Part shown: piece after piece, positions 1 through 64,000 of the stretch
Numbering within the stretch: position 1 is the stretch's first letter
Layout: each line of letters begins with the position of its first letter
Assembly (NCBI RefSeq): GCF_022538055.1
Contig: NZ_JAKZAM010000005.1
Location: 62,001-126,000 of the forward strand
Reading direction: 5' to 3'
Origin: Cognataquiflexum nitidum
Lineage (GTDB): Bacteria > Bacteroidota > Bacteroidia > Cytophagales > Cyclobacteriaceae
DNA: 64,000 nt
Made by a program: the position numbers and the translations under genes
Notes under the pieces: generated by a model
The model's input: only the letters and a program-made list of their open reading frames with translations
What the model was told of the DNA's origin: nothing
Databases searched by the model: none

Positions 1-353
1 GCATGTCTTCAATGACAGATATCATCTTCTTATTGCTGATTTTCTTTATGTTGACCTCTTCATTCATCACCCCATCGGGGCTTCCGGTGAATCTTCCATC
101 AAGCGAAACTTCGGATATCGTCATGCAGGAAGTAACAGTGACAGTAACCAAAGACCTCAAGTTTTCCGTTAATGATAAAGTAGTAAACAGAGATCAGATA
201 AAAACTGAACTGACAGCACTTTTGAAAGACAAAAAAGGCCAAGTGGTTCTTCATATAGACAAACAAGTTCCTGTGGAGTATTTGGTCGAAATCGGAGGAA
301 TAGCTGCAAACCTAGAAGCCAACGTTTCTATCGCAACACAACCGTTTAAGTAA
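1..353 (+). CDS. exbD: ExbD/TolR-family biopolymer transport protein, 5' end outside window
   Basis: Inner-membrane stator protein that, with ExbB, uses the proton gradient to drive TonB or TolA. The visible part opens with the ExbD signature (MSSMTDIIFLLLIFFML), a single transmembrane helix that includes the conserved aspartate of the proton path. A periplasmic domain of about 90 residues follows and ends at TAA 351-353. Family members have about 20 cytoplasmic residues before this helix, so the true start lies upstream of the window and the ATG at position 3 is internal. One base separates the stop from the next gene, a TonB-like protein, which supports joint transcription as an energy-transduction module. 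ExbB is presumably just upstream, but this cannot be seen. Confidence 0.9.
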   Translation, partial: MSSMTDIIFLLLIFFMLTSSFITPSGLPVNLPSSETSDIVMQEVTVTVTKDLKFSVNDKVVNRDQIKTELTALLKDKKGQVVLHIDKQVPVEYLVEIGGIAANLEANVSIATQPFK

Positions 354-354
354 C

Positions 355-1314
355 ATGCAGATTTGGGAGACAGATAGCCAAGAAGCTGAAAACAAAAGAA
401 AAGCGCTGATCATCACGATTTTGGTGAATGTGCTGTTGCTGATTGCTATCTATTTTATCGTAGTATGGAAAGAGCAAATCCCACCACTTCCGACCTATGG
501 CATGGAATTGAATTTGGGATTTACTGACCAGGGAAGTGGAAATAACCAAACCACTACACCGGCCTCCGAAACCCTAACTAGTAATACCGAATCCCCTGCT
601 CCTGGAGAACAAGCAACCAAACCTGTAGAATCTTCTGTGCCTGTTTCAGAACCAAAAACTGAGGCTGCAAAACCCAAATCTTCCCCTGCCAAAACAACCT
701 ACGAGTCCCCATCCAAAGCCCCAAGTCCCGTAAAAGCCAGCGAAAAGGCAAGTACCGCAAGCAAGCAACCTAGTCCTGCCAAGAAAGAGCCGACTCCTGT
801 TACCCAGCCCTCTACCTCCGAAGCTGAAAAAACCACTACCAAAGCTGAGGAAAAACCGAAGATTGACCAACGCGCTATTTTTGGTGCAGGTGGTACTTCA
901 GGTACTGGTTCAAAACCGGCCTCGGGGAGTGCGCAAGGATCTTCTACCCAAAAAGGTGATGAAGGAAAGCCTACAGGCACTGTCGATGGTAGGGCTATAA
1001 TGGGCTCAGGATCAGGGGTAGGAAATCCAGGACCGGCTTCAGGAGTAGGATTGGAACTTGCGGGATGGGATTTTGCTTCTAAGCCCAATATTAAGGATAA
1101 TGTATCTACTAGAAATGGCAAAATAGTTTTTAAAATCACAGTCGATGACAATGGCAAAATTGTTCAGGCAGTTCCTTTGGAGTATAACGTTTCCAATGAG
1201 GTCCTTGCCTACTACAGAACTGTAGTGAATCAGGTCAATTTCAAACGTCAATCTGGAAATCCCACGGCCGATTATTCCACAGGAAAAATTACTTTTATCA
1301 TCAAAGTCGATTAA
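355..1314 (+). CDS. TonB/TolA-like energy transducer
   Basis: A 319-residue protein with the layout of TonB and TolA. It has a short cytoplasmic N-terminus, one membrane anchor at about residues 17-37, and a long Pro/Ser/Thr/Lys-rich periplasmic linker (about 60-225, with repeated PSPAK and SSP runs). A compact C-terminal domain (about 235-319, ending FIIKVD) resembles the TonB fold that contacts outer-membrane receptors. It follows exbD by one base and precedes folC by three, so the four genes exbD to trmB look like one operon. The linker is low-complexity and gave long spurious antisense frames. Whether it serves TonB-dependent receptors or a Tol-like envelope role cannot be decided from sequence. 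TonB C-terminal family is the safer name. Confidence 0.8.
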   Translation: MQIWETDSQEAENKRKALIITILVNVLLLIAIYFIVVWKEQIPPLPTYGMELNLGFTDQGSGNNQTTTPASETLTSNTESPAPGEQATKPVESSVPVSEPKTEAAKPKSSPAKTTYESPSKAPSPVKASEKASTASKQPSPAKKEPTPVTQPSTSEAEKTTTKAEEKPKIDQRAIFGAGGTSGTGSKPASGSAQGSSTQKGDEGKPTGTVDGRAIMGSGSGVGNPGPASGVGLELAGWDFASKPNIKDNVSTRNGKIVFKITVDDNGKIVQAVPLEYNVSNEVLAYYRTVVNQVNFKRQSGNPTADYSTGKITFIIKVD

Positions 1315-1317
1315 TCC

Positions 1318-2607
1318 ATGACTTACCAAGAGACGTTGGACTATCTGTTCAATGCTTTACCGATGTTTCAGAGGATCGGAGCTGCAGCATTTAAAAATGA
1401 TTTGAATAACACCCTTGCACTTTGTTCCCACCTTGGTAATCCCGAAAAAAGTATAAAATCTATTCATGTCGCAGGAACAAACGGAAAGGGAAGTACTTCC
1501 CATGCCATTTGCTCGGTCCTGATGGAGGCAGGATACAAAGTAGGTTTATACACATCTCCCCATCTGAAGTCCTTTACAGAGAGGATCAAAATCAATGGAA
1601 ATGACATCCCTGAAAAAGTGGTGGTGGATTTTGTCGAGGGCAACCAAGCTTTTTTGGAGGAATTGAAACCTAGTTTTTTTGAAATGACCGTAGGTATGGC
1701 ATTTTGGTATTTTGCCAAGGAGAAAGTCGACATCGCCGTCATTGAAGTGGGTATGGGAGGAAGGTTGGATTCTACCAATGTCGTGATGCCTGAAGTTTCA
1801 GTGATCACCAATATTGGCTATGACCACATGCAATTTTTAGGTAACACATTGCCACTGATTGCAGGTGAAAAAGCAGGGATTATAAAACCAAAAACACCGG
1901 TGGTAATAAGTCAAAAGCAGCAAGAAACCTTTATTGTTTTTGAAAAGAAAGCCGAAGAGACTCAAGCACCGATTTATTTTGCAGAGGATGCTATCAAGGT
2001 GAAAAGGTCCGGGTCAAGTAGCTCGGGTAGACGTGTGTATGAAATTATAGATGAAGATGAAAAGTCTTTGATCGAGATTGATCTACACGGTAATTATCAG
2101 GAAAAAAACCTTGCAGGAATTCTTCAGACGATAAAAGTTCTCAAAACTTTGGGATGGAAGATTGAAGAGAGTGCTGTGAAAAACGGATTATCAGGGATCG
2201 TATCCAACACGGGGCTTAAAGGAAGGTGGCAGATTTTGGGAAAAGATCCTATGAAGGTTTGTGATACAGGCCACAATGAGGATGGGATTAGGCTGATAAT
2301 TGAGCAAATCAATGAGCTGACTTTCAACAGACTTTTTATGGTCATTGGCATGGTCAACGACAAGGATGTTTCAAAAGTTTTGTCCATTCTTCCAAAGAAT
2401 GCTTGGTATATTTTCTGTCAGGCTACTATACCCAGAGCAATGGATGCTGAGGAATTGGCTCAAAAAGCTTTTGAATTTGGCTTAAGTGGAGAAATAATCA
2501 GGGATGTAAATGCAGCTATCGAAAAAGCTGAAAATTTAGCCTCAAAAGAGGATTTAATATTTATTGGAGGAAGTACTTTTGTCGTCGCCGAAATCAACGA
2601 TTTGTAA
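1318..2607 (+). CDS. folC: Bifunctional folylpolyglutamate synthase/dihydrofolate synthase
   Basis: Adds glutamate to dihydropteroate and to reduced folates, using ATP, in the cytoplasm. The 429-residue length is normal for FolC. The Mur-ligase-type P-loop GTNGKGST is at residues 53-60, followed by the YTSPHL motif that forms part of the folate/omega-loop region. The VIEVGMGGRLDSTN motif, which holds the Mg-binding glutamate, and a C-terminal domain with DTGHN follow. The ATG is three bases after the tonB-like stop, and trmB starts two bases after the folC stop. Co-transcription with a TonB module is a convenience arrangement with no obvious functional link. Confidence 0.95.
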   Translation: MTYQETLDYLFNALPMFQRIGAAAFKNDLNNTLALCSHLGNPEKSIKSIHVAGTNGKGSTSHAICSVLMEAGYKVGLYTSPHLKSFTERIKINGNDIPEKVVVDFVEGNQAFLEELKPSFFEMTVGMAFWYFAKEKVDIAVIEVGMGGRLDSTNVVMPEVSVITNIGYDHMQFLGNTLPLIAGEKAGIIKPKTPVVISQKQQETFIVFEKKAEETQAPIYFAEDAIKVKRSGSSSSGRRVYEIIDEDEKSLIEIDLHGNYQEKNLAGILQTIKVLKTLGWKIEESAVKNGLSGIVSNTGLKGRWQILGKDPMKVCDTGHNEDGIRLIIEQINELTFNRLFMVIGMVNDKDVSKVLSILPKNAWYIFCQATIPRAMDAEELAQKAFEFGLSGEIIRDVNAAIEKAENLASKEDLIFIGGSTFVVAEINDL

Positions 2608-2609
2608 TC

Positions 2610-3272
2610 ATGAGTAGAAAAAAACTGGAAAGGTTCAAAGAAAATGAACAGAACCGAAATGTTATCCAACCGGGAAAAGAACTCTTTGAAACCATCAAAG
2701 GAAATTGGAAGTCTGTTCAATTTGAAAACCAAAATCCCATAGTTGTGGAATTGGCCTGCGGAAGGGGGGAATTCACAGTTGGATTGGCAAGGGAATATCC
2801 CGGCAGTAATTTTATCGGGGTGGATATCAAAGGATCAAGAATCTGGAAAGGAAGCACCATCGCAATTTCAGAGGGTTTGTCCAATGTGGCTTTTTTGAGA
2901 ACCCAGATTCAGTTGTTGGACAGGTATTTTCATCAGGGAGAAATTTCTGAATTGTGGATTACATTTCCTGACCCGTTTCCAAGAGAGGGTGATGAAAAAA
3001 GGAGGCTGACTTCGCCAAAATTTCTTGAAATGTACAAGCCTTTGATTCAAAAGAATGGGATTGTCCATTTCAAAACAGATAATACAGGATTATTTGACTA
3101 CACTTTGGAGTTGATACAAAGCCGTCCTGACTGTGAAATTATGATCCATACACATGATTTTTATGCATCTCCATTTAAGGATGAACACCATGGTATACAG
3201 ACAAAATACGAGAAACTTTTTAGCGAGAAAGGCGAAAAAATCAAATATTTGAAATTCAGGTTTAATGATTGA
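2610..3272 (+). CDS. trmB: tRNA (guanine-N7)-methyltransferase
   Basis: Methylates N7 of G46 in the variable loop of tRNA, using S-adenosylmethionine. The 220-residue protein has the class I methyltransferase motif VVELACGRGEF at about 45-55, an acidic motif II (GVDIKGSR, about 70-77), and the TrmB hallmark ITFPDPFPR followed by RRLTSPKF. It is the last gene of the tight exbD-tonB-folC-trmB operon (two-base gap to folC). Downstream lies a dispersed repeat and then a convergent acetyltransferase gene. The FPDPFPREG stretch is slightly different from the usual FPDPWPKK, but the Asp and the following RRLT are kept, so the function is secure. Confidence 0.93.
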   Translation: MSRKKLERFKENEQNRNVIQPGKELFETIKGNWKSVQFENQNPIVVELACGRGEFTVGLAREYPGSNFIGVDIKGSRIWKGSTIAISEGLSNVAFLRTQIQLLDRYFHQGEISELWITFPDPFPREGDEKRRLTSPKFLEMYKPLIQKNGIVHFKTDNTGLFDYTLELIQSRPDCEIMIHTHDFYASPFKDEHHGIQTKYEKLFSEKGEKIKYLKFRFND

Positions 3273-3280
3273 TTTATTTT

Positions 3281-3436
3281 ATTATGTATGTACGCAATGA
3301 TGCCAGTAGATTTGATATCTATTTAAATTCTGTGCTATGGACTTAAATTCACGCTTCATCGGCCTTCCGACTTCGGTCTTCCGTCCCGACTGTATAAGAA
3401 TATAGGGTTACTGGCAAAGTAGCGGATAACCATATA
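3281..3436. repeat. Dispersed intergenic repeat family A, copy 1
   Basis: About 155 bp beginning TATGTACGCAATGATGCC and ending GGATAACCATAT. It is closely similar to 22893-23063 and more distantly to 60511-60670. Shared blocks include GATTTGATATCTATTTAAA, CACGCTTCATCGG, CTTCCGACTTCG and AGGGTTACTGGCAAA. It fills the whole gap between the convergent trmB and GNAT genes. No reading frame is conserved across copies, so it is noncoding repeat DNA. All three copies lie between genes. Confidence 0.8.
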
Positions 3437-3438
3437 TT

Positions 3439-3942
3439 TTAATTTATTTTCATCTCCATCACAATGTCATCCATGATGAACCCGTTTCCGATGTCTATCA
3501 CTTCTCTATAAGCTTCATAAAACCCGATGTGCTTGTAAAATGAAATAGCTTTTTCATTAAACCTGTTTACATTAAGATACAAATACTTATCCCCGTTCAT
3601 AAAGGCAATGTCTTTGATATGGCTGATCAACTTTTTTCCGATCCCTTTACCTTGAGTTCCGGGTAAAATATAGATTTTATGAATCTTGGTTTTTTCCTGT
3701 TCCTTGCAATGGACTTCATAGGAAGCAAATCCTAAAAATGAATCTTCTTCTTTGGCTAACAAAAAAACATGTCCTTTTTCAAGGACCTGCTGTTCCAATG
3801 CTTTCTGGTCATACATCCAATTCAGCATAAATTTGATTTGCTCCGGAGTAAGGATATTGGAAAAAGTCACAGGCCATGTTTGATGGGCTATTTTTTGGAC
3901 TATAGAAAGTTGGTGGGGGGAGGCTTCTATGATGTCAATCAT
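3439..3942 (-). CDS. GNAT-family N-acetyltransferase
   Basis: A 167-residue acetyltransferase of the GNAT fold, which transfers acetyl from acetyl-CoA to an amine. The acetyl-CoA-binding motif A is visible as KIYILPGTQGKGIGKKLI (about residues 90-107, with the Q/RxxGxG/A loop). Next comes LYLNVNRFNEKAISFYKHIG, the usual motif B with the conserved Asn and FY pair. The substrate is unknown. The start (ATG at 3942) gives the complete N-terminal strand. The gene is alone on its strand, convergent with trmB across repeat A. Ribosomal, antibiotic and small-molecule acetyltransferases are all possible. Confidence 0.85.
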   Translation of the reverse strand: MIDIIEASPHQLSIVQKIAHQTWPVTFSNILTPEQIKFMLNWMYDQKALEQQVLEKGHVFLLAKEEDSFLGFASYEVHCKEQEKTKIHKIYILPGTQGKGIGKKLISHIKDIAFMNGDKYLYLNVNRFNEKAISFYKHIGFYEAYREVIDIGNGFIMDDIVMEMKIN

Positions 3943-4004
3943 GAAATGATGGAGTCGATAAGTGGACTGATGGATTGAAAATTATTTGGCTTTACCAAAA
4001 AAAC

Positions 4005-4033
4005 AAAAAACCCTTCAGAATTGAAGGGTTTTT
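4005..4033. terminator. Bidirectional rho-independent terminator-like hairpin
   Basis: Perfect stem CCCTTCA/TGAAGGG with tetraloop GAAT, flanked by A-rich sequence on the left and T-rich on the right, so it could act on either strand. It lies upstream of the GNAT gene with no gene reading into it from either side, so it is an orphan terminator or marks an unannotated short transcript. Confidence 0.6.
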
Positions 4034-4296
4034 ATTGGGTGAATTAAGCAAAAAAAATAAATGGTCGAAAAAAAAATAAATACTGTTGATGAAAAAAAGA
4101 ATTCCTGAGATAGATAAGTATAATCGAGAATTAACTTTTAAATCCTCATTTGTTTTCAAATGGATAAAGGTAAAAACATGGGGTGATTAGACCTTTTGTC
4201 CTTATCGATGAGTTAAAACTATACAAACGAAACCAAATAAACAAAATAAAAAATATGTTAAGTCTCTGTAAAATTCATTTTAAATAATTTTTGTTC

Positions 4297-4361
4297 AAAA
4301 AATCCAAATAATAGTTTGAAATCTATATTCGTATATTTCAAAAGCATTTATTTGGATTTTT
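4297..4361. repeat. 65-bp imperfect inverted repeat (long hairpin)
   Basis: Outer arms AAAAATCCAAATAA (4298-4311) and TTATTTGGATTTTT (4348-4361) are exact reverse complements. Inner arms TTTGAAAT (4315-4322) and ATTTCAAA (4335-4342) are also exact, with a 12-nt loop. A T-rich run follows on the + strand. It could be a weak terminator, a protein-binding site or a remnant of a small mobile element. Confidence 0.6.
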
Positions 4362-4584
4362 GTCCTTTTGTCAGGTGATATAACTTTAACTTTTCTGAAT
4401 ACCAATGCCATTTTTACTTCTACCATCTGAAATAATTCCCCAAAAAAAAAATGAAAAAAATTGAAAATATTTTTTCAGATGCCTTTTTGGACACTTGAAT
4501 TAGACATTGTCAAGGTTAATTTTTCAATTGTGACATTTAAATCTGCATTGTGATCCAAATAATTTATATTTATTTTATGTGTAT

Positions 4585-4737
4585 CCGCTTTCTTGCGCGT
4601 TGCCAAACAATAATTTGTCGGAGGATCGATTAAACACCCGGTGGGCGGTGGGCAGTGGATTGTCGTCTGTGGACTAGTATCTGCATTCCATACAATCTCC
4701 TATAGCCCAACGTGCAACATTACGGATACTCGTAATT
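4585..4737. repeat. Dispersed intergenic repeat family B, copy 1
   Basis: Aligns by eye with 21013-21158 in the same orientation. Both contain TCCGCTTT, GCCAAACAA, a CGATTA block, a GTCGTCTRTGG block, AGCCCAAC, and end in ATACTCRTAA. Overall similarity is moderate, with many substitutions. No common reading frame is seen. Confidence 0.5.
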
Positions 4738-4797
4738 TATTTCAAATGACTTGCGCATGTCTTAATTAATTATTGACTGGACTTAATCTGCATCGTA

Positions 4798-7593
4798 ATG
4801 TTTAAAAGAATAAATTTCCCATTGGTAATTCTTTGTTTATTTTCTCCATTTTACATCCATTCACAAAGTTTTTCTTTGGATTGGGACAGGAACCTTAAGC
4901 TAAAGAGTGTCCAAGGAGTCAAATTTGAGGATAAGGTTCCTGTTTTCTCTTTTCTGCTTAATGGTGAAAAAAAGAATTCGAGTGATTTTTTACCGAATGA
5001 AAAGTCTTGGACTTTGGATGGGCAAATTTCCTTGAGAATTGACAGTATAAAGAATGGCCAAGACAACTGGACTGCTGTATTTACTTTTTTCAATATTTCA
5101 GAAGATACGCTGAAAGTAGAAAACTTCATTCCCTTTGGAGGTTTGGAAGATCAGGTCTACATCACCGGAAAAGGCGATCACCGGTTGTCCCGTCCGCACC
5201 TCTTCAGGCCTGGATATGATCCTGTCAATGTCATCCTACCTGACAATGCCTGGGAATTGGGTTATTCAAGTTTTGAAGTCGGAAATCAAGGATTTACTGG
5301 GCTTATGAGACGCAAGTATTGGGATGGGGCGCAAAGGAGAAGGTTTGAGACTATTTTGCCTCCTAACTCCAATGTCAGCTACAGGATGTTTGTAGATTCA
5401 TTTACGGGTGGTTGGCAGGAAGGATTGAAGCAGGTTTTCCAAAAGAGGTTTCTTTACGATTTGGATGATTTTGACTACAGCATGTACCAAAGGGAAGACC
5501 TGCAATGGATCAGGAAGTCTTATGCCATGCACCTCATGATGGCTTGGGATGCTGATTTTTATGATAGAGAAGGAGAGAGGTTCAGCATTTTTGATTTTCA
5601 ACAAAGGAACAAGGAATGGTTTGGCGGGGATGATGTGATCGGAATCTGGCCTACCTGGCCTACTTTGGGATTAGACCAAAGAAATCAGTGGGATTTGTTC
5701 AGAGATCTTCCGGGTGGATTGCAACAGTTGGCATCGATATCCGACAGCCTGAATCGATTAGGAACCAAATTCTTTATCTCCTATAACCCATGGGATGAAA
5801 GTACCCGGTTAGAAGGGCATTTGGAGGGTATGACTGCCCTGATCAAAGCCACCAAAGCTGATGGTGTAGTCTTGGATACCAAAGGGAGTTCGAGCCTTGA
5901 AATACAGCAGGCTGCTGACTTGGCAAAACCCGGCGTAGTCATGTACAGTGAAGGGATGGCTGTACCCAAAGACATGCCGGGGATAGTTTCCGGAAGGGTT
6001 CACAATGCGCTCTATTATCCTCCTTTACTAAACCTCAACAAACTGATCAAACCGGATTTTGCGATTTTCAGGGTGGCTGAATTGTCCTATGACCGGATCA
6101 GAAGGGAATATGCCACCTCATTTTTCAACGGATATGGAACTGAACTGAATATTTTCAGACCCGGAAGGCCTGAATGGATGGAGGAGGATTACCGGTTTTT
6201 TGGAAAGACATTGAGGATTTTGAGGGAAAACCATTCCAATTTTATTTCATTTGGATACACTCCCTTGGTACCCACTTTGCCTGATGGGGTTTTTGTCAAT
6301 AAATGGCCTTTGGAAAATAAAACCATATACACGATTTTCAGTCTCAAGACTGAGGGATTTTTGGGAAACCTTTTCGAAGTTGAAAAACCTGCATCCGATT
6401 GGCATTATGTCGATCTGTGGAATCATGAGGAAGTGCTGGTTCAGGAATCAGAGGGAAAATATTTCATTCCTGTTGATTTGGAGGCTTTTCACCAGAAATG
6501 GCTGGGAACAAACAATGAAGGAGCTGTGGGGAGTATTGCATATTTCCCCAATTTATTAGAGGTGGGTTTGGAACAAAATAAGTTGAGTATCAAATCCTCC
6601 AAAGGAAATGAAATCAGGGTTTGGGCGGGAGTTCCGGAATACGGGAAGTCATATTTGAGTTTAAAATCAGGCCTGCATACTGTGGATATCCAAGAAAAAT
6701 TTGGCCGATATGAAGGCAAAATTGTGGTTCAATTGTTTGAGTCAGAAGAACTGATAGATGAACAGGTCATCGAAATGGAATATGGAATTCCAAGATTGAT
6801 AAGTTTGCCCGAAAAGACACCAAGATATGACAAAGCTCTGGAGGGAATGGTAAAAATCCCTTCGGGAAGTTTTGAAATGAAGGTTACTCAGGGAGACCAA
6901 TTTATCCCTTATCCAACGTCAGGCTATCCCCGGACTATATCTATGGTTGGTTTTTATATGGATAGGTATCCTGTTACCAATCAAGAGTTTAAAGAGTTTT
7001 TGGAAGCTACAGGTTACAAGCCATTGGATAAAAACCGTTTTCTTGCCCATTGGGTCCAAGGTCAAATTCCGGAAGGTATGGAGAAGCATCCGGTTGTGAA
7101 TGTAAGCCTTGAAGATGCACAAGCCTATGCCAAATGGGCCGGAAAAAGATTGCCAACAGAAGGAGAATGGCAATATGCAGCATCATCAGGTGATGGAAGG
7201 GATTGGCCTTGGGATCAAAACCTTAAAGTGAAAAAGAGGTTTGAATATGTGACCAACACCCTGATTGTAGAGCATTTGGATGGATTGGGGGAAGAGTTTT
7301 GCAATATTGGGAATGGGAAGTCTGAAGCAGTGGGAAGCCATCCAAAAGGTAAAAATCCTTGGGGTTTGGAAGATTTGGTGGGTTCCGTCTGGCAGATGTC
7401 CTCTGATATTTATGACAATGGAACCAATCAGATGGTAATTTTGAAAGGTGGTTCCTATTTCAAACCATCCTCAAGTTGGTGGTATGTACAGGGCGGGCCA
7501 AGAGAAACACATTACCGGCAGATGCAGCTGAGGGTTTCTCCGGGATTTGAAAGAAATGAAACTGTGGGATTTAGATGTGTTGCGGATTATTAA
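4798..7593 (+). CDS. Secreted glycosidase-like protein with C-terminal FGE-sulfatase (SUMF1) domain
   Basis: A 931-residue protein with a cleavable signal peptide (first about 22 residues, ending IHSQS). Residues about 25-230 look like a beta-sandwich. About 230-560 read like a (beta/alpha)8 barrel, with acidic and aromatic motifs such as AWDADFYDREGE, IWPTWPTLG and GVVLDTKG, reminiscent of glycoside hydrolases acting on alpha-linked sugars. About 560-670 is a further beta domain. About 680-931 is an FGE-sulfatase domain (GFYMDRYPVTNQEFKEFL, GKRLPTEGEWQYAA, GGSYF, VGFRCV). The cysteine pair used by true formylglycine-generating enzymes is not visible near the C-terminus, so this domain is probably not an FGE. 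It stands alone after a 750-bp gap, with arfB 14 bp downstream. Substrate unknown; the hydrolase assignment is tentative, the FGE-type domain is firm. Confidence 0.7.
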   Translation: MFKRINFPLVILCLFSPFYIHSQSFSLDWDRNLKLKSVQGVKFEDKVPVFSFLLNGEKKNSSDFLPNEKSWTLDGQISLRIDSIKNGQDNWTAVFTFFNISEDTLKVENFIPFGGLEDQVYITGKGDHRLSRPHLFRPGYDPVNVILPDNAWELGYSSFEVGNQGFTGLMRRKYWDGAQRRRFETILPPNSNVSYRMFVDSFTGGWQEGLKQVFQKRFLYDLDDFDYSMYQREDLQWIRKSYAMHLMMAWDADFYDREGERFSIFDFQQRNKEWFGGDDVIGIWPTWPTLGLDQRNQWDLFRDLPGGLQQLASISDSLNRLGTKFFISYNPWDESTRLEGHLEGMTALIKATKADGVVLDTKGSSSLEIQQAADLAKPGVVMYSEGMAVPKDMPGIVSGRVHNALYYPPLLNLNKLIKPDFAIFRVAELSYDRIRREYATSFFNGYGTELNIFRPGRPEWMEEDYRFFGKTLRILRENHSNFISFGYTPLVPTLPDGVFVNKWPLENKTIYTIFSLKTEGFLGNLFEVEKPASDWHYVDLWNHEEVLVQESEGKYFIPVDLEAFHQKWLGTNNEGAVGSIAYFPNLLEVGLEQNKLSIKSSKGNEIRVWAGVPEYGKSYLSLKSGLHTVDIQEKFGRYEGKIVVQLFESEELIDEQVIEMEYGIPRLISLPEKTPRYDKALEGMVKIPSGSFEMKVTQGDQFIPYPTSGYPRTISMVGFYMDRYPVTNQEFKEFLEATGYKPLDKNRFLAHWVQGQIPEGMEKHPVVNVSLEDAQAYAKWAGKRLPTEGEWQYAASSGDGRDWPWDQNLKVKKRFEYVTNTLIVEHLDGLGEEFCNIGNGKSEAVGSHPKGKNPWGLEDLVGSVWQMSSDIYDNGTNQMVILKGGSYFKPSSSWWYVQGGPRETHYRQMQLRVSPGFERNETVGFRCVADY

Positions 7594-7607
7594 TTGAAAC
7601 TTTGTAA

Positions 7608-8024
7608 ATGACTATTTCTGAAAAAATCGCCAATCAGGTGTTGGATACTGAACTTCAGTTTCAATTTAGCCGAAGCAGCGGTCCTGGTGGGCAAAATGTA
7701 AACAAAGTCAACTCCAAAGTGGAACTGAGGTTCAATATCCCAAATTCACAAATCCTTGATGAAACTGAAAAAGTGATACTTTCAGAAAAGCTCTCTTCCA
7801 AAATCGATACGGAAGGAAACCTGATTATCCAAAGTCAGGAAAAGAGGTCTCAGCTTCAAAACAAAGAGATAGCTGTCCGAAAATTCTATGACCTGCTCAA
7901 AAAAGCTTTTCATAAAAAGAAAATAAGGAAAGCCACCAAACCCGGTAAAGGTGCTATCGAAGACCGTCTGAAAGCCAAAAAAGCCCTTTCCGAGAAGAAG
8001 AAAGGAAGGAGAGGAGAGTGGTGA
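7608..8024 (+). CDS. arfB: Alternative ribosome-rescue peptidyl-tRNA hydrolase ArfB (YaeJ)
   Basis: Releases ribosomes stalled without a stop codon by hydrolysing peptidyl-tRNA. The 138-residue protein carries the release-factor GGQ motif at residues 27-29 within RSSGPGGQNVNKV. It has a strongly basic tail (about 105-138, rich in Lys and Arg), which in ArfB enters the empty mRNA channel. Length and layout match ArfB and exclude full release factors, which also have a codon-recognition domain. It starts 14 bp after the preceding secreted protein and is convergent with uxaB, whose stop is 12 bp away, with no clear terminator between. Confidence 0.93.
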   Translation: MTISEKIANQVLDTELQFQFSRSSGPGGQNVNKVNSKVELRFNIPNSQILDETEKVILSEKLSSKIDTEGNLIIQSQEKRSQLQNKEIAVRKFYDLLKKAFHKKKIRKATKPGKGAIEDRLKAKKALSEKKKGRRGEW

Positions 8025-8035
8025 TTTAATTTCCT

Positions 8036-9430
8036 CTAATTTCCAAAAAAGCCAATAACCTTCGCTTTTAACCCCGGAATCTGACTCAAGCCCATTCCCC
8101 ATAAATACTCATTGGCAAGTACCGTTTCTACGATTTCCCTGTAGTTTTCTTTTTTCCATACTTTTTCAAAAAACTCCAACACGGCCTGTTCATCTTTCAA
8201 TGGAATCGATTCACCATTGATATCTCCTTTGTAAAACCGGATCAGGTCAGCAAATGACCGGATAAGATTTTCAGGAAATTGCCCAGATCGACTATGGTAT
8301 TCCAAAATTGTAGGTAGGACCCTAACCCTGAACTTGGAGATGGAATTGAGTGAAATGGAGATCAATTCATGACGGATAAACGGATTTCTGAACCTATCCA
8401 AAACTTCAGCGGCAAATTGCTCCAAGTCCTCTTTTGGTAAATCAAGCGTTGGGACGATCTCTTTATAAATGGTGTCTGAGATATATGTTGAGATTATAGG
8501 ATTTTCCATTGCTTCCCCCACAGTCCTGATTCCTTTCAGATATGCTACAGGAACCATCGCTGTATGTGCACCATTTAAGATCCTGACTTTTCGGAGGCGA
8601 TAGGGTTGGAGGTCTTTGACGATGTGTACGTTCAGCCCTGTTTTTTCTGTTTGAAAAATGGACTTCAATGTTTCAGAGCCTTCTATTGCCCAAAAGTGAT
8701 AAGGCTCGGCAACTACTGCCAAATGATCCACAAAGCCTGTTTTCTTCTCAAACTCTTCAAAATTCTCTTTAGGAAATCCCGGGACAATCCGGTCTACAAG
8801 CGTATTGCAGAAGGTGCAGGTTTTATCTAGCCAAGCAAGGAATTCCTGAGGGAAATTCCACTTTGCCGCATACCTCATCACACATTCTTTGAGTTGGTCC
8901 CCGTTATTTTCAATGAGTTCGCAGGGGAGTATTGTCAGACCCTTTGTTTCATTTCCTTCAAAAAATGTGAACCGCTTATATAGCAATGCTGTCAACTTAC
9001 CGGGAAATGATGCCGGCACTTTTTTGGGATAGGTGTCTTTTTCATCGAAAACTATACCCGCTTCGGTGGTATTGGAAATGATAAATTGCAAATCAGTGTT
9101 TTTGGCCAAATCCAAATAGAAACCATAATCAAGGTTCGGATTGCTTACTCCATTTATCGAGGTGATCAATTTTTGTTCATCAATGATTTTGCCATTTTGA
9201 AAACCTCTGATCAAAACGTGATAATTGAAGTTTTGCTTCCCAAAACCTGCAGGAATGGATTTTCCATGGCTTTGGATAATATGGATGGAACCATCAAAAT
9301 CTGTTTTTTCATTCAAAATCTCAACCATCCAATCAGCAAATCCACGGAGGAAATTCCCTGTACCAAATTGAAGGACTTTCACAGGTCTAGTTTTCTTTGG
9401 TTTCAAGGAGATTGACTTAGGGTTTGTCAT
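8036..9430 (-). CDS. uxaB: Tagaturonate reductase (altronate oxidoreductase)
   Basis: Reduces D-tagaturonate to D-altronate with NADH, the second step of galacturonate breakdown. The 464-residue protein belongs to the mannitol-dehydrogenase/UxaB family. It has an N-terminal nucleotide-binding stretch VLQFGTGNFLRGF (about 19-31) and the conserved KVRILNGAHT (281-290), whose Lys, Asn and His belong to the catalytic site of polyol dehydrogenases. Altronate dehydratase (14420-16075) and kdgK/kdgA nearby support UxaB over mannitol or fructuronate enzymes. Uronate isomerase (uxaC), which would make its substrate, is not in the window. Its upstream gap holds a large inverted repeat at 9557-9691. Confidence 0.88.
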   Translation of the reverse strand: MTNPKSISLKPKKTRPVKVLQFGTGNFLRGFADWMVEILNEKTDFDGSIHIIQSHGKSIPAGFGKQNFNYHVLIRGFQNGKIIDEQKLITSINGVSNPNLDYGFYLDLAKNTDLQFIISNTTEAGIVFDEKDTYPKKVPASFPGKLTALLYKRFTFFEGNETKGLTILPCELIENNGDQLKECVMRYAAKWNFPQEFLAWLDKTCTFCNTLVDRIVPGFPKENFEEFEKKTGFVDHLAVVAEPYHFWAIEGSETLKSIFQTEKTGLNVHIVKDLQPYRLRKVRILNGAHTAMVPVAYLKGIRTVGEAMENPIISTYISDTIYKEIVPTLDLPKEDLEQFAAEVLDRFRNPFIRHELISISLNSISKFRVRVLPTILEYHSRSGQFPENLIRSFADLIRFYKGDINGESIPLKDEQAVLEFFEKVWKKENYREIVETVLANEYLWGMGLSQIPGLKAKVIGFFGN

Positions 9431-9556
9431 GACAGGATTGAAATTATAATTGAAGATTTTTTGCAGGAATGTCCATAGTTAAAGAATCTTCATATATGTT
9501 TTGCAATATTAAAATTTCAAAAAGCAGGTTCCTTAATTTTGGATGGTGTATTTAAG

Positions 9557-9691
9557 AATCAATGTCATTTAGTTAGGGGATTCGATAAACTTTTCCAAAG
9601 TTTGGAATGGTTGGTTTAAGATTTTCATGGTCTGTTACTCGCTTTGGAAAAGCTTTTTATGACGCAAAAGCTTATCTAATCGACATTGATT
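9557..9691. repeat. 135-bp nested inverted-repeat structure upstream of uxaB
   Basis: Outer arms AATCAATGTC (9557-9566) and GACATTGATT (9682-9691) are exact reverse complements. Inner arms CTTTTCCAAAG (9590-9600) and CTTTGGAAAAG (9642-9652) are too. Between the arms the two sides match only partly. The left side contains ATTCGATAA and the right contains TAATCGAC, both similar to the proposed LacI site core. The rest of the gap 9431-9800 shows no gene. Confidence 0.55.
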
Positions 9692-9800
9692 TGATAATTA
9701 CAATTAGCCATCACCTTGTCAAAAAATCGATACTCCGATTTTTACATAGTTAGTGGCAAGGAAGAGGATAAATACATTAAAATTAAAAGGGAATATTTGA

Positions 9801-10823
9801 CTATAGTTTTTGAGTTGATTTTCGGATTATCAATTCAGGTTTTAAAATTATTTTATGTGGACCTCCCTCTATTTTTTCATTTTTAATAATCTGAAAAAAT
9901 ATTTCTGCAGTTATCTGACCCATAGAAATACTTTTTTGATCTACACTGGTAATTGGAGGATCTGTAAATGATGTAAAAGGTTCATTTCCAAATCCGGCCA
10001 ACATGACATCCCCAGGTATCTTTAAGCCATTTTCTTTCAAAACTTGCATTGCTCCCATGGCTGCATAATCAGAACTTGAAAAAACAGCATCAAAATAAAC
10101 ACCTTTTTTGATAATGTTGTCTATAGATTTTCTTCCGTCTTCCAATTGTAAATTAGATTCTTCGATGAGTAGAGGGTCAATATTAACTCCATGATCTTTA
10201 AGCGCGTCCTCATATCCCCGGCGTCGATCTTTGTAAATGTTAATTTTTTTTGGACTGGATAGGTGGACAATTCTTTTACATCCCTGTGTAATGAGGTGGC
10301 TGGTTACTTGATAAGCAGCCAAATAATCGTCAATTACTACTTGGCTTACTTCCAATTCATTGGTAATCCTATCAAAAAGTATCAACGGAATCTCTTCATC
10401 AAGGACTTTTTTGAAATGGTCAAAGTTGTCCGTATTTTTTCCAATCGAAGCGATAATGCAATCTACTCTTGCATTTAACAAAGCCTTGACATTTTGTATT
10501 TCTTTGTCATAATCATCATAAGATTGAGATATAATGACTTTATAATCTAGGTTATTGGCTATTTCTTCTATACCTCTCACTACGGATGAAAAAAAATTTC
10601 TATTTGCTGTAGGTACTACAACACCTATCAGCTTGCTTTTTCCACTTCTTAATGCTGAGGCAATGTGATTTGGCTGATATTTGAGAAGTTTTGCCATCTT
10701 AATTACCCGCTTTTTCGTAATTGCAGATATTCTGGGGTGATCCTGCAATGCACGAGAAACAGTCGATGCTGTAATGTTTAGCTTTTTTGCTATATCATGA
10801 ATAGTTACTTTCTCTTTTTTCAT
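9801..10823 (-). CDS. LacI-family transcriptional regulator of the uronate island (proposed)
   Basis: A 340-residue LacI/GalR repressor. The N-terminal helix-turn-helix with hinge (TIHDIAKKLNITASTVSRAL, residues 7-26) is followed by NHIASALRSG, the usual hinge helix with its minor-groove Leu replaced by Ala-Leu context. A periplasmic-binding-like effector domain runs from about 60 to 340 (ending ELIIRKS). It lies between uxaB and the kduD-like gene on the same strand, so uronate catabolism is the likely target and a pathway intermediate the likely effector. Palindrome-like sites with core AATCGATT occur upstream of kduI. A related ATTACCGATTAAA lies at its own start and could serve autoregulation. 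The effector is inferred only. Confidence 0.85.
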   Translation of the reverse strand: MKKEKVTIHDIAKKLNITASTVSRALQDHPRISAITKKRVIKMAKLLKYQPNHIASALRSGKSKLIGVVVPTANRNFFSSVVRGIEEIANNLDYKVIISQSYDDYDKEIQNVKALLNARVDCIIASIGKNTDNFDHFKKVLDEEIPLILFDRITNELEVSQVVIDDYLAAYQVTSHLITQGCKRIVHLSSPKKINIYKDRRRGYEDALKDHGVNIDPLLIEESNLQLEDGRKSIDNIIKKGVYFDAVFSSSDYAAMGAMQVLKENGLKIPGDVMLAGFGNEPFTSFTDPPITSVDQKSISMGQITAEIFFQIIKNEKIEGGPHKIILKPELIIRKSTQKL

Positions 10824-10890
10824 AAATCAGATTACCGATTAAATTCATAGAATGAACAAAAATTAGTCTTTAACCGCTTTGTTCAATCTT

Positions 10891-11676
10891 TCAAGCCGTT
10901 CTTGGTTTTCCAATTGTGGCCAAAATACCTCCGTCAACGTATAGTATCTGCCCATTTACAAAATCACTCGCTTTGGAAGATAGAAAAACTACAGCCCCAA
11001 TGAGGTCATCGGGATCTCCCCATTTTCCGGCCGGAGTACGCTCAATAATGAAGTCATTCATTGGATGTCCATTGAACCTGATGGGAGAGGTCTGTTCTGT
11101 TGCGAAATAGCCGGGCCCGATCCCATTTACTTGGATATTATGTCTAGCCCATTCTGTAGCAAGATTTCTGGTGAGCATTTTAAGGCCTCCTTTTGCTGCT
11201 GCATAGGCAGATAAGGTATCGCGGCCAAGTTCGCTCATCATAGAGCAAATATTAATTATTTTCCCACCCCTTTTAGCCATCATGGATTTTGAAACTGATT
11301 TTGACATGATAAAGGGTGAAACAAGATCTACATCAATTACATTTCGAAAATCAGAAATCTCCATTTCCTCCGCAGGAATTCTTTTAATTATTCCTGCATT
11401 GTTTACAAGGATGTCAATTGAGCCTACTTCAGCTTCTATTTTGGAAATGGCTTCAATTACTCTTTTTTCATCTGTCACATCAAATAAATACCCCTTAGCA
11501 TCGATTCCAAGGGCTGCATATTGCTTCAATGCCTCTTCCATTTTGGAAGGTGTATGGCCGTTGATCACCAATGTGGCACCGTACTGAGCCAATCCCTTAG
11601 CCATCGCCATTCCTAGTCCATGAGTTGCTCCGGTAACTAGGGCAACTTTACCTTTCAAGTCAAACAAGTTTTTCAT
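10891..11676 (-). CDS. kduD: SDR-family 2-deoxy-D-gluconate/5-keto uronate dehydrogenase (KduD/IdnO-like)
   Basis: A 261-residue short-chain dehydrogenase. The NAD(P)-binding TGATHGLG is at 15-22, VNNAGI at about 91-96, and the catalytic Ser145, Tyr158 and Lys162 lie in SMMSELGRDTLSAYAAAKGG. The C-terminal part (ERTPAGKWGDP, FLSSKASDFVNGQILYVDGG) resembles gluconate 5-dehydrogenase IdnO more than E. coli KduD. However, it directly follows kduI (one-base gap), so its likely job is reduction of 2,5-diketo-3-deoxygluconate to 2-keto-3-deoxygluconate. Both enzymes act on the C5 keto group of hexonates. The role comes from context; the family call is firm. Confidence 0.82.
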   Translation of the reverse strand: MKNLFDLKGKVALVTGATHGLGMAMAKGLAQYGATLVINGHTPSKMEEALKQYAALGIDAKGYLFDVTDEKRVIEAISKIEAEVGSIDILVNNAGIIKRIPAEEMEISDFRNVIDVDLVSPFIMSKSVSKSMMAKRGGKIINICSMMSELGRDTLSAYAAAKGGLKMLTRNLATEWARHNIQVNGIGPGYFATEQTSPIRFNGHPMNDFIIERTPAGKWGDPDDLIGAVVFLSSKASDFVNGQILYVDGGILATIGKPRTA

Positions 11677-11677
11677 A

Positions 11678-12517
11678 TTATTTTAAATCAGTTGGAGCGA
11701 CAATATCCATATCACCATAATCAAGGTTTTCTCCGGCCATTCCCCAGATAAAAGTGTAATTTGAAGTTCCGGCTCCAATATGTATCGACCAAGGTGGGGA
11801 GATTACTGCCTCGTTGGATTTAATCCAGATGTGTCTGGTTTCGTCTGTCTGTCCCATATAATGACAAACTGCCTGCCCTTCATTTAAATCAAAATAAAAG
11901 TACGCTTCCATTCTTCTATCATGTGTATGGGCGGGCATGGTATTCCAAACCGAACCGGGCTTTAATTCCGTCATACCCATTTGTAGCTGACAAGTTTGTA
12001 CTGCGGAGTTGACGATCAGCTTATAAATTGTCCTATGGTTGGAGTTTTCCATAGAACCCAAGGTCAATACCTCAGCTAGGTGTTTATCAATTTTTTTTGT
12101 AGGATAAGTCTGGTGAGCCGGGGTAGAATTAAAATATAAATGTGATTTTCCTTCTTTAGAAGGGTGGAAAATTACTGATTTTACACCTTTGCCTATATAT
12201 AGCGCCTCCTTATGGCCCAGAGAAAATATTTCACCATCTACTTCTATCTCTGTAGGGGAGGCAATGTTTATAATTCCTATTTCCCTTCGTTCCAAAAAAT
12301 ATGAACTTTTCAATTGATCAACCGACTCCAATTCCAAAGGAAAATCCCTAGGGCTTATTCCTCCTATAATCATTCGATCATAAAAAGAGTAAACTCCCAT
12401 GATTTGATTTGGCGAAAATAAATTATCAATTAAATATTGGGTTCTCAATTGCTGAGTGTCATAATGTTTTATATCTCCCGGATGAGAGGAATATCTTGTT
12501 TCAATTATAGTGTGCAT
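11678..12517 (-). CDS. kduI: 5-dehydro-4-deoxy-D-glucuronate isomerase
   Basis: Isomerises 4-deoxy-5-threo-hexosulose uronate, the product of unsaturated oligouronides from lyases, to 2,5-diketo-3-deoxygluconate. The cupin-type metal site is visible in MPAHTHDRRMEAYFYF, with two His and a Glu, and a further His in PPWSIHIGAG. I place the start at ATG 12517 (MHTIIETRYSS), giving 279 residues, the family's usual length. An upstream in-frame ATG at 12553 would add 12 atypical residues and run through the proposed operator. It forms a two-gene unit with the kduD-like gene. Confidence 0.93.
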   Translation of the reverse strand: MHTIIETRYSSHPGDIKHYDTQQLRTQYLIDNLFSPNQIMGVYSFYDRMIIGGISPRDFPLELESVDQLKSSYFLERREIGIINIASPTEIEVDGEIFSLGHKEALYIGKGVKSVIFHPSKEGKSHLYFNSTPAHQTYPTKKIDKHLAEVLTLGSMENSNHRTIYKLIVNSAVQTCQLQMGMTELKPGSVWNTMPAHTHDRRMEAYFYFDLNEGQAVCHYMGQTDETRHIWIKSNEAVISPPWSIHIGAGTSNYTFIWGMAGENLDYGDMDIVAPTDLK

Positions 12518-12537
12518 TTGAAAATATTTAAAGTAAT

Positions 12538-12549
12538 GTAATCGATTGC
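12538..12549. promoter_or_regulatory. Proposed LacI-family operator upstream of kduI
   Basis: GTAATCGATTGC contains the perfect 8-bp palindrome AATCGATT with the central CG typical of LacI-family sites. It lies 21 bp upstream of the kduI start, a position suited to repression. A second similar site is about 185 bp further upstream. Confidence 0.5.
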
Positions 12550-12722
12550 GCAATTTAACCCTATTTTGAAATTATAACCAAAATAATCAATACTTTTATT
12601 TGGAGTGTATGAATAGTTATTTACAAATTTTATATCTTATTTAATAAAAATTAATTAAATTATTTAAATAAATTTACAATTAAGCCAAATTATATTTTTA
12701 TTTAAAGTAAGGTAAAAATAGT

Positions 12723-12734
12723 GCAATCGAATGC
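12723..12734. promoter_or_regulatory. Second proposed LacI-family operator
   Basis: GCAATCGAATGC differs from the symmetric GCAATCGATTGC at one base. Together with 12538-12549 it could allow looping by a tetrameric or dimer-pair repressor. Confidence 0.42.
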
Positions 12735-13024
12735 TTTATTAAAGAAAAAACGAGAAGATGTCTTGGTTGCTTTTTCAGCTAATGGCTTGGAAGAAATTTG
12801 ATCAAAACTTCTTTTTCATTTTTATGCAGCCAATGCGTCTTTATAGAAATTATTCAGATAAAAATGGATCCATTTCAACTTACTTTATTGATCCCACCTG
12901 TAGATTTCTTGTTTTGACTTTAAATCGAATTGTCATATTATTGATAGCTGTTGTTTCAACTTCCTTTATTGTGTGATTGAAATAGCTTCAAGTTCTAATT
13001 GTTTTTAACCATAATTTTATAACT

Positions 13025-13312
13025 GTGCCTGCATTTGTTATTGTCGAAGTCAGTATCCATGACCCTGAATTGTATGAATCTTACAAAAAGCTTACTCCCG
13101 GTTCCATACTTCCTTTTGGTGGGAAATTTGTAGTGCGCGGAGCACAAACTGAATCTTTGGAAGGTGACTGGAATCCTGAAAGATTGGTGATCCTAGAATT
13201 CCCTTCCGTCCAAAAAGCAAAGGAATGGTGGAACTCAGAGGAATATACCAAAGCCAAAAATATCAGATACCAGGCTGCCAAATCCAAAATGCTTGTGGTG
13301 GAGAGTTTGTGA
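13025..13312 (+). CDS. DUF1330 domain protein
   Basis: A 95-residue cytoplasmic protein of the DUF1330 family, a small ferredoxin-like alpha-beta barrel found as dimers. Family features are PAFVIVEVSIHDPELYESY at the start and RLVILEFPSVQKAKEWWNSEEY in the middle. No function is established for the family. It starts with GTG at 13025, and no in-frame ATG would give a complete first strand. It is 45 bp upstream of the dlgD/yiaK-like gene on the same strand and may be co-transcribed. Confidence 0.85.
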   Translation: MPAFVIVEVSIHDPELYESYKKLTPGSILPFGGKFVVRGAQTESLEGDWNPERLVILEFPSVQKAKEWWNSEEYTKAKNIRYQAAKSKMLVVESL

Positions 13313-13357
13313 TATCGCTTTTATATTTTTTTTTTAGCTCCTCAAAATCCATCAACC

Positions 13358-14356
13358 ATGCGCGTAGACTACCATGAAGTTATTCAGACTCTTGAAAAAA
13401 TCCTTCTTAAAAATGGGTTTACAGAAGACAGAGCCGTTTTATGCGCTTCTCTTTTTGCCCAAGCAAGCTTGGATGGGGTGGCTTCCCATGGCTTGGACAG
13501 GTTTCCTGTATTTTTGGAAATGATCAGGAAAAAACTGGTCTTCCCTGAACAGGAAGCAAATCTTGTGGACAGCTACGGGGTTTTTGAAAGATGGAACGGA
13601 AACCTCGGTCCAGGTCCGCTCAATGCCCATCAATGCATGGATCGGGCGATCCAACTTTCAAAAGAATTTGGAGTGGGAATCGTAGCGCTACAAAATACAA
13701 ACCATTGGATGCGGGCAGGAAATTATGGTTGGCAGGCCGCTGAATCCGGTTGCATAGGCATCTGCTTTACCAATACCAAACCCAATATGCCAGCTTGGGG
13801 TGGGAGTGAACCCAAGCTTGGCAACAACCCTTTGGTGATCGCCATTCCGCGATCAGGCGGTCATATTGTTTTGGATATGGCCATGTCACAGTTTTCTTAT
13901 GGGAAATTGAAAACCTATCTACGGGAAGGCAAAGAAATGCCTTTTGATGCCGGTTTTGATCCTGATGGAAACCTGACCAAATCCCCCGAAAGCGTCATAG
14001 CCAACGAATTGGCTTTGCCAATAGGATTGTGGAAAGGAGCAGGTTTATCCCTGTTACTTGACATGTTGGCCACCATAATGTCTGGCGGAAAAGCAACTTT
14101 TCAGGTTGGCGAAAGTGGGGAAGAATCCGGCTTGTCGCAGGTTTTTATTTGCCTTGCTGCTGAGAAATTGGGAATAATGGAATGGTCTGATCAAAAATTG
14201 GATCAAATTGTGGGAAACCTGAAAAGCTCTTTGACTTTTGCGGACAAAGAAATCCGTTACCCCGGTGAAAACAATATGAAAACCCGCGAAGAAAACATGC
14301 AAAATGGAGTTCCTGTGGATGAGAATATTTGGAAAAGCATCATTAAAGAACTATAA
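13358..14356 (+). CDS. yiaK: Malate/L-lactate dehydrogenase-superfamily reductase, YiaK/DlgD-like
   Basis: A 332-residue NAD(P)-dependent reductase of the LDH2/MDH2 superfamily, which has an unusual fold unlike Rossmann lactate dehydrogenases. It resembles E. coli 2,3-diketo-L-gulonate reductase along its whole length: SHGLDRFP near residue 45, the catalytic-region NHWMRAGNYGWQAAE (about 120-135), FTNTKPNMPAWG, MSQFSYGKL and GAGLSLLLDMLA. In E. coli yiaK sits with the YiaMNO TRAP transporter, and here TRAP genes lie about 3.6 kb downstream in the same sugar-acid island. A physiological substrate such as a 2-keto or diketo hexonate fits, but the exact compound is not proven. Confidence 0.78.
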   Translation: MRVDYHEVIQTLEKILLKNGFTEDRAVLCASLFAQASLDGVASHGLDRFPVFLEMIRKKLVFPEQEANLVDSYGVFERWNGNLGPGPLNAHQCMDRAIQLSKEFGVGIVALQNTNHWMRAGNYGWQAAESGCIGICFTNTKPNMPAWGGSEPKLGNNPLVIAIPRSGGHIVLDMAMSQFSYGKLKTYLREGKEMPFDAGFDPDGNLTKSPESVIANELALPIGLWKGAGLSLLLDMLATIMSGGKATFQVGESGEESGLSQVFICLAAEKLGIMEWSDQKLDQIVGNLKSSLTFADKEIRYPGENNMKTREENMQNGVPVDENIWKSIIKEL

Positions 14357-14419
14357 CATAGGGAAAGTAGAATGTTTAGGTCAACTTTGAAACCTTCCAA
14401 CTTTTAAAACCTTTTAACT

Positions 14420-16075
14420 TCATAGCGAAACGCCTCTTTTCCAGGGAATGAAATCATCCTGAGCCAATAAGACCGCTTTTGGTTTAACTTCTCCCGAAGC
14501 CACCTTGATGATGGTTTCGAGTATTGCTTCACCCATTTCCGCAATGCTTTTTTCGCCTGAAATGATGCCTCCCGTATCAATATCGATGATGTCAGGCATT
14601 TTATTGGCAAGTTTTGTATTGGTTGCGATCTTGATGACCGGAGCAATTGGATTCCCTGTAGGCGTTCCCAATCCCGTGGTAAACAGTATGACATTGGCCC
14701 CGGAACCTGCCATGGCAGTCGTACTTTCCACATCATTACCGGGAGTGCAGACAAGATTGAGGCCCGGCTTTTGAAAATACTCCGCATAATCGAGCACATC
14801 AGTGACGGGCGAAGTTCCCCCTTTTTTGGCAGCTCCGGCTGATTTTATCGCATCAGTGATCAAACCGTCCTTGATATTGCCCGGCGAGGGATTCATATCA
14901 AAACCCGAACCCACAGCGACAGCGGAAGCTGAATATGCTTTCATCAATGCGGCGAATTTGTCAGCCGACTCATCGGTAGTGCATCGGTTGATCAATTCCT
15001 GTTCCACCCCACACAATTCAGGAAATTCTGAAAGCATGGTCGTTCCTCCCAGAGCGACGATCAAGTCTGAGGCATATCCGACTGCAGGATTCGCTGAAAT
15101 ACCTGAAAATCCATCCGATCCGCCGCATTCCAACCCAACAGTAAGCTTACTGAGCGGTGCAGGTTTTCTTTCCTGTTTGTTGGCTTCAACCATTCCCAAA
15201 AATGTTTTTTTGATGGCTTCTGAAAGAAGTTGCTGCTCGGTCCCTTCCTTTTGCTGTTCCAGAATAATGAGCGGTTTTTTTAATTCCGGATTGATTTTAT
15301 AGAGTTTTTCTTTCAAGATCGAAGGCTGTGCATTCTGACAGCCCAAGCTCAGCACCGTTGCCCCCGCCACGTTAGGATTGTTGATATATCCTGCTAAAAG
15401 TGCGCAAAGGGATTCTGAATCTCTTCTTGTACCGCCACAGCCTCCCTGATGATCCAGGACTTTGATGCCGTCAAGATTTGGAAACAACAATTTGGACTCC
15501 ATTTCCTTCGCTTTCTCTACGTTCAGGTTTACGATTTCATCTTGTTTTCCTTCCTGATGCAGCTTCACCATGTTTTTGACCATTGACTTAAATGGATTTA
15601 TTTTACCATAACCCAAGGCATCATTAAAGGCGTCCTTGATGACTTCTACGTTTCGGTTTTCACAAAAAACCAACGGGATGATCAACCAATAATTTGCTGT
15701 CCCTACCTGACCGTCTTCTCGGTGATAGCCCATAAAAGTCCGGCCGTGAAACCTACTTAAGGAAGGAGGGTTCCATTGGTAATTTTTGGTTTTTTTACCA
15801 AAATTGCCAGCCTCGTGGATAATGTTTTGGGTTGTAATCAGGCTTCCCTCGGGTAAGTCTATCATGGTACGGCCGACGACTGTCCCATACATGTAGATCA
15901 AATCCTCTTTAGCCAAGGGTTCAATGGTAAACTTATGTTTTGCCTGAACCTCCTGACGAAGTTTGATTGTCTTTCCTCCAAAATCTACCGTACTTTCTGA
16001 AGGTAAATCCACCAAAGCGACCAATACATTGTCCTTTTCGTGGATTTGAATAAAAGTGTTTGGTTTGCCAGCCAT
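14420..16075 (-). CDS. uxaA: Altronate dehydratase
   Basis: Dehydrates D-altronate to 2-keto-3-deoxygluconate in the galacturonate pathway, using an iron or manganese centre. The 551-residue protein has the UxaA layout: an N-terminal SAF domain (about 1-100), then the catalytic UxaA domain with DHQGGCGGTRRD, VLSLGCQNAQ, GLECGGSDGFSG and FPELCGVEQEL, which supply conserved cysteines and acidic residues. Galactarate dehydratase is the close alternative, but the nearby uxaB and kdgK favour altronate. It is divergent from kdgK across 105 bp, and a LacI-like site at 16095-16106 lies between them. Confidence 0.9.
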   Translation of the reverse strand: MAGKPNTFIQIHEKDNVLVALVDLPSESTVDFGGKTIKLRQEVQAKHKFTIEPLAKEDLIYMYGTVVGRTMIDLPEGSLITTQNIIHEAGNFGKKTKNYQWNPPSLSRFHGRTFMGYHREDGQVGTANYWLIIPLVFCENRNVEVIKDAFNDALGYGKINPFKSMVKNMVKLHQEGKQDEIVNLNVEKAKEMESKLLFPNLDGIKVLDHQGGCGGTRRDSESLCALLAGYINNPNVAGATVLSLGCQNAQPSILKEKLYKINPELKKPLIILEQQKEGTEQQLLSEAIKKTFLGMVEANKQERKPAPLSKLTVGLECGGSDGFSGISANPAVGYASDLIVALGGTTMLSEFPELCGVEQELINRCTTDESADKFAALMKAYSASAVAVGSGFDMNPSPGNIKDGLITDAIKSAGAAKKGGTSPVTDVLDYAEYFQKPGLNLVCTPGNDVESTTAMAGSGANVILFTTGLGTPTGNPIAPVIKIATNTKLANKMPDIIDIDTGGIISGEKSIAEMGEAILETIIKVASGEVKPKAVLLAQDDFIPWKRGVSL

Positions 16076-16094
16076 GTATTTTTTTATCTAATCT

Positions 16095-16106
16095 GAAATC
16101 GTTTGC
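16095..16106. promoter_or_regulatory. Possible LacI-family operator between uxaA and kdgK
   Basis: GAAATCGTTTGC has a central CG with a GTTTGC right half and an AAATC left half, close to the sites near kduI and to the GCAAACGTTTGC sites in the inositol region. It is in a divergent promoter gap, so it could control both operons. The match is imperfect. Confidence 0.35.
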
Positions 16107-16180
16107 ATTAACTTATATCCTGTATCTCTTGAAAACAAAATTTAAGTGTTTATTTTCATGAAAGATTAGCATTTTAGACA

Positions 16181-17176
16181 ATGGGCAAAAAAATTATTAC
16201 CATAGGCGAAGTAATGATGCGCCTCAGCACTCCGGGACACGAAAGATTCGTTCAGGCAAGTTCTTATGAAGCTGTTTTTGGAGGATCGGAAGCAAATGTT
16301 TCCATCTGTCTCGCCAATTGGGATCAGGAAACTTACCATGTTACCGCTTTTCCCGGACATGATATCGGAAAAGCTGCAACAAGGTATTTGAGGCAGACTG
16401 GAGTCAAGACCGATTTCGTTTATTTTTCTGAGGGAAGGATGGGTTTGTACTTTTTGGAGAACGGTTCCATGCAGCGTTCTTCTAAAATCATCTATGACAG
16501 ATTTGATTCTGCTTTTTCCAATTTTGATGGGAAAGACATCGATTGGGATTTGGTTTTTGACGGGGCGGATTGGTTTCATTGGACAGGAATAACACCCGCA
16601 CTCAGCCAAAATGCAGCAGACATGACGCTGAAGGCACTTAAAGCTGCATATGATAAAGGATTGACAATCAGTGGGGATATCAATTATAGGAGAAACCTTT
16701 GGCAATATGGAAAAGGACCTTTGGACGTGATGCCCGAGCTGATAAGGTATACCCATGTATTGGTAGCAGGGAAATCTGATTTTGAAAACTGTATGGATAT
16801 CGCCCAAGATGATTGGGGTGATGCCTGCTATCAGGCCAAAAAGTATTACCCACAGATCAAATATATTACCAAGACAAAAAGAGAGTCCGTTTCTGCATCC
16901 CATAATCGGCTTAAGGGTGTTTTATGGAACGGCGAGGAAATTCTTTTTTCAAACATTTATGAAATGACTCATATTGTCGATCGGGTGGGAGGGGGTGATG
17001 CCTTTATCGCAGGTTTGATTTATGGGCTATTGCATCTTTCCGATCAGGAAGCCATTGAATTTGCTACGGCTTCCTCCGTCCTGAAACACAGCATTAAGGG
17101 CGATGCCAATTTTGTCTCTCTTGAAGAAGTAAATGATTTGGTCAAAGGAGAAAATATTGGCAAGCTATTGAGGTAA
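16181..17176 (+). CDS. kdgK: 2-keto-3-deoxygluconate kinase
   Basis: Phosphorylates 2-keto-3-deoxygluconate at O6 with ATP, joining the altronate and kduI/kduD branches. The 331-residue PfkB-family kinase has the N-terminal GEVMMRLSTPGHERF, the sugar-binding FGGSEANVS (about 35-43), and the C-terminal anion-hole and catalytic base DRVGGGDAFIAGLIYG (about 266-281). The pair kdgK-kdgA with the uronate genes makes KDG the likely substrate rather than fructose or ribose. It starts the + strand operon kdgK-kdgA-dctPQM. Confidence 0.9.
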   Translation: MGKKIITIGEVMMRLSTPGHERFVQASSYEAVFGGSEANVSICLANWDQETYHVTAFPGHDIGKAATRYLRQTGVKTDFVYFSEGRMGLYFLENGSMQRSSKIIYDRFDSAFSNFDGKDIDWDLVFDGADWFHWTGITPALSQNAADMTLKALKAAYDKGLTISGDINYRRNLWQYGKGPLDVMPELIRYTHVLVAGKSDFENCMDIAQDDWGDACYQAKKYYPQIKYITKTKRESVSASHNRLKGVLWNGEEILFSNIYEMTHIVDRVGGGDAFIAGLIYGLLHLSDQEAIEFATASSVLKHSIKGDANFVSLEEVNDLVKGENIGKLLR

Positions 17177-17257
17177 GGTTTAAGTTCTAAGTCATTCTAT
17201 TCATAACGCTCTCATTTATAGATTTCCAATAACCAATAATCAATAACCATATCAGTA

Positions 17258-17920
17258 ATGAAATATACCCACCAAGAAATCCTTGATAAAATGGCTGAAA
17301 CGGGAATGATTCCTGTATTTAACCACAAAGATATTTCTGTCGCCAAGTCAGTGATAGATGCATCCTATAATGCCGGGATCAGGGTTTTTGAATTTACTAA
17401 CAGGGAATCCAATGCTTTTGAGGTATTTAAAGAGTTGAAGATTTATTCTGAAAAATATCCTGATTTGCTTTTGGGAATAGGGACTGTTTTTTCGGCAAAA
17501 GACGCTTCACGCTTTCATTATGTCGGGACAGATTTTGTGGTTTCTCCTGCTTTGATTCCTGAAGTTGCCAATTACTGCACGATGAAAGGCCTTTTTTGGG
17601 TTCCCGGATGTGCCACAATCACGGAAGTGTTTCAGGCAAAGTCCATGGGCGCGCTTTTGGTCAAAGCATTTCCCGGAAATTTATTGGGTTCAGGATTTAT
17701 AAAAAGTGTATTGTCAGTCATGCCGGATATCAAAATGATGCCCACCGGTGGCGTGGAACCTACCTTGGATAATCTTTCAGAATGGTTTAAAGCCGGAGTG
17801 CATTGTGTAGGGATGGGTTCGCAGTTGTTTGATAAAAATGCCATTGAAAAGGGAGAATTTGAGGCTTTGGAAAAAAATATCAAGAATGCATTGGCAACAA
17901 TCCAAAAAATTAGGAAATGA
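17258..17920 (+). CDS. kdgA: 2-dehydro-3-deoxyphosphogluconate aldolase
   Basis: Cleaves KDPG to pyruvate and glyceraldehyde 3-phosphate. It is a 220-residue class I aldolase of the KDPG/KHG family. GIGTVFSAKDA is near residue 73, VVSPALIPEV follows, and the Schiff-base lysine is in LLVKAFPGN (about residue 133). The phosphate-binding PTGGVEP comes next. The stop overlaps the dctP start by four bases (ATGA), so the aldolase and the TRAP substrate-binding protein are translationally coupled. The link suggests the transporter imports a uronate or aldonate that enters at this pathway. Confidence 0.92.
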   Translation: MKYTHQEILDKMAETGMIPVFNHKDISVAKSVIDASYNAGIRVFEFTNRESNAFEVFKELKIYSEKYPDLLLGIGTVFSAKDASRFHYVGTDFVVSPALIPEVANYCTMKGLFWVPGCATITEVFQAKSMGALLVKAFPGNLLGSGFIKSVLSVMPDIKMMPTGGVEPTLDNLSEWFKAGVHCVGMGSQLFDKNAIEKGEFEALEKNIKNALATIQKIRK

Positions 17921-18969
17921 AATCCCATTATTACCCTAAAGCCATGACTGATTTAAATTCAAAACAGAAAAATAGGAATCGTTTGTCTTTTTTTTCAGGG
18001 CCAACTTTTTTGATCTTGTTTTCACTGATTTTATTTTCTACCTGCAAAGGTCCGGGAGGGGTGAGGGTCATCAAATTGGGTCATGGGCTTGGGGTAACGC
18101 ATCCCGTCCATAAGGCTATGGTGTTTATGGCCGATAAAGTTGCCGAGAAATCAAATGGACAGATGCAGATCCGGATTTATCCAAACCAACAATTGGGTAC
18201 TGAAAGGGAGTTGGTGGAATTGCTTCAGATTGGAAGTTTGGGAATGACAAAAGTATCCTCAGCAACGATGGAAAGTTTTGCTCCTAGGATGCAGGTTTTG
18301 TCTATGCCGTATTTGTTCAGAGACGATGCCCACAGGGATAAGGTATTGAAGGGAGATATCGGTAAGCAACTGCTGCTCGACGGGGAAGATTTTTGGTTGA
18401 GGGGTTTGTGTTATTATGATGCAGGCAAAAGGAGTTTTTACACCAAAACCAAGCCTATAGAAAATCCATCTGACCTGAAAGGATTGAAAATCAGGGTGAT
18501 GGAAAGCAATACTGCTATCAATATGGTGAAGAGTTTGGGAGGTTCTCCGACTCCGGTTTCTTACGGCGAGCTTTACACTGCATTGCAGCAAGGGATCGTG
18601 GACGGTGCCGAGAATAATCCGCCAAGCCTTTATACTTCCAAGCATTATGAAGTCTGTAAGTTCTATTCGATCAATGAACACACTGCCGTGCCTGATGTGC
18701 TGATTGTCAGTACCAAGGTCTGGAAACTGCTCGATGATCAGGAGAAAAAATGGCTTCAGGAAGCCGCTGACGAGTCTGTGGTGTATCAGTATAAACTGTG
18801 GGCAGAGTCCGTCGAGGAATCTTACAGAGAGTTGAAAAAAGCCGGAGTTACCATTTTATATCCTGAAGTGACAGGCTTTAGAGAGGCGACAGAAGTGATG
18901 TACCGAGATTTCAAATCTACCCAACCTGATTTATTTGAAATTGTGGACAAAATCAGAAAGACTGAGTAA
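17917..18969 (+). CDS. dctP: TRAP transporter substrate-binding lipoprotein DctP
   Basis: Solute-binding component of a tripartite ATP-independent periplasmic transporter. The 350-residue protein has a long N-region, a hydrophobic segment and a lipobox ending LFSTC (about residues 40-44), so it is probably a lipoprotein. The mature DctP domain shows HPVHKAMVFMADKV, YPNQQLGTERELVELLQ and LKGLKIRVMES, the last with the arginine that binds substrate carboxylate in this family. The start overlaps kdgA; an in-frame ATG at 17944 is an alternative. Genetic coupling to kdgK-kdgA points to a sugar acid such as galacturonate, but the ligand is inferred. Confidence 0.9.
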   Translation: MKSHYYPKAMTDLNSKQKNRNRLSFFSGPTFLILFSLILFSTCKGPGGVRVIKLGHGLGVTHPVHKAMVFMADKVAEKSNGQMQIRIYPNQQLGTERELVELLQIGSLGMTKVSSATMESFAPRMQVLSMPYLFRDDAHRDKVLKGDIGKQLLLDGEDFWLRGLCYYDAGKRSFYTKTKPIENPSDLKGLKIRVMESNTAINMVKSLGGSPTPVSYGELYTALQQGIVDGAENNPPSLYTSKHYEVCKFYSINEHTAVPDVLIVSTKVWKLLDDQEKKWLQEAADESVVYQYKLWAESVEESYRELKKAGVTILYPEVTGFREATEVMYRDFKSTQPDLFEIVDKIRKTE

Positions 18970-19059
18970 AGAATTCTATTGGCGAGTATAAGTATATTTA
19001 TTTCAAGCCATTAAAATTCTTTTGAAAAACTATTTATTCAACCCAAAATAAGTTATCCA

Positions 19060-19545
19060 ATGCTTAATCCTACTTTTAAAATAAAACTTGACAAAGTGGT
19101 TTCGGGCCTTTTGGTCATTTTGATGGCTTTGATGGTTTTCAATGTGACTTGGCAGGTTTTGTCGAGATATGTCGTCCAAAACCCCAGCTCATTTACAGAT
19201 GAACTGTCAAGGTATATGCTCATTTGGTTGGGGATGTTGGGAGCTGCCTATGTCGCAGGACAAAACCAGCACATTGCAATTGACCTGCTTCCGAACCGCC
19301 TTATTGGCAAATCCAAAATGAAATTGATGGTTCTAATCAATGTCATCGTCCTGTTTTTTGCTTTTTCTGTGATGGTAATAGGAGGGATCAATCTGGTTTA
19401 TATCACATTTATCCTTGGTCAAAAGTCGGCTACGATGCAGATTCCACTTGCCTATATTTATACCATTTTACCGATTAGCGGACTGTTGGTTATCTATTAC
19501 CAGATTTTTCAGATTTCCAATCATTACAGACTTTATAACTCCTGA
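19060..19545 (+). CDS. dctQ: TRAP transporter small permease DctQ
   Basis: A 161-residue membrane protein with four predicted helices, the small subunit of the TRAP permease. The DctQ signature TDELSRYMLIWLGMLGAAY (about residues 47-65) is clear. It starts 90 bp after dctP and ends three bases before dctM. In most TRAP systems this subunit pairs with DctM and interacts with the loaded DctP. Confidence 0.9.
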   Translation: MLNPTFKIKLDKVVSGLLVILMALMVFNVTWQVLSRYVVQNPSSFTDELSRYMLIWLGMLGAAYVAGQNQHIAIDLLPNRLIGKSKMKLMVLINVIVLFFAFSVMVIGGINLVYITFILGQKSATMQIPLAYIYTILPISGLLVIYYQIFQISNHYRLYNS

Positions 19546-19548
19546 TCC

Positions 19549-20847
19549 ATGGAATACATCAGCATCATCATATTGGTTCTTTCCTTTATTACTTTATTGG
19601 CAATAGGAGTGCCTGTGGCCTGGAGTCTTGGAATCGCAAGTTTTATTACCCTATTGGTTTCAGTTGCTGCCGGCCCTTCTGCCACGACTATTGCACAGCG
19701 GATGGCAACAGGATTGGATAGTTTTGCCTTGCTGGCAATTCCCTTTTTTGTTTTGGCCGGAGAAATTATGAACAAAGGAGGAATTGCCAACCGCTTGATA
19801 GAATTGGCAAAATCTCTTGCAGGAAGACTTCCCGGGAGTTTATTATATGTGAATGTGATCGCAGCGATGCTTTTTGGCGCTATTGCCGGTTCGGCTGCTG
19901 CTGCGGCTTCCGCATTGGGAAGTATCCTTGGCAAAAGGATGGAAACAGAAGGCTACCCCAAGGAACTTGGTGCAGCTGTCAATATCACTTCCTCCACCAC
20001 AGGACTCATAATTCCACCTTCTAATATCCTAATTGTATATTCACTCGCCTCTGGTGGTGTTTCTATTGCAGCATTGTTTGTAGCAGGTTATTTGCCCGGA
20101 ATTTTTGTTGGATTTATACTTATGGTCACTGCTGCGATTTTTATCAGAAAAGAAAAATTACCTTCCGGTGAAGGAGTTTCTTTAAAGGAATTTGGAAGGA
20201 CTTTCTTCCGTGCATTTCCCTCACTGATGCTTTTGTTTATTGTTATAGGTGGAATTGTTGGTGGAATATTCACGGCAACTGAAGCCTCAGCTATTGCTGT
20301 GATTTATACTTTGGGATTGTCGCTTTATTACAAAGAGTTAAAATTCAAGGAATTGCCATCCATTCTATTGAAATCCTCAGAGACGACAGCCATAGTATTG
20401 CTTCTTATTGCAACATCGATGAGCATGTCTTGGGTGATGTCAAGTGAAGATATCCCACAGGCGATTACGGATTCCTTGTTGTCTGTCAGCGACAATATTT
20501 TCGTCATTCTTATTCTGATCAATGTCATATTACTATTTGTTGGAATATTTATGGACATGACCCCTGCGGTTCTAATTTTTACACCTATTTTCCTTTCTAT
20601 AGTTACAGAACTAGGTGTCGATCCTGTCCATTTCGGGATAATTATGATCATGAACTTGTGTATAGGCCTTTGCACCCCTCCTGTAGGTTCGGTTCTTTTT
20701 ATAGGTGTTCAAGTGGCCGGTACTACCCTTGAAAAAGTGATAGGCACCCTAATCCCTTTTTTCATAGCCATGATTTTGGGCTTGATTGTCATTACCTTAT
20801 GGCCGGGTTTGACACTTTGGTTGCCTAGGCTGTTTGGATTAATGTAA
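19549..20847 (+). CDS. dctM: TRAP transporter large permease DctM
   Basis: A 432-residue, about 12-helix, sodium-dependent transport subunit. Family motifs include AIPFFVLAGEIMNKGGIANRL (about residues 63-83), GAIAGSAAAAASALGS, IPPSNILIVYSLASGGVS and GLCTPPVGSVLFIGVQVAG (near 380). It closes the kdgK-kdgA-dctPQM unit. Sialic acid, C4-dicarboxylate and uronate systems share the fold, so the specificity rests on neighbours. Confidence 0.92.
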   Translation: MEYISIIILVLSFITLLAIGVPVAWSLGIASFITLLVSVAAGPSATTIAQRMATGLDSFALLAIPFFVLAGEIMNKGGIANRLIELAKSLAGRLPGSLLYVNVIAAMLFGAIAGSAAAAASALGSILGKRMETEGYPKELGAAVNITSSTTGLIIPPSNILIVYSLASGGVSIAALFVAGYLPGIFVGFILMVTAAIFIRKEKLPSGEGVSLKEFGRTFFRAFPSLMLLFIVIGGIVGGIFTATEASAIAVIYTLGLSLYYKELKFKELPSILLKSSETTAIVLLLIATSMSMSWVMSSEDIPQAITDSLLSVSDNIFVILILINVILLFVGIFMDMTPAVLIFTPIFLSIVTELGVDPVHFGIIMIMNLCIGLCTPPVGSVLFIGVQVAGTTLEKVIGTLIPFFIAMILGLIVITLWPGLTLWLPRLFGLM

Positions 20848-21012
20848 ATATGATTATCCGCTACTTTTCCACTAGCTCAAAATCAAAGATTAAAACTGTG
20901 GATAATAAGAACATAGCCGACGGTCCACAGCTTTAGCCACGGAACGGGATTTTCAATCCGAGTTTTAAATGGTTTGTTGCAATGAAGCGTTTGAAAATAA
21001 AAAACAATGTGC

Positions 21013-21158
21013 GTTTCCGCTTTATAGCAGGCAGCCAAACAAATTATGGTTGGGGTACGATTAGAGGTTCCATGGACTGTGGATCGTCGTCTATGGGCAG
21101 TTATCCCCATCCGATAAAGTCCTTTCAAGCCCAACATGTAACATTGGGTATACTCATA
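21013..21158. repeat. Dispersed intergenic repeat family B, copy 2
   Basis: Counterpart of 4585-4737. It contains GCCAAACAAATTATGG, TCGTCGTCTATGG and CCCAACATGTAACATTGGG, the last able to form a small hairpin. The rest of the gap 20848-21012 has low-complexity words such as GGTCCACAGC, typical of decayed intergenic DNA, and no gene. Confidence 0.5.
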
Positions 21159-21188
21159 AATGCAAAAAGTGAATAGAATAGAAGGAGC

Positions 21189-21217
21189 AAAAAAAGGAGG
21201 TTTTCGCCTCCTTTTTT
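21189..21217. terminator. Bidirectional terminator downstream of pfkA and dctM
   Basis: Stem AAAAAAGGAGG/CCTCCTTTTTT with loop TTTTCG. It has runs of A and T on both sides and lies 13 bp beyond the pfkA stop on the minus strand, so it ends the mgsA-pfkA transcript and can also stop read-through from dctM. Confidence 0.85.
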
Positions 21218-21229
21218 GGGTTAAGTTAA

Positions 21230-22216
21230 TTACGTTGATAAAATTTTTGCAATTCTAAAGTCATCCTCATCGACCTCTTTGTGTCCCACAATTGCTTTTG
21301 CAATAGGAGTAAAGACTACTTTGTTATTGATAATTCCGGCCATGACATCGTATTTTCCCTGCATCAGTCCTTCCACAGCAAAGACACCTAGCTTACTAGC
21401 CAAAACCCTGTCCAAGGAACTTGGAGCTCCACCTCTCTGTAAGTGCCCAAGAATAGTCACTTTGATGTCATAATAGGGGAGTTCCTTTTTGATTTTTTCA
21501 GCGATTTCTACTGCACCTCCACTTTTACCACCTTCAGCTACAATGACGATGTTGGAAGACTTCATGGCTTTGGTTCTGGCTTTTAGTCTTTCTACCAACC
21601 TTTCGATCGGCATTTTCTTTTCAGGAATCAAAGTAGCGGCGGCGGCACTACCAATACCGGCATTGATTGCGATAAAACCTGCATCCCTACCCATCACTTC
21701 GACAAAGAAAAGTCGGTCATGAGAAGTGGCTGTATCCCTTATTTTGTCGATAGCTTCAATCGCAGTATTGCAAGCCGTATCAAACCCGATCGTCAGGTCG
21801 GTTCCTGCAAGGTCATTGTCAATCGTTCCAGGTAAGCCGATGGAAGGGATTCCATACTCATTGTAAAATAAATGCGCACCCGTCAAAGAACCGTCTCCAC
21901 CAATAATGACCAATGCATCAATTCCGTGCTTTACAAGGTTATTGTAGGCTTTCTTTCTTCCTTCCGGTGTTCTGAATTCGCTGCTTCTGGCAGATTTTAG
22001 GAATGTCCCACCTCTTTCAAGTACATGGGCAATATTCTTAGACTCCAGTTTTTTGATGTCATCTTGGATCATTCCTTCATACCCCCTGTAGATGCCATAC
22101 ATTTCTATATTGTAGTAAAACCCCGCCCTGACTACTGCTCTGATAGCTGCATTCATTCCTGGGGCATCTCCTCCTGATGTGAGTACGCCTATTCTTTTGA
22201 TTGTTTTTGGTTCCAT
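21230..22216 (-). CDS. pfkA: ATP-dependent 6-phosphofructokinase
   Basis: Phosphorylates fructose 6-phosphate in glycolysis. The 328-residue protein matches bacterial PfkA in length and motifs: GVLTSGGDAPGMNAAIRAVV at the start, GGDGSLTGA near residue 103, where the Gly typical of ATP-dependent forms is present, and the catalytic TIDNDL with FDTACNTAI downstream. The stop of mgsA and the start of pfkA share one base (TAATG), so mgsA and pfkA form a coupled pair. They consume hexose phosphate above and triose phosphate below the same stretch of glycolysis. Confidence 0.96.
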   Translation of the reverse strand: MEPKTIKRIGVLTSGGDAPGMNAAIRAVVRAGFYYNIEMYGIYRGYEGMIQDDIKKLESKNIAHVLERGGTFLKSARSSEFRTPEGRKKAYNNLVKHGIDALVIIGGDGSLTGAHLFYNEYGIPSIGLPGTIDNDLAGTDLTIGFDTACNTAIEAIDKIRDTATSHDRLFFVEVMGRDAGFIAINAGIGSAAAATLIPEKKMPIERLVERLKARTKAMKSSNIVIVAEGGKSGGAVEIAEKIKKELPYYDIKVTILGHLQRGGAPSSLDRVLASKLGVFAVEGLMQGKYDVMAGIINNKVVFTPIAKAIVGHKEVDEDDFRIAKILST

Positions 22217-22590
22217 TAAAATTTTGAAGTTAATTGTTTGAACATGAGGTCTGCGGCAGCAGGATTGGTAGCAAGAGGGATATTGTGCACGTCACATATT
22301 CGCATCAACATCTGTACATCCGGTTCATGGGGGTGTTTGTCTAAGGGATCTCTAAAAAAAATAACCATTGTAAGTTCCTTTTGGGCTGCTAGGGCTGCAA
22401 TTTGTGCATCTCCTCCTATTGGTCCTGAAAGTACTTTTTGAACTTTAATCCCTATTTTTTCTATGTGTGAACCTGTAGTACCGGTAGCCACCAACTCAAT
22501 GTTCGAGTTTTGTAATTGTTTTTTAAAACCACTAAGGAAATGGACCATATCGGCCTTCTTTCCATCATGGGCTATCAATGCTATTTTCAT
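22216..22590 (-). CDS. mgsA: Methylglyoxal synthase
   Basis: Converts dihydroxyacetone phosphate to methylglyoxal and phosphate, an overflow bypass of lower glycolysis. The 124-residue protein has the MgsA order IALIAHDGKKADM (start), TGTTGSHI for phosphate binding (about 38-45), the catalytic Asp in SGPIGGDAQI (about 59-68), and PLDKHPHEPDVQML with IPLATNPAAAD. It is directly coupled to pfkA. The upstream gap to mscL holds two repeat elements, which separate the divergent promoters. Confidence 0.94.
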   Translation of the reverse strand: MKIALIAHDGKKADMVHFLSGFKKQLQNSNIELVATGTTGSHIEKIGIKVQKVLSGPIGGDAQIAALAAQKELTMVIFFRDPLDKHPHEPDVQMLMRICDVHNIPLATNPAAADLMFKQLTSKF

Positions 22591-22675
22591 TGGATTGTGG
22601 TAAATAGGTTTTCGGGGTAAATTTATAAAAATTTATAGGTTAAGTCTTGCAGATAATTTTTTTTAATCTGATAAT

Positions 22676-22876
22676 CCGCATACTTGCCCTTATTTCTTTT
22701 AGACAAAACGGCCTTGACTTCGCTCGGTCACCGGATCTGGTGCTATTGTTGGGAGGGAGGTGGAGGGAAATGCGGCGTAGCCGCATTTCCCTCCACCTCC
22801 TCTAGAAATAAAATTTACGGACACCGAGCCGGTCGAGGTGAATTGAAACAAAATTTTGCTAGTGGCAGAATTGCGG
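22676..22876. mobile_element. MITE-like palindromic element, copy 1
   Basis: A 201-bp element with imperfect terminal inverted repeats (CCGCATACTTGCC and the reverse complement of GGCAGAATTGCGG). Subterminal arms contain GACTTCGCTCGG and CCGAGCCGGTCGAGG. The central hairpin has a 20-bp perfect stem, left arm GGAGGTGGAGGGAAATGCGG at 22756-22775, loop CGTAG, right arm 22781-22800. It is near-identical, in reverse orientation, to 42912-43108 and related to 32983-33123. No transposase, so it would be non-autonomous. Short open frames run through both strands of the palindrome but are not genes. Confidence 0.75.
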
Positions 22877-22892
22877 AAATACATATTTTTTA

Positions 22893-23063
22893 ATAAGTAT
22901 GTACGCAATGATGCCTGTAGATTTGATATCTATTTAAATTCTGTACTATGGACTTTAATTCACGCTTCATCGGTCTTCCGACTTCGTTCCGATAGCTCGG
23001 AATTCCGTCCCGATTGTATAAGAATATAGGGTTACTGGCAAATTAGCTGGTAACCATATTTTT
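22893..23063. repeat. Dispersed intergenic repeat family A, copy 2
   Basis: Closest relative of 3281-3436, in the same orientation, with an additional GATAGCTCGG insertion shared with copy 3 at 60511-60670. It lies 16 bp from the MITE-like element, so the mgsA-mscL gap has collected two repeat families. Confidence 0.8.
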
Positions 23064-23212
23064 TAATCTTCCCAATCCAAATTTTAATTTATTTTAAAGC
23101 TATTTTAAAGATTTCATTTCGTAGAATAACTTAATTAAAAGATAAATATCAATTGGTTTTGATTTTTTACTATTTTGTAACTTTATATTTTATAACCATA
23201 ACCATTTAATTT

Positions 23213-23617
23213 ATGAGCCTAATAAAAGAATTTAAGGAGTTTGCCGTGAAAGGCAATGTGGTCGATTTGGCTGTCGCTGTAATTATCGGCGGTGCTTTCG
23301 GGAAAATTGTTTCTTCATTTGTTAATGATGTGATTATGCCTCCTATTGGGGTATTGTTGGGAGGTGTTGATTTTAAGGATCTCAGCATCATTATCAAGGA
23401 AGCCGAAGGAGAATTGCCTGCTGTGGTGTTGAGCTACGGTAATTTTATCCAGAATGTGGTGGATTTTTTAATTATCGCATTTGTGATTTTTATGGCGATA
23501 AAAGGAATGAATTCATTTAAAAAGAAAGAAGTCGAAGCTCCGGCTCCTCCGCCACCTTCACCACCAAAATCTGAAGTTCTGCTTGAAGAAATCAGAGACC
23601 TTCTAAAGAATAAATAA
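23213..23617 (+). CDS. mscL: Large-conductance mechanosensitive channel
   Basis: Opens under membrane tension to release solutes during osmotic downshock. The 134-residue protein starts with the MscL amphipathic helix and pore helix ([20 protein letters not shown], about residues 6-25). A periplasmic loop and a second helix at about 75-100 follow, then a cytoplasmic end with the proline run APPPPSPP and the C-terminal bundle helix ([10 protein letters not shown]). Length and motifs are typical. It is a single-gene unit, followed immediately by a strong bidirectional terminator. Confidence 0.96.
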
Positions 23618-23620
23618 TAA

Positions 23621-23648
23621 AAAAAAGCAGCTTTAAAGCTGCTTTTTT
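23621..23648. terminator. Bidirectional terminator between mscL and the Spy-like gene
   Basis: Perfect 28-bp palindrome of AAAAAAGCAGCTTT and its reverse complement, four bases after the mscL stop and just beyond the convergent Spy-like gene. Confidence 0.9.
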
Positions 23649-23649
23649 T

Positions 23650-24102
23650 TTAATCTTTTGATCCACCTTCTCTGCCGCCTCGATGCCTTTGGTATACTTG
23701 ACGGGTAAATTCTCTATTGACCCCACCAAGTTTGATCGCCTGTTGGGGTGAAATGACCTTGGTTATCTCCTCCATAAAATTCTTTTCCCTGTCCAATAAC
23801 TGCTGTTGGATAGAAAACCGTTTTTGGATTATTTCTTTGGCCCTTGTTTCGGTCAATTCCTGCATCGATTCCTTATTGAGGTTTGATACTTTATCCATCA
23901 TTTTGGTCCGCTCTTCATTATATTGATTAAATAAGGGCCAAAACTTCTCTGCCTGTTCCGGCTTGAGGTCTAGTCTGTTTGTGATAAAAGCGACTCTTGC
24001 AGCCTCCAATTTTTCTTTGTCGTATTCTGTATTTGGTTTTTGGGCGAATGCCGAAATTCCAAAAAGCAAAAATACAGCATGTACTAATAATATTTTTTTC
24101 AT
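23650..24102 (-). CDS. Periplasmic Spy/CpxP/CnrX-like helical protein
   Basis: An exported all-helical protein of about 150 residues. I start it at ATG 24102 (MKKILLVHAVFLLFG), which gives a clean signal peptide ending ISAFAQ; an earlier in-frame ATG would overlap the upstream gene. The mature part has the LTxxQ-like motif LDLKPEQAEKFWPLFNQY and a second helical pair with QELTETRAKEII and ISPQQAIKLG, the pattern of the Spy/CpxP/CnrX superfamily. Its C-terminus is basic and Gly-rich. It ends a minus-strand trio of ECF sigma factor, small membrane protein and this protein, which suggests an envelope-stress or metal sensor. Confidence 0.75.
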   Translation of the reverse strand: MKKILLVHAVFLLFGISAFAQKPNTEYDKEKLEAARVAFITNRLDLKPEQAEKFWPLFNQYNEERTKMMDKVSNLNKESMQELTETRAKEIIQKRFSIQQQLLDREKNFMEEITKVISPQQAIKLGGVNREFTRQVYQRHRGGREGGSKD

Positions 24103-24116
24103 GAGTTTTTCTTGTT

Positions 24117-24491
24117 TTACCACCATTCTTCTATGTCGCTGCTTGGTTGAGTACTTTCTACCACACCCCATTCTTCTTCAATTATCTCATCCAATATCAA
24201 GTTGGGATTTTCTGAAAAGGAAAGAATGTCTTCTGCCTGCCAATATCCTGAGTTGATATATAGGTCAATTTCTTGCTCCAAATCTGCCTCAAGTGTTTTG
24301 CTGACCATTAATTCATTTTTAATTACAAAAAAGAATACCCCAATAGTAATAACTGCGGCGGCAGCAGTCATTCGGACCATTGAAAGGGTTCTAATTTTCT
24401 TTTGATTGTTTCTTTCTAAAACACGGTTCGGCAGTTTTTCGAAGTATCCTTCCGGTGTTTTGAAAACAATGCTTTTTGGGAAGTTTTCCAT
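24117..24491 (-). CDS. Small single-span membrane protein, possible anti-sigma factor
   Basis: A 124-residue protein with an N-terminal cytoplasmic segment of about 38 residues, one transmembrane helix at about 42-60 (TAAAAVITIGVFFFVI), and an acidic exported tail rich in Glu and Trp (ending DIEEWW). I recognise no named domain. Its place between an ECF sigma gene (37 bp upstream) and a Spy/CnrX-like gene (14 bp downstream) matches that of CnrY-type anti-sigma factors, which are also short one-helix proteins. The function is inferred from position. Confidence 0.65.
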   Translation of the reverse strand: MENFPKSIVFKTPEGYFEKLPNRVLERNNQKKIRTLSMVRMTAAAAVITIGVFFFVIKNELMVSKTLEADLEQEIDLYINSGYWQAEDILSFSENPNLILDEIIEEEWGVVESTQPSSDIEEWW

Positions 24492-24527
24492 AATTCGGTG
24501 TGTTAGACAGGCTTAAGGTACTTAGGT

Positions 24528-25124
24528 TTACTCGGTTTGGAGTTCATTTTCTAATTTTTTGACAGCATGATGATAACTGGCTTTCAATGCGCCTATAGAA
24601 GTTTCGGTAATCTGACTGATCTGTTCGTAGCTGAGGTCTTCATAATACCTCATGTTAAATACTAGGCGCTGTTTGTCTGGTAATTTCAGCAATGCTTTGT
24701 GAAGGCGCTTTTCAATTTCTTCCCCTGTAATCAACCCTGACCTGTCCAAATAGCCGGCCATAGTCTCCAAATGGTCTTCGATAGGGAAGAAAAACCTCTT
24801 TTTTTTCCTTTCTAGAAAATTGAGGCTTTCGTTGGTCGCTATCCTATACAACCATGTAAAAAGGGAAGAGTTACCCTGAAAATTTTCAATATTTTTAAAT
24901 GCCTTGATGAAGGTATTCTGGGTGACATCATCGGCATCTTCATGGATAATCAGCATTTTTCTAATGATGCCATACACCCTTTTTTGGTACATTTCTACCA
25001 GCAGCCTATACCCTCTTTCCTTCGATTCGGGATTACGGATCAATTCTAAAAGTTCCAGGTCACTGATTGATATCATTGGGCTGTTTGACATAACTGATTC
25101 CAAGAGGTTTAATTTTGGAGTCAT
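24528..25124 (-). CDS. ECF-type RNA polymerase sigma factor
   Basis: An extracytoplasmic-function sigma-70 protein of about 198 residues. Region 2 is seen as DADDVTQNTFIKAFKNIENF and SLFTWLYRIATNESLNFL, and region 4 as LPDKQRLVFNMRYYEDLSY with EISQITETSIGALKASYHHA (the recognition helix). I place the start at ATG 25124 (MTPKLNLLESV) or possibly 25091 (MSNSPM). A longer frame to 25226 would run through the terminator of the upstream stress-protein gene and carries no family sequence. It heads the sigma/membrane protein/Spy-like trio. Confidence 0.88.
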   Translation of the reverse strand: MTPKLNLLESVMSNSPMISISDLELLELIRNPESKERGYRLLVEMYQKRVYGIIRKMLIIHEDADDVTQNTFIKAFKNIENFQGNSSLFTWLYRIATNESLNFLERKKKRFFFPIEDHLETMAGYLDRSGLITGEEIEKRLHKALLKLPDKQRLVFNMRYYEDLSYEQISQITETSIGALKASYHHAVKKLENELQTE

Positions 25125-25163
25125 TATTTTTGAAGGCACATTAATATTACTGTATGTTACCTC

Positions 25164-25206
25164 AAAAAAAATCCGATCCTCGGGGCCAGCCTGAAGATCG
25201 GATTTT
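25164..25206 (-). terminator. Terminator of the universal stress protein gene
   Basis: On the minus strand, stem AAAATCCGATC/GATCGGATTTT (25168-25178 and 25196-25206) ends in a U run formed by the A tract 25164-25171. It lies 27 bp after the stress-protein stop and upstream of the sigma-factor start. Confidence 0.75.
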
Positions 25207-25232
25207 AAATCCAAACTTATTGTCAATAGAGG

Positions 25233-26156
25233 TCAGATTTCCAATATATAGTCTAGGATTCCTGCATTTTTACCTTTTGGTCTTGTAACCAGGAGAGGGA
25301 AAGTTTCATTCAGCTGGATCAGACGCTCCGCCATGCTTCCTATAAATAAGGCTGTAGCGGCTGTTCTTCCTTTGGCGCCTATAATGATGCCGTCAGCACT
25401 GATTTCTTTGGCCTTGGCTATGATTTCTTCTACAGGGTCATCGTCGTCATCCTGTGTGTATATAGGTGTGATTTTGATGTTTTTGGTATCAATGTTCCTT
25501 ATAAATTTTTTGAAATTGATCTCTGCGTGCATCAACATGATGGAAGTAAATTCCTCGTAGCTTTTTCCGGTAAAATGATAGCCTGAAGGAACTGTGAAGA
25601 CATTCTGACAGATTATTTCAGCTTTTCCCCCGTATTTTTCTACGATCAAGACAGCTTCTTCAAGAGCGTCTTTGGAATAATCGGAAAAATCAGACGGAAC
25701 CAAAAGTTTATCCATTTTTGGTTCAGCTTTCTCAGGAATAATCAAAAGAGAACAGCTCGCCCTTCTTGCCAGTCTTTGGGAAATAACACCTGTACCGGGA
25801 AGGCTTACTTTTCTACCGATGATGATCATATCGGCTGACTTTTCATGAGCAAGTTTTAGAATTTTTTTGCTTAACTGACCCTCTTTGACGACATAGGAAA
25901 ATTCAATATCATCTCTTTTTCCGAAGTTTCTGTCCACGACTTCTTTCATTTGTCGCTTCCTTTCTTCTACCATGTTGTCGATAAGATTTGGGAATTCAAC
26001 CAGTACTTCCTTAGGAATCTGGAGGTTTCTGATAACATTGGCAAAATAGATTTTTTTTGTCTCATTGACCCGGGACACAAAAGACGCAAACCTTACCAAG
26101 GTATCATCAAGGTCACTTTGGTCAAGACAAACGATGAGCTTTTTTATTTGATACAT
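25233..26156 (-). CDS. Tandem universal stress protein
   Basis: A 307-residue cytoplasmic protein made of two UspA domains. The first domain (about 1-145) starts KKLIVCLDQSD and has SADMIIIGRKVSLPGTG. The second (about 150-300) starts MDKLLVPSDFSDYSKDALEE and ends with ADGIIIGAKGRTAATALFIGSMAERLI, containing the GxxGxR(9)G(S/T)-type ATP-binding loop. The first domain's loop is less typical (GTGVISQRLARRA). Usp proteins bind ATP and modulate stress survival; no more exact role can be read here. It is transcribed alone and ends at the hairpin 25164-25206. Confidence 0.9.
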   Translation of the reverse strand: MYQIKKLIVCLDQSDLDDTLVRFASFVSRVNETKKIYFANVIRNLQIPKEVLVEFPNLIDNMVEERKRQMKEVVDRNFGKRDDIEFSYVVKEGQLSKKILKLAHEKSADMIIIGRKVSLPGTGVISQRLARRASCSLLIIPEKAEPKMDKLLVPSDFSDYSKDALEEAVLIVEKYGGKAEIICQNVFTVPSGYHFTGKSYEEFTSIMLMHAEINFKKFIRNIDTKNIKITPIYTQDDDDDPVEEIIAKAKEISADGIIIGAKGRTAATALFIGSMAERLIQLNETFPLLVTRPKGKNAGILDYILEI

Positions 26157-26510
26157 TTTATTTAGCCTTTTCGAACCACAAAGTTACGCTAATCCGATGA
26201 TGAAAAATAGATGTTTGAAGAATAAAATTTTGTCGAATTATCGATTCAAAATTAGAGACGGATTTTTGTACTGCGAATCAATGAATTTTGGATGAATAGT
26301 TTGGATATGTTTCTTGAATTTTTGGACAATGATTTTTTTTAAATTTCTACCCAATAAAAATACATAATTTAAGTTCCCAACAAAATGATTTTTGGTCAAT
26401 TAAAAAGATTCCTCCTTTGTAAGGAAAATTAGCTTGACAATTGATTTTTGAGGCCTTTTTGTGGAAAATCAGTCGGTCCAATCTGCCATTAATTTGTATA
26501 TTTGCACAAA
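26157..26510. other. Gene-free AT-rich gap upstream of the candidate RNA
   Basis: No supported gene on either strand. It includes the promoter of the universal stress protein on the left and the promoter box 26497-26504 of the candidate RNA on the right. Confidence 0.6.
26497..26504 (+). promoter_or_regulatory. TANNTTTG-type -7 promoter box
   Basis: TATATTTG fits the Bacteroidota -7 consensus TANNTTTG exactly and would start transcription near 26511. A good -33 TTTG is not evident at the usual spacing. Confidence 0.5.
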
Positions 26511-26716
26511 TGGCTCGGGTCGCCGACATGTTCCGACTTCACAATTATAAAACAATCCCGAGTGAAGCCCTTTCCAAAAACAGGCCTCATCCTTTAGCAA
26601 TAAAGGACCTCGTATCTCCGGATGCAGGATAACAGTGGAAGTTTGCGGATCTCGTGGCAGCTCAAATCCTGTCAGTAAAGAGGTTTGGTAACACTCTAAG
26701 GCCTGAGCCCTTTTAT
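26511..26716 (+). ncRNA. Candidate structured small RNA (6S-like topology, family unassigned)
   Basis: About 205 nt beginning just after an exact TANNTTTG box. The ends close in an 8-bp stem (GGCTCGGG at 26512-26519 with CCTGAGCC at 26702-26709), followed by a T-rich run. Inside are a GACTTCAC/GTGAAG pairing, a hairpin CCTTTA-GCAA-TAAAGG, and CAGGAT/ATCCTG. Local base composition is more GC-rich than the flanks. Length and closed-rod shape are like 6S RNA, but no diagnostic sequence was recognised. SRP RNA, RNase P RNA and tmRNA motifs are absent. An ATG-started 41-codon frame (ending 26632) also fits, so a small protein is possible. The 3' end overlaps the convergent flippase gene. Confidence 0.42.
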
Positions 26717-28174
26717 TTTTTGAATTACTTTTTCCTGAATTTCTTTGCCTACGCCTAATGCAAAAACTCCAAGTCCATACAATAAAGTGATTGCCCCGGA
26801 TCGAATGATCAAATCAGCAATACCGGATGGATTGTTTCTAAAAAGATAAGCTTGAACAAAATAAATAGCTACTCCCAAAAGAAGAATCTTCAATACGTCC
26901 CAAGAAAAGGGCTCAAAGGATAGTCTTATTTTGATATAGAGGTATTTGACAAAATTATAGAGAAACATGGACATAAATGAGGCAAATGCCGCTCCCTCAA
27001 TCCCATAATATGGTATCAGTAGTAAATTCAATACCACTACGGCGATGCTCATGATGATGGTCGCTGTAATATTGAAGATATAGTACTTCGAAAACACAAT
27101 GATTTCTCCGTTGATAGAAAATACTATATCACACATTTTTCCAAATCCGATCCAAAGTACAACCCATTTTCCGGCCTCATAAATGGTTTTGTTTGGTACA
27201 AAGTGATAGAGATTATCAATGTTGGACCAAATGCCTAGGAACAACAAAACACATATTAAAGTCTGGTTAACCGCAATGTCTTTATACAATTTGTCTATTT
27301 TGGGGAATTCTTTTTTTGAAAAATATTCCGCCACTACAGGCATACTGACCTGAGATATTGCCCTTCGTGGCATTTCCATGACAATGGCAATCGAAAAAGC
27401 AATGTTATAAATCGCATTGGCTTCCAATCCGATCATAGAACTCACCATCAAGCTGTCAATTTTCATGATCAAAATGCCTCCTGCAGTGCCTAGTAAGGTG
27501 ATGAAGCTGTAATTGAGAAACTCTGATTTGAAACCTTTTCTTTCAAAAAAGAAATCTGTTTTAATGCTGAATATCCCAATGCGGATCATGTAAACTATCA
27601 AGCTACCTAGTACAATGAGGTAATTGACCGCTAATCCCCAAATCATCTGATCAAAATCTATCCAACCGACTAAATAGATCGATACCAGCAAAGTCGAGAG
27701 CAACCGCAGCAATACTTCCCTAAGTAAAGTAGGAACAGCAATCTTCATATAAGACCTACTGAAAGCATCCAAAACAGTATTGACTACTGAAAACAGGGTA
27801 ATCAACAACACCACAACGAAGAAGTCAATGACCTGCGGGGAATTGACGGCAAAGGCAGCAATAATTTGGCTTTTGAAAATAAAAAATAAAAGAGAGACAG
27901 CAATAAACCCCATTAAAGAGACCAAAATGTTGAAAGTGAGGAAAGAATCCTGCTTGCTTTTGAGTTGGGGGAAAAACCTCGTAATCGCATTACCCAATCC
28001 CAATTGCGCAAAAGGCACTAAAAGCGTCGCCATGTCCTGTACTGTTCTGAATATTCCGATTTGCTCAGGGGCAAGGGAATACGGAAATAGCCACAATACA
28101 TTGAAATATCCAATCGCCACACCCAAATAATGGGAGAGGGTAGTCAGAATACTTTGACGGGCAAATTTTTCCAA
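26696..28174 (-). CDS. Polysaccharide/oligosaccharide flippase (Wzx-like, MOP superfamily)
   Basis: A 492-residue integral membrane protein with about 14 helices, typical of Wzx-type exporters that flip lipid-linked sugar units to the outer leaflet. Typical features are the N-terminal FARQSILTTLSHYLGVAIGY, FRTVQDMATLLVPFAQLGLG with the MOP-family helix-2 motif, and a later YYGIEGAAFASFMSMFLYN. It is followed on the same strand by a glycosyltransferase (8-bp gap), a methyltransferase and a YfhO-type protein, so a surface-polysaccharide role is likely. The final codons overlap the convergent candidate RNA. Confidence 0.88.
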   Translation of the reverse strand: MEKFARQSILTTLSHYLGVAIGYFNVLWLFPYSLAPEQIGIFRTVQDMATLLVPFAQLGLGNAITRFFPQLKSKQDSFLTFNILVSLMGFIAVSLLFFIFKSQIIAAFAVNSPQVIDFFVVVLLITLFSVVNTVLDAFSRSYMKIAVPTLLREVLLRLLSTLLVSIYLVGWIDFDQMIWGLAVNYLIVLGSLIVYMIRIGIFSIKTDFFFERKGFKSEFLNYSFITLLGTAGGILIMKIDSLMVSSMIGLEANAIYNIAFSIAIVMEMPRRAISQVSMPVVAEYFSKKEFPKIDKLYKDIAVNQTLICVLLFLGIWSNIDNLYHFVPNKTIYEAGKWVVLWIGFGKMCDIVFSINGEIIVFSKYYIFNITATIIMSIAVVVLNLLLIPYYGIEGAAFASFMSMFLYNFVKYLYIKIRLSFEPFSWDVLKILLLGVAIYFVQAYLFRNNPSGIADLIIRSGAITLLYGLGVFALGVGKEIQEKVIQKIKGLRP

Positions 28175-28182
28175 TGGACGTA

Positions 28183-29205
28183 TTAGTTAAACAATCCCAA
28201 TAACTCTTTTTTTCTTTTGGAATAAGGATAATCTTTCAAGATTTTGTTTCTTGATTTTGATCTTTTCTTTTCAAAATCAATATTAGAAGCTTCTTGAATA
28301 ATTTTTTGGAGTTTTTCAGGATTTTTTTGATCTAATATAAAACCGGAATCATCTATGATCAAAGGAATGTCGCCGACTGCTGAACCAATAGGAACGCAAC
28401 CACAAAGCATGGCTTCGGCCAATGCATTCGGAAATCCTTCAGAGGTAGATAATTGTAAGTAAAAGCGGTTTTTGTTATACAAATCTCTCAACCCATTTTT
28501 ATCCTGGGGACCTAAAATAGAAATGTTTTTGGCATCCGATGTATAGTCAAGATCTCCAATTAGGGTAAAAGTTGCTTCAGGGAATTTTTTTGCAATCATT
28601 TCAACCATGTCAATACCTTTAATTCTTGCCCGGACCTGGGAGGAAATCCCTTTAGCTACTGTGACAAAAGTCATCGGTCTTCTTTCTTCCTCAAAGTCAA
28701 TCCAAAAATCAGTATCAAAACCATTGTGGATAGTCTTGATGGGGGTTTTCAGCCCGGGAATCAGGTTTTTCAGTCCCTGTTTGGATGAAATGGTCTGATC
28801 GTATTTATAGTCCGATTGGATAAGAGAATCTGCTACAGGGAGGATTTTTGTGCAGTTTTTAAAACTGTAAACAGTCGCTATTCTCAGCCATTTTTTCCTG
28901 AAATTGCCATAATTGATCTCCGGCATATTGACTGCATCTGTTCCTCCACATTGGATAAAAACTTTTTTCTTAAAAATTTTTCCAAAAAATGTCGGTAGTA
29001 CAGAATGGTATCCCCCAAAAAAACACAAATAATATGTCGTCTTTGGCAGTAAGAAAACCAATTGAAAAAACTGAAGAATAAAGAAGAAGGGGAGAACAAC
29101 AGGGTTTTGGGTAAACTGAAGTGTTTTGATGGAAAACTTAGTCTGGATCATTTCAACATCTCTATCCGTAAATGCAGTCCGTACTGGATAGGTATAAATA
29201 ATCAT
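28183..29205 (-). CDS. GT4-type glycosyltransferase
   Basis: A 340-residue GT-B enzyme that transfers a sugar from a nucleotide donor to a glycan or lipid acceptor. The C-terminal donor domain shows VAKGISSQVRARIKGIDM, TLIGDLDY and the GT4 signature EGFPNALAEAMLCGCVPIGS with its E(x7)E pair. The N-terminal domain lacks the usual glycine-rich opening and begins directly with IIYTYPVRTAF, so it is a little shorter than most GT4 proteins. It lies between the flippase and a methyltransferase gene. Donor and acceptor are unknown. Confidence 0.85.
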   Translation of the reverse strand: MIIYTYPVRTAFTDRDVEMIQTKFSIKTLQFTQNPVVLPFFFILQFFQLVFLLPKTTYYLCFFGGYHSVLPTFFGKIFKKKVFIQCGGTDAVNMPEINYGNFRKKWLRIATVYSFKNCTKILPVADSLIQSDYKYDQTISSKQGLKNLIPGLKTPIKTIHNGFDTDFWIDFEEERRPMTFVTVAKGISSQVRARIKGIDMVEMIAKKFPEATFTLIGDLDYTSDAKNISILGPQDKNGLRDLYNKNRFYLQLSTSEGFPNALAEAMLCGCVPIGSAVGDIPLIIDDSGFILDQKNPEKLQKIIQEASNIDFEKKRSKSRNKILKDYPYSKRKKELLGLFN

Positions 29206-29243
29206 AGATTGTCTTGAAATGGATCTGAATGATTGAGAATTGG

Positions 29244-29960
29244 CTACAGAAAGATACTGTTTTTGATTTTAAGAAATGTTCTTTCTATAAAAACAGGCCA
29301 TTTTCCCCTTAAAGTACTTTTTGTGACTTTGGTATTTCTTCTGAAGATAAAGTATTGGTAATCTTTTTCGGTGAAAAAAACAGGATAAGTTTCCATCCTG
29401 TCTAGATAATAGCCATTGTCTCTTAAAACAGTAACCAAAGTAGCGGTGTCCAAAGGTTGGTCAATAATTTGGAGCTTTTGGGGTTCGTTGCTGATGTTAT
29501 ATTGCAAAAACCTTGGCGCAGGGATATGGATGAATACCACCGAACCCTCATGGGAGTGGGCATCTATCCTGGCAAACAAGTTGGGATGCTGCTCTACAGG
29601 AATATGTTCCAAAACGTCAGGAAAAACAAAATAATCAAATGTCTGACCGGATTTGGTAAAGTCGCTCATGTCAGAAACTTCAAAGCAAAGATTGGAAAAT
29701 TGCTTCCAAAGGATTTTGGCTTTTTCTACGCTTTTTTCGCTGATGTCAACCGCCAAAACTTTCCCTTTTGGGGTTTTCTTCGCAATCAATTGACTGACAG
29801 TACCGATACCACAACCAACCTCCAACACATTATGATTGGACTTTAACCCTGATTGGACAAGCTTATCAATGATGGATATATGGCGTGAATTGATCCCCGT
29901 CTTTTCCTGCTTGGTCACATATTCATCATAAAACTCCTTTACTTCTTCCTTTTTGCTCAT
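29244..29960 (-). CDS. Class I SAM-dependent methyltransferase
   Basis: A 238-residue protein with the Rossmann methyltransferase motif NVLEVGCGIGTVSQLIA (about residues 39-55), motif post-I VLAVDIS, and FDYFVFPDVLEHIP near 110, the usual DVLEH of small-molecule or lipid/sugar methyltransferases. The start overlaps the YfhO stop by four bases (ATGA). Its neighbours suggest modification of a polysaccharide or its lipid carrier, but ubiquinone-type substrates share the same motifs. Confidence 0.87.
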   Translation of the reverse strand: MSKKEEVKEFYDEYVTKQEKTGINSRHISIIDKLVQSGLKSNHNVLEVGCGIGTVSQLIAKKTPKGKVLAVDISEKSVEKAKILWKQFSNLCFEVSDMSDFTKSGQTFDYFVFPDVLEHIPVEQHPNLFARIDAHSHEGSVVFIHIPAPRFLQYNISNEPQKLQIIDQPLDTATLVTVLRDNGYYLDRMETYPVFFTEKDYQYFIFRRNTKVTKSTLRGKWPVFIERTFLKIKNSIFL

Positions 29961-32383
29961 GGTTTTAGTAAAGGTTTAACTGATAGAAATAAACCCGCTA
30001 TCATTGTCACAAGAATAAGATATTGAAAGATGACTGTCACATTCTTGGTTTTGTAATAGCTGTCAGGTTCAAATTTCATTACTACTTCAGATTTTCCCTC
30101 AGGAACAGCTATACCGCGGAGTAGGTAATTTGATCTTATAATTTTGGCCTCCTGCCCATTGACGTGTGCTTTCCATCCTTTGGGATAGTAAATCTCAGAA
30201 AAGACCACCAAACCGGCTTTTGTAGCTTCAACCGAATATTTTAACTCATTTGGTTTTTGGGAAGTGATAGCAACTGAACCCGAACCAGTCTGCACTGTTC
30301 CATACTCAGTCTCATTGACAGTTGCTTCCTTTTTTGTGTCCATTTGAGAAATGAGTTTGATTTCATCTTCATTGGAGGTGACATTGCGGATGGTTGCAGG
30401 AAACCATGCCGGGCCATTTGCTTCGGGATTGCTAAACACGGCATTCTCTGCTTGACCTGCTACCACATATTTGGTGTTGAGCATATTCAGTGCTTTCAGT
30501 CCCTTCCAATCAAAATTCCCTTCCTGTGCTTTTTGGATAAAAGACTGAATTTCAAAACCCAATACGTTTTCAGTTAATTCTTGGTAACGCTTCATTTTTG
30601 CTCCATGGTAGCCACCGATGCTGTTAAAGAAATAACTTGTTCTAGCATCGTTGAAAGGATTTTCCAGATTGATTACCCTGAAATATCCTTGGTCATTCAG
30701 GATTTTTGCATCAGCAGGTGATTTCGCAAAAAACTGAGCCGAGGGACTTGATTGAAAGGAATCCTCATTCAGGTATCTTTTATTGATTATCCAAAGGTCG
30801 ATGGAAATCAACAATGCGATGGACAAACCAGTAACCTGTGCAGAGATTTTATTTTTCAAACTTGCCCAAATCAAACCTGCAGCAAGCAAAATGAAAATAA
30901 GACTTTTGAAAGCACTGCTTTGAAGCATGGATTTCCTGTCCTGTTGGATAGCGTCGACAAGCCAATCCGGTAAGTTGGTATCTACAGGAGCCCTAAATCC
31001 AAACATTCCTGCAAACAGCATGAAAAACAAAGCCAAACCGGCTGTACTTCCCAAAGCGATCGAAAGGTTTTTGATGAGGGGTTTATTGTCACCACTTCTG
31101 AATAGGTATTCCAAACCCAAACTTCCCAACACTGGAATTGCAAAAAGGGCAATTGAAAGGGCCATGGTTACCGCCCTGAATTTGTTGTAGCCGGGAAGAA
31201 AATCGAAAATCAAGTCATTGAACCAAGCGAGATTTTTTCCAAAAGCAAGAAAAATGGACAGGATCGTAATCGAAAGGAATACATATTTATATGTCTTGGG
31301 AGCGTAAATCAAACCCAAAACAAACAAGAAAAGCATGATCGCAGCGCCATAGATTGGACCTCCTGTTCCCGGCTGCTCGCCCCAATAGGTAGGCGCTTTT
31401 TCAATAAACCCTCTTGCTTGGGCGCTTTCAACGCCATTGCTCCTCAATGCCTGTTCTGAATTGGAATCTTTGGGCAAGGCTTCACCGCTTCCCCCTCCGT
31501 ATAAGAAAGGAACCAAAAGTGTCAGGGTTTCCATTTTTCCCTGCGACCAGTTAAAGGCATAATCCCTGTCCAAACCGCCTTCCGATGTATTGGCCGAAGT
31601 AATATTGGATTGTCCTCTTGTGGAATATTCCCCATACTCGAGCACTGTCAAAAATCTGCTTAGATTCGAACCGACAGCTAAACATGCTCCCATAACCAGA
31701 ATGAGCAGCGTTTTTCCAAAGGCAGGAAGCGTTTTGGATTGATATGAATCCACAATTTGCCCGATGCCATAAATCAAAACAATCAATACAGTATAGTAGG
31801 TAATCTGTAAGTGGTTGAATTTGAGTTGGAGCATCAAACCAAAAGCAAAAAGCGCAAGGCCCAAAATCTTTTTTCCGGAGAATGCCAAATGAATCCCTGC
31901 CAAAATCAGAGGAATCAGGCAGATGGCCCAGATTTTGGCATTGTGTCCTGCATCCAAGCTGATGATATGGAAGGTATTGAAGGCAAAAGCCACTGCACCC
32001 GCAATAGAAAATTCAGGTCGGACTTTGAAACTCAAAAGCAGGATATACATGGCCAACATTCCAAAAAATAAGGAATTGACAGGATGGGGGAGTCCCAAAG
32101 TGACTATTTTAATCAGGAAATTGGTAATGTCTCCCGGAACTTCAAAACTCACCAAATAAGCCGGCATTCCGCCAAACATGCTGTTGGTCCAAAGTGCTTC
32201 CTCGTCTGTTTCGGCCCTGTAATCCATGACTTCTTTGGCAGCACCTTCCCATTGAAGGATGTCATATTGGAAAAGGATTTTGCCGTCAAAAACGGCAGGA
32301 GAGAAATAAAACAAAACGATGAGGTAAAAGACCACAACTCCTACAAGGTGCGGCAAGACGTTATTTTTGAAGTTGATCTGCAT
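29957..32383 (-). CDS. YfhO-family multispan membrane protein
   Basis: An 808-residue inner-membrane protein of the YfhO family, related to GT-C glycosyltransferases. About 12 helices and a C-terminal periplasmic domain (about 560-770, with YFRVINLENPFNDARTSYF and VVFSEIYYPKGWKAHVNGQ) are visible. N-terminal MFGGMPAYL and LDAGHNAKIWA are typical of the Bacteroidota branch. In Bacilli, YfhO glycosylates lipoteichoic acid; in Bacteroidota the acceptor is unknown. It is first in the four-gene polysaccharide cluster and overlaps the methyltransferase start. Confidence 0.87.
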   Translation of the reverse strand: MQINFKNNVLPHLVGVVVFYLIVLFYFSPAVFDGKILFQYDILQWEGAAKEVMDYRAETDEEALWTNSMFGGMPAYLVSFEVPGDITNFLIKIVTLGLPHPVNSLFFGMLAMYILLLSFKVRPEFSIAGAVAFAFNTFHIISLDAGHNAKIWAICLIPLILAGIHLAFSGKKILGLALFAFGLMLQLKFNHLQITYYTVLIVLIYGIGQIVDSYQSKTLPAFGKTLLILVMGACLAVGSNLSRFLTVLEYGEYSTRGQSNITSANTSEGGLDRDYAFNWSQGKMETLTLLVPFLYGGGSGEALPKDSNSEQALRSNGVESAQARGFIEKAPTYWGEQPGTGGPIYGAAIMLFLFVLGLIYAPKTYKYVFLSITILSIFLAFGKNLAWFNDLIFDFLPGYNKFRAVTMALSIALFAIPVLGSLGLEYLFRSGDNKPLIKNLSIALGSTAGLALFFMLFAGMFGFRAPVDTNLPDWLVDAIQQDRKSMLQSSAFKSLIFILLAAGLIWASLKNKISAQVTGLSIALLISIDLWIINKRYLNEDSFQSSPSAQFFAKSPADAKILNDQGYFRVINLENPFNDARTSYFFNSIGGYHGAKMKRYQELTENVLGFEIQSFIQKAQEGNFDWKGLKALNMLNTKYVVAGQAENAVFSNPEANGPAWFPATIRNVTSNEDEIKLISQMDTKKEATVNETEYGTVQTGSGSVAITSQKPNELKYSVEATKAGLVVFSEIYYPKGWKAHVNGQEAKIIRSNYLLRGIAVPEGKSEVVMKFEPDSYYKTKNVTVIFQYLILVTMIAGLFLSVKPLLKP

Positions 32384-32674
32384 AAGCTGAGTCAGTTCTT
32401 TTTGAAAGAATGGCGCAAATTAAAAAATAAATAGGATTATCCGCCTGCTTTTCAATTTCCAAATTCACTTAAAATCCCCTACCAAGCCCAACCAAAAAGG
32501 TCGTCCCACAAAAAATACCCGGAAGAAGTAGGATTTATCCAGATCGCAAAAGATAAGATTGAGATTTAAGACAAAGGTTTGAATAACTAGAATTTAGTAA
32601 TCTTATTTCAAAAAATGATAAAATGAGTAACTTTAAGTTGATGGATTTCAAATTCCCACGAAATAAGAATGTAT
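32384..32674. other. Intergenic region upstream of the GIY-YIG pseudogene
   Basis: AT-rich, no supported gene. It contains the promoter side of the YfhO operon. Confidence 0.5.
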
Positions 32675-32950
32675 ATGGTAGCTTACATGTATATTTTGAT
32701 TTGCGGAAATGGGTAATACTATGTTGGGAGTACAAAAAACTTAGATTTGAGAATTGTACAACATCAACTAAGCCAAGGTTCTAATTTTACAAAAAAGAAT
32801 CTTCCGGTAAGACTGGTTTATGTTGAAGAGTTTGACAGAATTGACCTTGCTTTCAATTGAGAAAAACAAATACAAAAGTGGAGTCATGATAAAAAGGAAG
32901 CACTTATAAATGGGGATATTAAAAGGTTGAAACTACTTTCAAATAATTGA
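32675..32950 (+). pseudogene. GIY-YIG nuclease-family gene with two in-frame stop codons
   Basis: One 92-codon frame without frameshift encodes a complete UPF0213/GIY-YIG-type domain. MYILICGNG is followed by YYVGSTKNLDLRIVQHQ, then TKKNLPVRLVYVEEFDRI and EKQIQKWSHDKKEALING. Two stops break it: TAA at 32714-32716, exactly before the YYVGST strand, and TGA at 32858-32860 where the family has Arg (before EKQIQ). Each stop is one substitution away from a sense codon common at that site. All other codons are conserved, which suggests recent inactivation. No product longer than about 48 residues is expected. It ends 33 bp from MITE-like copy 2. Confidence 0.82.
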
Positions 32951-32982
32951 TTTTTAAATATTTGGTAGAAAGAGGGGGGTAA

Positions 32983-33123
32983 AACTATAATGGCACCTCG
33001 GCAAGCTCGGTGTCCGAGATGATTTTTACTGAGGAGGGGGAGGGGAAATGCGGTGAAGCCGCATTTCCCCTCCCCCTCCAATGTCGAATCAGCGGTGGCC
33101 GATCTTGCCGAGGCCCATTTTTA
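32983..33123. mobile_element. MITE-like palindromic element, copy 2 (diverged)
   Basis: Central 21-bp perfect stem at 33033-33053 and 33059-33079 (left arm starts GGAGGGGGAGGGGAAATG), loop TGAAG. Flanking arms GCTCGGTGTCCG and CGGTGGCCGATCTTGCCGAGG correspond to those of the other copies. Orientation matches 42912-43108. Terminal repeats are not clearly kept. The gap to araA (33124-33275) has no gene. Confidence 0.65.
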
Positions 33124-33275
33124 TATTTATATCAAAGCCAAAAAAATGTATGACTCTTTAAATAAATGATTTGCTGTTTTTTTTAGAAAGGGCTATCCAA
33201 TTGAAGCATGAATGTCTGCTCAAATTAATTCAAACCACGATCTATGGACTATGGTCTGTCAACTATCAACTCCTC

Positions 33276-34778
33276 CTATTTATCAAAAACCTTATAATAC
33301 ACCTCACTCCATTTCAATTCATTCTGAAGATTTCTGATGGTGGTTTGAGCATCAATATTGACTGATTCAATCCCTGCAATGTTGGCAAAGTCATTTAGAA
33401 TCGTCGTAGATAGATTTTGGCTGAAGCAGGTATGGTGTGAACCTCCGGCCAAAATCCAAGCTCCGCATCCGGTTTTCATATCAGGCAAGGGCTTCCACAT
33501 AACCCGGGCGACCGGTAATTTGGGCAAATCATGAGGAGCATTCACAGCCTCAACTTCATTTACTATCATCCTGAATCTATTTCCCATATCCACGAGGGAG
33601 GCATTGAGTCCCTTACCGGATTTTACATTGAAGACAAGCCTGACAGGATCTTCTTTTCCTCCTATTCCCAATGGGTGAACTTCGCAAGAAGGTTTTCCTG
33701 AAGCGAGGCATTCATCCACTTCGAGCATGTGTGAACCTAATACTAGGGTGTTTGTTGGATCAAAATGATAGGTGTAATCCTCCATAAAGGCATTCCCGCC
33801 TTCCAATCCTGTACCCATTACCTTCATAGCCCTGACTAGGGCGGCTGTTTTCCAATCTCCCTCACCTGCATAGCCAAAACCCTTGTTCATGAGTCTTTGG
33901 ACTGCGATTCCAGGAAGTTGGCGCATGCCATGCAGGTCTTCAAATGTGTTGGAAAATGCTTTGAATCCGCCTTCTGTTAAAAATCGCTCCAATCCGATTT
34001 CTATCCTTGCAGCTTCGACCAAAGACTCTCTCTTTGTACCACCGTTTTTTAGGTTTTCAGCCAAAGCATACGAACTCTCATATTCTTGGATCAGGCTGTT
34101 GATTTCTGACTCGGTCACAGCATTGATTTTTTGGACCAAATCTCCAACAGGAAAGGTGTTGACAGCAAATCCAAATCGGATTTCAGCCTCGACTTTATCA
34201 CCTTCAGTGACTGCCACATTGCGCATGTTGTCTCCAAACCTTGCGATTTTCATACCCTGCCAATCATGCCAACCGCTAGCTGCCCGGCACCAACCATCGA
34301 TTTCCAGATGGACTTCCTTGTCTTGCCAAAAGCCCACCACGACTTTTCTATTGATCCGCATTCGGCTTGTCAAAAAACCAAATTCCCGGTCTCCATGGGC
34401 ACTTTGGTTGAGGTTCATGAAATCCATATCGATGGAATTCCAAGGAATATCCCGATTGAATTGGGTATGTAAGTGGAGTAGGGGTTTATTCAGGATTTTA
34501 AGTCCATTGATCCACATTTTGGCAGGAGAAAATGTGTGCATCCAGGTAATGATTCCGATACAATTCTCCACTTGGTTTGCTTCCTGACAGATTTGAAATA
34601 TTTCCTCAGTGGTTTTTACTATTGGTTTAAAAAGGATTTTGACCGAAATGTCATTGGTTTCGTCTAGCTCTTCAGCAATGATTTTCGCATGTTCGGCTAC
34701 TTTTGCCAAAGTTTCCTCCCCATAAAGGTGTTGGCTACCTGTGACAAACCAAACTTCATTACTCGAAATGTTTTTCAT
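33276..34778 (-). CDS. araA: L-arabinose isomerase
   Basis: Converts L-arabinose to L-ribulose, with Mn2+. The 500-residue length is normal for AraA. It begins [17 protein letters not shown], the typical opening, and carries [12 protein letters not shown] (about residue 78), [16 protein letters not shown] with a metal-ligand Glu near 305, EDYTYHF near 332, HMLEVDE with a metal-ligand His near 350, and GGSHHT close to 450 with the second His. It is read away from araR, which lies upstream on the same strand. A possible AraR site at 34915-34936 is in its promoter region. Confidence 0.96.
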
Positions 34779-34914
34779 GTTATTTCAATTTTTAGCTCAA
34801 TTATTTTGATCTTTTTGGCCTTAAAAACATTAATCCATCAAATTAAAGAATCGAATTATTGAAACTCTTGACTTTTGATTGCAATGGAACAAAGAGATTA
34901 GGGGGAGTATTTAT

Positions 34915-34936
34915 TTAAGTGTTATAATTACACATA
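34915..34936. promoter_or_regulatory. Proposed AraR operator upstream of araA
   Basis: AAGTGTTATAATTACACAT has inverted GTGT/ACAC half sites seven bases apart. A similar AGTGTAAAAAATACAAT is upstream of the GH51 gene at 35820-35837. Both are in gaps next to the arabinose genes. Confidence 0.4.
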
Positions 34937-34970
34937 AAAAAACATATTTAAAAAAATAGATGACAAATAT

Positions 34971-35681
34971 TTAATCCTTTGTGTCAGTTATGTCGGTGAG
35001 AGGAATAAAGTTTTGGATCGTCAATATAGTTTGCTTGTATTGTTCTTGATCTAAGGAATAGTAAAAAGCACCTTTCTTCGAACTCAATTTTTCCTTCTCT
35101 TTTTCTTTTTTCAAAAGTTTGGTAGAAAGAACTTTTCTGGTAAAGTTTCTCTTGTCAAACTTTGTATTGTAAAGCCCCTCATACATGGTTTGAAGCTGTG
35201 GAAGAGTAAATTTTTCAGGAAGTAATTCGAACAATATGGGGTGGAAAGCGGCCTTATAGCGCAATTTGTTCAGAGCTGTATCTACCATTTCTTGATGGTC
35301 AAAAATGAGTTTAGGGAGCTCCTTCATTGGAAACCACCTTGCATGAAAATCATCATTGATTTGTTGTTGGTATTTTTTAATATCAATCAAAGCCACGTAA
35401 GCCATCGCAATTACCCTTTCCATTGGATCTCGATCAGGTTTGCTGAATGCCTGCATTTCTTCCAAATAAATGTCCTGAAGTCCTGTGAGTTGTTTCAGAA
35501 TCCGGGCTGCAGCATCTCCCATGGATTCCTCAGGCAGTAAAAAGCCCCCCATCAAAGACCATTTTTCTTTTTCAGGAGCAAATCCCCTTTGGATCAAAAG
35601 CAATTTGTATTCAGTCCCATCAAATCCGAAAACAATACAATCAACAGCAACTAGGAATCTGGTTTGGTTTGTGTATTTCAT
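34971..35681 (-). CDS. araR: Nudix-type transcriptional regulator, AraR of Bacteroidota
   Basis: A regulator in which a Nudix-like domain senses the ligand and a C-terminal winged helix binds DNA. In Bacteroidota this type controls arabinose genes, with L-arabinose as inducer. The Nudix domain (about residues 1-135) has WSLMGGFLLPEESMGDAAARIL in place of a full Nudix box. The box GX5EX7REUXEEXGU is degenerate (ILKQLTG), consistent with loss of hydrolysis. The winged helix (about 150-210) contains FTLPQLQTMYEGLYNTKFDKRNFTRKVL. I start it at ATG 35681 (MKYTNQTRF); ATG 35705 is an alternative and the longer frame is unlikely. It sits between araA and the GH51-araB-araD genes, which is strong context. 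Confidence 0.85.
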   Translation of the reverse strand: MKYTNQTRFLVAVDCIVFGFDGTEYKLLLIQRGFAPEKEKWSLMGGFLLPEESMGDAAARILKQLTGLQDIYLEEMQAFSKPDRDPMERVIAMAYVALIDIKKYQQQINDDFHARWFPMKELPKLIFDHQEMVDTALNKLRYKAAFHPILFELLPEKFTLPQLQTMYEGLYNTKFDKRNFTRKVLSTKLLKKEKEKEKLSSKKGAFYYSLDQEQYKQTILTIQNFIPLTDITDTKD

Positions 35682-35819
35682 TAACTTTTTTAATCTGTTC
35701 TTCATTAAGATGGCAAAAGATATATAAAATCTTAGATTAAATTCAAATGGGTTAGGGTTTGGCAATGTTTTATTTGGCCCAAATCAAAAGGATTTATTTT
35801 ATGGCGCTTGTTTTATTAT

Positions 35820-35837
35820 TAGTGTAAAAAATACAAT
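35820..35837. promoter_or_regulatory. Proposed AraR operator upstream of the GH51 gene
   Basis: AGTGTAAAAAATACAAT resembles 34915-34936 and directly precedes a TANNTTTG promoter box, where a bound repressor would block transcription. Confidence 0.38.
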
Positions 35838-35845
35838 TAATTTTG
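35838..35845 (+). promoter_or_regulatory. TANNTTTG -7 box of the GH51-araBD operon
   Basis: TAATTTTG matches the Bacteroidota -7 consensus, giving a start near 35852 and a leader of about 145 nt before the GH51 gene. The rest of the gap 35846-35996 has no gene. Confidence 0.5.
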
Positions 35846-35996
35846 CCGATTAAGGTTTAATTTCTAATATTTAGATGGTGTATGGCTTTGATGTTGGTTC
35901 CCATATCTTTTCTTTTATCCCAAAAGATTCCTTTAGGAAATACCTCTCAAAACCTGCTTCTTTAATGGCTTCTGAAGAACATAATATAATAAACAT

Positions 35997-37547
35997 ATGA
36001 AAACAAATACCTTGAAAGGATTAATCATGACGGGATTTATTCTGATTTCGTTCCTTTCCAATGCCCAGACAAGCCGACTGATCGTGAATGCCGATCAGGG
36101 AAGTGTCATTATCAACAAACACATTTATGGTCATTTTGCGGAGCACCTTGGAAGAAATATCTATGGTGGAATCTGGGTAGGGCCGGATTCCAAAATCCCC
36201 AATGAAGAAGGTTACCGATTGGATGTCATGAAAGCGATCCAAAAGCTCGAGATTCCAAATCTCCGTTGGCCGGGAGGCTGCTTTGCGGATGAATACCATT
36301 GGACAGACGGTATCGGCAATCCTAAAGACCGTCCCACGATGATCAATACCCACTGGGGTGGCGTGGTAGAAGATAACTCCTTTGGAACACATGAATTCAT
36401 GAATTTTGCCAAGAAAATCGGAGCTGAACCCTACATCACAGGTAATGTAGGAAGCGGTTCGGTCGATGAAATGTCCAAATGGATTGAGTATATCAATTTT
36501 GACGGGGTCAGCCCAATGTCAAACCTGAGAAAGAAAAATGGCCAAGACGAACCTTGGAACATCAAATATTGGGGCGTTGGGAATGAAAACTGGGGCTGCG
36601 GCGGCAATATGACAGCCGAATATTATGCCAATGAATATAGAAGATATGCAACCTATGCTAGGGATTATGGGGCAAATAAACTGTACAAAATAGCAGGTGG
36701 TGCCAACAGTAATGATTACAACTGGACTGAAGTATTGATGAAAAACATTCCCCTCAACATGATGGATGGGCTTTCGGTACATTATTATACCATGACTGGT
36801 TCTTGGACTGACAAGAAATCGGCTACTGTCTTTGACAAAGAAACTTACTTGGAGACTTTGAGAAAAGCTGCAGGAATTGAGGAATTGATAGAGCGCCATG
36901 GTGCTATTATGGACCAATATGATCCTGAAAAAAGAATAGGAATGATCGTTGATGAATGGGGAACTTGGTATCAGGTCGAACCTGGGACCAATCCTGGTTT
37001 CCTTTACCAACAAAATACCATGCGAGATGCACACGTGGCGGCTATTTCACTGAATATTTTCAACAAACATGCTGACCGTGTCCATATGGCTAATTTGGCA
37101 CAAACCGTCAACGTGCTGCAGGCCATCATCCTTACCAATGACACAGACATGATCCTTACCCCGACATACCATGTTTTTGATCTGTATAAGCCCCATAAAG
37201 ATGCCACTTTGCTTACCCACCATCTTGTAACGGAAGTTGTGTCTTATGGCAAAGAAAAACTGGAAGCTTTGAATGTTTCTACTTCCAAATCCCCTGACGG
37301 AACAGTAAATATCAGCATTGCAAATATTCATCCTGACAAGAAAATTGACCTTGATGTGGTGTTGAGAGGGATTTCAGCCAAGACCGTCACAGCGGAATAT
37401 GTGACGGCTCCGTCCATCGATTCTTACAATACTTTTGAAAAAAAGGAAGTAGTCAAAAAAGCAGCTTTCAAAGATTTCAAATTGGATAAAGACAACCTGA
37501 AAATTGCTGTTCCCGCCAATTCAGTCTTGATGGTAAGGGTTAAATAA
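35997..37547 (+). CDS. Secreted GH51 alpha-L-arabinofuranosidase
   Basis: Releases terminal L-arabinofuranose from arabinan, arabinoxylan or arabinogalactan outside the cytoplasm. The 516-residue protein has a signal peptide (about 1-23, ending SNAQ). The GH51 (beta/alpha)8 barrel shows [32 protein letters not shown], acid/base Glu about 197 in [11 protein letters not shown], and nucleophile Glu about 320 in [11 protein letters not shown]-terminal beta-sandwich (about 400-516) follows, with an ending typical of GH51 (NSVLMVRV). It precedes araB by 47 bp and probably shares its transcript, so extracellular release and intracellular use of arabinose are co-expressed. Confidence 0.94.
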
Positions 37548-37594
37548 TATTTTTTAAGTACTAATTTGGTTCGAAAAAAACTGATATTCATAGT

Positions 37595-39277
37595 ATGGAG
37601 GATAAATATGTAATCGGCTTGGATTATGGGACTGATTCTGTCAGGGCGTTTTTGGTGAATACCAAAAACGGTGACTGCATGGCAAGCCACGTTGTTTTAT
37701 ACCCAAGGTGGAAAGCAGGAAAGTACTGTAATCCTGTGGAAAACCAATTCAGGCAACATCCATTGGATCATTTGGAAGGTTTGGAAGAAAGCGTCAAAGG
37801 AGTTTTAGAGAAATCCAAAATCCCTGCTTCACAAGTCAAAGCCATCTGTGTGGATACCACAGGTTCTTCCCCTTTGCCTGTGGATGAAAAAGGCCAATCC
37901 CTGGCCATGAATCCTGCATTTGCCGAGAATCCAAATGCGATGATGGTTCTTTGGAAAGACCATACTGCCATCAATGAAGCCGATGAAATCAACCATATCG
38001 CCCGAACATGGGGCGGGGAGGATTACACCAAATACGAAGGCGGAATTTACTCTTCAGAGTGGTTTTGGTCTAAAATATTACACGTCGTTAGAGAGGATCA
38101 AAAGGTGGCTGAGGCAGCATTCTCTTGGATGGAGCATTGTGATTATATCACTGCACAATTGATTGGAAATGAAGATCCTTTGACACTAAAGCGAAGCAGG
38201 TGTGCGGCAGGACATAAAGCCCTTTGGCATGAAAGCTGGGGAGGTTTGCCGCCTAAAGAGTTTTTAGGATTGTTTCATCCTTATTTAGCGTCATTAAGGG
38301 ATCGTCTATATTCCGAAACCTTTACTTCAGACAATCAGGCAGGAAATCTAAGTAGCGATTGGGCCAATAGGTTGGGTTTATCTCCAAATACAGTCGTAGC
38401 TGTGGGAACATTTGATGCGCATGCAGGAGCAGTCGGCGGTGAGATATCAGAAAATACCCTGATCAAAGTAATGGGAACCTCCACTTGTGACATCATGATT
38501 ACTTCCAAAGAGAATCTTGGAAACAACCTGATACAGGGAATCTGTGGGCAAGTAGATGGATCGGTTATCCCCGGAATGATCGGTTTGGAAGCGGGGCAAT
38601 CCGGTTTTGGGGATGTTTTGGCTTGGTTTAGGGATTTGATAACCAAACCAAGTATCGATTTGATCCAAAAAAGTGCCCATTTGGATGAAACCCAAAAAGC
38701 AAAACTGATGGAAGAAGTCCAAGAAAATCTGATAACCCAACTTTCTGAAGAGGCACTTAAAATTCCCGTGAATGAATCTAAAATAGTTGCACTTGATTGG
38801 ATCAACGGAAGGAGAACTCCTGACGCCAATCAAGCTCTGAAAGGAGCGGTTATGGGTTTGAATATGGGTTCGGATGCAGCGAGGGTTTTCAAATCATTGG
38901 TGGAAGCCATCAGCTTTGGTTCCAAAAAGATTGTCGACAGGTTTGAGGAAGAAGGGGTAAAAATCGAGACAGTAATCGGAATGGGTGGTGTGGCCAAGAA
39001 GTCCAAACTTGTCATGCAGACATTGGCAGATGTGCTTAATATGCCCATAAAAGTAGCCACTTCAGACCAGGCACCGGCTTTGGGTGCAGCCATTTATGCG
39101 GCAGTTGCAGCAGGAATCCATCCCGATACACAAGCAGCAATCAAGGCCATGAGCAATGGTTTTGATGAAGTTTATCATCCCATTACAGAAAATGTAAAAC
39201 ACTATAATAAATTATATAAGGAGTATGGTAGGTTTGGGGAGTTTGTTGAGCGCAAATTAGGACAATCAAATAATTGA
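37595..39277 (+). CDS. araB: Ribulokinase
   Basis: Phosphorylates L-ribulose at O5 with ATP. The 560-residue FGGY kinase opens with VIGLDYGTDSVRAFLVN, the FGGY ATPase phosphate 1 motif, and carries CVDTTGSSPLPVDE, FDAHAGAVGGE, MGTSTCDI and the C-terminal GMGGVAKKSKLVMQTLADV for adenosine binding. Length and architecture match the AraB branch rather than xylulokinase, which is shorter. It is followed by a toxin-antitoxin pair before araD, an unusual interruption of the ara operon. Confidence 0.95.
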   Translation: MEDKYVIGLDYGTDSVRAFLVNTKNGDCMASHVVLYPRWKAGKYCNPVENQFRQHPLDHLEGLEESVKGVLEKSKIPASQVKAICVDTTGSSPLPVDEKGQSLAMNPAFAENPNAMMVLWKDHTAINEADEINHIARTWGGEDYTKYEGGIYSSEWFWSKILHVVREDQKVAEAAFSWMEHCDYITAQLIGNEDPLTLKRSRCAAGHKALWHESWGGLPPKEFLGLFHPYLASLRDRLYSETFTSDNQAGNLSSDWANRLGLSPNTVVAVGTFDAHAGAVGGEISENTLIKVMGTSTCDIMITSKENLGNNLIQGICGQVDGSVIPGMIGLEAGQSGFGDVLAWFRDLITKPSIDLIQKSAHLDETQKAKLMEEVQENLITQLSEEALKIPVNESKIVALDWINGRRTPDANQALKGAVMGLNMGSDAARVFKSLVEAISFGSKKIVDRFEEEGVKIETVIGMGGVAKKSKLVMQTLADVLNMPIKVATSDQAPALGAAIYAAVAAGIHPDTQAAIKAMSNGFDEVYHPITENVKHYNKLYKEYGRFGEFVERKLGQSNN

Positions 39278-39314
39278 TATGGTTTTCTATAAACTTGAAC
39301 TTATATCTGTATAT

Positions 39315-39337
39315 TTATGTACCATATTGGTACATAA
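39315..39337. promoter_or_regulatory. Operator of the YefM/YoeB-type pair
   Basis: Perfect 10-bp inverted repeat TTATGTACCA/TGGTACATAA with a 3-bp spacer (TAT), 14 bp before the antitoxin start. It contains the GTACNNNNNGTAC core and overlaps a TATATTTATG promoter-like sequence, as expected for antitoxin autorepression; E. coli YefM binds similar TGTACA half-sites. Confidence 0.7.
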
Positions 39338-39350
39338 AGTTTATTAGGAT

Positions 39351-39602
39351 ATGTTAGTAGTCAGCTCAAGAGAATTCAGGGAAAATCAAAAAAAGTACAT
39401 GGATCTTGCCGATAACAATGAGCAAGTGATTGTTCAGAGGGGCAAGGAAAAGGCATACGTATTGGTTCCAATTTCAGAAAAAGACAGATTCTTTTTAGAC
39501 CCTGAGGTTTTGGAAGATATCAAGGTTGGAATTTCACAATATAATACTGGAAATACCATCAAAGTGGACAAATCAGATTTTGATAAGTTATTGGGTTTGT
39601 GA
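39351..39602 (+). CDS. Type II antitoxin, Phd/YefM family
   Basis: An 83-residue antitoxin. The N-terminal Phd/YefM DNA-binding fold (SSREFRENQKKYMDLADNNEQVIVQRGKE, about residues 5-33) represses the operon through the palindrome 39315-39337, and the C-terminal extension would wrap and inhibit the toxin. It is translationally coupled to the toxin, whose GTG start overlaps the antitoxin stop (GTGA). Insertion in the ara operon between araB and araD is noteworthy, because antitoxin autoregulation could change downstream araD expression. Confidence 0.9.
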   Translation: MLVVSSREFRENQKKYMDLADNNEQVIVQRGKEKAYVLVPISEKDRFFLDPEVLEDIKVGISQYNTGNTIKVDKSDFDKLLGL

Positions 39603-39871
39603 GTTACATTATTGAATTTACTCCAAAAGCCCTAGAGGGAATCGAAAAGCTCAAAAAATCAGGAAATAAGCCGCTTTTATTAAAGCTCAAAAAACTTCTT
39701 GTGGAGCTTACAGAACATCCTTATTCAGGTGAGGGACAGCCCGAATTGTTGAAACATTCATTAGCGGGATTTTGGTCCCGACGAATAAATAGGGAGCACA
39801 GAATAGTATATGCTGTAAATGAAAAGAGCATTACAGTTACAGTGATTTCAACTGTAGGCCATTACAAATAA
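39599..39871 (+). CDS. Type II toxin, Txe/YoeB-family mRNA endonuclease
   Basis: A 90-residue RelE-fold ribosome-dependent RNase. YoeB features are clear: HPYSGEGQPELLKHSLAGFWSRRIN (about 41-65), then HRIVYAV, and a C-terminal GHYK, giving the Glu, Arg and His of the YoeB active site. It starts with GTG overlapping the antitoxin stop. It probably cleaves mRNA near start codons when free. The toxin is intact with no truncation or frameshift, so the pair is likely functional. Confidence 0.9.
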   Translation: MSYIIEFTPKALEGIEKLKKSGNKPLLLKLKKLLVELTEHPYSGEGQPELLKHSLAGFWSRRINREHRIVYAVNEKSITVTVISTVGHYK

Positions 39872-39972
39872 ACTTTTGAAGGTTTTACAGGGATTTCATT
39901 TTTCAGAGAAGAAAAATTGATATCGTTGATTCCTATAAATTTAATTATTGTTCAAATCCATTTATAAATTTC

Positions 39973-40677
39973 ATGTCTATTTACAAAAGCCTCAAACAAG
40001 AATGCTATACAGCCAATATGCTGCTTCCAAAGTTGGATTTGGTGGTCTATACTTTTGGGAATGTCAGTGCTGTGGACAGGGAAAAGGGTGTTTTCGCCAT
40101 CAAACCAAGCGGAGTTCCCTATGAAGAACTGACAGTGGAGGATATTGTGATTGTGGACTTTGAAAATAACGTCATTGAAGGAAAGATGCGGCCTTCCTCT
40201 GATACCAAGACACATGCATTTCTTTACAAACATTGGGAAAATATTGGAGGAATCTGTCACACCCATTCGACGTATGCAGTTGCTTGGGCACAGGCGCAGA
40301 TGGATATCCCGATTTTTGGGACGACTCATGCAGATCATCTCACGGTGGATATTCCCTGTGCACCTCCGATGTCAGACAACTTGATTCAAGGAGATTATGA
40401 ACACAATACAGGCCAACAGATTTTGGATTGCTTTGCTTCCAAGGGGTTAAGTCCTGATGAAGTCGAAATGGTGCTGATTGGAAATCACGGTCCTTTTGCT
40501 TGGGGTAAAAATGCCGCTAAAGCCGTTTACAACAGCAAAGTAATGGAAGAAATTGCAAGAATGGCCTACCTTACTTTACAGATCAATCCCAATGCACCAA
40601 GATTAAAAGATGCCCTGATCAAAAAGCATTTTGAGCGGAAGCATGGAAAAGACGCTTATTATGGGCAGGGATGTTAA
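39973..40677 (+). CDS. araD: L-ribulose-5-phosphate 4-epimerase
   Basis: Converts L-ribulose 5-phosphate to D-xylulose 5-phosphate, linking arabinose to the pentose phosphate pathway. The 234-residue class II aldolase/AraD protein has LVVYTFGNVSAVDREKG (about 17-33), KPSGVPYEEL, the metal-binding HTHSTYAVAWAQAQ (about 95-108), GTTHADH and NHGPFAWG. Length is standard. It lies 101 bp after the toxin gene, with its own short leader, so it may have an independent promoter. Confidence 0.95.
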   Translation: MSIYKSLKQECYTANMLLPKLDLVVYTFGNVSAVDREKGVFAIKPSGVPYEELTVEDIVIVDFENNVIEGKMRPSSDTKTHAFLYKHWENIGGICHTHSTYAVAWAQAQMDIPIFGTTHADHLTVDIPCAPPMSDNLIQGDYEHNTGQQILDCFASKGLSPDEVEMVLIGNHGPFAWGKNAAKAVYNSKVMEEIARMAYLTLQINPNAPRLKDALIKKHFERKHGKDAYYGQGC

Positions 40678-40763
40678 TCTAAAAACCAATAACAAAAAAC
40701 CATTTTTTTCAACTCCATTTCCTCTAATCCCATAATCCATTCTCCCATTCACAAATAAATTCC

Positions 40764-40771
40764 TATTTTTG
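40764..40771 (+). promoter_or_regulatory. TANNTTTG -7 box of ffh
   Basis: TATTTTTG is an exact match to the consensus and lies 20 bp before the ffh start, giving a very short leader. Confidence 0.5.
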
Positions 40772-40791
40772 CCTCAAATAGAAAATTAAGC

Positions 40792-42129
40792 ATGTTTGAT
40801 AATCTTAGTTCCAAGTTAGATAGAGCCTTTAAGACCCTTAAGGGAACAGGTAAAATAACCGAAATCAACGTCGCTACTACCGTTAAGGAAATCCGTAGGG
40901 CTTTGATTGATGCCGATGTCAATTATAAAGTAGCCAAAGAAGTAACCGATACCATCAAAGAACAGGCTTTGGGCCGAGATGTGTTGATAGCAGTTTCGCC
41001 TGGTCAGTTGTTGGTCAAGATTACCCAAGAGGAATTGACCAAATTGATGGGGGGGTCAAAAGTGGATATAAGTATCAAAGGTGATCCTGCTGTCATCTTG
41101 ATCTCAGGTCTCCAAGGTTCGGGAAAGACCACTTTTTCCGGAAAATTTGCCAGCATGCTCAAAAAACAGGGCAGACAAGTATTGCTGGTTGCCTGTGATA
41201 TATACAGACCTGCTGCAATAGATCAGCTCAAGGTATTGGGAGAACAGATAGGGGTAGAAGTATATGCAGAGCCTGAAAATAAAAATGCCCTTGAAATTGC
41301 CAATCGTGCCATTGAATATGCCAAAAAGAATGGTAAGAAAATAGTCATTGTAGATACAGCGGGTAGATTGGCTGTGGATGAGGTGATGATGAAAGAAATC
41401 GAGGCTTTGAAAAAAGCACTGAACCCTTCCGAGACATTGTTTGTGGTCGATTCCATGACAGGTCAGGATGCGGTTAATACTGCCAAAACTTTTGACGAGA
41501 GGTTGAATTTCGATGGGGTGGTTTTGACCAAATTGGACGGTGATACCAGGGGTGGTGCTGCGATTTCCATTCGACACGTGGTCAACAAACCTATCAAATT
41601 TATATCTACCGGTGAGAAAATGGAGAACATCGATGTTTTCCACCCTGACCGTATGGCCCAAAGGATTTTGGGTATGGGAGACGTAATTTCCTTGGTAGAG
41701 CGTGCGCAGCAGTCTTTTGACGAAGATGAAGCAAAGCGAATCAATGCCAAAATCAGAAAGAACCAATTCAATTTCGATGATTTCCTTTCCCAGTTGGAAC
41801 AGATCAAAAAGATGGGAAACATCAAGGACTTAATGGGTATGATTCCTGGAATGGGCAAGGCCATGAAAGGAATGGATATCGATGATGATTCCTTTAAGCC
41901 TATTGAAGCGATTATCAGAAGTATGACGCCAAAGGAAAGAGAAGATCCTGATATTATTGATGGGAATAGAAGAAAAAGAATTGCAAACGGAAGTGGCCGA
42001 AGCATCACTGAGGTAAATAACCTTATGAAGCAATTTGCTGATATGAGAAAAATGATGAAGCAAATGAATAAAATGGGGGGTGCCCAAAAAGCCCTTGGTG
42101 GTTTGATGCCTAAAATGGGCAGGAGGTAA
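40792..42129 (+). CDS. ffh: Signal recognition particle protein Ffh
   Basis: Binds signal sequences and SRP RNA and, through its GTPase, targets ribosomes to the membrane. The 445-residue protein shows the N domain (about 1-90), the G domain with P-loop GLQGSGKTTFSG (about 104-115), DTAGRL (about 187) and TKLDGD (about 246), and the Met-rich M domain (about 300-445) with KRRKRIANGSG-type RNA binding and QMNKMGG at the end. It is a complete, ordinary member. It is followed by a strong terminator and is transcribed alone. Confidence 0.97.
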   Translation: MFDNLSSKLDRAFKTLKGTGKITEINVATTVKEIRRALIDADVNYKVAKEVTDTIKEQALGRDVLIAVSPGQLLVKITQEELTKLMGGSKVDISIKGDPAVILISGLQGSGKTTFSGKFASMLKKQGRQVLLVACDIYRPAAIDQLKVLGEQIGVEVYAEPENKNALEIANRAIEYAKKNGKKIVIVDTAGRLAVDEVMMKEIEALKKALNPSETLFVVDSMTGQDAVNTAKTFDERLNFDGVVLTKLDGDTRGGAAISIRHVVNKPIKFISTGEKMENIDVFHPDRMAQRILGMGDVISLVERAQQSFDEDEAKRINAKIRKNQFNFDDFLSQLEQIKKMGNIKDLMGMIPGMGKAMKGMDIDDDSFKPIEAIIRSMTPKEREDPDIIDGNRRKRIANGSGRSITEVNNLMKQFADMRKMMKQMNKMGGAQKALGGLMPKMGRR

Positions 42130-42139
42130 CAAAAATAAA

Positions 42140-42177
42140 AACTCCAAATCGCATCAGGTGATTTGGAGTTTTTTTTT
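42140..42177. terminator. Terminator between ffh and the convergent barrel gene
   Basis: Perfect stem AACTCCAAATC (42140-42150) and GATTTGGAGTT (42160-42170) with a 9-nt loop and an eight-T tail, 10 bp after the ffh stop. A-rich sequence on the other side suggests activity for the convergent gene too. Confidence 0.9.
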
Positions 42178-42197
42178 AAGAGTTATATAAATTTTGA

Positions 42198-42824
42198 TTA
42201 CCGTAAAACGTATCCTAGTCTCAAAGCAAGGTGGTTAACGTTTCCTCGGTCAATGTTATCTGATGGTTGATTACTCAGTCCTTGACTAAAGTTTAATCCC
42301 AAATGAATTGCCCCAAAAGAATATCCAATCATGGCATTAACAGCGATCGTAAATGGAGCTTCCTCGTTTAACCCACTTCCAAATTTATAATCAGTTGTTG
42401 TAGTATTGCCATTGAAAGCAACAGTTCTTTTCCCGGAAAGGCCTAAATTGAATGAGGGTCCCACACCGGCAAAGAATCCTTTGTCTTTTCCTCCCGTAAA
42501 TACAAATTGAACGGGGATTTCCAGGTAGTTAACACTCATTTTAGTTTTTTCAATATTACCGGAATTTAAATTTTCGAGCTCATCTGACCACTTTTTATTC
42601 AGATAGTTGATTGCAGGTTGGATTATAAATTGATCACCCAAGGGAACGTTATACAAAGCACCGAAAGTAAATCCCAATGCGCCACCTAATTTGTCGAGAC
42701 CATCTGCTGTTGGAAAAGCCTCTCCAAAAATACCCACTGGACCTGCCTGAAAACCCAATTGTGCAAAGGATTTGTATGATTGAAATGAAATTAACAAAAT
42801 AACAATTGTCAGCGTCTTCTTCAT
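42198..42824 (-). CDS. PorT-family outer-membrane beta-barrel protein
   Basis: A 208-residue exported protein with a signal peptide (about 1-21, SFA before QLGFQAG). It has alternating amphipathic beta strands, a strongly aromatic and Gly-rich pattern, and a C-terminus HLALRLGYVLR typical of small eight-stranded outer-membrane barrels (OmpW/PorT/OmpA-like 'outer membrane beta-barrel' family). No specific function can be assigned. It is alone on its strand. Confidence 0.8.
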   Translation of the reverse strand: MKKTLTIVILLISFQSYKSFAQLGFQAGPVGIFGEAFPTADGLDKLGGALGFTFGALYNVPLGDQFIIQPAINYLNKKWSDELENLNSGNIEKTKMSVNYLEIPVQFVFTGGKDKGFFAGVGPSFNLGLSGKRTVAFNGNTTTTDYKFGSGLNEEAPFTIAVNAMIGYSFGAIHLGLNFSQGLSNQPSDNIDRGNVNHLALRLGYVLR

Positions 42825-42911
42825 GTTTTCAAAAATTTGGTTTAGACAAATTTCCAGAAAAGATGTAAGCCCCCAAATACCCCAAAAGCGGTATTTTACT
42901 TAAATGTATAT

Positions 42912-43108
42912 CCGCAATTCTGCCACTAGCAAAATTTTGTTTCAATTCACCTCGACTGGCTCAGTGTCCGTAAGTTTTATTTCTAGAGGAGGTGGAGGGA
43001 AATGCGGCAAAGACGCATTTCCCTCCACCTCCTAACAATAGCACCGGATCCGGTGGCCGAGCGAAGTCGAGGCCGTTTTACCAAAAAGAAATAGAGGCAA
43101 GAATGCGG
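42912..43108. mobile_element. MITE-like palindromic element, copy 3
   Basis: A 197-bp reverse-oriented near-copy of 22676-22876. Ends are CCGCAATTCTGCC and the reverse complement of GGCAAGAATGCGG. Both ends read outwards into TAT (TATCCGC/GCGGATA), so the inverted repeat may be longer. The central stem is 42988-43006 and 43014-43032. Shared subterminal words are CACCTCGACTGGCTC and GAGCGAAGTCGAGGCC. Confidence 0.75.
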
Positions 43109-43167
43109 ATAATTTGATTCACTTAAATTGGAATTTATGTTTACTAATGAGCATTAAGAAATTTCTT

Positions 43168-43455
43168 TTAAAAAATTTTATACCTCTTCCCCGGCATAGA
43201 CTTTATAAGTCCTTCAAATTCAAGGTTTAAAAGATTGTAAGCTAAACTGGAAATAGAAACGTTTAAGAATATGGCAATCTGATCAATTTCCAATTCTTTT
43301 TTCTCCATCAATATATTTAAAATACTCCTTTCCTCCTCGTTGTATTTTGTAAGGTCTAGGACTTTGTTCTTGGTATTTGTTGAGGTCAGATTTTCTTTTG
43401 ACCAAGACAATGCCTCCTCCAAATCCTTGGGTCCTGTATAAATTGTAGCTTTCAT
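43168..43455 (-). CDS. Stand-alone DprA-type C-terminal winged-helix protein
   Basis: A 95-residue protein resembling only the C-terminal winged helix of DprA, the DNA-transformation RecA loader. It contains EEERSILNILMEKKELEIDQIAIFLNVS and a final LLNLEFEGLIKSMPGKRYKIF, much like the ends of Bacteroidota DprA. The Rossmann DNA-binding core is not present upstream. Its own ATG and leader suggest it is translated, but it may be a decayed duplicate. Its role, possibly DNA-binding regulation, is unknown. Confidence 0.6.
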   Translation of the reverse strand: MKATIYTGPKDLEEALSWSKENLTSTNTKNKVLDLTKYNEEERSILNILMEKKELEIDQIAIFLNVSISSLAYNLLNLEFEGLIKSMPGKRYKIF

Positions 43456-43844
43456 TTTTGTTCTTTCTTTTTTTCTTATTGTCTTAAATTCAAGAAATAA
43501 GTGCAGCTTACTTTCTGCTTAAATGTAATTGTCCTGTAAGTATTCTCAAGGTAAAACACCCATCCCCTCATATCTACATCAGAGATTAGATTTTTTTGAT
43601 TAGAATTCTGTTTAGGTTTACCAGGCTTCTAAGTTGTAAATATTCAGCAGATTTAATTTACTTCTTTAAAAAAGGTAACCTAATAGGGAGACAAAGTCAC
43701 GAATTTCCCATAAAATGATGTTCATTAATGATAAATTTCTTATCAAATTAGGTTAAAATTGAACCATACTTTGATTTTTAGCTATCCAATTTTTAAAAAT
43801 CGATGTTTTGTTATATCATTGGATGTTTACCTCAAATCTTAAAA
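43456..43844. other. Intergenic region upstream of the inositol-region LacI gene
   Basis: No supported gene and no further copy of the GCAAACGTTTGC palindrome. A in-frame ATG at 43803 lies 42 bp before the chosen start of the LacI gene. Confidence 0.5.
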
Positions 43845-44873
43845 ATGAGAAAACCTCAAACAACTATAATTGATTTAGCAAAAATTTTAAAAGTTTCTCC
43901 TTCAACTATTTCTAGGGCATTAAATGACAGCCCTTTGATAAGTTCTGAAAAGAAAAAACAAATTCTGGAACTAGCCAGAAGTATGAATTATTTACCCAAT
44001 CAACTTGCATTGAGTTTGTTTAATAAGCGGACTAAGATCCTTGGTGTGATTGTTCCCGAGATTACCAGTTATTATTTTTCTACAGCTATTAATGGTATTC
44101 AGGATATGGTCGCAGATTATGGATATAAGTTGATGATTAGCCAATCGAATGAATCTTATTCGGAAGAGGTTAGGCTACTTGAAGCGATGAATTTGGTAAG
44201 AGTTGATGGTTTTTTAATTTCTCCATCATCTAATACGACAGAATTTGACCATTTCAAAAAAGTAAAAGATTATGGAGTTCCAATGGTTATTTTTGATAGA
44301 GATTGTCAAGGGTTTGATGTTGATAAAGTTGTCGTGGACGATTATGCGGGAGCTTTTCAGGCAGTGGATTATCTTATAAAAACGGGTTGTAAAAGAATTG
44401 CCCATATTTCTGGACCTGAAAATCTTTCTACTGCCCGACATAGAAAAGAAGGATATATTGATGCGTTAAAAATTAATAAAATCAAAATATTAGAAGAATT
44501 AATCGTATTTGGTGAAAATTCAAGTTCTGAAACCGGCGTAGCCTGTATGATTAAATTATTGGCAAGTAAACAAATTCCCGATGCAGTTTTTACCTATAAT
44601 GACGCTGTAGCTATTGGCGCAATGCAGGTAATCAGAGAAAAAGGTTTACATATTCCGGGAGATATTTCATTGGTAGGCTTTGATGACGAACCTTATAGCG
44701 CATATTTTAATCCGGCCCTGACTTCTGTTTGGCAGCCCGTATATGATCTTGGGATGTTATCCGCAAAAATATTACTTAACCATTTAGAGTCAGATAAAGT
44801 AACTAATGGTTTTAGATTTGAGACATTAAAGCCTGAATTAGTCGTTAGAGAGACTTCAAAATCAATTTTTTAA
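43845..44873 (+). CDS. LacI-family regulator of the inositol regulon (proposed)
   Basis: A 342-residue LacI/GalR regulator when started at ATG 43845 (MRKPQTTIIDLAK). The alternative ATG at 43803 adds 14 untypical residues. The helix-turn-helix is TIIDLAKILKVSPSTISRAL, and the hinge YLPNQLALSLFNKRT precedes an effector domain (about 60-342). It differs from the uronate LacI in the recognition helix (PS against AS before TxSRAL). It lies 422 bp upstream of iolJ, with the palindrome GCAAACGTTTGC between them and a second copy upstream of susC. Inositol or a breakdown product is the likely inducer, by context. Confidence 0.85.
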   Translation: MRKPQTTIIDLAKILKVSPSTISRALNDSPLISSEKKKQILELARSMNYLPNQLALSLFNKRTKILGVIVPEITSYYFSTAINGIQDMVADYGYKLMISQSNESYSEEVRLLEAMNLVRVDGFLISPSSNTTEFDHFKKVKDYGVPMVIFDRDCQGFDVDKVVVDDYAGAFQAVDYLIKTGCKRIAHISGPENLSTARHRKEGYIDALKINKIKILEELIVFGENSSSETGVACMIKLLASKQIPDAVFTYNDAVAIGAMQVIREKGLHIPGDISLVGFDDEPYSAYFNPALTSVWQPVYDLGMLSAKILLNHLESDKVTNGFRFETLKPELVVRETSKSIF

Positions 44874-44978
44874 AAATGTAAATTAAAAGATAAGTTTGAT
44901 TTTTACCATTTTTATTGTTCAAATGAAGGAAAAAAATATACTTTTCTGATTTTTTTTGTTGCAGTTTTTTTACCTAAA

Positions 44979-44995
44979 TACGCAAACGTTTGCAT
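44979..44995. promoter_or_regulatory. LacI-type operator upstream of the iol operon
   Basis: TACGCAAACGTTTGCAT contains the perfect 12-bp palindrome GCAAACGTTTGC (44982-44993) with central CG. The same 17 bases occur at 55284-55300. A weaker half-site ACCCAAACGCTTT lies 20 bp downstream. Confidence 0.75.
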
Positions 44996-45294
44996 GTGGA
45001 TAAATACCCAAACGCTTTTTTTATTAATCAATTTGTCGTTAAGTTGAATGATATTATTTGATTAATCTCAAACATGCCGGTTTGTATAAATTGGATTTAT
45101 AAAGAGACAGCCAAAAAGGTTTTAACCAGAATGTCATCCTAGGGGCTCGAACCAAACCTTTCATGACAGTTCGGACTATCCCTTTTGTTTCAAGTAATAA
45201 GTTGTAAGTGATTCTTTGCGTTACTTGTTGCATGGTGGACTTATCTGAATTTAAATCCATCTCGAGACATACATTTCAAAAAATATTTTCCAAA
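44996..45294. other. Leader region of the iol operon
   Basis: About 300 bp between operator and iolJ. No supported gene; a stretch near 45130-45185 has short words also seen in intergenic DNA. A minus-strand frame here was rejected. Confidence 0.5.
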
Positions 45295-46260
45295 ATGAAG
45301 TTATCAACGAAGGTTTTATTCCAAGAATGTTATGGAAAGTATGCTTTACCGGCCGTTAACGTATTTACTTTAGAACAAGTGATGGCTGTTTTTCATGCAG
45401 CCGATAAAGAGGATTCACCTGTAATTATTCAAACCACTCCTGTTGCGAGGGATTATTCCCATCCCAAAGTTTTGTTGGAAATGATTGAGTCAGCAGGAAA
45501 AATTTACCCAAATGTAGTTTATGCAATTCATTTAGATCATGGCATAGAATCCCATATTTATGATGCATTGGAATCTGGAAAATATACCTCTGTGATGATT
45601 GATGCATCCCATGATGACTTCGAAACAAATATAAATAGGACTCATAAGGTCGTTTTAGCCGCACATCAAAAGGGAATACCGGTTGAGGCTGAATTGGGAG
45701 TCCTTTCGGGTGTAGAGGATGATGAAAAAGTAGAAGGCGATAAGGCAAGGTTTACCAATCCAAAGGAAGTGGTTGAATTTGTAAACAGCACAGGGTGTGA
45801 TAGTTTGGCTATTGCTGTAGGCACAAGTCACGGGGCCTACAAATTTACTGGGGATCAGGGAATCAATTTTGAGATTCTCGCAGAGATTCAAAAAAGGCTT
45901 CCTGGATTTCCTTTGGTACTTCATGGCGGCTCCTCGGTAAATCCTTTGGAGATAAATACAATCAACAAATTTGGAGGAGAATTGGAGACAGGGTGTAGAG
46001 GAGTTTCTGATTCCGAATTACAACGTGCTATAGCTTATGGAGTTTGCAAAGTTAATATAGCCACCGATTTGAGGGTATTGTGGACTAGAATTCATAGGTC
46101 ATTTTTTCATTTACAACCAAAAGAATTCGATCCTTTGATCCCCGGTAGGGAATATCAAAAGCAGGCTTCTGAAATGTTGTCTGAGAAATTTGAATTGCTC
46201 GGGGCAAGTCAGAAAGGAAAACAAATTAGGGAATTGATATATACTTCAGAGTACAATTAA
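45295..46260 (+). CDS. iolJ: Class II aldolase, IolJ-like
   Basis: Cleaves 2-deoxy-5-keto-D-gluconate 6-phosphate to dihydroxyacetone phosphate and malonate semialdehyde, the last sugar step of inositol breakdown. I start it at ATG 45295 (MKLSTKVLFQECYG), giving 321 residues; the longer frame from 45208 adds atypical sequence. Class II aldolase features are the zinc ligands in YAIHLDHG (about 79-86), SVMIDASHDDFETN, VEAELGVLSGVED with a catalytic Glu, and LHGGSS. Fructose-bisphosphate, tagatose and IolJ enzymes share these motifs; being first in the iol operon favours IolJ. Confidence 0.85.
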   Translation: MKLSTKVLFQECYGKYALPAVNVFTLEQVMAVFHAADKEDSPVIIQTTPVARDYSHPKVLLEMIESAGKIYPNVVYAIHLDHGIESHIYDALESGKYTSVMIDASHDDFETNINRTHKVVLAAHQKGIPVEAELGVLSGVEDDEKVEGDKARFTNPKEVVEFVNSTGCDSLAIAVGTSHGAYKFTGDQGINFEILAEIQKRLPGFPLVLHGGSSVNPLEINTINKFGGELETGCRGVSDSELQRAIAYGVCKVNIATDLRVLWTRIHRSFFHLQPKEFDPLIPGREYQKQASEMLSEKFELLGASQKGKQIRELIYTSEYN

Positions 46261-46269
46261 GGTAACATC

Positions 46270-47151
46270 ATGAAAATAGATCCAAAATGTAGATTGCTAT
46301 CGAAACCTCTTGAAAATGAGATTATTTACCAAAACATAAGCAAATCAGACGGAGGTTGGGAATTTCTAAACTTTCAGGCTAGAAAAATGAAGAATGGAGA
46401 TAAGTGGTCAGGATATACAGCTGAAAATGAATATGCAATCATACTACTTTCAGGAAATTTCACTGTCACTTCGGACAAAGGAAACTGGTCAACAATAAAT
46501 GGAAGAAAAAGTGTTTTTGAAGGGATTGCACATACCCTATACCTTCCTCGAAATACAAATTTTGAATTAGAAGCTGATTCAGATTTACTGGATATAGCTT
46601 ATGGTTGGTGTGAAACAGACAAGGATTTTCAAGCATTCATTAAAACTCCCGACCAAGTAGAAATTGAAATAAGAGGAGGCGATAATGCGACAAGGCAAAT
46701 AAACGATCTATTAGGACCAGGTTCAAAATGTCACAGGCTGGTTGTAGTGGAAGTTTATACTCCATCAGGCAACTGGAGTTCATTTCCTGCCCATAAGCAT
46801 GATGAAAGAAAAGTTGATACAGAGGGAAATCTTCTAGAGGCAAGACTGGAGGAAATTTACTTTTATAAATTCAACAAACCGCAAGGTTACGCTATTCAAC
46901 AGGTTTATACTTCGGACCGAACCCTAGACGAAATAGCCAGAGCAAGAAATAACGATGCTGTCCTTGTGCCCAAAGGATTTCACCCTGTTGCGGCTGCCCA
47001 TGGTTATGATGCTTATTATCTAAACTTTTTGACAGGAAGTGACCAGTCTTTAGCCAATACTCCTGATCCTGACCACGAATGGATATTTAATTCGTGGAAA
47101 GGAAAGGATGAAAGAATTCCAATGGTAACTGCTAAAATGAATTTGAAATGA
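46270..47151 (+). CDS. iolB: 5-deoxy-glucuronate isomerase
   Basis: Isomerises 5-deoxy-D-glucuronate to 2-deoxy-5-keto-D-gluconate in inositol catabolism. The 293-residue bicupin protein has the KduI/IolB layout. FPAHKHDERKVDTEGNLLEARLEEIYFY (about 176-203) holds two His and a Glu of the metal site, and KGFHPVAAAHGYDAYYLN carries another His. The KHDE motif separates it from KduI. It is 9 bp after iolJ and overlaps iolC by four bases. Confidence 0.93.
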   Translation: MKIDPKCRLLSKPLENEIIYQNISKSDGGWEFLNFQARKMKNGDKWSGYTAENEYAIILLSGNFTVTSDKGNWSTINGRKSVFEGIAHTLYLPRNTNFELEADSDLLDIAYGWCETDKDFQAFIKTPDQVEIEIRGGDNATRQINDLLGPGSKCHRLVVVEVYTPSGNWSSFPAHKHDERKVDTEGNLLEARLEEIYFYKFNKPQGYAIQQVYTSDRTLDEIARARNNDAVLVPKGFHPVAAAHGYDAYYLNFLTGSDQSLANTPDPDHEWIFNSWKGKDERIPMVTAKMNLK

Positions 47152-48161
47152 AAAATCCCATATATGATGTTTTAGCTATAGGTAGGTCTTCAATAGATCT
47201 ATATAGTCAACAAGTAGGTGCAGAGTTTATTGATATAAAAGGCTTTGATGCATTTGTAGGTGGTTCTCCATTGAATATTGCTACAGGTTGTAGCAGACTT
47301 GGTCTCAAAAGTGCCCTGTTTACAGGGGTTGGTGAAGATAAAGTAGGTGATTTTATTTTGAATTTCCTGAAAAATGAAAATGTCGAAACTTGTTTTATTC
47401 CGAGGATTCCAGGTTCAAGAAGCAGTGCTGTAATCCTTGGTATTCAGCCTCCGGATAAATTTCCCTTGGTGTATTATAGGGACAATTGTGCTGACAGCCA
47501 AATTACAATAGATCATGCCAACATGATTCCTTTTGAGGAATTTAGAATAGTACAGGTATCAGGAACGGCCCTAAATAAAGATCCAAGTAGGTCGACGACT
47601 ATTTTTTGCATTGAAAAATCCCATGCGCTGGATATTCCGGTGGTCTTGGACATAGATTTCCGAGCAGATCAGTGGCATGATTTCAGGGCTTTTGGGGTGA
47701 TCTTGAGATCGATAATCCCAAAAATTAAAATTGCCATAGCGACTGAAGAAGAAATATTAGCAGTTATGATTAAAGATCCTAGCCAGGTTAAAATAGAGTA
47801 TCAGCAGATCTCTGCTCCGATTATTTTAGGAGATATTGATACTGCAATTTCCGAAATTATGGCCCTTGGATTGGAAATTTTGTTGGTAAAAAGAGGGTCT
47901 AAAGGAGTAAGTATTTATGAAAAAAATGGAAATGTAACTGATGTCCCAGGTTTTCCTGTAGTTCCATTAAATGTCTTAGGTGCAGGTGATGCCTTTGCAT
48001 CGGGATTTATCTATGGGTTTTTGAAAAAGTGGTCTCTTTACAATTCATGCAGAATGGGAAATGCGAGTGGTGCCCAGGTGGTATTGCAGTCCGGTTGCGC
48101 AAACTTTATGCCCACCTTGTCTGAATCAGATCAATTTATTTCCTCTTTTGGCGGGTTTTAA
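47148..48161 (+). CDS. iolC: 5-dehydro-2-deoxygluconokinase
   Basis: Phosphorylates 2-deoxy-5-keto-D-gluconate, giving the substrate for IolJ. The 337-residue PfkB kinase opens DVLAIGRSSIDLYSQQVGAE and has FVGGSPLNIATGCSRLG (about 36-52), DLDFRADQWH-like Asp-rich lid (DIDFRADQW), and the C-terminal GAGDAFASGFIYG (about 275-287). Overlap with iolB (ATGA) shows translational coupling. The C-terminal IolJ-like domain present in some IolC proteins is absent; the aldolase is a separate gene here. Confidence 0.92.
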   Translation: MKNPIYDVLAIGRSSIDLYSQQVGAEFIDIKGFDAFVGGSPLNIATGCSRLGLKSALFTGVGEDKVGDFILNFLKNENVETCFIPRIPGSRSSAVILGIQPPDKFPLVYYRDNCADSQITIDHANMIPFEEFRIVQVSGTALNKDPSRSTTIFCIEKSHALDIPVVLDIDFRADQWHDFRAFGVILRSIIPKIKIAIATEEEILAVMIKDPSQVKIEYQQISAPIILGDIDTAISEIMALGLEILLVKRGSKGVSIYEKNGNVTDVPGFPVVPLNVLGAGDAFASGFIYGFLKKWSLYNSCRMGNASGAQVVLQSGCANFMPTLSESDQFISSFGGF

Positions 48162-48240
48162 TCACACCCAAAATAAAAGAGAATCTTTAAGGTGTCTTTT
48201 CAAAAAATTTTTGATCAAGAAGAATAAAATAATCAAAAAA

Positions 48241-50112
48241 ATGAATCGAGTCAAACTTTCAGTATCCCAGGCAATAATCAAATTTCTTTCTAATCAATAT
48301 GTGGAAAGAGACAAAATTGAACATCAGTTTTTTGCAGGCTGTTTTGGGATATTCGGTCATGGAAATGTCGGAGGAATTGGTCAGGCACTTCACCAATATC
48401 CTGAATTTAGATTTTTTCAGGCAAGAAATGAACAGGCTATGGTGCATTCGGCTGTGGCGTATACAAAAATGAAAAACAGATTGTCAACTATGGTCTGTAC
48501 CTCTTCCATAGGTCCGGGAGCAACCAACATGATAACGGGCGCAGCTCTGGCGACAATAAATAGGCTTCCTGTTCTTCTATTGCCCGGCGATATTTTTGCA
48601 ACGAGGAAAGTCGACCCTGTCCTCCAGCAATTAGAATCCACAAGTACCCAAGATATTTCTGTAAATGACTGTTTCAAACCGGTATCAAAATATTGGGACA
48701 GGATTAATAGACCTGAACAGTTGACAAGTTCCTTGATGGCTGCCATGAGAGTACTTACTTCACCTTCCGAAACAGGCACAGTGACATTATGCCTTCCCCA
48801 AGATGTTCAGGCAGAGGCGTTTGATTTTTCCAAAGATCTTTTTGAAAAAAGGATTTGGTACATTCCAAGGCCTGTTCCGGAACAGGAATTACTGTTGAGG
48901 GCAGCTTCGTCAATCCGAAAATCTAAGAAACCCCTCATAATTGCAGGAGGTGGAGTCCTTTACAGCGAGGCTTCAAAAGTTTTGGAAGAATTTGTCTCTC
49001 AAACAGGAATTCCTATTTGTGAAACTTTTGCTGGTAAGGGTTCTTTGCCTTATGACCATCCCTTGAATTTAGGAGCAGCTGGAGCTACTGGTACTGATGG
49101 TGCTAATATCATAAGTAGTGAAAGTGATTTGATAATTGGAATTGGTACCCGATATAGTGATTTTACAACAGCGTCAAAAACAGCTTTTCAGAATGAACAA
49201 GTGAGGTTTTTGAATATCAATGTATCCGAGTTTGATGCTTTTAAAAATGGAGCATTATCACTTATTGGAGACGCAAAAAGCACATTATTGGCCTTAAAGG
49301 CGATTTTGGGTGATTATACCACCGATCCTGAATTCCAAACTAGGATCAAATCATTAAATGAGTCTTGGGATAAAAAAGTCCAAGCTGCTTATTTCTATAA
49401 AGAAGATGAAGACAAATTACCTTGTCAATCAGAAATAATTGGTGCTGTCAATAATTTTTCAGGTCCAAAAGATGTGGTCTTATGTGCTGCAGGCAGTCTT
49501 CCCGGTGACCTACATAAGCTTTGGAGAACTAGAGATCCTAAAGGATTTCACCTTGAATACGGATATTCCTGTATGGGGTATGAGATTGCAGGTGGGTTAG
49601 GGGCAAAGATGGCTTCTCCCGATAGGGAAATTTATGTTATGATAGGAGATGGAAGTTATCTTATGATGTCAACGGAAATAGTTACATCAATCCAAGAAGG
49701 TTACAAGCTCACAATCATACTTATCAACAACAATGGTTTTGCTTCAATTGGAGGATTGTCCAAATCACTTGGTACAGAAGGATTTGGAACATCTTATCAA
49801 TATCGAAATCAAATTACTGGGCAACTCGACGGTGGATTTCTTCCTGTTGACCTTGCAGAAAATGCAAAAAGTCTGGGGGCAAAAGTTATCATAGCAAAAG
49901 GAATGAATGATTTCCAAAATGCTTTAAAAGAATCTAAAGAATACCCAATGACAACCGTAATTTATACAGAAACGCAGCCCGAAACAAAACTTGAGAGATA
50001 TGGGGATTCTTGGTGGGAGGTACCTGTCTCAGAGGTATCCCAAAAATCTGCCGTCCAAGAAGCTTTCAAAAAAATGGAAAAACAACAAAAAAAGCAAAGA
50101 CAGTTTATTTAA
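48241..50112 (+). CDS. iolD: 3D-(3,5/4)-trihydroxycyclohexane-1,2-dione hydrolase
   Basis: A thiamine-diphosphate enzyme that opens the ring of diketo-inositol. I start it at ATG 48241 (MNRVKLSVSQAI), giving 623 residues. The longer frame from 48061 overlaps iolC and is unlikely. The ThDP-activating Glu64 is in FFQARNEQAMVHSAVAY, and the cofactor-binding GDGSYLMMSTEI with downstream INNNGFASIGGL is at about 468-495. The C-terminus is basic and Gln-rich. It is the central and most specific enzyme of the operon, and confirms inositol rather than other sugar catabolism. Confidence 0.95.
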   Translation: MNRVKLSVSQAIIKFLSNQYVERDKIEHQFFAGCFGIFGHGNVGGIGQALHQYPEFRFFQARNEQAMVHSAVAYTKMKNRLSTMVCTSSIGPGATNMITGAALATINRLPVLLLPGDIFATRKVDPVLQQLESTSTQDISVNDCFKPVSKYWDRINRPEQLTSSLMAAMRVLTSPSETGTVTLCLPQDVQAEAFDFSKDLFEKRIWYIPRPVPEQELLLRAASSIRKSKKPLIIAGGGVLYSEASKVLEEFVSQTGIPICETFAGKGSLPYDHPLNLGAAGATGTDGANIISSESDLIIGIGTRYSDFTTASKTAFQNEQVRFLNINVSEFDAFKNGALSLIGDAKSTLLALKAILGDYTTDPEFQTRIKSLNESWDKKVQAAYFYKEDEDKLPCQSEIIGAVNNFSGPKDVVLCAAGSLPGDLHKLWRTRDPKGFHLEYGYSCMGYEIAGGLGAKMASPDREIYVMIGDGSYLMMSTEIVTSIQEGYKLTIILINNNGFASIGGLSKSLGTEGFGTSYQYRNQITGQLDGGFLPVDLAENAKSLGAKVIIAKGMNDFQNALKESKEYPMTTVIYTETQPETKLERYGDSWWEVPVSEVSQKSAVQEAFKKMEKQQKKQRQFI

Positions 50113-50163
50113 GCTTTAAATTCTTTTCAATCATTTTTCCCTGAACCGAATTAACCAAATCCA

Positions 50164-51747
50164 ATGACTTTAACTGTAGTCAGTTTTATTGCTTTCACAC
50201 TATTTGTGGCATTTTATTCTTGGTACAAAACCAGAAACCAAAATTTAAAAACCAGTGATGGCTATTTTTTAGGTGGAAAAAGTCTTACAGGGGTAGTTAT
50301 TGCAGGGTCCATGATAATGACCAATATATCTACAGATCACTTAGTTGGAATGAATGGTTCGTCTTATGTAAATGGTTTTATAATTGTAGCGTGGGAGGTG
50401 ACCTCCTCACTCGCATTGATTTTGGCCGCCGTATATTTTGTGCCTAGGTATTTAAAAATGGGGCTTTCAACCATTCCTGAATATTTGGAAAGGAGATTTG
50501 ATGCTACAATTAGATCTATGGTAGCATTTTTTCTTTTGGTTTCCTTTGCCATTACCCTTTTGCCCATTGTCCTTTACACAGGAGCAATAAATCTTGAAAG
50601 TTTATTTGATGTTGCTGCCACATTAGGTGTCAGTTATGATCAAGGTATTTGGATAACGGTAGTTACTGTGGGGATTTTGGGATCTATTTACGCGGTTTTG
50701 GGAGGCTTAAAAGCAGTTGCAATTTCCGATACTATAAATGGGTATGGTTTATTTATTGCCGGAGCCTTGGTTCCAGTCATGGCCTTGATTTTGATAGGGG
50801 ATGGTAATCCAGTACAAGGTTTTTTCAAGGTTTATAACCACCGCCCTGAAAAATTTAATGTCATTGGTAAAAGTGATTCGGTCCTTCCATTTGAAACTTT
50901 ATTTACAGGTTTGATAATTAACCAAATCTACTTTTGGTGTATGAATCAAACTATAATTCAACGAGCTTTAGGTGCCAAAAACCTCATTGAAGCTCAAAAA
51001 GGGTTATTGCTTACAGGAGTGTTAAAGCTAATCGTCCCATTTATTATTGTTCTTCCCGGGGTTATTGGATACTATTACTTTGGTGAGAGTCTTTTTGAAG
51101 AACAGGATCAGGTCTATCCGGCGCTTGTAAAAAAAGTCTTGCCAGTTGGCTTTACGGGTCTATTTGCTGCAATTGTATTAGGAGCTGTATTGAGTACATT
51201 CAATAGTGTACTGAATAGTGCCTCTACCATCTTCAGTCTCGACATCTACAAAAAAATAATAAATCCCCGCGTTTCAGATATCAATCTAGTCAGGGTTGGT
51301 AAGGCTTCAGCTTCAATTCTAGCAGTAAGTTCAATTTTAATTGCCCCCATGATTTCCAGAGCACCCGAGGGTGTTTTCCAGCTTTTACAAGAACTAAATG
51401 GTATATTTTTTATACCAATCGCTTCGATTATGCTAGCAGGATTTTTGACTAAGAATATTACAGCACTTTCAGCAAAAGTGGCATTGATTACAGGACTTGT
51501 ATTCTATATCACGACGGTATTTATACTCAAGGTTGATATCCATTTTGTTCATATCTGGGGAATAGAATTTTTGATCAATGTGGGGGTTATGTTCCTGATT
51601 TCTTATGCAAGGCCCCAAAGAATAGTAGATCGACCTATTTTAATGGTGACACCTGTGGATTTAAGGTCTTGGAAATTTACGCCTATTGTCTCTTTGTTTT
51701 TAGTACTGATTCCTGTTGGGATTTACATATTCTATAGTTTAAAATAA
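50164..51747 (+). CDS. Sodium:solute symporter (SSS family), likely inositol transporter
   Basis: A 527-residue membrane protein of the SLC5/SSS family, with about 13-14 helices. Features are YFLGGKSLTGVVIAGSMIMTN (about 32-52), GLSTIPEYLERRFDATIRSM, DTINGYGLFIAGALVP and FAAIVLGAVLSTFNSVLNSA. Bacterial relatives include sodium/glucose, sodium/galactose and sodium/myo-inositol carriers. Its place inside the iol operon between iolD and iolA makes inositol the best guess. It would bring across the inner membrane what the SusCD pair brings across the outer one. Confidence 0.88.
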   Translation: MTLTVVSFIAFTLFVAFYSWYKTRNQNLKTSDGYFLGGKSLTGVVIAGSMIMTNISTDHLVGMNGSSYVNGFIIVAWEVTSSLALILAAVYFVPRYLKMGLSTIPEYLERRFDATIRSMVAFFLLVSFAITLLPIVLYTGAINLESLFDVAATLGVSYDQGIWITVVTVGILGSIYAVLGGLKAVAISDTINGYGLFIAGALVPVMALILIGDGNPVQGFFKVYNHRPEKFNVIGKSDSVLPFETLFTGLIINQIYFWCMNQTIIQRALGAKNLIEAQKGLLLTGVLKLIVPFIIVLPGVIGYYYFGESLFEEQDQVYPALVKKVLPVGFTGLFAAIVLGAVLSTFNSVLNSASTIFSLDIYKKIINPRVSDINLVRVGKASASILAVSSILIAPMISRAPEGVFQLLQELNGIFFIPIASIMLAGFLTKNITALSAKVALITGLVFYITTVFILKVDIHFVHIWGIEFLINVGVMFLISYARPQRIVDRPILMVTPVDLRSWKFTPIVSLFLVLIPVGIYIFYSLK

Positions 51748-51761
51748 TAATTAATAAAAAA

Positions 51762-53237
51762 ATGGAACTTTTAAAAAATTACATTGATGGATCTTGGACT
51801 AGTAGCATTGAAGAAAATACAAAAGAAGTAATCAATCCTGCAAATCAACAGATTTTGGCAAGAGTGCCTTTTGGGAAGGGTACCTCTAAGGATCTCGAAA
51901 AAGCGGTTTTAGCGGCTCAGGTGGCATTTCATGATTGGAAGAATGTTCCCGTAATGCAAAGGGTACAGCCATTGTATAAACTCAAAACACTTTTGGAAGA
52001 AAATACAGATCAAATCGCCAGAATCATTACCATGGAATGCGGCAAAACATTTGCCGAGTCAAAAGGTGAACTGCAAAGGGCGATAGAAAATATCGAAACT
52101 GCATGCTCAACCCCGACATTAATACAAAGTGAATTTTCAGAAAATGTTGCTAGGGGTGTAGACGAATTTATGATAAGGCAGCCCCTGGGTGTGTGTTGTT
52201 GTATATCACCATTTAATTTTCCCGGAATGATTCCTTTTTGGTTTTTGCCCTACGCCATTGCCTGTGGAAACACATTTATCCTCAAACCATCTGAAAAAGT
52301 TCCCCTCACAATGATGAAATGTTTTGAGCTTTTGGATCAAATAGGTCTACCCAAAGGAGTGGTTAATTTGGTTCACGGAGGTAAGGAAACAGTGGATGCC
52401 ATGCTCGAACATCCTCTGGTCAAGGCAATCAGCTTTGTTGGGTCAACAGAGGTTGCTAGGTACATTTATCAGAAAGGTTCTGCTTATGGTAAGAGAGTAC
52501 AAGCTCAAGGAGGGGCAAAAAATCCAATATTAATATTACCTGACGCAGATCTTGATCTAAGTTCAAAAATTATTGCAGATAGCGTGTTTGGGTGTGCAGG
52601 TCAGCGCTGCCTAGCGGCATCCAATATAATTACTGTAGGAGATGAAAACGGATTGGTTAAAGATAGTATTTATCACGCTTCATTAACAAAAAAGACAGGT
52701 TATGGTCTTGATGAGGGAATTGAAATGGGGCCTGTTATTTCTAAGGAAAGCAAAAGCAGGATTGAACAGCTTATTCAAATAGGCGAAAGAGATGGGGCCA
52801 AAGTAATTTTAGACGGTAGGAATCATAAAGTGCCGGGATTTGAAAATGGTAATTTTTTGGCGCCAACTATATTAGAAGATCTCCCAATTAAGAGTGAATT
52901 GATGAAAACCGAAATTTTCGGACCTGTATTGACTTTGCTTACCCTGAAATCTTTGGATGATGCCATTGAGTTTATCAATTCAAATCATTATGGAAATATG
53001 GCATGCATATTCACCTCGAGTGGAGCAAGTGCCAGAAAATTCAGGAATGAAGTAAATTCAGGAAATGTAGGTATAAACATAGGGGTTGCAGCCCCCATGG
53101 CGCAATTTCCTTTTAGTGGATGGAATAATAGCTTTTTTGGAGATTTACATGCTCAGGGAAGGCATGGGATTGAATTTTATACCCAGACAAAAGTAGTAAT
53201 TGAAAGATGGCCTAAAGAGTGGTCTAGAAAATTTTAA
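51762..53237 (+). CDS. iolA: CoA-acylating methylmalonate/malonate-semialdehyde dehydrogenase
   Basis: Oxidises malonate semialdehyde to acetyl-CoA and CO2, the last step of inositol catabolism. The 491-residue aldehyde dehydrogenase has CCISPFNFPGMIPFWFLPYA (about 145-164, the MMSDH-specific stretch), FVGSTEVARYIY, and catalytic Cys near 280 in FGCAGQRCLAAS. LSEKM-type NAD contacts (FGPVLTL) follow. The position just before iolE with the other iol genes supports the name. The same enzyme family acts in valine breakdown. Confidence 0.94.
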   Translation: MELLKNYIDGSWTSSIEENTKEVINPANQQILARVPFGKGTSKDLEKAVLAAQVAFHDWKNVPVMQRVQPLYKLKTLLEENTDQIARIITMECGKTFAESKGELQRAIENIETACSTPTLIQSEFSENVARGVDEFMIRQPLGVCCCISPFNFPGMIPFWFLPYAIACGNTFILKPSEKVPLTMMKCFELLDQIGLPKGVVNLVHGGKETVDAMLEHPLVKAISFVGSTEVARYIYQKGSAYGKRVQAQGGAKNPILILPDADLDLSSKIIADSVFGCAGQRCLAASNIITVGDENGLVKDSIYHASLTKKTGYGLDEGIEMGPVISKESKSRIEQLIQIGERDGAKVILDGRNHKVPGFENGNFLAPTILEDLPIKSELMKTEIFGPVLTLLTLKSLDDAIEFINSNHYGNMACIFTSSGASARKFRNEVNSGNVGINIGVAAPMAQFPFSGWNNSFFGDLHAQGRHGIEFYTQTKVVIERWPKEWSRKF

Positions 53238-53241
53238 CAGT

Positions 53242-54147
53242 ATGGAAAAAATTAAAGTTGCAAATGCACCGTGTTCTTGGGGAGCCCTCGAATTTGGATT
53301 TGAGGAAGAAACCCAAAGTTATCAGGAGGTTCTGAATGAAATGGAACAGACTGGATATGAAGGTACAGAACTTGGAGATTGGGGTTTTTTACCTACCAAT
53401 CCCGAAGAGTTGAGAAATGTGATTTTCAAGAAGAAATTTTGGATTCCGGGAGCCTTTGTCCCTGTTTATTTAGCTGATGAAATCAATCATGATAAGGGGA
53501 TTGAAAAAGCCCTTAAAGTTGCAGGTTTACTGGTGGCTGCGGGGTTTGATGATTCATTTATTATTCTAGCCGACGAAAATGGAACTGTTGAAGAAAGGAC
53601 CAAAAATGCAGGAAGAATATCGCCTGAAAATGGATTAAGTGAAGATAAATGGAAGATTTTCGCAAAAGGGGCCAATAAAATTGCAAAAGCAGTTATGGAT
53701 AAGTTCGGTTTAAGAACTGTGTTCCATCATCACTGTGCAGGTTACGTTGAAACAGAACAAGAGACTGAAAGACTGTTGCAGTTGACGGATCCGGATTTAT
53801 TGGGGCTCTGCTTAGATATGGGACATTTAGCTTTTGGAGGTGGGAATCCTGTTTCATTTTTAAATAAGCATATTGAAAGAATTTGGCATATACATTTTAA
53901 AGATTTTGATCCAGAAATAGGGGCATTGAGTAAATCAAATCAATGGGATTATTTCACTTCTGTCAAACAAGGAGTTTTTTGCAAACTAGGACACGGATCC
54001 GTTGACTTTCCGGAAATAGTCAGAATACTAAAAGGTAGTAATTACTGTGGATGGATAGTAGTGGAACAGGATGTTCTTCCGGGAATGGGTAGCCCAAAAA
54101 AATGTGCTGATTTAAATAGAAAGTATATTTCAAGCCTTGGTTTATAA
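53242..54147 (+). CDS. iolE: Inosose dehydratase
   Basis: Removes water from scyllo-inosose to give diketo-inositol. I start at ATG 53242 (MEKIKVANAPCSWG), four bases after iolA, giving 301 residues; the longer frame overlaps iolA. The xylose-isomerase-like TIM-barrel fold shows NAPCSWGALEF, ELGDWGFLPT, RTVFHHHCAGYVETE with metal ligands, LDMGHLAFGG, WHIHFKD and VEQDVLPG. These match IolE closely. Confidence 0.93.
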   Translation: MEKIKVANAPCSWGALEFGFEEETQSYQEVLNEMEQTGYEGTELGDWGFLPTNPEELRNVIFKKKFWIPGAFVPVYLADEINHDKGIEKALKVAGLLVAAGFDDSFIILADENGTVEERTKNAGRISPENGLSEDKWKIFAKGANKIAKAVMDKFGLRTVFHHHCAGYVETEQETERLLQLTDPDLLGLCLDMGHLAFGGGNPVSFLNKHIERIWHIHFKDFDPEIGALSKSNQWDYFTSVKQGVFCKLGHGSVDFPEIVRILKGSNYCGWIVVEQDVLPGMGSPKKCADLNRKYISSLGL

Positions 54148-54216
54148 GTAGAGCTGATTCATAAGAATGATAATAAATTTTAGTTTCAAAAATAAAATAT
54201 TTAAAATTTTGATATA

Positions 54217-55224
54217 ATGAAGAAAGTTAGAATTGGCATAATCGGAATGGGTAGAATAGGGAAAATTCACTACGATAATTTAAAAAACAAGGTTGAAAAT
54301 ACAGAGGTTGTTTCTTTTTCGGATCCTTTTTTTAAGGAAAGCCTTGAAATACCTAATTTAGAAGTTGAAGCTTTGGTTAGCTGTAAGGAAGTAGATGCAG
54401 TGATTATTTGTTCACCTACCAATACACATGCAGATTATATTTCACTGTGCGCAAAGCACAAAAAAGACGTTTTCTGCGAAAAACCACATGATCTTTCCTT
54501 ACCAAGAGTTATTGAATCCCTTCAGGAGGTAAAAGCAGCTGGCATCAAATTAATGTTGGGGTTTAATAGGAGGTTTGATCCAAACTTTCTTAAAATAAAA
54601 AAATTAGTGATGGATGGCAAAATCGGGGAGCCTTTTTTGATCAAAATTACGAGCAGGGATCCTGCGCCACCATCACTTTCCTATTTGAAGAGCTCGGGAG
54701 GTATGTTTTTGGATATGACCATTCATGATTTTGATATGGCAAGGTATATTATGGGAAAGGAGGTCACTGAGGTATATGCTGTTGGAGGTGCATTTGTTTC
54801 TGAAGATGTAATTAGTGCTAATGATATTGATATTGCCACAGTTACATTAAAATTTGAGGATAATACTATGGCTTTAATTGACAATAGCAGAAAGGCGGTA
54901 TATGGATACGACCAAAGGTTAGAGGTATTTGGTTCTGGTGGAATGGCCAAAGCCGAAAATAATAATCATGACACCCACACACTTTACAATGAGATTGGAG
55001 CCCATTCTTCTCTTCCTCTTGACTTCTTTATGGATAGATATACCTCATCATACCTTAACGAAATAAAGAGTTTTATTAATTCTATTGTATTGGGAACAAA
55101 TGTAAGTGTCACAGGTGAGGATGGTTTTCAAGCCTTAAAAATCGGCATTGCAGCTGGTATTTCAATAAGAGAAAATAGACCTGTAAAAATTAATGAAATC
55201 AATCAATTACAATCAATTTTGTGA
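54217..55224 (+). CDS. iolG: Inositol 2-dehydrogenase
   Basis: Oxidises myo-inositol to scyllo-inosose with NAD, the first step of the pathway. The 335-residue Gfo/Idh/MocA protein has GIIGMGRIGKIHYDNL (about 6-21), FCEKPHDLSL with the conserved Lys of the EKP motif near 92, and GGMFLDMTIHDFDMARYIMG (about 161-180), the IolG-type Asp/His pair. It is the last gene in the operon, so the pathway IolG, E, D, B, C, J, A is complete in the window except for a possible epimerase IolI. Confidence 0.93.
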   Translation: MKKVRIGIIGMGRIGKIHYDNLKNKVENTEVVSFSDPFFKESLEIPNLEVEALVSCKEVDAVIICSPTNTHADYISLCAKHKKDVFCEKPHDLSLPRVIESLQEVKAAGIKLMLGFNRRFDPNFLKIKKLVMDGKIGEPFLIKITSRDPAPPSLSYLKSSGGMFLDMTIHDFDMARYIMGKEVTEVYAVGGAFVSEDVISANDIDIATVTLKFEDNTMALIDNSRKAVYGYDQRLEVFGSGGMAKAENNNHDTHTLYNEIGAHSSLPLDFFMDRYTSSYLNEIKSFINSIVLGTNVSVTGEDGFQALKIGIAAGISIRENRPVKINEINQLQSIL

Positions 55225-55679
55225 TTTGAGGGTAAAAGTGTTCTCAATTGCTTTGAAATCTTGATGCCTTTTGTACTGTAAACTACGCAAACGTTTGCAT
55301 TCCACAAAGTTGATTTAGGTTGATTTTGTTAGTAATATAGTATTGAATTAAAAGTAGGTGATTGATTATTAATTGTGAAGTATTTCAAAAACTCCATACA
55401 ATAGGTAAGGTCATGATCTTTGAAACTATTCAATAAAAGAGTAAAAAAAGGTAAATCGCTTTCTGTTTTTTTATCTCTGTAAAGAGACCAAAAAATCTTA
55501 TAAATAATTGATTAAAAATTAAGTTGAAATCTTTTGAGATCTCAGGTGGGATACCTATGTCTTATTTGTAGGTGTATTAGCTGAAACACTAGGGTTTTAA
55601 TTAAAAGTTAAAAAATGAAATAAAAATTCTACACCAAAAAATATCAATTACATAAAACCTAAAACCATAACAATTTAAC
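55225..55679. other. Intergenic region upstream of susC
   Basis: Contains the operator copy at 55284-55300 and then about 380 bp of AT-rich leader without a supported gene. A promoter box was not identified with confidence. Confidence 0.6.
55284..55300. promoter_or_regulatory. LacI-type operator upstream of susC
   Basis: Identical over 17 bases (TACGCAAACGTTTGCAT) to the site upstream of iolJ at 44979-44995, with the same 12-bp palindrome. It is the strongest sign that susCD and iol belong to one regulon. Confidence 0.75.
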
Positions 55680-58600
55680 ATGAAAAAAATCATTACAATT
55701 CCAATTCCGAGTTTTTCTAGACGGATAGCTTGGTGTCAAAAAACAAAGACAATATGGTTATTCCTCATATTCTTTTTGTACATAGGAGCAAGTGCTTCGA
55801 TAGCACAAAACACATTGATTTCTGGTGTTGTTACCTCAGAGGAGGATAACCAACCTATGCCCGGTGTTTCAATTCTTCTTAAGGGAACAAACATAGGCAC
55901 AGTTAGTGACCTGAATGGAAAGTTCAGTATTTATGCAAATAATCCCAATACCGATGTTCTGGTCTTTTCTTTTCTCGGGTTTTTGACGCAAGAAGTGGTT
56001 TTAGGTAACCGAACCAGCCTTGAAATAATCATTAAGCCGGATATTTCTCAGCTTGATGAAGTAGTTATTGTTGGATATGGAGAAACCAAGCGCCGTGATT
56101 TGACTGGATCGGTAGGATCAATGAATTCGGAGTTAATAAAGGAAACAAACAAAGTCAATGCCTTTCAAGCACTACAGGGGCAAGTCGCGGGTGTTATGAT
56201 CCAATCTACCGACAATAAGCCGGGAGGGGGATTTAATGTCAGAATTAGAGGATCAAATACGATCAATTCCAATGAAACTACCGAACAAGGAGGTTTTACA
56301 GCCGGCTTAAACCCCTTATTCATCGTTGACGGTATCTTTGTTGATGACATCTCATTTTTGAATCCTTCGGATATCGAAAGGATGGATGTCCTAAAAGATG
56401 CCTCGGCAACTGCAATATATGGTTCGAGAGGTAGTAATGGAGTAGTAATCATAGAAACAAAGAAAGGTTCTAAAGGAAAGGTAACAGTTCAATATGATAA
56501 TTACATTGGAGTGAGACAGGCATACAATATTCCTGATATGCTTCAGGGAGAGGAATTTCTTACCTATTTTAGAGATGCAGTAGTAGGTAATCAATGGGCT
56601 TCAGGTAACTTAAACTTTGGGCCGACTGATGTTAATCTAAGTGATTTTTTGCGCCCAAATGAAATTGAAAATGTTAATGCGGGCAGGTATGTGAATTGGA
56701 TTGATATGATGTTGCAAAATGGAACCCAACAAAACCATACTCTAAATCTCACAGGTGGGACAGAAAGTACAATTTATGGATTCGGGCTCGGCTATACAAA
56801 AGATGAAGGTACATTCCCGGGTGAAGACTTTGAAAGGGTAACATTGAGGGCAAATGTAAATGGAACGCTATCTAAGTATATCAAGGTAGGTTTTAATAAC
56901 TATGCTTCATTCGATGTTAGAAATGAAGGAAGTAGGGAAGGTCTCAGAAATGCTTATAGGCTTCGGCCCACAGGTACCCCTTATGAAGAAAACGGTGAGC
57001 CCAAGTTTTTTCCACTAGAAGGGGAGACTTTTATCACCAGTCCTCTTTTTGAGCCTACAAATATGACAATGGAAACCAAGACTTTGAATTATCTTAGTAA
57101 TCTTTCATTGGCAGTCACTCCGACTAAAAACATTACGATTACTTCCAATTTTTCGCCAAATATCCAATTCTCCAGATTTGGTGAATATAGAGGAAGATTC
57201 AATAAATCAACAAATGGAATTATTCAGAATACAAGGGCTGATGTAACTAACTCAAATCGATTGTCCTACGTTTGGGATAATATCTTCAGCTACAATGGGA
57301 AAATAGGGAATGACCATGTGATTAATGGAACTTTTGTCTACTCACAGTTTTTGGAAAGGTCAGAGAATTTCCGACAGCAAAGAAGAGGATTTTCAACAGA
57401 TCAATTTTTGTTTTATAACATGGCTGCAGGTCCTGATGTCAGAGATGTTACAAGTGGTCTGACCAAACAATCATTGGAATCTTATACTGCCAGAATAAAC
57501 TATATTTTCAAAGATAAATATCTTTTGACATTGACAGGAAGATATGACGGAGCTTCCATTCTCGCAGCAGGAAATAAATGGGCATTTTTCCCTTCAGCGG
57601 CTTTGGCATGGAGAATATCAGATGAGAACTTTATGAAAAGCCAGAGTTTGATTGATGATTTGAAATTAAGAGTAAGTTATGGACAAACTGGAAACAATGG
57701 TGGAGGAGCAGGACTTAGACCACTTGGTTCTCAGTCACTTATTGGGACATCATTTACTAATCTTGGCGATAGGGTGATCCAGACGGCATTTGTAAATAAC
57801 CTTGCCAATAGAAATCTTGAATGGGAAAGAACCAAAGAAATCAATTTTGGCTTGGATTTCGGATTATTTAAAAGCAGAATTTATGGATCGGTAGATGTCT
57901 ATCAGAGGAATAACGAGGGAATTATTTTCTTCCGGCCAACTCCTAATTACACCGGGTTTTCAGGGGTTTTTGAAAATGTAGGTGAAGCTTCAAATAAAGG
58001 GATAGAACTGACTTTGAATTCTGTAAATATTGACAAAGGCGATTTGAAATGGACAACATCTTTGAATTTTTCCTCAAACAGAAATCAAATAACCAAGCTG
58101 TATGGAGACCTTGAAGAGATTTTGTTTGGTGTACAGGCAGGAAGCTATATCCACAGAGTAGGTCAGCCAGTAGGGTCTATTTTTACATGGGAGTTTGACG
58201 GCATTTGGCAACTTGATCAATTGGATGAAGCCAGGGCATTTGGTCAGCTTCCCGGTCAGGTAAGAGTAAAAGACCTCAATGGAGATGGGGTGATCAATGC
58301 AGCAGATCGAAATGTCATAGGTAACAACATGCCCAAATGGATGGGAGGTATGGGAAACAACCTCAACTATAAGAACTTTGACTTATCAATTTTCTTGTTT
58401 GCTTCTATTGGGGCAATGTCAAATAGTTATTTTCATATATCCCACTCGGGAGGTTTTGATGCGACGCCTGCTAGATTCAATAGTTTGAAAACAAATTATT
58501 GGACTCCTGAAAACCCTTCTAATGAATGGTTTCAACCAAGCAATCAAGGACCATTTTCAGAAGTGTTGAGATACCAGGATGTTTCTTATGTTCAGGTCGG

Positions 58601-58802
58601 TTATATTACTTTGGGATATAATTTTGGAAGCACACTTTTAAACTCCATCGGTGTCAAAAGCCTAAGGCTTTATTTTACAGCCCAAGATCCTTTTATTTTC
58701 ACATCATTTGAAGGATGGGATCCAGAAAGTGCCGGAAGAAACAGCTGGGGATCAGCTCACATGTCTAGGATTCTAATGGGTGGTCTTAACGTTAAATTTT
58801 AA
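55680..58802 (+). CDS. susC: SusC/RagA-family TonB-linked outer-membrane transporter
   Basis: A 1040-residue outer-membrane importer of the SusC family. An N-terminal signal segment (about 1-43) is followed by a CarboxypepD_reg-like domain (LISGVVTSEEDNQPMPGVSI, about 46-65, to about 125), the plug domain (TonB box-like LDEVVIVGYGETKRRDLTG near 129, then VRIRGSNTI and LKDASATAIYGSRGSNGVV near 240), and a 22-strand barrel to the end (RILMGGLNVKF). It directly precedes susD. Its substrate would be an oligosaccharide or other inositol-containing compound, inferred from the shared operator and neighbours. Confidence 0.93.
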   Translation: MKKIITIPIPSFSRRIAWCQKTKTIWLFLIFFLYIGASASIAQNTLISGVVTSEEDNQPMPGVSILLKGTNIGTVSDLNGKFSIYANNPNTDVLVFSFLGFLTQEVVLGNRTSLEIIIKPDISQLDEVVIVGYGETKRRDLTGSVGSMNSELIKETNKVNAFQALQGQVAGVMIQSTDNKPGGGFNVRIRGSNTINSNETTEQGGFTAGLNPLFIVDGIFVDDISFLNPSDIERMDVLKDASATAIYGSRGSNGVVIIETKKGSKGKVTVQYDNYIGVRQAYNIPDMLQGEEFLTYFRDAVVGNQWASGNLNFGPTDVNLSDFLRPNEIENVNAGRYVNWIDMMLQNGTQQNHTLNLTGGTESTIYGFGLGYTKDEGTFPGEDFERVTLRANVNGTLSKYIKVGFNNYASFDVRNEGSREGLRNAYRLRPTGTPYEENGEPKFFPLEGETFITSPLFEPTNMTMETKTLNYLSNLSLAVTPTKNITITSNFSPNIQFSRFGEYRGRFNKSTNGIIQNTRADVTNSNRLSYVWDNIFSYNGKIGNDHVINGTFVYSQFLERSENFRQQRRGFSTDQFLFYNMAAGPDVRDVTSGLTKQSLESYTARINYIFKDKYLLTLTGRYDGASILAAGNKWAFFPSAALAWRISDENFMKSQSLIDDLKLRVSYGQTGNNGGGAGLRPLGSQSLIGTSFTNLGDRVIQTAFVNNLANRNLEWERTKEINFGLDFGLFKSRIYGSVDVYQRNNEGIIFFRPTPNYTGFSGVFENVGEASNKGIELTLNSVNIDKGDLKWTTSLNFSSNRNQITKLYGDLEEILFGVQAGSYIHRVGQPVGSIFTWEFDGIWQLDQLDEARAFGQLPGQVRVKDLNGDGVINAADRNVIGNNMPKWMGGMGNNLNYKNFDLSIFLFASIGAMSNSYFHISHSGGFDATPARFNSLKTNYWTPENPSNEWFQPSNQGPFSEVLRYQDVSYVQVGYITLGYNFGSTLLNSIGVKSLRLYFTAQDPFIFTSFEGWDPESAGRNSWGSAHMSRILMGGLNVKF

Positions 58803-60425
58803 ATGAAATTCAAAATGAAAACCATACAGAAATCAATATATAAAATAAATGTACTGCTAATCATAGTATTGACTTGGTCTTGTGGTGGGTTTTTAGATGA
58901 AGAAAACAGAGAATCCTTAACGGATGCGGTTTTGTTCAGTGAACCTGAATCTTTTGACCAATTAGTTGCAAGTGTTTATGAACGAATGAGATTCTCAGAA
59001 ACATTCTATGATTTGGACCATCAGGGTACAGATATCTTTACCCGTGGTGATATCATTGCAGGAATTAGTGAGTTAAACGATTATGTGAATTTGAACCCAA
59101 TCAATGGCTCACTGCTCACCTATTGGAGAAATTATTATCGAGTCATTGCCGCAGCCAACACGGCTTTGGGAAGAGCTGATGCTATAGCAGGGTTGAATGA
59201 GAATGTTAAGGTAAGAGGTTTGGCAGAGGTGAAATTTTTTAGGGCATATTCCTATTTCCGGCTTGTGGAGCAATTTGGAGGTGTACCTCTAATATTAAAT
59301 GAAATCAGGGATTCACAGGTTTTGTTTGCAAGGTCCTCAGAGGAAGAGATTTATAATCAAATCATTATTGATTTGGATGAGGCGCTTGCAGGGACTCTAG
59401 ATAGCCCGGTTCTATTTGGCCAAATAACAAAAAATGCGGTTAGAAACCTGAAAGCTAAAGTTGTTTTGACCAGGGGGTATAAGACTTTTAGATCAAATAA
59501 TGACTTTCAAGAAGCTGCTCAATTGGCTGAAGCTGTAATCCAGGCTCATCCTTTGACAGCAAATTTTGCAACCTTGCACAGCAGGTCTACACAGAGGAAT
59601 TCGGAAGTGATTTTTTCTCTTCTCTATGGTTCCAATCAGGTTTCTAGGGGAGTGGGAAACAACAGGCATCTTCTTTTTAAATTTGTTTATGATATCTACC
59701 CCGGACAGACCAGATCTAATTTACTTCATAGAGGCTTAGGATCAGCCCCTACCCCTTACTATTATAGTTTGTTTAAGGAAGGTGACCAAAGGGAAGATGT
59801 TACTATTAGAAGAATATTCTTGGCTGAAGTTAACAGTTCTGATAATTCAATATTGAGAGGCGATACTTCTATTTTCTTTCCAAAAGAAGCTTGGTCGCAA
59901 GAATTAATTAATTCCAAAAAATATCAAGTAATTAATCCGGATCAATATTTTATCCCAAACGGGATTACTCAAGTCCAATACCCAATGTTTAGAAAGTTTG
60001 ATGATCCCGGAGTTCCTTATACAAATCCCGGAATTAACCCTGATGGTGAAAGAGATGCCGTGATAATGAGATCTGCCGAAACTAGATTAATTGCCGCAGA
60101 GGCTTATTTAAATATTGGAAATCTTGAACTGGCCGCACAGCACATTAATGCTTTAAGGACACGATCAGGATTGACAACGCAGATTTCTTCCAGCGAGGTA
60201 ACTTTAGATTTAATCTTGGATGAAAGTGCCAGAGAATTGGGGGGAGAGATAAGCAGATGGATGGAACTAAAAAGAACAGGTAAATTAATTGAAAGGGTTT
60301 TGGCAAATAATCCACATGCCGCACTAAATGCCGCTTTAAGACAATTTCACCTTTTGAGACCTATTCCTCAAACAGAAGTAGATATTTCAGGGGGAATACT
60401 GACCCAAAATCCTGGATACAATTAA
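58803..60425 (+). CDS. susD: SusD/RagB-family surface lipoprotein
   Basis: A 540-residue lid lipoprotein that works with SusC. A lipobox ending VLTWSC (Cys about residue 29) is followed by FLDEENRESLTDAVLF, a typical SusD opening, TPR-like helices such as KVRGLAEVKFFRAYSYFRLVEQFGGVPLI, and a C-terminal SusD domain with DAVIMRSAETRLIAAEAYLN and LLRPIPQTEVD. The start follows the susC stop without a gap; an in-frame ATG 12 bases later gives a more usual signal peptide. Binding specificity cannot be read from sequence. Confidence 0.93.
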   Translation: MKFKMKTIQKSIYKINVLLIIVLTWSCGGFLDEENRESLTDAVLFSEPESFDQLVASVYERMRFSETFYDLDHQGTDIFTRGDIIAGISELNDYVNLNPINGSLLTYWRNYYRVIAAANTALGRADAIAGLNENVKVRGLAEVKFFRAYSYFRLVEQFGGVPLILNEIRDSQVLFARSSEEEIYNQIIIDLDEALAGTLDSPVLFGQITKNAVRNLKAKVVLTRGYKTFRSNNDFQEAAQLAEAVIQAHPLTANFATLHSRSTQRNSEVIFSLLYGSNQVSRGVGNNRHLLFKFVYDIYPGQTRSNLLHRGLGSAPTPYYYSLFKEGDQREDVTIRRIFLAEVNSSDNSILRGDTSIFFPKEAWSQELINSKKYQVINPDQYFIPNGITQVQYPMFRKFDDPGVPYTNPGINPDGERDAVIMRSAETRLIAAEAYLNIGNLELAAQHINALRTRSGLTTQISSSEVTLDLILDESARELGGEISRWMELKRTGKLIERVLANNPHAALNAALRQFHLLRPIPQTEVDISGGILTQNPGYN

Positions 60426-60461
60426 AGTATTTCCCACAAACTCAGATTGATTTTATCTATT

Positions 60462-60494
60462 AAAAAGAAACCTCTTCATAAGAGGTTTCTTTTT
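60462..60494. terminator. Terminator after susD
   Basis: Stem AAAAAGAAACCTCT/AGAGGTTTCTTTTT with loop TCATA, followed by a T-rich run. It separates susCD from the phosphatase operon. Confidence 0.9.
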
Positions 60495-60510
60495 AATCAT
60501 TCGCGAGAAT

Positions 60511-60670
60511 GTCTGTACGTATTGATGACAGTCATTTGATAATTCGATTTAATTCATGCCAAGACACTAAAATATCCGGTATTTCTATTTCTGACTTCGT
60601 CCCGATAGCTCGGGTTCTGTTCTGCTTGTCGTAAAATATTGGTTTACTGGTAAAGAAGCGGAAAACCATT
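60511..60670. repeat. Dispersed intergenic repeat family A, copy 3 (diverged)
   Basis: Shares with copies 1 and 2 the GTACGYANTGATG start, a GACTTCGTCCCGATAGCTCGG block and the GGTTTACTGGTAAAG...GGAAAACCAT end. It is more diverged and sits immediately upstream of the phosphatase gene, so it may include its promoter. Confidence 0.6.
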
Positions 60671-60706
60671 TTCGCGAGTTCTGTTTATTTCCTAAAATTT
60701 CAAACA

Positions 60707-61678
60707 ATGAAAAATAAAATCCCCAAACTATACGTAATCTTATTGTTTGTTTATTTCGGCTTAGGTAGATTTTTAGTCATTGGACAAGACTCAAATTTAA
60801 AAGAAAAACTTTCTCTTGACGCTGTGAATTTTATCGTTCTTGGAGATTGGGGAAGGATGGGCGATGATTTTCAGATCCCTGTAGCAGCGCAAATGGCAAA
60901 AACAGCCAAAGAAATTCATGCTCAGTTCTTTATCAGTGTAGGGGATAATTTTTATCCCAAAGGAGTAGCGTCTACACTTGATCCGCAATGGAGATATTCA
61001 TTTGAGGATATATACAAAGATTTTTCTCTGCATAGAGAATGGTATAGTATTCTAGGAAATCATGATTATATGGGAAATCCCGATGCTCAAGTGGAGTATA
61101 CTAAAATAAGTAGGAGGTGGGTAATGCCTGGAAGGTATTTTGAAAAGGACATTCTATTAAAAGACCGGAATAAATCAGTCATGCAATTATTGTTTATAGA
61201 CACAAATCCACTTATTCCCGAATTTTACAAGAATAAAGAATATGGGCCAAATGTAATGACCCAAGATACAACTCTACAACAGATTTGGATAGACCAATCC
61301 CTTGCAAGAGAAGATGTTCAGTGGAAAATTGTTATAGGCCACCATCCCATGTTTACGGGTAGTAAAGCTAGAAGAGAGGGTTATGATACAAGATCAATCA
61401 GATCGAGTTTGAAAACAAAATTCGAAAAAAATAAAGTTGATATGTATATCGCAGGGCATGACCATAGTCTGCAACATTTGATTTCAGAAACGGGTATTCA
61501 CCACTTTGTTTCGGGGTCTGCTTCAGAAGCAACGGACGTGGATATGCTTCCAATGAGTAAGTTTGCTAAGGACGAATATGGTTTTTTCGTTTTTTCTGCT
61601 ACTGCCCAAGAGATAAGGGTATTTGCCATCTCGCATACCGGTGAGATTTTATATCAAACAACCATAGATAAAAAATGA
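60707..61678 (+). CDS. Secreted metallophosphoesterase, purple acid phosphatase-like (ACP5 type)
   Basis: A 323-residue exported phosphatase. A signal peptide (about 1-27) precedes the five metallophosphoesterase blocks of purple acid phosphatases: GDWG (46-49), GDNFY (79-83, with the metal-bridging Asp and the Tyr that gives purple enzymes their colour), GNHDY (117-121), GHHP (211-214) and GHDH (250-253). This order and spacing fits tartrate-resistant type 5 phosphatases, which act on phosphomonoesters, some on phytate. Next to an inositol regulon it could release inositol from phosphorylated forms. It overlaps the following gene by four bases (ATGA). Confidence 0.85.
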   Translation: MKNKIPKLYVILLFVYFGLGRFLVIGQDSNLKEKLSLDAVNFIVLGDWGRMGDDFQIPVAAQMAKTAKEIHAQFFISVGDNFYPKGVASTLDPQWRYSFEDIYKDFSLHREWYSILGNHDYMGNPDAQVEYTKISRRWVMPGRYFEKDILLKDRNKSVMQLLFIDTNPLIPEFYKNKEYGPNVMTQDTTLQQIWIDQSLAREDVQWKIVIGHHPMFTGSKARREGYDTRSIRSSLKTKFEKNKVDMYIAGHDHSLQHLISETGIHHFVSGSASEATDVDMLPMSKFAKDEYGFFVFSATAQEIRVFAISHTGEILYQTTIDKK

Positions 61679-63459
61679 AAAATATTTCCAGAAAAGCCTT
61701 CATAAAACAAACTATCGGTATTGGGATTTCATCTTCTTTAATTCCTTTAAATACCGGTCTATTTGCATTTGGAAATGATTCTGCTGATGGTATATCCCAG
61801 CTAATGGAAAAGCTTGTAAAAGGAAGTAATAAAAATGTTTCAAACTTGCTTAAACCCGAAAATGCAAGGCTTACCACATATACTAGGCAGCAAGGGTATG
61901 ATTTTGCAATACTCTGTGCTGCATATTCATACCGAAGTTCTAGTTATTTTCAGAAAAGGGAAGTTATCGAAAGACTAAAAACGTTAATTGAGTTTTTGCT
62001 TTCTATGCAAAATGCCGATGGAACAATGGATTCAGGTAATCTTGAATCACCACCAGATACGGCCTTTGTCATGGAGCCGCTATGCGCTGCAGCCAAAATT
62101 CTTCTAGATCAAAAAGACAAGAATCTTGAGGAGATAAAATCCTTATTACAGCTATTTATTGTCAAGGCAGGAGAAGGTCTACTGACAGGAGGAATTCACA
62201 CTCCAAATCACCGTTGGGTTCTCAGTTCGGCTTTGGCCAAAATAAACAGAGTTTATCCAGACAAAAGGTACGTGGCAAGGATTGATGAATGGCTTTCGGA
62301 AGGGATATTTATCGATAAGGATGGACATTATCCCGAACGAAGTATGAATTATTCAGCTGTAGAAAATGAAGCTTTTATCACTATGGCGCGTTTGCTGAAT
62401 AGAGATGAACTTCTCGAGCCCGTAAGAATAAACCTTCGAATGACTTATTACTATATGGAACCAAATGGTGATTTGGTCACATTTGATTCGAGGCGTCAAG
62501 ATCAATATTCTGAAAAAAGTATAATTAATCAATATTTAAACTACAGGTTCATCGCAATAAAAGACAAGGATCCATTTTTTGCTGCCATTTGTGGATTAAT
62601 TGAGAAACTTGAAGGCTTTGAAAATGAAATTATCGATAAAGGGCTCTATTATTTTATTGAAGAACCATTCCTTCAAAATGAACTTCCTATTCAGGAAAAG
62701 CTACCATTGAATTACGAAACAGTATTCAGTACAAGCTCTTTAGCCAGAATCAGAAGAAATGAAATGAGTATGACCATTTTTGGAGGGGTGGACTGGCCTT
62801 TGATTATTGCTTCAGGTAGATCAATAAGTCCTAATTTCTTTTCTTTTAGAAAAGGAGCAGCGATTTTAAAACACATGAGAATTTCTTCTTCTTTCTTTAA
62901 TATGGGACACTTTAGGAGTAATGGACTTGAAGTGGATGACGGGGTATATACGCTATATAAAAAACTAGAGGCACCTTACTACCAACCCCTTCCTGAGAAT
63001 TTAAGGAGACCCGATGGTGACTATGATCTTACTCCCAGTGTTGACGGGAGATTTTGGAGCAAAATGTCATTTGAAAAAAGACCTGTCAGTAATGTGAAAA
63101 CATTAGAAACTAAAGTAAAAATTAAAGAATCAAATGGGGAAGTTTCAATGGAAGTTGAAGTCATCGGTTTGGAAGGAGTACCTGTCACGATTGAGCTATG
63201 TTTTCATGAAAATGGAATTTTATCAGGTGTAGAAAGTGTCGGTGACAATCAGAATAATTCATATCTACCGTATGATTTTGGCACATTTTCCTCTGGAAAA
63301 GACAGAATAACCTTTGGTCCCGGTCTGAAAAAGCATCAAAATATTTATCGGCTAGATGGTGAAATGTATTCAGTACATTTTGGAACTCTTCGGGGGACAG
63401 GTCAGCATGTTTACCTAACCGGATATACCCCATTTTCTCATACGCTAACATTCAAATAG
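61675..63459 (+). CDS. Secreted alpha-toroid protein, heparinase II/III-like (putative lyase)
   Basis: A 594-residue exported protein. The N-terminus ISRKAFIKQTIGIGISSSL resembles a Tat-type signal with RK in place of RR. Residues about 40-320 are helix-rich and suggest an alpha/alpha toroid (YRSSSYFQKREVIERLKTLIEF, HTPNHRWVLSSALAKI, YPERSMNYSAVENEAFITMA). About 330-594 are beta-rich. This order resembles polysaccharide lyases of the heparinase II/III and related folds, and SMNYSAVENEAF is similar to their substrate-site motif. The family was not securely recognised. It is coupled by overlap to the phosphatase gene and followed 10 bp later by a DUF4861 gene. Confidence 0.5.
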   Translation: MKNISRKAFIKQTIGIGISSSLIPLNTGLFAFGNDSADGISQLMEKLVKGSNKNVSNLLKPENARLTTYTRQQGYDFAILCAAYSYRSSSYFQKREVIERLKTLIEFLLSMQNADGTMDSGNLESPPDTAFVMEPLCAAAKILLDQKDKNLEEIKSLLQLFIVKAGEGLLTGGIHTPNHRWVLSSALAKINRVYPDKRYVARIDEWLSEGIFIDKDGHYPERSMNYSAVENEAFITMARLLNRDELLEPVRINLRMTYYYMEPNGDLVTFDSRRQDQYSEKSIINQYLNYRFIAIKDKDPFFAAICGLIEKLEGFENEIIDKGLYYFIEEPFLQNELPIQEKLPLNYETVFSTSSLARIRRNEMSMTIFGGVDWPLIIASGRSISPNFFSFRKGAAILKHMRISSSFFNMGHFRSNGLEVDDGVYTLYKKLEAPYYQPLPENLRRPDGDYDLTPSVDGRFWSKMSFEKRPVSNVKTLETKVKIKESNGEVSMEVEVIGLEGVPVTIELCFHENGILSGVESVGDNQNNSYLPYDFGTFSSGKDRITFGPGLKKHQNIYRLDGEMYSVHFGTLRGTGQHVYLTGYTPFSHTLTFK

Positions 63460-63469
63460 AAATCATTAA

Positions 63470-64000
63470 ATGAATTTTAAAAAGCCAATCAAACTGCCCG
63501 TAATGATTATAGCACCTCTGCTGCTTTTGATCTCTTGTTTTCAAGCACCTTTGGAAAATAATTATGTAGTAAATATTGAAAACACTGAGGATTTTGATTT
63601 AAAAAATAAACCGGTTTTGATCAGCCGATCTGAATTTCAGGGTTTGGATCCCGAATTATTCCCACTACTGCTATCTCCAAATAATGACACTATACCTGTC
63701 CAAGTTGATGATTTGGATGGAGATGGGAGCTGGGATGAGTTGTTTTTTGTATTTGATATCAAAGCGATGTCAAAAGAAGTACTTGAATTGAAATGGTCAA
63801 AAAATAAAATATTTTTTGATCCAAAAGTAGCTGTGCGTTTTGGTGTAAGGGCTTCAGAGGAAGATATAGTCAGAAAATCAAAAGCTGATATATTTTATCC
63901 CAATCAATTACCGGGTATGACGGGCTACCAGCCTTATCAGACTGATGGACCCTCTTGGGAAAATGACATGGTAGGTTTTAGACATTATCTGGATGGAAGA
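63470..64000 (+). CDS. DUF4861-family lipoprotein, 3' end outside window
   Basis: At least 177 codons, open to the window edge. A lipobox ending LLISC (Cys about residue 23) indicates lipidation. The mature part contains LLSPNNDTIPVQVDDLDGDG, DELFFVFDI and GYQPYQTDGPSWENDMVGFR, the pattern of DUF4861 proteins, common in Bacteroidota polysaccharide-use loci and of unknown function. It is 10 bp after the toroid gene, so the three genes form one operon. Confidence 0.75.
   Translation, partial: MNFKKPIKLPVMIIAPLLLLISCFQAPLENNYVVNIENTEDFDLKNKPVLISRSEFQGLDPELFPLLLSPNNDTIPVQVDDLDGDGSWDELFFVFDIKAMSKEVLELKWSKNKIFFDPKVAVRFGVRASEEDIVRKSKADIFYPNQLPGMTGYQPYQTDGPSWENDMVGFRHYLDGR

Follow-up and report, generated by a model that had tools for sequence, protein, structure and literature searches.

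The window, a stretch of 64,000 nucleotides of Cognataquiflexum nitidum (contig NZ_JAKZAM010000005.1, positions 62,001 to 126,000), carried a complete iol operon (45208–55224, forward strand) encoding an aldolase, IolB, IolC, IolD, a sodium:solute symporter (SSF; 50164–51747, forward strand), IolA, an IolE-like protein and IolG, among which IolG, IolD, IolB and IolC were identified at the NCBIfam equivalog level. The operon is preceded by the gene of a LacI-family regulator (43803–44873, forward strand) and followed by those of a SusC-type TonB-dependent transporter (55680–58802, forward strand) and a SusD-type surface glycan-binding lipoprotein (58803–60425, forward strand). A strong intrinsic terminator lies between susD and the next gene (60459–60497, forward strand; −20.3 kcal/mol, z = −8.8); it was revealed by folding and was not called after susD by the promoter/terminator scanner. 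Beyond it, on the forward strand, are encoded a secreted TRAP-type purple acid phosphatase (PAP; 60707–61678, 323 aa, with a signal peptide), an exported protein of 594 aa composed of an alpha-toroid and a beta-sandwich (61675–63459) and a DUF4861 lipoprotein (63470–64000, the first 177 of its 434 aa inside the window), the first two reading frames overlapping by 4 bp. A sequence-only reading of the window had described such a trio, overlapping or nearly touching and separated from susD by a terminator, and both the genes and the terminator were found at these positions. The following gene of the operon, read from the contig about 990–2360 bp beyond the window end (L002:6994-8358), encodes a secreted unsaturated uronyl hydrolase of the GH105/GH88 type.

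The PAP matched PF00149 (Metallophos, E = 1.7e-17), its best PDB relatives were mammalian TRAP/purple acid phosphatases (E ~ 1e-35), and its metal-ligand motifs GDWG, GDNFY (with the Tyr), GNHD, GHHP and GHDH were intact as read in the translation. The DUF4861 protein, whose gene ends 774 bp beyond the window, matched PF16153 with its full 434 aa (E = 1.8e-87), and its context suggests that it is carbohydrate-active. Comparison of this protein with PDB sequences gave nothing useful, and DUF4861 was named in no paper found in the literature search. Its structure model was poor (pLDDT 63.7), and the matches that this model gave to beta domains in GH38 enzymes were therefore set aside. The GH105 enzyme matched PF07470 over the full domain (E = 3.6e-80, 270 bits against a cut-off of 26.6) and strongly and over its full length PDB 3k11 (E = 3e-157, 527 bits). 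Known GH105 enzymes (YteR; PDB 3k11) have a pectin, ulvan or alginate set around them, whereas here inositol genes take that place. A sink for unsaturated uronate is present in the same window: KduI (11678–12553), a KduD-like dehydrogenase (10891–11676), and a KDG kinase and an Eda-type aldolase with a TRAP transporter (16181–20847).

The 594-aa protein had no match in Pfam, NCBIfam or the PDB sequences, even with a profile. An AlphaFold2 model built from 16 homologues (pLDDT 78.6) showed an alpha/alpha toroid plus an antiparallel beta-sandwich, which together with the Foldseek search confirmed the earlier description of 61675–63459 as an alpha-toroid/beta protein. The top 30 Foldseek matches in the PDB were polysaccharide lyases and one dermatan-sulfate epimerase, the best being PL15 Atu3025 (6.6e-12), exoHep, glycosaminoglycan lyases, PL17 Alg17c, PL33 BT4410 and PL8. 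Across 50 homologues, the most distant at 31% identity, residues N178, H179, R180 and Y226 and several arginines were invariant. Such polysaccharide lyases usually carry out catalysis with an Asn-His pair and a Tyr of the toroid, and N178, H179 and Y226 are the candidate catalytic residues. The protein thus resembles the lyases with toroid and antiparallel beta domains (PL15 Atu3025, PL17 Alg17c, PL33 BT4410, exoHep) in the predicted overall fold, in the invariant Asn-His and Tyr of the toroid part, in its export and in the unsaturated-uronyl hydrolase that comes after it; it differs from them in having 7–14% identity in structural alignments and no sequence match, and in its link to inositol catabolism, which none of them has.

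On the basis of the model and the fold search, the 594-aa protein is very probably a polysaccharide lyase. The neighbouring GH105 enzyme supports this assignment, because it needs a lyase product, and it lends indirect support to a beta-elimination that would give a 4,5-unsaturated uronate. A glycoside hydrolase or an epimerase on the same toroid/beta scaffold is quite improbable: GH127 hydrolases and the dermatan-sulfate epimerase were among the fold-search matches, but lyases were both the best and the most numerous, the NH/Y motif is invariant, and the requirement of the downstream GH105 would not be explained. The protein, referred to below as the lyase, possibly represents a new lyase family, which may already hold a CAZy number.

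The 16-mer ACGCAAACGTTTGCAT was found before both the iol operon (44980–44995) and susC (55285–55300). Its exact 12-mer core occurred twice in the 5.15-Mb genome, at these same two places, against 0.23 occurrences expected from base composition, and a variant with one base changed occurred at one additional site, before another SusCD pair; LacI operators of such a consensus are common in kind. The phosphatase gene, which comes after the terminator, has no such operator before it in this genome. Belliella has the same two operator sites as the window (iol and susC), and near-identical sites precede susC in Belliella, Echinicola and Cyclobacterium. The same operator stands before iol and before the polysaccharide utilization locus (PUL) that begins with susCD, and this arrangement is conserved across genomes. 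In seven other members of the family it precedes iol operons that have no adjoining lyase cluster, so that the LacI protein looks like the inositol regulator of the family. Echinicola and Cyclobacterium are devoid of iolD, and the operator sits there before susC of the susCD-lyase cluster; in Echinicola it also precedes the gene of the SSF symporter and the divergent phosphatase gene of that genus, and in one further genome (G367) it lies directly before the gene of myo-inositol oxygenase (MIOX). In the phylogenetic trees the PUL regulators of Echinicola and Cyclobacterium nested inside the LacI regulators of iol operons, and the PUL-associated SSF copies inside the iol-associated ones, both with moderate support. 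LacI is predicted to control both iol and susCD, and its location at iol operons suggests inositol or a derivative as the inducer. The known iol regulon (IolG/E/D/B/C/A) is likewise represented by a complete operon in the window, but the regulator is here of the LacI type and the predicted regulon reaches a SusCD glycan-import locus.

The SusC–SusD pair and its linkage to carbohydrate-active enzymes were conserved in relatives, SusC preceding the lyase also in Belliella, Echinicola, Cyclobacterium and G367. Three Belliella species showed the order iolA-iolE-iolG-SusC-SusD-PAP-lyase-DUF4861-GH105. Echinicola species had SSF-SusC-SusD-lyase-DUF4861, mostly with GH105 and once with an intervening GH92, so that the order lyase-DUF4861-GH105 is kept in both genera; the SSF gene of this iol-less PUL is an orthologue of the one in the iol operon. 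This PAP was absent from the Echinicola clusters, where a different metallophosphatase (629–641 aa, divergent) was present at most loci, and in two species a GH20 gene comes next, preceded by an operator. In Cyclobacterium, LacI-SusC-SusD-lyase was accompanied by a plant-type purple acid phosphatase and a protein of the alkaline phosphatase superfamily, with no DUF4861 or GH105 nearby. The order in G367 was GH92-MIOX-SusC-SusD-PAP-lyase-DUF4861, with the PAP split over two frames, and in G425 the lyase gene is convergent with MIOX, beside SusD-SusC. Two Exo_endo_phos genes adjoin the lyase in G083, and one lies downstream of GH105 in Belliella filtrata. GH92 mannosidases, GH20 hexosaminidases and unrelated phosphatases recur beside the lyase. 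Every PAP-lyase-DUF4861 trio found (the window, the three Belliella species and G367) adjoins iol or MIOX, so that the finding named in the sequence-only reading as counter-evidence, a trio located for the most part apart from inositol genes, was not obtained.

The distribution of the lyase was compared with that of inositol catabolism in 196 genomes of the family Cyclobacteriaceae, in which the lyase was present in 37, iolD over the cut-off in 15 and a clear MIOX match in 63. Either iolD or MIOX was present in 35 of the 37 genomes with the lyase and in 43 of the 159 others (p = 1e-14); in one of the two exceptions the iolD match was truncated (565 bits), and the other was a genome only 81% complete. 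At the genus level the proportions were 16/17 with the lyase and 20/67 without it (p = 1.4e-6). In this family sample iolD alone did not co-occur significantly with the lyase (p = 0.13), the pattern appearing once MIOX was added, and for this reason a second sample, 291 genomes of the order chosen after the first test, was put through the same comparison. There, iolD or MIOX was detected in 36 of 37 lyase genomes and in 39 of 254 others; outside the family of the window the counts were 34/35 and 30/214 (p = 5e-23), the single exception being a fragment of 51 aa. The genomes share ancestry, and all these p-values therefore overstate their independence. Two controls in the family sample showed no link to iolD/MIOX, namely DUF4861 (28/68, p = 0.45) and the PF07940 heparinase-type lyases in genomes without this lyase (21/63, p = 0.92); among genomes bearing PF07940 the corresponding fraction with this lyase was 31/33. 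The pattern holds in several families and genera and for two inositol pathways, iol and MIOX, which were never together in one genome of these samples.

The inositol link of the lyase cluster is strongly supported, and we regard it as close to secure. The rare operator in common, the iol synteny in three Belliella species, MIOX within the cluster of two genomes and the co-occurrence (p < 1e-13 in two samples) lend much support to the idea, put forward in the sequence-only reading, of an operon that may feed the inositol regulon; the same data contradict its caution that the link to SusCD was by position only.

With respect to phosphate, a metallophosphoesterase motif was present at 14 of 35 lyase loci, which are not independent of one another, and at none of 20 DUF4861 control PUL loci and none of 12 iol loci. 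The phosphatases at lyase loci were of several unrelated types, with AP-superfamily and Exo_endo_phos enzymes in addition, which points to selection for dephosphorylation and not to inheritance of a single gene. The presence of phosphate in the substrate is moderately supported. The closest PDB relatives of the Belliella Exo_endo_phos protein were uncharacterised proteins and a mannosyl-6-phosphatase, not a sphingolipid phospholipase.

Computation supports the gene content, the lyase fold, the operator in common, the conservation of linkage and the co-occurrence with inositol catabolism. The locus is best read as of the PUL type, with a substrate that would contain phosphate and a 4-linked uronic acid besides myo-inositol, and the head group of glycosylinositol phosphorylceramide (GIPC) as the best-fitting natural compound, a reading that we favour by a modest measure. 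Man-GlcA-Ino-P forms the core of GIPC, and in Solanaceae GlcNAc takes the position of mannose (PMC11496612). The combination of inositol, 4-linked uronic acid, phosphate and mannose or HexNAc matches this head group, and the GH92 and GH20 enzymes of the Echinicola loci fit Man/HexNAc caps. Against GIPC, GH20 enzymes normally act on beta-HexNAc, and the HexN of GIPC is alpha-linked. The gene set probably serves to remove phosphate and uronic acid from inositol-sphingolipid head groups of plants or algae, and gene content and co-occurrence suggest GIPC itself as the substrate.

In the proposed mechanism, in which we infer the exact bond cut, the ligand of the repressor and the cellular location of each step, SusCD would capture and import an inositol-phosphate glycan. 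The 594-aa enzyme would act by beta-elimination at a hexosyl/hexosaminyl-(1,4)-uronic acid bond, giving a 4,5-unsaturated uronosyl-inositol(-P), from which PAP would take off the phosphate. GH105 would release the unsaturated uronate towards KduI/KduD/KdgK/Eda, and free inositol would enter through the SSF symporter into the iol pathway (in relatives, MIOX would take this part). Both susCD and iol would open when the LacI repressor is released, presumably by a signal of the inositol pathway.

Among other substrates, an inositol-phosphate compound that bears uronic acid and mannose but is not a plant-type GIPC (an algal, fungal or protist glycolipid, or a phosphorylated uronate/mannose glycan) is unlikely, although it deserves some weight. 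GH92 adjoins the lyase in several loci, the Belliella Exo_endo_phos enzyme resembles mannosyl-6-phosphatase, and with carriers such as Echinicola, Belliella, Cyclobacterium and Emticicia the glycan need not be of land-plant origin. Nevertheless, GIPC is to our knowledge the only common inositol glycan with a uronic acid beside inositol, and the inositol glycolipids of fungi and mycobacteria, as far as we know, generally have none in this position.

A mere co-regulation, in which one LacI protein governs an inositol operon and a PUL for a uronate polysaccharide without inositol because plant or algal debris supplies both substrates together, is improbable. DUF4861 and GH105 were together in 9 of 20 control loci, which are PULs far from inositol genes, and the operators are of a general kind; but MIOX lies inside the cluster in two genomes, an inositol-type symporter lies inside the iol-less Echinicola cluster, and the co-occurrence outside the family (34/35) contrasts with the null results for DUF4861 and PF07940 in the family sample. 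The scavenging of phytate or inositol phosphates, with PAP as a phytase and the remaining genes incidental, is very improbable: PAP is in the operon, the iol pathway follows, and plant purple acid phosphatases, which include some phytases, align with the phosphatase of Cyclobacterium, but phytate leaves lyase, GH105 and SusCD without a role and the Echinicola core cluster persists without this PAP. Thus, among the substrates suggested in the sequence-only reading, the GIPC type fits lyase, GH105, GH92, GH20 and phosphatase, and phytate explains the phosphatase only.

Returning to the GIPC head group, the search of the open-access literature found no bacterial pathway for its uptake and breakdown and no such locus, and the locus may be a PUL with a new substrate class. 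A further claim, to which we give slightly less than even weight, is that it would be the first bacterial PUL dedicated to this head group, with a new lyase family cutting at the inositol-linked uronic acid and with interchangeable iol/MIOX sinks and phosphatases. The proposed substrate class is also attacked by a GIPC phospholipase C from Botrytis, which releases Man-GlcA-Ino-P, but this enzyme is fungal and splits off the ceramide only, and the paper describes no import or downstream breakdown (PMC11496612). If the proposal is true, a common membrane lipid would be a source of carbon and phosphorus for environmental Bacteroidota, and a protein family so far unassigned would be one of lyases whose substrate can be predicted. 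GIPCs rank among the most abundant plant sphingolipids, and some algae make related lipids.

Distant homologues of the lyase in Streptomyces and Subdoligranulum had no recognised inositol neighbours. A distant clade (31–39% identity) is often located beside sulfatases or other enzymes, which suggests that the lyase family may have more than one substrate.

DUF4861 genes were located beside GH105 in nine of the 20 control loci in which DUF4861 occurs without the predicted polysaccharide lyase (L091, L092, L094–L097, L099, L103 and L104), and a general partnership of DUF4861 and GH105 in uronate PULs is therefore suggested. Within the window, positions 8036–20847 harbour a uronate catabolic block encoding tagaturonate reductase, LacI, KduD-like, KduI, KDG kinase, an Eda-type aldolase and a TRAP transporter, and the unsaturated uronate predicted to be released by GH105 could plausibly be drained through this block.

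The only additional operator-like site detected genome-wide was GCAAACCTTTGC, at L085:9346 (G000:C39:179345). It is placed approximately 350 bp upstream of another susCD pair, followed downstream by an FG-GAP/UnbV protein, and this pair may be a further member of the predicted inositol regulon.

Exo_endo_phos enzymes adjoin or follow the lyase cluster in genome G083 (L051:7342–9075) and in Belliella filtrata (L014:15979–16803), the nearest PDB entries to the latter being uncharacterised proteins and a mannosyl-6-phosphatase. The phosphatase gene in the cluster of genome G367 that contains myo-inositol oxygenase (MIOX) is split over two frames (L137:11403–12480), and thus it may be decayed or mis-sequenced. 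In genome G425, a GH36 alpha-galactosidase (L136:6232–8427) precedes the lyase–MIOX pair, hinting at galactosyl-inositol-type substrates for this locus.

Distant homologues of the lyase, with 25–33% identity, were present on a linear plasmid of Streptomyces chartreusis and in two Subdoligranulum records (L150, L151 and L152), and no inositol genes were recognised beside them. Sulfatases or a sulfatase-modifying-type enzyme were encoded near members of the distant lyase clade at L059, L061, L064 and L144, and for this reason the clade may act on sulfated substrates.
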